DNA of 20,275 nucleotides, taken from NCBI GenBank assembly GCA_030064795.1, contig JASJEI010000305.1:1-20275 (forward strand). The letters are read 5' to 3'. This document shows positions 1 through 20,275 of the stretch, one piece after another. The DNA is from Pleurocapsa sp. MO_226.B13. Its GTDB lineage: Bacteria > Cyanobacteriota > Cyanobacteriia > Cyanobacteriales > Xenococcaceae. The position numbers and the translations under genes are program-made. A model generated the notes under the pieces. That model was not told the DNA's origin. It searched no databases and worked only from the letters and a program-made list of their open reading frames with translations. Position 1 is the stretch's first letter. Each line of letters begins with the position of its first letter.

Positions 1-1
1 G

Positions 2-241
2 ATACCCGAAACCAACAGCACCGTATCCAACGGCAGTGCCATTGTCACTAGTCAAAGTCGTAACAGTGTCGGACGAGATTTAGCAGGTTCGGCTCTAGAT
101 GGCTTTGGTTCTTCATTAAGCAACGAACTAGAACAAAGAAACACCCGCAATCAAATTGGCGACGGCGGTACGATTTTTACTCTTTCTCAGAACACCACTG
201 TATACCTAACCAATATTAAACCTCTTAAAATTAATCGTTAG
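2..241 (+). CDS. VirB10/TrbI-like type IV secretion protein, C-terminal end (5' partial)
   Basis: An open frame enters from the left edge and stops at 239-241, leaving the last 79 residues of a larger protein. The fragment has a Gly/Ser/Asn-rich stretch followed by a hydrophilic segment rich in Glu, Gln and Arg, then an IGDGGTIFTL segment and a short beta-type tail ending NTTVYLTNIKPL. This layout (a low-complexity GA/S loop, a QxxxR segment, then a 'GT.. TVYL' final strand) is what the C-termini of VirB10/TrbI/TraB outer-membrane-channel proteins look like. The next gene starts only 2 nt after the stop and encodes a secreted protein of VirB9/TraK type, which supports the reading. Family membership is inferred from a short fragment; the N-terminal part, needed to be sure, is outside the window. 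Confidence 0.5.
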   Translation: MPETNSTVSNGSAIVTSQSRNSVGRDLAGSALDGFGSSLSNELEQRNTRNQIGDGGTIFTLSQNTTVYLTNIKPLKINR

Positions 242-243
242 TC

Positions 244-993
244 ATGAACAAATTATTGACCAAACTAATCTTAGCGGGAATAATTACTACATCGGGTTAT
301 GCTCCTACTTCAGTTCGGGCCACCGAAGTACCCGTCAAATACGATTTAGTTTCTACCGCCGATGCTGTTAGAGGAGCAATTCCCGTCACCCTCTACTTTG
401 GTAAAATCATTAGCCTCGACTTTACTGAAATTGGTGAATACATCACCTTTATTGTCCCCAGCGATCGCTCCCAATTTGTCTACAATACAGACCTACCTGT
501 CAACTCTGGTGAAGCTCAAAGTGTCTATCTTCTACCCATCAAGAAAATAAACTTCAAAGGAACGTATCAAACATCTCACCCCAATTTAATCGTCAAAACC
601 ATAAATAATTCGGGGCAATCCAAACAATATAACTTTATCATCAACTTTAGTTCTGGAGTGATGACCAGTACGGGAATTAAAATTATTCCTTCTACCAAAA
701 AATCCCCAAATGACTCCAACAAAATTAGAGTTTCTGCTGGTCAAACTATTAACGCCGATGATATAGAACGGGGACTGAGAATTGCGATCGTCAAACAGTT
801 TATCGAAGCAGACGACCCCGTAGTCAATAAAGTTCGTAATTTTGTCTTCATGCTGCGTAACGGTAACAGCGTCAATGATGCCATCACCCACACTGGGGTA
901 AATCCCAGCGTAGTAGAATCGTTGGGCGAAATGTATTTAGATGCCGAACTTACTACCAGACTCAAACAAAATCCGATTGTTGTTAAGCCATAA
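244..993 (+). CDS. secreted VirB9/TraK-like protein, candidate type IV secretion component
   Basis: A 249-residue protein with a clear N-terminal signal peptide (basic MNKLLTK, hydrophobic core to about residue 20, likely cleavage near residue 26), so exported across the inner membrane. The N-terminal half is beta-rich. Residues about 47-140 contain 'VTLYFGK', 'ISLDFTE', 'ITFIVPSD' and 'NLIVKT' blocks in the order seen in VirB9/TrbG/TraK N-terminal domains, which bind VirB10-type proteins at the periplasmic side of conjugation channels. The C-terminal third (about 165-249) is helical and unlike anything I recognise. The ATG is 2 nt downstream of the preceding VirB10-like stop, so the two are almost certainly co-transcribed and this is the operon's last gene. 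The annotation rests on pattern and neighbour; a generic secreted protein is the alternative. Confidence 0.5.
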   Translation: MNKLLTKLILAGIITTSGYAPTSVRATEVPVKYDLVSTADAVRGAIPVTLYFGKIISLDFTEIGEYITFIVPSDRSQFVYNTDLPVNSGEAQSVYLLPIKKINFKGTYQTSHPNLIVKTINNSGQSKQYNFIINFSSGVMTSTGIKIIPSTKKSPNDSNKIRVSAGQTINADDIERGLRIAIVKQFIEADDPVVNKVRNFVFMLRNGNSVNDAITHTGVNPSVVESLGEMYLDAELTTRLKQNPIVVKP

Positions 994-1027
994 ATATGCG
1001 TCAATTTAGACAATTCTTCAATCTTGC

Positions 1028-1344
1028 TTAAGGAAAATAGCGATAAACATCTCGTCGATGAAGCACCCTTGAGAAAGTTACCGTTTCCTTTTGAATAAAA
1101 ACACCAATCCGATAATCACCAACTCTTATACGGTAGGCATTAACTCGCGCGTTCCCTAGCGCATTAAAAATGCGCGGGGTCGCTCGTCTTTATGTCCCTT
1201 AATTTTTTTAAGACTTTTGATTTCGGTGATATTCTGACAGTCGGGAATGGTTTGAAAAACTAAATTTTTAATTTCTAAATAAGTAGGTGTTTTTTTAAGT
1301 TTTTTGAGGTCTTTGGTAAAGCTAGGAAGATATTCCGTTTTCAT
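1028..1344 (-). pseudogene. RelE/ParE-family toxin, disrupted by a 47-bp insertion
   Basis: The first 52 residues from the ATG at 1344 (MKTEYLPSFTKDLKKLKKTP onward to KKIKGHK) are the N-terminal half of a RelE/ParE-type mRNA interferase. The frame then runs into an unrelated segment and stops at 1156. In another frame the missing half resumes at 1141 with NAYRIRVGDYRIGVF and ends with LHRRDVYRYFP and a stop at 1028, the usual C-terminus of this family. The 47 nt between 1142 and 1188 are foreign; their removal joins the halves in frame (47 is not a multiple of 3, so the insertion also shifts the frame). The core catalytic and C-terminal strands are lost, so the toxin should be inactive. It overlaps its antitoxin by an ATGA. 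Confidence 0.85.
1142..1188. repeat. 47-bp hairpin-forming insertion inside the toxin gene
   Basis: This stretch is foreign to the toxin coding sequence on either side. Its centre is a near-perfect inverted repeat, GCGCATT-TTT-AATGCGC, with CCC and GGG blocks flanking it that can extend the stem, and further GC-rich blocks (GAGCGACC, ACGCGCGAG). GC-rich hairpins of this size, dispersed in many copies, are typical small interspersed repeats of cyanobacterial genomes. No other copy was seen in this window and no clear target duplication is visible. The insertion limits come from where the toxin homology breaks off, so each may be off by a base or two. Confidence 0.7.
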
Positions 1345-1544
1345 TCTTCTTCAAGTGCTTTTAACGCTTCCTCTCTACTCATAGGCGTTTCGTTAATAGT
1401 TGTTTTCATAGCTTGATAGAGTGCCTCATCTTCTAATCCTTCTAACAATTGTTGATAGTCATCGAAGTTGAGAATAACTTGACGAATATTACCTTGAGTA
1501 TCGGTAATCAGTTCTTGAGCAAAGGGATAATTACTATTATTCAT
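1341..1544 (-). CDS. antitoxin of the RelE-type pair
   Basis: A 67-residue acidic protein whose ATG is at 1544 and whose stop overlaps the toxin ATG in an ATGA, the classic coupled antitoxin-toxin arrangement. The N-terminal part has a short beta-type segment (ITDTQGNIRQVILNFDDY), followed by a charged helical tail rich in Glu (PMSREEALKALEEE) that would wrap the toxin. This matches the small cyanobacterial antitoxins found in front of RelE/ParE toxins; I cannot assign a narrower family with confidence. The frame is intact although the partner toxin is broken, so it probably still binds its own operator or neutralises relatives encoded elsewhere. Confidence 0.7.
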   Translation of the reverse strand: MNNSNYPFAQELITDTQGNIRQVILNFDDYQQLLEGLEDEALYQAMKTTINETPMSREEALKALEEE

Positions 1545-1594
1545 CTTTATTGTCGGGTAATTTTATCGATATTTAGAATTACAGGATAGCGATT

Positions 1595-1816
1595 CTAATT
1601 TCTACTGTGTCTTACCTCTTTTACCATTGTGGTAATTTCTGACCTAGTAGGTTGCTCTTCGTCCATATCCAATTCATCTACTTTTTGCCACAGAGAAGAT
1701 AGTTTATCTTGAGCGCGAGGCTGGATTTGCTTAAAAATCAACATCGCCACCTCATTCTGTTTTCCATCTGGAAGCTTTTTCAGTTCGGCAATCGCTTTTT
1801 CTAATAGTTCGGTCAT
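1595..1816 (-). CDS. orphan antitoxin-like protein
   Basis: A 73-residue, mainly helical protein. Its start (MTELLEKAIAELKKLPDG, then a short helix ending in MLIFKQI) is typical of small cyanobacterial antitoxin-like proteins that normally precede a PIN-domain toxin. The C-terminal end (SEITTMVKEVRHSRN) is where such a toxin would start in overlap, but the following 50 nt to the next gene contain no PIN-type start (no 'DTNV' motif in any frame). It therefore looks orphaned. It sits divergently from the VapBC-like pair at 1877, with 60 nt between the two starts. Function is inferred from size, context and N-terminal pattern only. Confidence 0.5.
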   Translation of the reverse strand: MTELLEKAIAELKKLPDGKQNEVAMLIFKQIQPRAQDKLSSLWQKVDELDMDEEQPTRSEITTMVKEVRHSRN

Positions 1817-1876
1817 GGCATTGTCTATGAAATAGCAACTACAATTAGCATAAAACCACGTTAACCAATCTTTGTC

Positions 1877-2074
1877 ATGAAAGGTTATATCAAAGGCAAA
1901 ACCATTATCTTATTAGAAAGCATACCTGACAACTTAAAGGAAGGCGATCGGGTAGATGTTTCAATTAATCCATTACCCGAAGCGAACTATTCCTTCCCCA
2001 CATTTGAACTAGGAATAAAAGACGAATATCTCAATCGCGAAAAAATTTATGAATCTCAGGAAAATATTCTTTGA
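1877..2074 (+). CDS. VapB-like antitoxin (AF2212-like small beta protein)
   Basis: A 65-residue protein beginning MKGYIKGKTIILLESIPDNL, followed by 'KEGDRVDVSI'. This is the pattern of the small AF2212/DUF104-like antitoxins, in which a short beta-barrel of the type G-x-I-x-G-K-x-I-L-L...GD-x-V-x-V precedes an acidic tail. It overlaps the following PIN-domain gene by 26 nt, in a different frame, so the two are translated together. The C-terminal 25 residues are acidic (YLNREKIYESQENIL), suitable for binding the toxin. The family assignment is by pattern; the pairing is strong because of the overlap. Confidence 0.65.
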   Translation: MKGYIKGKTIILLESIPDNLKEGDRVDVSINPLPEANYSFPTFELGIKDEYLNREKIYESQENIL

Positions 2075-2519
2075 TACAAATGTCTTAGTTTATGCTCACG
2101 ATAAAGACTCTTCTTTTCATACAGATTCCGCATCGTTACTTCAATTAGTTTTTTCTGGTGAGGTTAGAGGAATTATCGCCGAGCAAAATATTATCGAGCT
2201 TTATCAGGTTCTCACAAATCCAGTGGCGATGAGGAAAAAGCCTCTAACCCCATTGCAGGCAGCAAATTTAATTTCTCAAACCTACAGAAGCGGAATTTTT
2301 GAAATTGTCTATCCCAATAGTTCCACGACTGATAAAGTTTTGCAGCTAGCCATTGATGGTAATGTTACCTCAGCTAAAATATTTGATACTCGTCTGGCAG
2401 CTATGATTCTCCATACGGATACAGACTATTTCGCTACCTATAACGTCAAACATTTTAAAGAGATCGAAGGCTTGAATTCTCTTACTCCAGAACAGATTTT
2501 GACGAATTTGCCTCAATAA
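2049..2519 (+). CDS. VapC-like PIN-domain ribonuclease toxin
   Basis: A 156-residue PIN-domain protein. Three acidic residues of the metal site are in place: D9 in 'FFDTNVLVYA', E50 in 'NIIELYQVL' and D113 in 'KIFDTRLAA'. The final strand 'YFATYNVKHFKEIEGL' is the usual closing motif, with Asn132 in the expected position and His rather than Asp at 135. PIN toxins of this type cleave RNA, commonly tRNA. The full-length, undisturbed frame contrasts with the two damaged toxins in this window. Its 3' end runs 38 nt into the 3' end of the opposite-strand ThiF gene (2482-2519), so the two messages are complementary at their tails. Confidence 0.8.
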   Translation: MNLRKIFFDTNVLVYAHDKDSSFHTDSASLLQLVFSGEVRGIIAEQNIIELYQVLTNPVAMRKKPLTPLQAANLISQTYRSGIFEIVYPNSSTTDKVLQLAIDGNVTSAKIFDTRLAAMILHTDTDYFATYNVKHFKEIEGLNSLTPEQILTNLPQ

Positions 2520-3378
2520 CAGCTCTCGCCCTCTCAACTATGCGATCGATGTTTTCCTGACTAATCCAGGTAGACTTCATCGAACCACGAAAGAGATCCA
2601 CCTCTACCTGCATCTGCTTTAGCTGAGAATTGAGTAGCTGATGAACCATTTCTCCAGCAGCGATCGCCATTTGCGAGTTGATATTGAGGCTTTGCCCGTT
2701 TAGTAAAGCTCGTTCCGCGCAGGATAGAGTTTCATTGTCATCGGTTTGTAGCAGCAGTTCGGGATATTGAATGGTTGGTAAAGGTAAAGTGGTACAGGTA
2801 GCAGGTTCTAGAATGTAGTCATCTAACTCTACTGAATAGTGATTACCAATAGCTACCTGACCGTAGGTATACTCATTACCACAGTCAATCCACCAGCAGG
2901 GTATCTGACTAAATCCGTGAGCTATTAGACCAGAATATTCGACCATCAACTCTTCAATACTTTTTCTGGCAGCAGCATTATCTACACAGCCAATAATTAC
3001 CGTCGGCGCACTGCGGTCGAGACTAACTGCCGATGCCCGATCTGCGATCGCGCCAATCTTTAGTTTGGGAAACATAGCTTTGTAACGTACAGCTAAAGCC
3101 TGGGCTTTGTTGTAGCCTAATTCAGCCTGACAAAAGTTCTGGCGGTAAAGGTTTTTCTCTTCAATGCGATCGAAGTCAATCAGGGTAATCGAGATCTGTT
3201 TGTCCGCAGCGTCGAACCAATTGGCTAAACGACAGAGATGAGGTACCAGAAAGCTACCAGTTCCACCACAGCCAACTACATAGATACTAACCGAGGGGTA
3301 ATTAAAATAGATCGGTTTGGCATTGAGAATCGACAAGTCAGAAAATTCTAACTGTAGATGTTTAGAAAGGGATGACAT
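2482..3378 (-). CDS. PRTRC system ThiF-family (E1-like) adenylyltransferase
   Basis: A 298-residue member of the ThiF/MoeB/E1 fold. Visible motifs: the nucleotide-binding loop 'VVGCGGTGSF' (about 34-43), the acidic 'LIDFDRIEEKNLYRQNF' (about 66-82) with the Arg-Gln pair that contacts ATP, the 'LGYNKAQAL' lysine segment (about 88-95) and 'GCVDNAAAR' (about 130-138). E1-like enzymes of this class adenylate the C-terminus of a ubiquitin-like or sulfur-carrier protein. Several cysteines follow (for example in 'PATCTTLPLP'), but I cannot say which, if any, forms a thioester. It is the last gene of the cassette and starts inside the 3' end of the JAMM gene (17-nt overlap), so the two are translationally linked. 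Order and neighbours match the ParB-related, ThiF-related cassette. Confidence 0.88.
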   Translation of the reverse strand: MSSLSKHLQLEFSDLSILNAKPIYFNYPSVSIYVVGCGGTGSFLVPHLCRLANWFDAADKQISITLIDFDRIEEKNLYRQNFCQAELGYNKAQALAVRYKAMFPKLKIGAIADRASAVSLDRSAPTVIIGCVDNAAARKSIEELMVEYSGLIAHGFSQIPCWWIDCGNEYTYGQVAIGNHYSVELDDYILEPATCTTLPLPTIQYPELLLQTDDNETLSCAERALLNGQSLNINSQMAIAAGEMVHQLLNSQLKQMQVEVDLFRGSMKSTWISQENIDRIVERARAVIEANSSKSVLE

Positions 3379-3937
3379 GGAAACAATAACTGTTGATATT
3401 TTGATAAATTCGGTCAGAAGCTATTTCTAAAAATAGTCCGTGGGCGCAGACTCTGCTGGCTATTTCTAGCTGGTTATTACTCCTGCCAATTACCGTACTG
3501 ATTCTGCAACCATTCTCTTCTCGGTCGTCGGTAGCAGAAAAGAACGCCCTCATAGCTCCGTGACTGTGAATTTCAATAGCAGCTGGTTCGGGATGCTGTT
3601 CTAAACTTATGCAGGAAGTGGGAGTACATTCTTGTTCGGGACATATTACCTCCCAAGCAGTACCTCTCCAGTAAAGATAGAATAGCTGTTCTAAATTTGG
3701 GTATTGGTTAATGCGATTGATAATAGCTTCAACCTTGTTCTGTGGAACATGTGGAACTATTAGTTCAAAGCTTGGAGATAATTCAGCTAGACCAGGAGTA
3801 GTAACCAGACTATGAGCTATGGTTGCGTTAAATTCGGTTCTTTTTACCGAACGAAAAATACCATTTCCAGCCCAAAGATAACCAGGAGGAAGATCTGTAG
3901 CTGAATCTGGCTTAACTATGGAATGATTTATTAACAC
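3362..3937 (-). CDS. PRTRC system protein A, JAMM/MPN-type metallopeptidase
   Basis: A 191-residue protein with an exact JAMM zinc signature, H-x-H-x7-S-x2-D: H124, H126, S134 and D137, in 'EIHSHGAMRAFFSATDD'. JAMM/MPN proteases cleave isopeptide or peptide bonds after ubiquitin-like modifiers; in eukaryotes they include Rpn11 and CSN5. Residues 1-100 hold the N-terminal beta part typical of PRTRC protein A (the 'PPGYLWAGNGIFRSVKR' region). The chosen start is the GTG at 3937, since no good ATG lies nearby. It lies 16 nt after protein B and overlaps ThiF by 17 nt. In this setting it would be the modifier-removing or modifier-maturing peptidase, which is inference from the family. Confidence 0.88.
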   Translation of the reverse strand: MLINHSIVKPDSATDLPPGYLWAGNGIFRSVKRTEFNATIAHSLVTTPGLAELSPSFELIVPHVPQNKVEAIINRINQYPNLEQLFYLYWRGTAWEVICPEQECTPTSCISLEQHPEPAAIEIHSHGAMRAFFSATDDREENGCRISTVIGRSNNQLEIASRVCAHGLFLEIASDRIYQNINSYCFHVIPF

Positions 3938-3953
3938 GGCTTGAGAATTCTAT

Positions 3954-4595
3954 TTAATATTTTGCGGTGGTTTGAGCCAGGGCAGCTAAAGTTAAGTTAG
4001 TCGAGACTAAATCCCGTTCTGGATAGACTGTGTTTGAGCTTTGAGCTACGTCTTTTAGCTGAGAGACGACATTGTAGGGATGGGCTTGAGATTTATGATT
4101 ATCGTAATCTTGGTTAAATTTCGATGTGACAAAAGCGTTCCACATCGAACTCGGACTGTCCTTTGGCAAAGCCACATTACCCCAACAAACCTTGCCACGA
4201 TCGTCAATATTGGGCAAAGGGTAATGATATAAAGTCGAACTAAGATTAAGCTCTCCTTTATAAGCGTAAACCCAAAGTTGGCTTTGGCAGTGTACGATTA
4301 CCGCCCCAGGCAAGGGGACTCCTAAACAAAAAGACTCAAACTTTAGTAGATAGGTGTTAGGCAGAACCGAACTAATGGTCGTAGTTCTTCCCTCTTTTCT
4401 AGAAATGTGATGCAGCCTTACCTGTGGGTGAACGTACCAATCAGACTGAAAATCCGACTGTGAAATAGCCCCAATTAAAGAAGGCAGATCGATTTGTTTG
4501 ATTAGAGTCTCGCCATTTTCTCGCGCTACAAACAAAACCGAATCCTGCTGCATAATCAGGAACGCCTGAGATTGTTCGATTAGCTGGGAAATCAT
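3954..4595 (-). CDS. PRTRC system protein B (E2-like fold)
   Basis: About 213 residues from the ATG at 4595; an in-frame TTG at 4628 would add 11 residues, but the ATG has a better AGG spacing. The central and C-terminal part carries the pattern of PRTRC protein B: 'LPLPGAVIVHC', 'LWVYAYKGEL', then 'YPLPNIDDRGKVCWGNVALP'. That last segment strikingly resembles the E2 active-site block of ubiquitin-conjugating enzymes (H/Y-P-N-I...G-x-[IV]-C-[LW]), with C137 (ATG numbering) at the catalytic-cysteine position. The Pfam Prok-E2 family D, as I recall it, is built from this protein. It should act in the transfer step between E1-like ThiF and a target. The 3' end is 16 nt from protein A. Confidence 0.8.
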   Translation of the reverse strand: MISQLIEQSQAFLIMQQDSVLFVARENGETLIKQIDLPSLIGAISQSDFQSDWYVHPQVRLHHISRKEGRTTTISSVLPNTYLLKFESFCLGVPLPGAVIVHCQSQLWVYAYKGELNLSSTLYHYPLPNIDDRGKVCWGNVALPKDSPSSMWNAFVTSKFNQDYDNHKSQAHPYNVVSQLKDVAQSSNTVYPERDLVSTNLTLAALAQTTAKY

Positions 4596-4642
4596 AATAT
4601 ATGCCTGGTGTGAATCAGCTTCGTTCAAAGTTTATTAGTTCA

Positions 4643-4835
4643 TAGCTATTAGCTATTAGCTTTTAGCCTTTAGCTTCGGTTTAATTGCTATATGCGTAGC
4701 GATATCTATGAGGATATGACACAAGCGCGCGATCGCGTATATGGTGGCGCATTCGCGTCGTGTATTAGATAGAGTTTAAGACTGCTCGCTCTATTTGATT
4801 TAGAGCTAATAGCTAATAGCTAGGAGCTAATAGCT
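4643..4835. mobile_element. MITE-like element bounded by inverted heptad repeats
   Basis: The left arm (4643-4675) and right arm (4802-4835) are each built from about five heptads of the form AGCTATT with variants. The left reads AGCTATT, AGCTATT, AGCTTTT, AGCCTTT; the right, on the opposite strand, reads AGCTATT, AGCTCCT, AGCTATT, AGCTATT. They form imperfect terminal inverted repeats of about 33 bp around 125 bp of non-coding DNA that includes GCGCGATCGC at 4727-4736. No ORF lies within. It fills nearly all of the 206 nt between the F-position gene and protein B; elsewhere the cassette genes overlap or lie within 20 nt of each other. A non-autonomous mobile repeat inserted into an operon explains this best; tandem-repeat expansion is an alternative. 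Confidence 0.6.
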
Positions 4836-5506
4836 CAGGCAAAGCCTGTTATTTGGCGGAAGATTTGTGAGATCGCAGGCTGGGCAATACCAGGATTGGC
4901 ACAAAACCAGTCATCAAAAAAGTGCAGTCTGACTAAAAGGGCTGAGGCTTGCCTGTATTCTTCTTCGAGCCTTAAAACCTCGGTTTCGCTGAGGGTATAT
5001 TCGTTGTCTCCTTCTATATGACTATCCAGCCACAAATTGCCAGTCATTGCCCAAACGTAACGAACTACATCTGGTAAAATGCTCAGAGGATGACTGTCTG
5101 GCAACGGGCTTATTACTCGCTCGATTAAACTCAGTGCATTGTAATCGTAGCCATAGTAGTCAAAACACTCATCGCTAGTCATACGGACAAAATACCATCC
5201 AGCACCCTCGCCATAGTAATAATAGTCATAGCTATCAAAACCCGATGGGCAAATTGAGATTTTTCCCAATCCTGTGTAGGGTCTTTCCCTGGTATTTTTA
5301 TAGTAGTCACGCTCGCAGTCGTAGCAGGGAAAGCAGTGTTCGTTGAGCAGGTCTATCAGCCGAATATCAATTTGTTCCAAGGCATCATCATTTAAAATTA
5401 GGTTGGCACCCAGTTGGCAATACTCTTCTGGAAACAAATCTTTGGTTGCTTGAAGCCCGTTATACCTGCGAGATAATTGCCTAGTTCTTTCCAGCAAAGA
5501 TCTCAT
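4835..5506 (-). CDS. PRTRC-associated protein in the F position (unknown function)
   Basis: About 223 residues from the ATG at 5506. That ATG overlaps the stop of protein C in an ATGA, whereas the longer reading from TTG at 5533 lacks such a link. Its place between C and B is where PRTRC protein F sits in the canonical cassette, but I cannot confirm homology by eye, so the F assignment is positional. The sequence is rich in aromatic residues: one 32-residue region (about 90-122 from the ATG) has at least ten Tyr, including a run of four within 'DSYDYYYYGEGAGWYF'. The C-terminus (DDWFCANPGIAQPAISQIFR) is helical. Cysteines at about 61, 64 (CYDC) and nearby could bind metal. No catalytic motif recognised. 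Confidence 0.6.
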   Translation of the reverse strand: MRSLLERTRQLSRRYNGLQATKDLFPEEYCQLGANLILNDDALEQIDIRLIDLLNEHCFPCYDCERDYYKNTRERPYTGLGKISICPSGFDSYDYYYYGEGAGWYFVRMTSDECFDYYGYDYNALSLIERVISPLPDSHPLSILPDVVRYVWAMTGNLWLDSHIEGDNEYTLSETEVLRLEEEYRQASALLVRLHFFDDWFCANPGIAQPAISQIFRQITGFA

Positions 5507-5940
5507 ATTAAGGGTCGAACTTTTGTCGGGCAATAGTACAGACGAACGATTAAAGAGCGAATTTGCCTTTCTCTATGTGATAGCATTTGCTCAATCGCCT
5601 CAAGATCCCATCCTTCATATACTTCTTCCCATTGGGCAATGGTTAGTTCTTCGGTGGGCTGTTGGTTAAAATTTTCAATTCTTAAAGACAAATTATCTTC
5701 AGGACAGGCTTTAAGCAATTTAACTAGAGCATTACTGCCTTTAGTGCCTACCCGTTTAATAATTTTAATCGAACCATCTTCTTTTCTTTCTATTTTTCCC
5801 CCAGCCATACCAGGAAAACCTACCGATAACAAACTAATGATTTGTTCGTCATCTAGCCCCTCAAGTTTGGCAGCATCGACGGCATAACTTTGCCCTTCGT
5901 ATTCAATTTTTATAGCGTTTTTATCATTATTTAAAGTCAT
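5503..5940 (-). CDS. PRTRC system protein C, ubiquitin-like domain with C-terminal extension
   Basis: A 145-residue protein. Residues 8-68 ('IKIEYEGQSYAVDAAK' through 'KRVGTKG') match the short PRTRC protein C: a beta-strand start, a central 'SVGFPGMAGGKI' turn segment and the ending 'VGTKG', the block I associate with the Pfam Prok_Ub (prokaryotic ubiquitin-like) family. Protein C is normally about 60-75 residues and stops around that glycine. Here a further 77 residues follow, acidic and helical (TIAQWEEVYEGWDLEAIEQM), then a basic hydrophobic end. It starts 2 nt after protein E and overlaps the next gene by an ATGA. The likely role is a modifier or its partner; whether the tail is removed is unknown. 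Confidence 0.72.
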   Translation of the reverse strand: MTLNNDKNAIKIEYEGQSYAVDAAKLEGLDDEQIISLLSVGFPGMAGGKIERKEDGSIKIIKRVGTKGSNALVKLLKACPEDNLSLRIENFNQQPTEELTIAQWEEVYEGWDLEAIEQMLSHRERQIRSLIVRLYYCPTKVRPLI

Positions 5941-5942
5941 GG

Positions 5943-6281
5943 TTAAATTAAACTTTTAGCAAATTTTACTTTTTTAGTTTTCTTGGTAGTTTTAGTGGTT
6001 TTATTTTCAATCGGCTTTACTTTACGTTTGCCGTTATCTTTAAGCTTTTGTTTGGTGACTTGACTATTTTTGTCTTTGACATCAAATTCAGACAGCAAGC
6101 CCGCAACGGCAAGGTTCAAATCTTCAGGCATCTTGTCATATCTAGCTATTGTCGGAAAAACCCCCTCATACCCAATAGCTAAAGTAAATATTTGCTCCTG
6201 GAAATCGAAAACAAAGCTTACTTTTAGCGGATGCTTACACTCTCTTATTAGGTCAGTTAGAGTAGATGTTGGTTCACTCAT
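5943..6281 (-). CDS. candidate PRTRC system protein E with lysine-rich tail
   Basis: A 112-residue protein, first of the cassette on this strand. The N-terminal 65 residues (LTDLIRECKHPLKVSFVFD ... LAVAGLLSEFD) have the alternating-strand look of PRTRC protein E, and the position before C fits. Residues about 70-112 are a basic tail with some 17 lysines in blocks such as 'KTTKTTKKTKKVKFAK', likely disordered and suited to DNA contact or to acting as a modification acceptor. The gene ends 2 nt before C. Because the domain is short and divergent, the E call relies on order as well as pattern. The 77-bp gap to the divergent gene at 6359 must hold both promoters. Confidence 0.55.
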   Translation of the reverse strand: MSEPTSTLTDLIRECKHPLKVSFVFDFQEQIFTLAIGYEGVFPTIARYDKMPEDLNLAVAGLLSEFDVKDKNSQVTKQKLKDNGKRKVKPIENKTTKTTKKTKKVKFAKSLI

Positions 6282-6358
6282 AACCGTAACGAATTAACAT
6301 AACTAAATTTTATCCATTTACTGGTAATCGCAACTTTCAAGGCGTAAGCCTTCTTGCT

Positions 6359-7372
6359 ATGGACAAATCAATAGTCGAACAGTGCCGAGAATATTATCCC
6401 ATGACCTTTTATCCAGATAGTTTATCTGAGATACTATCTAAAGTTAATAGAGTTCGAGAACAAAAGAATCCTATCTTTCATCTCGAACCAATACCTTTAA
6501 TAATTAAACAAATTCATTACTATAACGATATCAGTTTAAAACAGTTTTACTGTGGATGCTCAACTGCATTTTTATTACTGTTAGCAACTGTTAATATTTT
6601 TCTATCAAATAGAATAGCAGCTTTAGCTTTACTGCTGCTAACCGCGATCGCTTTCTTTTGCTATTGCAGCTTACAAAGATATAAAAACAATCTCAGAAAA
6701 GAATTAACTATTATCGGAAACAAACTATCATACAGACAATATACAATTAAAAATAAATATAGCATTAATTCAACATCCAAACTATCGACTCTACTATTAG
6801 ATTCTTTAGCAGAAAGAGAAAATATTTATAACTTTAAAATCGACGATTCGGCAAACAAAGGTCTGTCTGAATCTTATTTTATAAGTTATTTACAAAAATG
6901 GTTTGACTATCCTTGGCGTATTATCGAACACTGTCAATTTCAAGGTGAGCGTTATACTCCCACCGCAGATTTTATTCTAATTAATGACGATCTCAAGCTC
7001 GGTATCGACTTAGAAATAGACGAACCTTACACCATCAAAGAATCTATGCCCATTCATTTAGTTGAAGATCGCAAATATATTATTAGAGATAAATTCTTTT
7101 TGGGGTTGGGCTATATTGTGATTCGCTTTGCTGAATATCAAATTGCTAAGTACCCCGACTATTGCTGTCTGCACATCGTCAGAGTACTAAACCAATTTTT
7201 AGATCGAGAGTTGAAAATTAGCGTTCCTCAAGGAACTGAAATTCAGCCTTTAAAGCCTCAAGACTGGAGGGTTAAAACTTGGACATTAAAAGAAGCTAAA
7301 ATTATGTCGGAACGTAAGATTAGAGATAGTTATTTAGAACCAATAAGAAGCTTTATAAAGGATAGAGAATAA
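6359..7372 (+). CDS. membrane-anchored protein with Vsr/DUF559-like endonuclease domain
   Basis: A 337-residue protein divergent from the PRTRC cassette. Residues about 66-104 form two adjacent hydrophobic segments (for example 'FLLLLATVNIFL' and 'ALALLLLTAIAFFCYCSL') separated by a short 'SNRIA' turn, so a membrane hairpin. From about 165 to 265 the sequence follows the Vsr/DUF559 restriction-fold pattern: 'TADFILI', 'LGIDLEIDEPYTI', a later 'EDRKYIIRDKFF', and 'LGYIVIRFAEYQI'. The order is acidic residue, then D-x-E-x-D, then R-D, then a hydrophobic-RF strand. Predicted metal ligands are D204, E219 and nearby acids. Such a domain would cut DNA; being tied to the membrane makes it unusual. 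Substrate unknown; a catalytically dead binding domain is possible. Confidence 0.65.
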   Translation: MDKSIVEQCREYYPMTFYPDSLSEILSKVNRVREQKNPIFHLEPIPLIIKQIHYYNDISLKQFYCGCSTAFLLLLATVNIFLSNRIAALALLLLTAIAFFCYCSLQRYKNNLRKELTIIGNKLSYRQYTIKNKYSINSTSKLSTLLLDSLAERENIYNFKIDDSANKGLSESYFISYLQKWFDYPWRIIEHCQFQGERYTPTADFILINDDLKLGIDLEIDEPYTIKESMPIHLVEDRKYIIRDKFFLGLGYIVIRFAEYQIAKYPDYCCLHIVRVLNQFLDRELKISVPQGTEIQPLKPQDWRVKTWTLKEAKIMSERKIRDSYLEPIRSFIKDRE

Positions 7373-7379
7373 GTTGGTT

Positions 7380-7727
7380 TTAAAACTTTATTTTGGAAAA
7401 AGCTTGTTTGATTCGAGCCAAATCTTCGTGTACCTGTATCCGTCTCATTTCCATATTTTTAGAATAAGCCCTGCTTGGAATACTCGCTTCAGTATCGGAG
7501 CCAATTTTTGCAGCTTCATAATTTTGTTGGTATTTTGATTTAGTTCGATTGAGATTGGTACGGGGTTTACAAGGATGGGGGCGAGACTCAATTTTTGATA
7601 TAGCATCTATCAATCCCAGTCTATCGCCCCAGAGAACTGCTTCATCATTGCAATCTCCCCCCAGGCTCAGATAGTAAAACGACCTATCTTCCTTGGACCA
7701 TCCATCCATACATATTCCTTCAATCAT
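7380..7727 (-). CDS. hypothetical protein
   Basis: A 115-residue protein, convergent with the membrane-nuclease gene (7 nt between stops). No family recognised. The first 50 residues contain 'DRSFYYLSLGGDCNDEAVLWGDR' type segments; the middle is basic and polar (about 50-85, with many Lys, Arg, Ser and Asn), and the C-terminal helix is amphipathic. It may be a small regulator or DNA-associated protein of the element, but nothing in the sequence proves this. A start at the ATG six codons in (7709) is also possible. The following 129 bp towards 7857 show no clear terminator. Confidence 0.5.
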   Translation of the reverse strand: MIEGICMDGWSKEDRSFYYLSLGGDCNDEAVLWGDRLGLIDAISKIESRPHPCKPRTNLNRTKSKYQQNYEAAKIGSDTEASIPSRAYSKNMEMRRIQVHEDLARIKQAFSKIKF

Positions 7728-7856
7728 CCAGGTTTTATATTACAAAAATAACACACATTTTTGAGTAGAGTATTGTTATTTTGCAGTTTGTTAGCTGTAG
7801 AGTACTTTGGTTTAACAGGGGTACTATTCCAAACGACAACGACACTGGCTAGGAAA

Positions 7857-8411
7857 CTAATTATTTAGATCGGCTACCTTCTGTCCGAAGAACCTAGAGC
7901 CTCCAGTAGTAAATAGCACCGCACTAACTAAAGCTCTTTTTTGAGCCATTTTATCGATGGTGTTTAAAATGTCGGGAGAATAGGCTTTGACGTATTTAGA
8001 TTCTCGATTGTTACAGTTACCAAATCCATTGCCGACTATTACGTTCGTGTAACTTAGCTGACATTCATAGGCATAGTAAAAGACATTATGCTCGAAGTCC
8101 AATCTAGTTTGAGCCAAAGGAATCATACTATAGTTCAAACCAAAGAAACGACAGATTTTCTCTGCCCCAGCTTTAGTCAGAGTAAAAGTATCCCCTTTTC
8201 GACTGGGAATCAGCCTACAGTCTATATTTGCTTTAAATCCCGCTAGTAAATTTCGATACTGCTGAAAATAGGTTTCCGTATCGACTGTAGTTGCGCCTAA
8301 ATGAGCTAGAAGGGGTACGTTTTGACTTTGCTGAGGAATTAGCTGACCTGAATTAGTTGCAGGTGTAAACTGGCTATTACTAAGATATTGTTGGCGATCG
8401 ATAGGTTGCAT
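7857..8411 (-). CDS. possible single-strand annealing-type DNA-binding protein
   Basis: About 184 residues from the ATG at 8411 (a TTG three codons upstream is weaker). The N-terminal 35 residues are Gln/Ser/Asn-rich and likely disordered. From about 80 on the order is 'LTKAGAEKICRFFGL', a beta-rich 'FYYAYECQLSYTNV', then 'FGNCNNRESKY', then 'ILNTIDKMAQKRALVSAVLFTTGGS'. The last block (an NTI..MA.KRA.V helix) recurs in phage and plasmid proteins with a Rad52-like DNA-annealing character, where a conserved helix ends the fold. This is pattern memory, not a proven family. Location next to helicase and recombination-type genes is consistent with a role in DNA replication or repair of the element. 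Confidence 0.45.
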   Translation of the reverse strand: MQPIDRQQYLSNSQFTPATNSGQLIPQQSQNVPLLAHLGATTVDTETYFQQYRNLLAGFKANIDCRLIPSRKGDTFTLTKAGAEKICRFFGLNYSMIPLAQTRLDFEHNVFYYAYECQLSYTNVIVGNGFGNCNNRESKYVKAYSPDILNTIDKMAQKRALVSAVLFTTGGSRFFGQKVADLNN

Positions 8412-8467
8412 TGTTGACAATAATTATGTTCGCGCTTCAAAAACCCGTAAGGGTAACGAAATATTGG

Positions 8468-9103
8468 TCAATCAATTGCTATTTCTGGAATACTTTCTAT
8501 ATCCAGTAAGGGATCGAATTTTGATTCGGGTTCTGAGACTGGGTTTAAATCTTCACCACGAACGAGCAAAGCAAGTCGTTCGCTTAACTCCTGTTGGCAG
8601 ATTTGAAAATCATTATCCCCAAACAGCCTTCTAATGAAGTTAATTCGCATATCTTCATTCAAAGGATTGGCAATCAAACTAACAACGGAAATATTTCTGG
8701 GTATAGAACTCAACCTTTGAGATAGGAGATAGGCTTGAGCTATGGCTATACAATCGCTCTCAATCCCCGACCAATCAATAATTATAATTTCATTTTCCCT
8801 ATTAACAGTAAAATCTATGCTCGAACTAATCCAAATACCCTCTAGGGCAATCGCGACTTGATATTCCCAATGTTTGACCCAGCGATTGAGAAACATTTCT
8901 GGTAAAAACAAAGAGCTTTCTGTGACCAAACGAGCTAGGTAAGAATTATTTTCCAATATCTTTTCTGGGGCAATCTTTAAACTTATTTGCCTTAAATAAG
9001 TTCTTAATTTTGAACTAACTGGCATTCTTTCAACATCTAGATAGAGTTCGTTCAAATCGACAACTCTAATTCCTGTTGCTGGTTGCTTTTCAATCTTAAT
9101 CAT
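8468..9103 (-). CDS. possible degenerate RecB-fold protein
   Basis: A 211-residue protein downstream of the helicase. Residues about 70-130 show a helix, then 'SSSIDFTV', then 'IIIIDWSGIESDC', then 'AQAYLLSQRL'. In RecB/Cas4-type PD-(D/E)xK nucleases the matching order is a hydrophobic strand with Asp, a 'IxDyKT' strand, and a Q-x(n)-Y helix. Here D97, D110 and Q123 are present, but Ser replaces the usual Lys after the DW, so it may bind DNA or a partner without cutting. The C-terminus is acidic. The terminator-like hairpin at 9117-9156 separates it from the helicase, though read-through could link them. Confidence is limited because the match is short. Confidence 0.4.
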   Translation of the reverse strand: MIKIEKQPATGIRVVDLNELYLDVERMPVSSKLRTYLRQISLKIAPEKILENNSYLARLVTESSLFLPEMFLNRWVKHWEYQVAIALEGIWISSSIDFTVNRENEIIIIDWSGIESDCIAIAQAYLLSQRLSSIPRNISVVSLIANPLNEDMRINFIRRLFGDNDFQICQQELSERLALLVRGEDLNPVSEPESKFDPLLDIESIPEIAID

Positions 9104-9116
9104 CTACGTTGAAACC

Positions 9117-9156
9117 TAAAAATACTGCCCCTAGTACTCCCGCCAGGGACAGTATT
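9117..9156 (-). terminator. Rho-independent terminator after the helicase gene
   Basis: On the minus strand a stem of AATACTG-x-CCC pairs with GGG-CAGTATT around a 14-nt loop and runs directly into TTTT. It begins 12 nt after the helicase stop codon, which is where a terminator for that transcript should be, and before the next gene's ATG at 9103. Confidence 0.7.
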
Positions 9157-9167
9157 CGCAGATCGAT

Positions 9168-10901
9168 TCAACATTTAGAGAAACTTTTTAAATTAAGCTC
9201 TATTCTTTTACCTTGCTCCAGTCGAATCAACTTAGCGTAATGCTCTAATTCTTCATTTGAAGCAGCAAGAATTTTTTCTTCAACTAAATCTCCGTCAGAA
9301 TCGGCTGTGGTTTTTTCTACCAATACTAGATCTCGCTGCGAAGATCGATTGCCATCAAACCAGAAAGCATCGCCGATCAAAAACAGGTCCTTGGTACTGC
9401 GTGAAAGGGCAACGTAAAGTAAATTCTGTTCCTGTTGTTCCTGCCATTGTTTCTGGTTTTCCCAAATTAAAGGTAATGTTAAAGGCTCGGCTATATATAC
9501 TCTTTCGCTTTCCATCCCCTTTGCTCTGTGAACAGTTGATAACAAAACCGCCTCATCATCTTCCGAGCCAAATAACTGCCTAATCTTAGAGGCTAATTCT
9601 GCTATCGACTCACTCTGAAAATGCTTATAAATCGCCTCTACTGCTTTAATTTGGTCTTTCAACTGTAGCAGTAAAATCGCCCCACTGTCGTTCTGTTCGT
9701 AAATAGACTGTTTGAACTTCAAATATATTTGAGCAAACTCAGCAAACTTTTGATATTCAAACCCTGTCTGTTCGGCAATGTCTTCTAAAAGATTCAACAG
9801 ATCTTGTTGCAGAGAACTGCCGACTAAATTACAGGGAATACCTCTGGTTATCATCTTCAAATGAAGGTCTACTAAGCTGCTGCTACATCTGGCAATCACT
9901 AAGTCCCCTGGCGTAATTCGACTATCTTTAGTCTCATCCCATAAATCCCATTCCTGAATAACTTTAATAGTGCCTAAAGGAGCATTTTCTCTCGATACGA
10001 TAGGAATCTCAGGACAGAGCTTGTTAATTAATTCGATATGAGTTTTAGGACATCGATAGCAGACTGGCAGAGTAAATTCTAGAGCCTGAAGTCTGGTTTG
10101 AATATTGCTAAAGCTATCGGTATCCGCCCCACAAAATCCATTGATAGATTGAGCGGGATCGCCGACAAATAGCATTTTGGCTTGGGAATGAGCCAGAGAC
10201 AATACAAATTCAAGCTGTAAACGGCTCATATCCTGAGCCTCATCAACCATTACTCTTTGAGCATACTTAAATCCTGGGCTTTGGTTTACCTGCCAAACTA
10301 CAGGCAGCCAAAGCATATCAGTATGGTCGATTCTTGCTCCATTTGCAGCAGAATCCATACCCAGCTTAAATAGATAGTCGATTCTCTGACTAATTTGGGC
10401 TAAATGTTGTTTGTTGATATCTAAAGCATAGTGTTCGATCGTCTCAGACAAAGCTTGAGGAGTCAAAGGTGATAGGGTCAACCGAACGAATTCAAACAGT
10501 TTCAGGAAATTACTCAGACTGACAGCCTTAGCCTGCTTGGGATTGCTACCGTTAAACCAGTCTAAACTTTTAACTAGATGTCTATACTTTGATTCTTCTA
10601 CTTCTAAACGTCTCACCCCAAGATATTTTTTCAACACCCGATACCCCGCGCTGTGAACGGTAGAAATCGAGTATTGCCAACGAGAGTCGAGCTTTTTAAC
10701 TAGGGCAGTCTTATTCTTTTTATTAAAAACCAATACCAGGCAGTCTCGGACATTTACGTTACTCGCCGAAATAGCATCAGCAGCCAGCTTGAGTAGCGTG
10801 CTTTTTCCCGAACCAGCTACGGAATTGACCACGGCATCAGAAAAATTAGAATCAGCCTGTAACCAATCAATTACTTGTCTCTGATGAATGCTTGGTTGCA
10901 T
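9168..10901 (-). CDS. UvrD/Rep-type superfamily 1 DNA helicase
   Basis: A 577-residue helicase with the SF1 motifs in order: Q-type start 'HQRQVIDWL' (6-14), Walker A 'VAGSGKST' (28-35), Ia 'STVHSAGY' (about 80-87), II 'VDEAQD' (219-224), III 'FVGDPAQSINGF' (about 245-256), IV 'CYRCPKTH', V 'LLSTVHRAKGMES' and VI 'LLYVALSRST'. It should unwind DNA with ATP, 3' to 5' as in UvrD/Rep/PcrA. It is shorter than UvrD or Rep (about 670-720), so the 1B/2B subdomains are trimmed, as in plasmid and phage relatives. It lies with primase, annealing and nuclease-like genes on the same strand, which suggests element replication or recombination. Its ATG is at 10901 and a terminator follows the stop. Confidence 0.9.
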   Translation of the reverse strand: MQPSIHQRQVIDWLQADSNFSDAVVNSVAGSGKSTLLKLAADAISASNVNVRDCLVLVFNKKNKTALVKKLDSRWQYSISTVHSAGYRVLKKYLGVRRLEVEESKYRHLVKSLDWFNGSNPKQAKAVSLSNFLKLFEFVRLTLSPLTPQALSETIEHYALDINKQHLAQISQRIDYLFKLGMDSAANGARIDHTDMLWLPVVWQVNQSPGFKYAQRVMVDEAQDMSRLQLEFVLSLAHSQAKMLFVGDPAQSINGFCGADTDSFSNIQTRLQALEFTLPVCYRCPKTHIELINKLCPEIPIVSRENAPLGTIKVIQEWDLWDETKDSRITPGDLVIARCSSSLVDLHLKMITRGIPCNLVGSSLQQDLLNLLEDIAEQTGFEYQKFAEFAQIYLKFKQSIYEQNDSGAILLLQLKDQIKAVEAIYKHFQSESIAELASKIRQLFGSEDDEAVLLSTVHRAKGMESERVYIAEPLTLPLIWENQKQWQEQQEQNLLYVALSRSTKDLFLIGDAFWFDGNRSSQRDLVLVEKTTADSDGDLVEEKILAASNEELEHYAKLIRLEQGKRIELNLKSFSKC

Positions 10902-11056
10902 AGAAACCCCACTTTTACTTTTTGCTCTTGTATCCTGCGTAAGCAGTCAAGAAGTTAGTTATTGTGGAGATCGAGCCTAAATTGCCGACTTAAAATGGTA
11001 CTAAAAGAGCGATCGCGTCTTTGCTACCTTTACTGTTCATTTCCAATTGGTGTTTT

Positions 11057-11459
11057 TTATGATTCCCAATCCTCAAGAGTCAATCCCTCAATTCGTTTAA
11101 ACTCCTCAATATTATGAGTTACTAAGATTAGCTCGTTGACTGAGGCAATTGAAGCGATTTGTAAATCCTTGATACCAATCATTTCTCCTTTGGCTGACAA
11201 CTGAGCATTTAATCTACCAAATACCAACGCGGCAGCATCATCAAAAGGCAAAGATACAAAAAGACTGAGAAATTGCTGCTGTTTTCGGTAAGTGCGGTCG
11301 GGGTTTTGGCTTTTGAATGCACCATATGAAAGTTCAGACTTAACAATCGAACAGGCAAACACTTGAGGAGCGATCTACTTCTCTAAATTTTTTTCTAATT
11401 GGAAGCGAACGCCCATTGAGATATCTAGCCCAAACATTTGTATCTAGCAGGTACGTCAT
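11057..11459 (-). pseudogene. VapC-like PIN toxin, frameshifted
   Basis: From the ATG at 11459, which overlaps the antitoxin stop in an ATGA, the first frame reads MTYLLDTNVWARYLNGRSLP and onward through about residue 33, a proper PIN start with the first catalytic Asp. The homology then switches to another frame at about 11363-11375, continuing as VFACSIVKSELSYGAF with the second acidic residue, then 'MIGIKDLQIASIA' and 'LVTHNIEEFKRIEG', ending with the stop at 11057. The frame of the second part contains an in-frame TAG just upstream, so a one-base shift after GTAGATCGC is needed. The 101-residue piece from GTG 11362 alone lacks the first Asp. A sequencing error is possible. Confidence 0.75.
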
Positions 11460-11677
11460 GCTATTTCTTTCTGATTTTCTTCTTCCACTAAAATAGGGTC
11501 GTCTGACAAACAACCGTAAAAACTGTCTACAGTGGAACGAAGCTCTTCCTTATTGGGTTGTTGAGTAGATTGATAAACGACAACTAAATCTAATTCCTGG
11601 TTAGCTAATTCTGGAGGTAGCTGTAAGCTCAATTTGCCATCTGCATCGACTTTAGTTTTTAAACTGATAGTATTCAT
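11456..11677 (-). CDS. VapB-like antitoxin
   Basis: A 73-residue protein from the ATG at 11677; an upstream GTG at 11725 would add 16 residues unlike any antitoxin start. The beginning (MNTISLKTKVDADGKLSLQL) and 'PPELANQELDLVVVYQ' form the two-strand AbrB/VapB-type pattern 'G-x-L-x-L-x-L-P-x-E'. The C-terminal half is acidic with 'LSDDPILVEEENQ'. It ends in ATGA overlap with the damaged VapC, so the pair was a VapBC module. The antitoxin itself looks intact. Confidence 0.7.
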   Translation of the reverse strand: MNTISLKTKVDADGKLSLQLPPELANQELDLVVVYQSTQQPNKEELRSTVDSFYGCLSDDPILVEEENQKEIA

Positions 11678-11789
11678 AATTTCATTTACTTGAACTACTT
11701 CGATAATTATAGTTTTTCTGCTCACATCGCTTTAAAAACAGCACTCTTTACGAGCTCCTTTAAATGAATGAAAATCAAGACGATCCTGC

Positions 11790-13979
11790 CTAACACAACT
11801 TAAGTTCGAGACAATTGTAAAACCTACTCTCTAGCAAATTCTGAAAATGAACAACTACTTCAAATATTTCTGTAGACCACAATTGTCCTGTTCTTTCTAC
11901 ACCGTAAGTTTGTTGGATATGTTGCAAGTAATCTTCTTTGGTCAGACCCAAAGCAGTAACTAAACCTTTGATTTGAGGTAATACTGCTTTGATATAAGAG
12001 TCAGAATCAGTTGTTGTGTGAATTAAAGTATTCAATGGAACTAAATATTTTTCTTTCGTTTTAACGTCAATCGGTCTTACATAGACCATAATTTGCCGAT
12101 TATCATCACTCAAAGAAGAAGAATGATAATCGGTTAAGATTTTTACTTTCGTCCCAGGCTTGAGGCTAACTAGCTCATCATCACGACGATTGAGTGCCGA
12201 ACGAGAACTAAGCTCTACTCCATGATAAAAATAACAATTCTTTCTTCTGGCTTTACGAATCTCTTTAAGCTTAGTTTCTGAAGTTTTAATTTCAGTCACC
12301 AACAAATTTTCAAACTGCTGCTTAATCTTTTGCTTCGTAACTTCTAAACTAAGTACAAATACTCTATACACTAAATATGGGGCAGCCTCTACAAAACACT
12401 TCATAAATGTGCGATCGCTTTGAATAAATTCTTGTGAGGCTTGTGTTTCAGCTATTTTTCCAGACTCGTTTTTACAAGTACTACAAGTTATCAGTGCGAT
12501 CGCTTTTTGTGAAGCTTGATTGGCCTGATTTTTAGATTGTTGCTTTTCTGTAATATGTTTTTTGGAGTTTATAAGTAGTTCGATTGTGACAAATATTTTT
12601 TGGGCGATCGCTTTGACACATCCTATTGCTAATTTAAAACTGAAACCTGGCTGTTTTTTAGTTTCTGTTTCCTGAGTATATTTAGGATGCCACAGCAAGC
12701 GATATTTAGGTTTACTAAGGGTGTTACGGCTAAATTTGGTACCAAACCCAGATAGGCACTTTTCATTGATGAAATCTAGGCGTTTAAGTACCGCTTTGGG
12801 CATAGTGTTCAAAGGGTGTTCGGTCAAAATAGTTTTTAACCTAGACATGGTGTCATCACTGCGCTTTTGGTTGACCCGTCCCCATCTACCCTTATGGACA
12901 TTGGTTACAATAGGTTCGACCCCCGATAGTTGCTCTTGCTCTGTCCATAATTCGGTAAAGTTTTGCGTTCTTTGGGGATTACTCGCCCAGATACTCCAAT
13001 AATTAATAGCCGAAGTCGCCCATTCAAAAGCCCGTTTTTCAATCTCATCTTGATGACCGCAGTGGTCTATATATCCTGATAGCTCGATAACCCGTTCGTG
13101 AATAAATTTAGCTAAATCTGGCACGGTATCCAAGCCGTAAAATACTCTACCTAAGTTAGCCAAGTTTTTCAGAATGTCGTTGGTCTGTCCAGAACTAGTA
13201 AATCCGAACTTTAAGCTATACTCAAGATCTTTTTGCCATTGAGTACGACTTTGCTTATTAAACGCGAAATTACAGTACCAATCGCGAGCCGTATTGCAGC
13301 ATTCTACAAGTAGCTCGAAGTCTTGGCGATCTACTGAGCTATTCATCAACTCGACAAACTCTGCTGCACCTCCTGGAAGTGGTTCAAAGGTTTTAGGATC
13401 TAGTAAGGTTGCCCCCGAACCTGGCTGCATGGGTACTCGCAGACCATTAAACAGCGAAAACCCCTCGCCTTTTTTCTTGTATCTTTTAGTGTTGGGAAAT
13501 ATTTCTAGCTGCCCAGCCTTGATTTCAAAACAGTTTTCGCTTAAAACTCTAAATAACGCGCAGGCAAGATCGAAGCTGTTTACCTCTTCTGGCAAAAAGA
13601 AAAATAGGTGTACCCCTCTGTTACTGCTAGAGCGAATTAAGATAGTTTGCTTGATGCCGATTTTTCTTAAAGTTTTAAGTAGTTTACGGTAACGCTTGGG
13701 ATTAACCAAAGGATTATTATGACTGTTTTTGTCTAAATCCAGGCAGCCAAATTTGGTCTGTCCGCCAAAACGCAAGCCCAAGCTAATCTTTGGATCTTGC
13801 CAGTAGCTCTCAAAATTTCTGGGATTTAGTATGTATCTAGTTTCGGTGTACCAGCTTTCACCCTCTCTTTTAAGAATAAAATCCCAGTGGTGACTGAAGA
13901 ATTTTAATAGTTTGGTGACAACAGGCGAAATAGGTAATAGTCTGGAATGGTTAATTTTAGGTGGTTTTACAGTTGGCAT
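11790..13979 (-). CDS. archaeo-eukaryotic primase-domain protein, candidate replication protein
   Basis: A 729-residue protein. Residues about 65-190 carry the signature of AEP-type primase-polymerases: 'GCLDLDKNS' with the metal-binding D81-x-D83, 'RSSSNRGVHLFFFLP' with the s-x-H strand (H124), 'GQLEIFPNTK' (about 157-165), and 'FNGLRVPMQPGSG' (about 177-189). The EIFP-type block also occurs in the primase of TOTE-type systems and in plasmid replication primases. Residues about 230-330 are helical, like primase C-terminal domains; 430-560 are basic, repetitive and probably disordered; the last 130 residues form a separate domain of unknown kind. It should make primers or copy DNA for the element. 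It is followed upstream by a 580-bp non-coding region that could be an origin. Confidence 0.72.
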   Translation of the reverse strand: MPTVKPPKINHSRLLPISPVVTKLLKFFSHHWDFILKREGESWYTETRYILNPRNFESYWQDPKISLGLRFGGQTKFGCLDLDKNSHNNPLVNPKRYRKLLKTLRKIGIKQTILIRSSSNRGVHLFFFLPEEVNSFDLACALFRVLSENCFEIKAGQLEIFPNTKRYKKKGEGFSLFNGLRVPMQPGSGATLLDPKTFEPLPGGAAEFVELMNSSVDRQDFELLVECCNTARDWYCNFAFNKQSRTQWQKDLEYSLKFGFTSSGQTNDILKNLANLGRVFYGLDTVPDLAKFIHERVIELSGYIDHCGHQDEIEKRAFEWATSAINYWSIWASNPQRTQNFTELWTEQEQLSGVEPIVTNVHKGRWGRVNQKRSDDTMSRLKTILTEHPLNTMPKAVLKRLDFINEKCLSGFGTKFSRNTLSKPKYRLLWHPKYTQETETKKQPGFSFKLAIGCVKAIAQKIFVTIELLINSKKHITEKQQSKNQANQASQKAIALITCSTCKNESGKIAETQASQEFIQSDRTFMKCFVEAAPYLVYRVFVLSLEVTKQKIKQQFENLLVTEIKTSETKLKEIRKARRKNCYFYHGVELSSRSALNRRDDELVSLKPGTKVKILTDYHSSSLSDDNRQIMVYVRPIDVKTKEKYLVPLNTLIHTTTDSDSYIKAVLPQIKGLVTALGLTKEDYLQHIQQTYGVERTGQLWSTEIFEVVVHFQNLLESRFYNCLELKLC

Positions 13980-14117
13980 AGTCTCTCTGTCGAGAGCCAG
14001 CCCCTTGTCAAATCGGTCTTATAACTGCTAGGATCGTCTATATCAAAGATACAAAATTATCCAGGTGCTCAACCAGATATTTGTAATCTACGTATGGCAA
14101 CATACATTTTCACTCTC

Positions 14118-14139
14118 GTTTATACCTGCAAGTATAAAC
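14118..14139. repeat. perfect inverted repeat, possible operator
   Basis: GTTTATAC and GTATAAAC form perfect 8-bp arms around a 6-nt centre (ctgcaa). The dyad is A/T-rich and lies 139 bp from the primase start and about 420 bp from the HTH-type gene's ATG. It could bind a dimeric regulator or be an origin palindrome. Confidence 0.45.
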
Positions 14140-14374
14140 ATCAAGGGTGAAGTTGAGATAGATGGTTCCTCTTCGGTGGTAAGGCTAATCTGAAGGGAGC
14201 CGTCTCAATATTTTTAAAATTTAATAATGGTTAGCGACTCTAACGGAAGATATCTTTACAAGCGTCTCCGTGGCTCTATCGCGCCAAAACTTGAGTTGCT
14301 GTGGCTTGTTGTTTGATTTATGGTTTAACATTTTTACAAGTGCAGTTTTTTGATTGAGGTGTATCATGGGGCAT

Positions 14375-14396
14375 TGGTTTTAGCCAAAACCATTTT
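14375..14396 (+). terminator. terminator-like hairpin without an assigned gene
   Basis: TGGTTTT pairs with AAAACCA across a 4-nt loop (agcc) and is followed by TTTT on the plus strand. No coding gene ends here on the plus strand, so it may end a short RNA transcribed in 13990-14375. The stem is A/T-rich, so strength is modest. Confidence 0.4.
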
Positions 14397-14559
14397 GTTG
14401 CTTACTTGTTACCGAGTATTTTTGTCGTTCCTAGATAAATATTGTCAAACGATGTCTTAATAAAAATAATCAATATCAACTTAGCAACAAATCTACTATA
14501 GAAATACAAGATTGGCTTTACAGCCGAACAAATCGTAATATTTGTTAAAAAAAATCCAT

Positions 14560-15255
14560 ATGGGCAGCAAGATTGTAGAACAGTATCCAACTCATGTAGA
14601 AGCTCTTAGCAAGACAAGGAAAGTCGTAGGACTAACTTACGAAGAGCTAGCGTCCTTAGCCGAAACAACTAGAACCAACCTCAGTAATACTATAGGTAAA
14701 AATCCCTCTTATTTACCCTCTCTTGCCCTAATCGAAAGAATTTTGGCGGCGTTTGAAGCGACCAAACCAGGCGCAAGGCTATATTACAGTTTAATCCTGT
14801 CTAATTATTCACCAGAAGAAGCAGAAAAAATATCCTTTGGGACGGATGATACCATACCAAAGCTTGACTTAAAAGAGGCAGCAAGTCTCAAGCAAGAATC
14901 GCAAATACGACAGCTAATTGTTTCGCTGCTCGATAAAATCGACCTACGAAAGCTAATTTTAGATGACTTAGATTCTAAGACAGCAATTCTAATGTTGGTT
15001 TCCTGTCTTGATAAGAAAAACTTTTTCGATAATTTAAAAAAGCACCGCGTTGCCTATCAAATAGCTGAAAAACTAGTCTATTGTGGATTCGATCTAGGAG
15101 CCAGACCTTTTCAGATCGGCAGAAACATAGATCCAGAAAGGGTTGCAGGAATAATGAAGGGTTTTAGCCCCAGAATTGTCTCAAAGGAACAAAAAAAGCC
15201 AAACAAGCAGTCCCAGGCTGAAGCCTCCCCAGAAAAATTAGAATTGATTGGCTAG
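14560..15255 (+). CDS. HTH-type (XRE-like) regulator, candidate
   Basis: About 231 residues from the ATG at 14560; a TTG at 14542 is less likely. Residues about 8-60 show a helix-turn-helix layout: 'HVEALSKTRKVVGLTYEELASLAETTRTNLSNTIG' has the shape L..AR...GLT-EELA...T-RT-LS..I, matching XRE-like DNA-binding domains, followed by 'SLALIERILAAFEA' as the fourth and fifth helices. The rest is helical and unfamiliar, and the C-terminal 35 residues are basic (SKEQKKPNKQSQ). Being divergent from the primase across the 580-bp region, it may control replication or transfer genes. The DNA-binding call is moderately sure; the target is unknown. Confidence 0.5.
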   Translation: MGSKIVEQYPTHVEALSKTRKVVGLTYEELASLAETTRTNLSNTIGKNPSYLPSLALIERILAAFEATKPGARLYYSLILSNYSPEEAEKISFGTDDTIPKLDLKEAASLKQESQIRQLIVSLLDKIDLRKLILDDLDSKTAILMLVSCLDKKNFFDNLKKHRVAYQIAEKLVYCGFDLGARPFQIGRNIDPERVAGIMKGFSPRIVSKEQKKPNKQSQAEASPEKLELIG

Positions 15256-15379
15256 CACTCTTGGCATTTGCTGAAGATTTGAACTATACTGGCGGATCTC
15301 ATACAGATAGTACATAAGTTCCAGATGTTTGAACTCGTCTTCTGTGTCCATTTAATTACTGATAAACCAGTCACAGCAA

Positions 15380-15808
15380 ATGATTCGGGATGATATTTTT
15401 AGATTGATAGCTAGTTTAGATGACAAGTCAATAGACTACTTATGGCTATTATTGCGATGCGACGAAAACGATAAATTGCCAATTAGTAAACATTTCTCCC
15501 CTAAAATAAAAGCTATAATTTACCAAACCAACAGATTAAACCGAAAAGAACTCAAACAGTTCAAGCTTTTATTTTTGGCTGCTTGTCTTGGTATACAAAA
15601 GCAGCCTATAAATCGCGAAAAATCTCTAGATATATTAGCAATACTCGTTAGAGAAGCCGATAGCATTAACGAAATTATTCAGCCAAAAAATTATTTATTG
15701 GATTCAGCTACCGATTTTATGACAGAGGCTATTAAAAGAGGTCTAATGTCGAATACGCAGCTTGAGACATTAATGAATGCTTTGGCAGATAATATCTCCT
15801 ACAGTTGA
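15380..15808 (+). CDS. hypothetical helical protein
   Basis: A 142-residue, almost all-helical protein that I do not recognise. Its start is 'MIRDDIFRLIASLDDKSIDY' and two later helices end in 'FLAACLGIQ' and 'LETLMNALADNI'. It lies 124 nt downstream of the HTH-type gene on the same strand, so it may share a transcript, and could be a partner or modulator of that regulator. No catalytic residues, signal peptide or membrane segment are visible. The gap to the convergent next gene (15809-15890) is A/T-rich, with a weak GTTTT...AAAAC inverted repeat. Confidence 0.5.
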   Translation: MIRDDIFRLIASLDDKSIDYLWLLLRCDENDKLPISKHFSPKIKAIIYQTNRLNRKELKQFKLLFLAACLGIQKQPINREKSLDILAILVREADSINEIIQPKNYLLDSATDFMTEAIKRGLMSNTQLETLMNALADNISYS

Positions 15809-15890
15809 ACCTCCAGAAGAAAATTAAAATTAATTGTTTTAATAAAACTTTAAGTCAGAGCAATAGCCTAACTTAAATAAATTATAAAAA

Positions 15891-16664
15891 CTAATTTAGA
15901 TATTCATCTTCAAGCAACTGAAGTAACCTTTCCTCAATTGAATTAAGAGTTGAGCGATTCAGCTTTTCTAATCCACGTAATACCCACATGGCGGCTTCAT
16001 CTAAGTCTCCTACTTCAGCAAGAGCCGTCATTCTTTCTCCTAAGTCCAGCATTTGTTCTGATTCTGCTGGGGTAAACTTCATTTGTTGTAAGTCTTCTAC
16101 TGAAACTACATACTGACTGTCCCAGGTATCCACTACACATTTATCTTTTCTAACTTCTGATATTACACACCAACAATTTTGCTTTCCTTTAATCCCTGAA
16201 GATATGCGGCATATTTGACCCTCGGTAAAAGGATTAACAGGCGGATATTTTTGATTCAGATAAGTTTTGACTGCCGTTTTTACCATTGAATAGGAAGGCA
16301 CTTTACCCAAAGCAATATCTACTGCCATCACCCAAACTTCACCCGCTTCAATTGGGCTTAAATGAGCTTGAAAAATTGGTCTTAACTGCTTTTGTTTATT
16401 CGGTAATGCCTCATTTAGACCCTGGGTCTTTAAATATTCTACTATCTGATAGTAAGTCTCGGCAGCGATCATACAACGCTCGATATAAAGCATCGAAAAT
16501 CCAAAAACTTCATCGCAATAAGATTCAAAATTATCATAGGAATCGCGATACAGTTTCAATCGCTTAATCGTCCGCAGTGCCTGACCTCGCAGCACAAAAC
16601 CAGTTAAGACTTGTTGCTCTAATTTATCCCTTAACTGTTGTTCTTGTGGTGATAAAACATACAA
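15891..16664 (-). CDS. plasmid-type ParB-like N-domain protein of unknown function
   Basis: A 257-residue protein. The start is a TTG at 16664, since no ATG or GTG lies in frame near the first helix. The N-terminal 115 residues follow a pattern common in plasmid and phage DNA-binding proteins: 'LRTIKRLKLYRDSYDNFESY' then 'FGFSMLYIERCMIAAE', then 'KQLRPIFQAHLSPIEAGEVW' and 'ALGKVPSYSMVKTAV'. This is a helix-turn-helix unit similar to the DNA-binding part of ParB-like proteins, so a DNA-binding role is plausible. A central beta-rich part (about 150-190, with 'NCWCVISEVRKDKCVV') and a helical acidic tail follow. It reads divergently from the recombinase at 16809 and might regulate it. It lacks a ParB nuclease box, so it is not the missing PRTRC ParB. 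Confidence 0.5.
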   Translation of the reverse strand: MYVLSPQEQQLRDKLEQQVLTGFVLRGQALRTIKRLKLYRDSYDNFESYCDEVFGFSMLYIERCMIAAETYYQIVEYLKTQGLNEALPNKQKQLRPIFQAHLSPIEAGEVWVMAVDIALGKVPSYSMVKTAVKTYLNQKYPPVNPFTEGQICRISSGIKGKQNCWCVISEVRKDKCVVDTWDSQYVVSVEDLQQMKFTPAESEQMLDLGERMTALAEVGDLDEAAMWVLRGLEKLNRSTLNSIEERLLQLLEDEYLN

Positions 16665-16775
16665 CCTGCAATATGTCCTTACCCAAGCTAATTACTCACT
16701 AATTCTACAACTTTTAGTGTAAATAACTTACCTTCTACGTAGTAAACTTTTTACAGGGGATTTATCGTTTTGGTT

Positions 16776-16808
16776 TTGGGTAAGGGGGAAAGGGTAAGGG
16801 GAAAAGGG
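16776..16808 (+). repeat. purine-rich G-run tract before the recombinase start
   Basis: The 33 nt before the recombinase ATG are made of G-runs separated by A or T (GGGTAAGGGGGAAAGGGTAA and continuation). It holds the likely Shine-Dalgarno sequence. Similar GGGAAAGGG tracts are scattered through cyanobacterial intergenic DNA, so this may be a repeat relic rather than a dedicated signal. Confidence 0.4.
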
Positions 16809-17852
16809 ATGGCAATTAGACGATCGAACAAAGATAGTAGATTAGAGCATAGCGATCGCCGTTCTCTTGCTACGGTTTCTACTTTACCTACTGTCAAAGC
16901 GATGTGCGACTGTTTTGACAGATATCTTAACCTAACTATTGCCGATGGTCATGCCAGTAACGATACAGTTAAAACTTATAGCAGTCGGGTTCATCAATTT
17001 CTTAGTTGGTGCAGGGAGCGAGAACTTTATCCTGCATTGGTTACAAAGGATAATATTCAAGAATACCGCAAACACTTGGTTGATGGTGAAAAAACTTCTC
17101 CGACGATTCGTTTGTCTTTACTGGCTATCAAGCATTTTTACACAGCTTGTTTGGCTCAGAAGTTGGTCAAGGGTAATCCTGTTATTGGGGTGAAAGCACC
17201 AAGAGAAAGGCGTGAAGTTGGTAGCACGATTAATTATTTATCTCTTGAAGAGTTACAGCAGATATTCGATCGCATCGCGCCTACCTTAAAAATTCGCGGA
17301 GATAAAACTGCCAAAGTACAGGTTTTGCGCGATCGCATCTTATTAGGCTGTATGGCTTTACAAGGATGCCGTAGCATTGAAATGTACCGAGCAAACTTAG
17401 GAGATGTTAGCGAATCCTACGGTCAACATTTTCTCAAGCTAGATGGAAAAAATAGCATCCGAACTGTCGTTTTAAGATCCGATTTGGGAGAAGAAATAAC
17501 TCGGTATCGACAAGCTCGTGTAAAAAGTGGAGAAAAGGTAAATGCTGGTTCTCCTTTTTTCATCTCTTTATCAAATCGTCGTTACGGTCAAAGACTATCC
17601 AGAAGAGGAATTAGTTTTATTGTCGATAGTTATTTGTCTGAGTGCGGTCTAAAACATAGCGATCTAGAGCGCAGTCTTTCTCCGCATAGTCTACGTCACA
17701 CCGCAGGTACTTTGAGTCTCCAGAATGGTTCTTCTTTGCGAGAGGTTCAGGATTTTTTGGGACATAGCGACCCTAAGACCACTGCTGTCTATACTCATGT
17801 TCTTAGCTCTCAAGATAATAATCCTGCCACAAAAATTGATATCAGTTTTTAG
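16809..17852 (+). CDS. tyrosine recombinase (XerC/D-like), candidate integrase of the element
   Basis: About 347 residues from the ATG at 16809; a TTG at 16770 gives a poorer, G-tract-encoded start. The N-terminal SAM-like core-binding domain runs to about 130 ('FDRYLNLTIADGHASNDTVK' and 'YSSRVHQFLSWCRE'). The catalytic domain has all six residues: R188 in 'QGCRSIEM', K214 in 'LDGKNS', H293 and R296 in 'PHSLRHTAG', H319 in 'LGHSDPKTT' and the nucleophile Y328 in 'VYTHV'. It should break and join DNA at specific sites. As the last gene before chromosomal-type genes, it is the likely integrase. Alternatives are a resolvase of plasmid multimers or a chromosomal Xer homologue. Confidence 0.88.
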   Translation: MAIRRSNKDSRLEHSDRRSLATVSTLPTVKAMCDCFDRYLNLTIADGHASNDTVKTYSSRVHQFLSWCRERELYPALVTKDNIQEYRKHLVDGEKTSPTIRLSLLAIKHFYTACLAQKLVKGNPVIGVKAPRERREVGSTINYLSLEELQQIFDRIAPTLKIRGDKTAKVQVLRDRILLGCMALQGCRSIEMYRANLGDVSESYGQHFLKLDGKNSIRTVVLRSDLGEEITRYRQARVKSGEKVNAGSPFFISLSNRRYGQRLSRRGISFIVDSYLSECGLKHSDLERSLSPHSLRHTAGTLSLQNGSSLREVQDFLGHSDPKTTAVYTHVLSSQDNNPATKIDISF

Positions 17853-18145
17853 CAGTTTGCAGAACAAAATTGTACTTGGGGTTTGAGTAGGTGCGATTCG
17901 TTGACGTAAATAACCGCTTTTTTAGCTCTCATTATATTTACTCACAAAATCTTTCGTTCTTACTATTTTTAGTCGCTAGCGATTACCTGATTCTTGGATC
18001 GCCAAAAGCGTGCAAGACCCGATAAATGCCGTAATTTTTCAGAGCTATTTGTCCCTACTGTTAGCCTGCTTAAGTTAGTTGGAAAAATATTAAATTGTCA
18101 TGGCGACCTGTTACTATTGGATCGCCGTCATGAACAGTGAAAAGG
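17853..18145. other. 293-bp gap that may hold the element's right boundary
   Basis: Nothing coding is convincing. A 5-bp GGCGA/TCGCC inverted repeat (18102-18126) lies just after the minus-strand aspartoacylase stop and could be a weak terminator. No tRNA gene or fragment is visible, so an integration site could not be located from sequence alone. The region is A/T-rich around 17915-17970. Confidence 0.4.
18102..18126 (-). terminator. weak terminator candidate after the aspartoacylase gene
   Basis: GGCGA at 18102-18106 pairs with TCGCC at 18122-18126 around a 15-nt loop, about 20 nt past the aspartoacylase stop on the minus strand. A T-rich run (ATTTAATATTTTT) lies further downstream on that strand rather than directly adjoining, so termination would be inefficient. 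Confidence 0.3.
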
Positions 18146-19039
18146 TCAGGTTAGCTGCCTGGTGGTACTAAAATCTTCTGGACGGGTAATAAACATCGCA
18201 ACCCCTTTTTCGTAATACGCAGATTCATTAATAAAAATGGGATATACAACTGAATCATTTTCATATACAATCTCCTGACCATCAAACGTTAAAAACATCG
18301 GTTCTCCAGGATTCAGAGCTTGATAATCTCGAAATTGTAGCTGAGGATGAATCATGGCTTGAATTTCTCCAGCCTCATTCCTGGGGTAATCTATCGTGCC
18401 AATGCTTTCGTAAACCACGAGTGGATCTCTTACTTGAGGCGGCACACCTTGGTTATAGGCTTGCACATAATCAAGAATTGTGTGAATAAGTTTTTCAGTC
18501 TGCTGGAATAAATTGGCATCTAATATTCCTTGGGCAACAGCACCAACTTCAATTGTGCAACCAAATTCACAAATCGAGTCTAGATAAGAATCGTCTTGAG
18601 TTTTGGGTGCTGAGTAAAGTACCTTGATGTTTGGATTTACATCACAAAGATAGGCTGCTAGTTGTAAGTTAAATAGTTTCTTGCTTGCCAGAATAATTGT
18701 TAATCCCATGTTAGATGTTGTGCTGTGTAAATCAACAACTAGATCGGCTGGTCGATTGCCTCCAGTCCCAAAGGTTTGGTGTATCACTTTAGCTCTCTGT
18801 GCTTCGTAACTTGACAGTTTGAGATTGTTCAAACAGGAGCTTTGAAAACAACGATTTAGATCGGTGTCAACATATCGTTTCCCAATTTCATATGCTTTCT
18901 CGTTGGCTAGTAAAGTACAAGTCTCAAAGCTTTCCCTCTGGATTAACTGAGGCTCACGTTCAAATTTTTTAACCAGGTAAATTCCTGTAAGCTCATTGCC
19001 GTGTGTCCCCCCGACAATAAGAGTTCGCTTAATGTTCAT
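18146..19039 (-). CDS. aspartoacylase-family metallohydrolase
   Basis: About 297 residues from the ATG at 19039. The longer reading from a TTG at 19162 adds 41 residues unlike the family, whose members begin just before the first zinc motif. Visible: 'LIVGGTHGNELTGIY' with the zinc-binding H..E pair, 'VDTDLNRCFQ' with the substrate Arg, 'LVVDLHSTTSNMG' with the third zinc ligand His, and 'TIEVGAVAQG' holding the catalytic Glu. Members deacylate N-acetyl- or N-acyl-amino acids; the exact substrate cannot be told from sequence, and the family also includes succinylglutamate desuccinylase relatives. The sequence is full length and undisturbed and reads as chromosomal DNA. Confidence 0.85.
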   Translation of the reverse strand: MNIKRTLIVGGTHGNELTGIYLVKKFEREPQLIQRESFETCTLLANEKAYEIGKRYVDTDLNRCFQSSCLNNLKLSSYEAQRAKVIHQTFGTGGNRPADLVVDLHSTTSNMGLTIILASKKLFNLQLAAYLCDVNPNIKVLYSAPKTQDDSYLDSICEFGCTIEVGAVAQGILDANLFQQTEKLIHTILDYVQAYNQGVPPQVRDPLVVYESIGTIDYPRNEAGEIQAMIHPQLQFRDYQALNPGEPMFLTFDGQEIVYENDSVVYPIFINESAYYEKGVAMFITRPEDFSTTRQLT

Positions 19040-19070
19040 AGTTGTAAAAATAAGAGGGACTAAGAGGGAC

Positions 19071-19087
19071 GCTGAGGTTTCCTCAGC
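19071..19087 (-). promoter_or_regulatory. leader hairpin upstream of the aspartoacylase start
   Basis: A perfect 7-bp GCTGAGG/CCTCAGC stem with a 3-nt loop lies 32-48 nt upstream of the aspartoacylase ATG on its strand. Two near-identical GTCCCTCTTA decamers follow it, then a T-rich run. If transcribed, the hairpin could act as an attenuator or message-end stem; equally it may be a relic of a dispersed repeat. Confidence 0.35.
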
Positions 19088-19233
19088 TTGTCCAATCGAC
19101 TTGTTAAGTTCATTAGTTCTATTATAAGATTGCAGTTTAAATATACTACAAGCTGGTCTCAAGTTTTTGCAACAAAACCAGAATTTTTAAACTTTTTGCG
19201 ACAGAACCCGATTTCCGAAGAATCGAGATCGCT

Positions 19234-19638
19234 TTATGATTGGTGAAATGCTTCTTGTTCTTGACAGTCGGCGCATAAACCAAAAAATTCTAAAGTATGA
19301 TAGTAAACCTTAAATTCCTGAGATTGAGACCAACGATCTAATTTACCGTTTATCGGACAACTATCGATAACAATCGAACGCTGACAGTGAAGACAGTTGA
19401 AGTGATGTTGCTGATGTAACGAAGTAACACTATACAAAGATTTACCTTTGATACTAATTCGTTCTTGGATTGAGCCTTGTTTGTGAAGACTTTTTAATGC
19501 ACGATAAACTGTTGCTAATCCGATCTTTTTGCCTTGACGTTGTAATTCTAAATACAAATCTTGAGCATCAATTTCTCTTTGAAGTTGTTTGAGGAAATCA
19601 TAAACAGTTTTGTGACTGCTGGGTTGTCGAATTGACAT
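19234..19638 (-). CDS. zur: Fur-family metalloregulator, Zur (FurB)-like
   Basis: A 134-residue Fur-type repressor. The DNA-recognition helix is at 'KKIGLATVYRALKSLHKQG' (about 37-55). The C-terminal dimerisation domain has H78/H79 in 'HQQHHFNCLHC' and two CxxC pairs, C82/C85 and C122/C125 ('GLCADC'), which hold the structural zinc; C94 in 'IDSCPINGK' and H114 are further ligand candidates. The 'SCP' and 'YHTLEFFGLC' segments are what I associate with cyanobacterial Zur/FurB rather than FurA or PerR, so a zinc-sensing role is likely. The start is the ATG at 19638, with a 16-bp palindrome 40 nt upstream that may be an operator. It is adjacent to folE on the same strand. Confidence 0.7.
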   Translation of the reverse strand: MSIRQPSSHKTVYDFLKQLQREIDAQDLYLELQRQGKKIGLATVYRALKSLHKQGSIQERISIKGKSLYSVTSLHQQHHFNCLHCQRSIVIDSCPINGKLDRWSQSQEFKVYYHTLEFFGLCADCQEQEAFHQS

Positions 19639-19677
19639 AAAGCTAACGTCCGTAAATTGAAATGGGCGAACACAAAT

Positions 19678-19693
19678 ACAAGAGATCTCTTGT
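19678..19693. promoter_or_regulatory. 16-bp perfect palindrome upstream of the Zur-like gene
   Basis: ACAAGAGATCTCTTGT is a perfect dyad located 40-55 nt upstream of the ATG at 19638. It has no following T-run, so it is not a terminator. A dimeric regulator, perhaps the Fur-family protein itself, could bind here. It does not resemble the cyanobacterial Zur consensus (TGATAAT-type), so the identity of its binder is open. Confidence 0.45.
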
Positions 19694-19758
19694 GGAAACT
19701 GTTGATGGAGCTAGAGACTGACTAAGCTACGCTTTGTATCTTCTTCAGTCAGAAATAA

Positions 19759-19783
19759 AGAGATGAGCTTAATACCCATCTCT
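19759..19783 (-). terminator. Rho-independent terminator after folE
   Basis: AGAGATG and CATCTCT are complementary arms with an 11-nt loop that can pair further (GG with CT-flanking bases). On the minus strand the stem is followed by TTTATTT. It begins about 20 nt after the folE stop at 19804, so it fits the end of that message. Confidence 0.6.
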
Positions 19784-19803
19784 AACAATGACACGCACAT
19801 CAA

Positions 19804-20275
19804 TTAACGCAACCCAGGATTGTGGCGAATTAAACTCATAAACTCCTGACGGGTTTTAGCATCATCGGCAAACACACCCCTAACCGCACTGGTAGAAGTC
19901 CAAGAACCAGGTTTTTGCACTCCCCGCATCACCATACACATATGGCTGGCTTCTACTACTACCGCTACACCTTTAGGTTGTAATAATCCTTGGAGTGCAT
20001 CGGCGATTTGAGCGGTTAATCTTTCCTGTACCTGCAAACGTCGTCCGTACATTTCACAAATACGAGCAATTTTGGACAGTCCGATTACCTTACCATCGGG
20101 AATATAAGCTAGGTGAGCGCGACCTAAAATGGGCAAGATATGGTGTTCGCAAGAGCTAAATAAGTCAATATCCCGAACTAAGACCATTTCATTAGCATCT
20201 TCGTGAAATACTGCTCCATTGAGCAATTCGTCTAAGGATTGATGATAGCCAGAAGTCAGAAACTTTAAGGCTTTG
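19804..20275 (-). CDS. folE: GTP cyclohydrolase I (5' partial, runs off the right edge)
   Basis: The frame is open to the window end, so the protein enters from beyond 20275; 157 residues are seen. It converts GTP to 7,8-dihydroneopterin triphosphate, the first step of folate and pterin synthesis. Diagnostic blocks: '[23 protein letters not shown]' with the zinc Cys and His, '[20 protein letters not shown]' with the catalytic segment, '[20 protein letters not shown]' with the second zinc Cys, and 'STSAVRGVF' near the end. It is the zinc-dependent FolE type, not FolE2. Its stop lies at 19804, with a terminator directly after. The Zur-like gene downstream on the same strand is 165 nt away, so they are probably separate units. 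The N-terminal 60 or so residues are outside the window. Confidence 0.9.

Follow-up and report, generated by a model that had tools for sequence, protein, structure and literature searches.

The window analysed here, a stretch of 20,275 nucleotides from Pleurocapsa sp. MO_226.B13 (contig JASJEI010000305.1), carries at 2482-6281 on the minus strand a cassette of six genes, which the list of open reading frames places in the order E, C, F, B, A and ThiF. The PRTRC-like six-gene set that the initial annotation had claimed for 2482..6281 is therefore present in full. The same gene order is kept in four relatives with long contigs (L001, L027, L028 and L029), so the cassette is not a chance arrangement. 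Its earlier description as a compact, overlapping operon holds for C and F, which overlap by ATGA, and for A and ThiF, which overlap by 17 nt, whereas F and B are separated by 206 bases.

Three of the proteins match enzyme families. ThiF (2482..3378, minus strand) is a predicted E1-like adenylating enzyme (TIGR03736, 1.7e-37; PF00899, 1.4e-16), whose conserved Cys220 (codon 2719-2721) is invariant in 14/14 aligned rows. A (3362..3937, minus strand) is a predicted JAMM metallopeptidase (TIGR03735, 6.8e-12; PF14464, 2.1e-6), and its JAMM residues E83, H124, S125, H126, S134 and D137 are invariant in 10/10 aligned rows. B, read from its ATG at 3954..4595 on the minus strand (an alternative TTG start lies at 4628), is a predicted E2-like protein of the Prok-E2_D type (TIGR03737, 7e-18; PF14460, 3.8e-21). 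Its predicted catalytic cysteine C148, numbered from the TTG at 4628 and encoded at 4185-4187, is invariant in 62/62 aligned rows. None of the three reaches the curated NCBIfam cut-off of its PRTRC family, the scores being 129.1 of 144.75 bits for ThiF (TIGR03736), 45.3 of 101.8 for A (TIGR03735) and 64.8 of 131.45 for B (TIGR03737). A crude regular expression for the catalytic cysteines flagged 6 B and 11 ThiF proteins in 122 loci, a count that is not relied on here; the loss flagged in L199 proved by alignment to be a false alarm.

In the description of this E2 family by Iyer, Burroughs and Aravind (2006; PMC1779556, cited throughout from part of its text), a histidine downstream of the cysteine is conserved without exception. 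In our own alignment, made without the one in Figure 6 of that paper, it does not stand at the aligned column of the window B, and it is likewise missing there in L007 from Trichormus variabilis ATCC 29413, which probably belongs to the 6d members of the 2006 paper.

C (5503..5940, minus strand) is a protein of 145 aa composed of a ubiquitin-like domain (residues 1-68) and a helical tail of 77 residues (69-145; 5506..5736, minus strand). The motif GTKG occupies residues 65-68 (5737..5748, minus strand), and a cut is predicted after G68. C has no HMM family match and is linked to the known proteins by profile comparison: hhalign against ten C proteins of PRTRC type, of which seven carry that annotation, gives E 2e-5 at a probability of 77%, with an alignment that runs through the final GTKG. 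Tail-less relatives of C stop where the GTKG of the window stands, and the window C continues for 77 residues. Its predicted model comprises a ubiquitin-like unit, of which residues 8-66 align on ubiquitin 1-75, a low-confidence linker carrying GTKG (pLDDT about 64) and the helical tail. With the models of C and B, Foldseek found nothing at E<=0.001; the 50 matches listed include one ubiquitin-like domain (2lgd) for C and no E2 for B, and it was only the second-look aligner that ranked ubiquitin and E2 first. A search of PDB sequences with the C, B and A profiles yielded nothing below E 0.07.

The remaining proteins, E (5943..6281, minus strand, 112 aa) and F (4835..5506, minus strand), are open reading frames named by position. 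E is 37-94% identical in L001, L020, L027, L028 and L029 and has no HMM match, while F, read from the ATG that overlaps the stop of C (an alternative TTG lies at 5533), has no family match beyond two chance-level Pfam rows, the best at E 0.053. Both of the two further proteins announced by the initial annotation are thus there, and neither matched its canonical PRTRC counterpart in hhalign, so that the names E and F in the canonical sense are unsupported. The HMM comparison proposed with that annotation recovers ThiF, A and B, all below the NCBIfam PRTRC cut-offs, and assigns C, E and F to no family; the initial interpretation is supported in part, with HMM matches for the three enzymes and a profile comparison for C.

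Between F and B lies a spacer with inverted repeats (4629..4834; 206 bases, or 239 if B starts at its ATG), whose arms at 4633-4661 and 4804-4832 are 93% complementary. F and B overlap or lie at most about 6 bases apart in L001, L020, L027, L028 and L029, and the insertion breaks this otherwise tight junction. It might therefore uncouple B and leave the pathway weak or silent in a decaying cassette, as broken cassettes are found in other strains (Planktothrix L088/L105; G386). We regard such decay as unlikely, however: all six frames are open, the catalytic residues are intact and B still has an ATG.

Upstream of the cassette, a divergently oriented protein of 337 aa (6359..7372, plus strand) is conserved with 52-82% identity at the same place in L001, L027, L028 and L029; it has no family match, and had earlier been designated a membrane nuclease. 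Further conserved neighbours on the minus strand are two proteins without assigned function (7857-8420 and 8468-9103) and a UvrD-like helicase (9168-10901). Among the proteins scanned in the 20 kb window none matched a ParB family, in a scan that did not set every open reading frame against every library. A link to dnaN or dnaX, with the clamp as a target like PCNA, was rejected for lack of enrichment: in the available stretches dnaN lies near 14/178 loci with ThiF and B and 3/53 other ThiF loci, and dnaX near 12/178 and 7/53, respectively.

The cassette is an operon of type 6d (Table 1, row 6d, of PMC1779556), for which ubiquitin-like conjugation was predicted in 2006, so this reading is not new. 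Both operons encode E1-like and E2-like proteins, the latter with a conserved cysteine, next to a JAB peptidase, a helical protein and a ubiquitin-like protein whose glycine is conserved, and the cyanobacterial members listed for 6d are Ana and Avar (PMC1779556). The ubiquitin-like protein of 6d is described there as small and standalone, whereas that of the window is fused to a helical tail, and this fusion of a ubiquitin-like domain and a tail in C is what is new here. The conserved GTKG is internal, with 77 residues after it, and its end would become free only once C had been cut. Release of ubiquitin-like domains by JAB proteins has been suggested for phage-tail proteins and ThiS/MoaD fusions (PMC1779556); the part of that paper used here contains no such statement for 6d.

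With PRTRC cassettes (TIGR03735, TIGR03736, TIGR03737) the window shares the families of A, B and ThiF and the order E-C-F-B-A-ThiF as annotated in L013 and L229; L228 has the same order except for an additional small gene that separates C from F. It differs from them in the three scores below the cut-offs, the lack of a ParB family among the window proteins scanned and the extended C. (In two Rhizobium papers "PRTRC" refers to something else, the plasmid name pRtrCIAT.) The bacterial ISG15-like (Bil) system BilABCD likewise combines a ubiquitin-like protein (Ubl), an E2, a JAMM protein and an E1, and its JAMM protein BilC processes BilA, opening its C-terminal glycine (PMC11354881, also cited from part of its text). 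BilA, unlike C, has two Ubl domains, and the A profile matches solved BilC at E 0.91 only. Among the titles and abstract beginnings searched we found no experimental work on PRTRC or 6d cassettes, although an earlier mention in Gong 2025, Hor 2024 or Chambers 2024 is possible.

The enzymes also have to be weighed against a different use, in which ThiF and C, like ThiF-ThiS, would be a sulfur-carrier pair that delivers sulfur and does not tag proteins. ThiF matches sulfur-carrier adenylyltransferases as well (TIGR02356, 5.4e-10), pairs of Ubl and E1 serve both uses (PMC1779556), and a gene of the phosphoadenosine phosphosulfate reductase family lies just downstream in L014. Yet the set includes an E2-like protein with a conserved cysteine (the loci having been selected for B), no sulfur-metabolism gene name stands beside the other cassettes viewed, L014 apart, and the 2006 paper sets these operons apart from sulfur operons (PMC1779556). 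We rate the sulfur-carrier explanation as very improbable.

In relatives of C, GxKG is followed by nothing, by 1-6 residues, by a helical domain X, by other domains or by extra Ubl copies. X is fused to C in 67/174 loci, forms its own gene in 42/174 and has no match in 65/174. Tandem Ubl domains number four in L012 and two each in L146 and L224, and L077 reads Ubl-Ubl-X; the list of multi-Ubl proteins does not include the window C. Its tail is possibly a diverged X domain, although no homology to X is detectable beyond a suggestive comparison of sequence profiles: hhalign with 6 tails gave a probability of 0.36%, and with 112 tails a match at E 0.015, against 0.079 for reversed X, over a stretch of 15 residues at the right place. 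The X profile at 1e-3 finds neither the window tail nor those of L001, L020, L027, L028 and L029.

GTKG itself is exact in 109/112 full-length close homologues of C. Glycine at P1 and lysine at P2 each occur in 78/79 non-redundant tailed C proteins, among which the commonest P1' residue reaches only 19/79. Tail-less C proteins end in GxKG or a variant of it, and the motif is near-invariant also when internal.

The presence of a tail follows that of the JAMM gene. Among non-redundant cassettes with a located C (85% threshold), a tail is found in 0/26 without JAMM and in 79/96 with it. These counts are preferred over those of all rows, 0/32 and 122/142, which contain repeats (the contigs of L188 and L187 recur as L194 and L193, and some genomes may be duplicated). 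The first batch gave 0/29 and 101/121, and a second batch, gathered after this result, 0/3 and 21/21. All counted loci were chosen to have B. No C was located in 26/176 first-batch loci (16 JAMM-less, 10 with JAMM), which were left out, and a tailed C could hide among the 16. The ends of 9/29 first-batch JAMM-less C proteins were not set by the profile alone: L014, L222 and L230 were read by hand, and the ends of L010, L113, L192, L201, L202 and L204 lie beyond the last matched column of the profile, L204 being scored as tailed by a regular expression and manually corrected to bare. With their broken B, L024 and L025 were left out; L149, L153 and L156 (A frame split) and L019 (A broken) count as JAMM-positive. 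Omitted from the second batch were L231, L261, L264 and L277 (already counted), L291 (its contig stops short of the JAMM position) and loci without ThiF or C in the stretch; 24 remain, none of them from the Bacillota search.

Shared ancestry alone might produce this link if the JAMM-less cassettes were mainly one old clade that never carried tails, and no maturation took place. In the first-batch tree 21/24 JAMM-less non-redundant cassettes do fall into one clade, which L289 later joins; because of this clustering the link looks stronger than it is in the Fisher values and perhaps also in the correlated-evolution test. That test strongly prefers the correlated model (LR 37.3, 4 df, p 1.6e-7), and 0/20,000 simulations under independence were as extreme as the observation. 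The strictest test, that of independent pairs on supported branches, found 6 pairs, on average 4.7 as predicted, 0 opposite and 1.3 without difference; its p has a median of 0.06, which misses significance at 0.05, with a range of 0.03-0.125, and is 0.125 once the decaying Planktothrix locus is removed, and the first batch alone gave 5 pairs, 3.2 as predicted and a median p of 0.25. All trees were of a quick kind, without a mixture model. Against shared ancestry, the JAMM-less L113, L151, L088 and L285 lie inside the mainly JAMM-positive part of the tree and are all tail-less, and the tailed L013, L228 and L190 within the mainly JAMM-less clade all have JAMM. The bare, JAMM-less L285 has as its sister, at support 100, L294, which carries JAMM and the tail ARA. 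Likewise at support 100, a clade of three rows unites L113, which is bare and JAMM-less with a separate X, and the JAMM-bearing L115 and L121, whose tails measure 90 and 81. L088 is a decaying locus, and L151 is without a close tailed sister. We consider it quite improbable that ancestry accounts for the association.

The tail might also never be removed, C being a two-domain, non-covalent adaptor or carrier and A removing Ubl from targets or acting elsewhere. This would agree with the 20/142 JAMM cassettes that are tail-less, in which A has a use apart from tails, and with the conservation of the tail in length and predicted helices among fused relatives. It is opposed by the near-invariance of the internal GxKG while the next residues vary, by the occurrence of X as either a fused or a separate protein, and by the lack of any tail without JAMM in the 26 non-redundant cassettes. 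Moreover, an E1-like enzyme cannot adenylate a glycine inside a chain, so that the internal glycine would be closed to it. We judge retention of the tail unlikely.

We regard as probable a type 6d conjugation pathway in which C is a precursor, matured by the JAMM protein after GTKG and conjugated via ThiF and B. Judging from their co-occurrence, A would cut C after G68 (GTKG/SNAL), releasing a ubiquitin-like modifier of 68 residues that ends in glycine, together with a helical protein of 77 residues. By analogy with its family, ThiF would then adenylate the glycine of the modifier and take it on the conserved cysteine, from which it would pass to the cysteine of the E2-like B and on to a putative target. 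Because 20/142 cassettes with A have no tail to cut, maturation cannot be the only task of the JAMM protein, and its second task would probably be removal of the modifier.

Eukaryotic ubiquitin is encoded as head-to-tail arrays or as fusions with ribosomal proteins, and the cut falls behind its last glycine. The predicted cut of C after a glycine is alike; the partner domain is another one, and a JAMM metallopeptidase stands where cysteine proteases usually act. The comparison does not imply that the habit of fusion has a common origin. More tentatively, and with somewhat less than even confidence, we suggest that 6d cassettes use the same trick as ubiquitin precursors, obtaining from one gene as much X as modifier, or several modifiers in a row, with JAMM both maturing and recycling them and X working in the pathway. 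Since X is fused to or beside Ubl in 109/174 loci, the released X may have a role of its own in it, perhaps as a target adaptor in place of an E3.

All the genes of bacterial ubiquitin-like tagging are thus present on a cyanobacterial mobile element, and its tag seems to arise from a longer precursor that a partner protease has to cut, much like ubiquitin in human cells. PRTRC-type plasmid cassettes are annotated yet unexplained, and the precursor reading makes the predicted pathway testable with A plus C. If it is true, bacterial mobile elements use fused and tandem Ubl precursors alongside a dedicated protease gene, which would bear on the origin of ubiquitin processing.

A single cassette on the minus strand, at 2482-6281, comprises six genes in the order E-C-F-B-A-ThiF, which is also annotated at two other loci, L013 and L229, and recurs with one extra small gene in L228. 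The initial annotation had named it a PRTRC cassette; HMM matches of the E1-like ThiF (TIGR03736, 1.7e-37), the JAMM peptidase A (TIGR03735, 6.8e-12; Prok-JAB, 2.1e-6) and the E2-like B (TIGR03737, 7e-18; Prok-E2_D, 3.8e-21) bear out the families, but the scores of all three lie under the curated NCBIfam cut-offs; under a strict reading of the NCBIfam rules, the window counts as related to PRTRC without belonging to it. Conserved cysteines are retained in ThiF (14/14 aligned rows) and B (62/62), as are the JAMM residues of A (10/10). Between F and B, a stretch at 4629-4834 edged by AGCTAAT-rich inverted repeats looks like a small mobile insertion; five relatives lack it, and their F and B genes overlap or abut.

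Standalone versions of the ubiquitin-like protein C stop at GxKG or a variant of this motif, or run on for a few residues more, while C of the window continues for 77 residues after GTKG. C has 65 residues in Oscillatoria (L004) and Pseudanabaena (L006), where a gene of 82-83 codons, distinct from that of C, comes next and is similar to the C tails of Nostoc and Anabaena. By profile search this helical domain, X, is fused in 67 of 174 loci, separate in 42 and without match in 65; among these loci the profile had no match in the window or its five nearest relatives. The tail of C in the window is a counterpart of X by place and size, and a candidate homologue. Other arrangements are four tandem ubiquitin-like copies in Bacillus (L012), two copies each in L146 and L224, and two copies followed by X in L077. 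In L119, L121, L122, L123, L124, L135 and L140, non-X stretches of several unlike sorts follow the ubiquitin-like part in frame, and X is a separate gene.

If the tail needs cutting off, cassettes without the protease are expected to be tail-less. In the first batch (ThiF, B and C located in 150 of 178 loci with ThiF and B), a tail occurred in 0/29 loci without JAMM, the status of L204 being set by hand after a regex error, versus 101/121 with JAMM. Once this result was known, more loci were gathered from the phyla to which an Anaerolineaceae and an Acidobacteria genome belong; here the figures were 0/3 and 21/21. Both batches together, repeats included, amount to 0/32 and 122/142, and at 85% non-redundancy to 0/26 versus 79/96. 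C ends in GxKG in 20 of these 26 JAMM-less cassettes, the others ending in GTKA (L010), KTNG (L014, L230), MPKG (L113), GTLG (L192) and KAKG (L222).

A single large clade can tip tests of correlated evolution, and 21 of 24 JAMM-less rows of the first batch fall into one clade. With 9 changes of JAMM and 14 of the tail on the tree, the correlated model is better than the independent model (LR 37.3, p 1.6e-7); in 20,000 simulations under independence, no value was as extreme as the one observed. The strict independent-pairs test found six pairs, on average 4.7 in the predicted direction and none opposite (median p 0.06; 0.125 once Planktothrix is left out; median 0.25 for the first batch alone). 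The sharpest contrasts are L285 versus its sister L294, and L113 versus L115 and L121. The evidence for a tail-JAMM association is strong but not closed.

Several cassettes are decaying: the two of Planktothrix (L088, L105) lack JAMM, and that of L088 also has a shortened ThiF; in L019, A is run together with ThiF; L024 and L025 have stops within B. On viral contigs (L143, L144, L150, L152, L154, L155, L161, L167) B lies beside ThiF and JAMM is absent; C was not detected there by profile.

Among 79 non-redundant tailed C proteins, the last residue before the predicted cut (P1) is Gly in 78, P2 is Lys in 78 and P4 is Gly in 66, and the commonest P1' residue, Ala, reaches only 19, in columns whose choice favours GxKG because the profile itself stops at that motif. 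In an alignment made without that profile, GTKG is exact in 109 of 112 full-length close homologues of the window's C, with much greater variability at residue 71.

The simplest mechanism is that A would mature the C precursor, after which ThiF would activate and B transfer the modifier. A probably also reverses the tag, since 20 of the 142 cassettes with JAMM are tail-less. For Bil, the bacterial ISG15-like system, maturation of the ubiquitin-like protein by a JAMM enzyme is already known (review PMC11354881), so that this step has a precedent, though in another family. For a DNA clamp as tagging target, the neighbourhood test gave no support.

Within the stretches of 16 selected loci searched, the cassettes of L001, L027, L028 and L029 adjoin the same divergent 337-aa gene as in the window, and these four also share with it a UvrD-like helicase and two uncharacterised proteins. 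From 14542 onward, where the integrase end of the window lies, no match was found in any of the 16 stretches. PIN-domain genes at 1877-2519 and 11057-11725, each with a small upstream partner, flank the cassette and replication genes and are likely toxin-antitoxin pairs. The region 16770-20226 holds a tyrosine recombinase and, after it, an aspartoacylase, a Fur-family gene and folE; the latter three look chromosomal, and the element may therefore be integrated. Elsewhere, the Oscillatoria cassette (L004) has as its immediate neighbour a set of CBASS-like genes at 8880-12459, with a DncV-like cyclase and a SAVED protein, and type III-B CRISPR genes lie near the cassette of Anabaena (L003). Pleurocapsales LEGE 10410 carries three such ThiF loci in one genome (L026, L027, L030), and some genomes of the Acidobacteria phylum have two or three B genes.

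The idea of conjugation for this operon type, 6d, dates from 2006 (PMC1779556). Fused or tandem precursors in type 6d were not found in a literature search whose coverage left out most subscription papers. Among type 6d operons, the form found in the window is a new variant.
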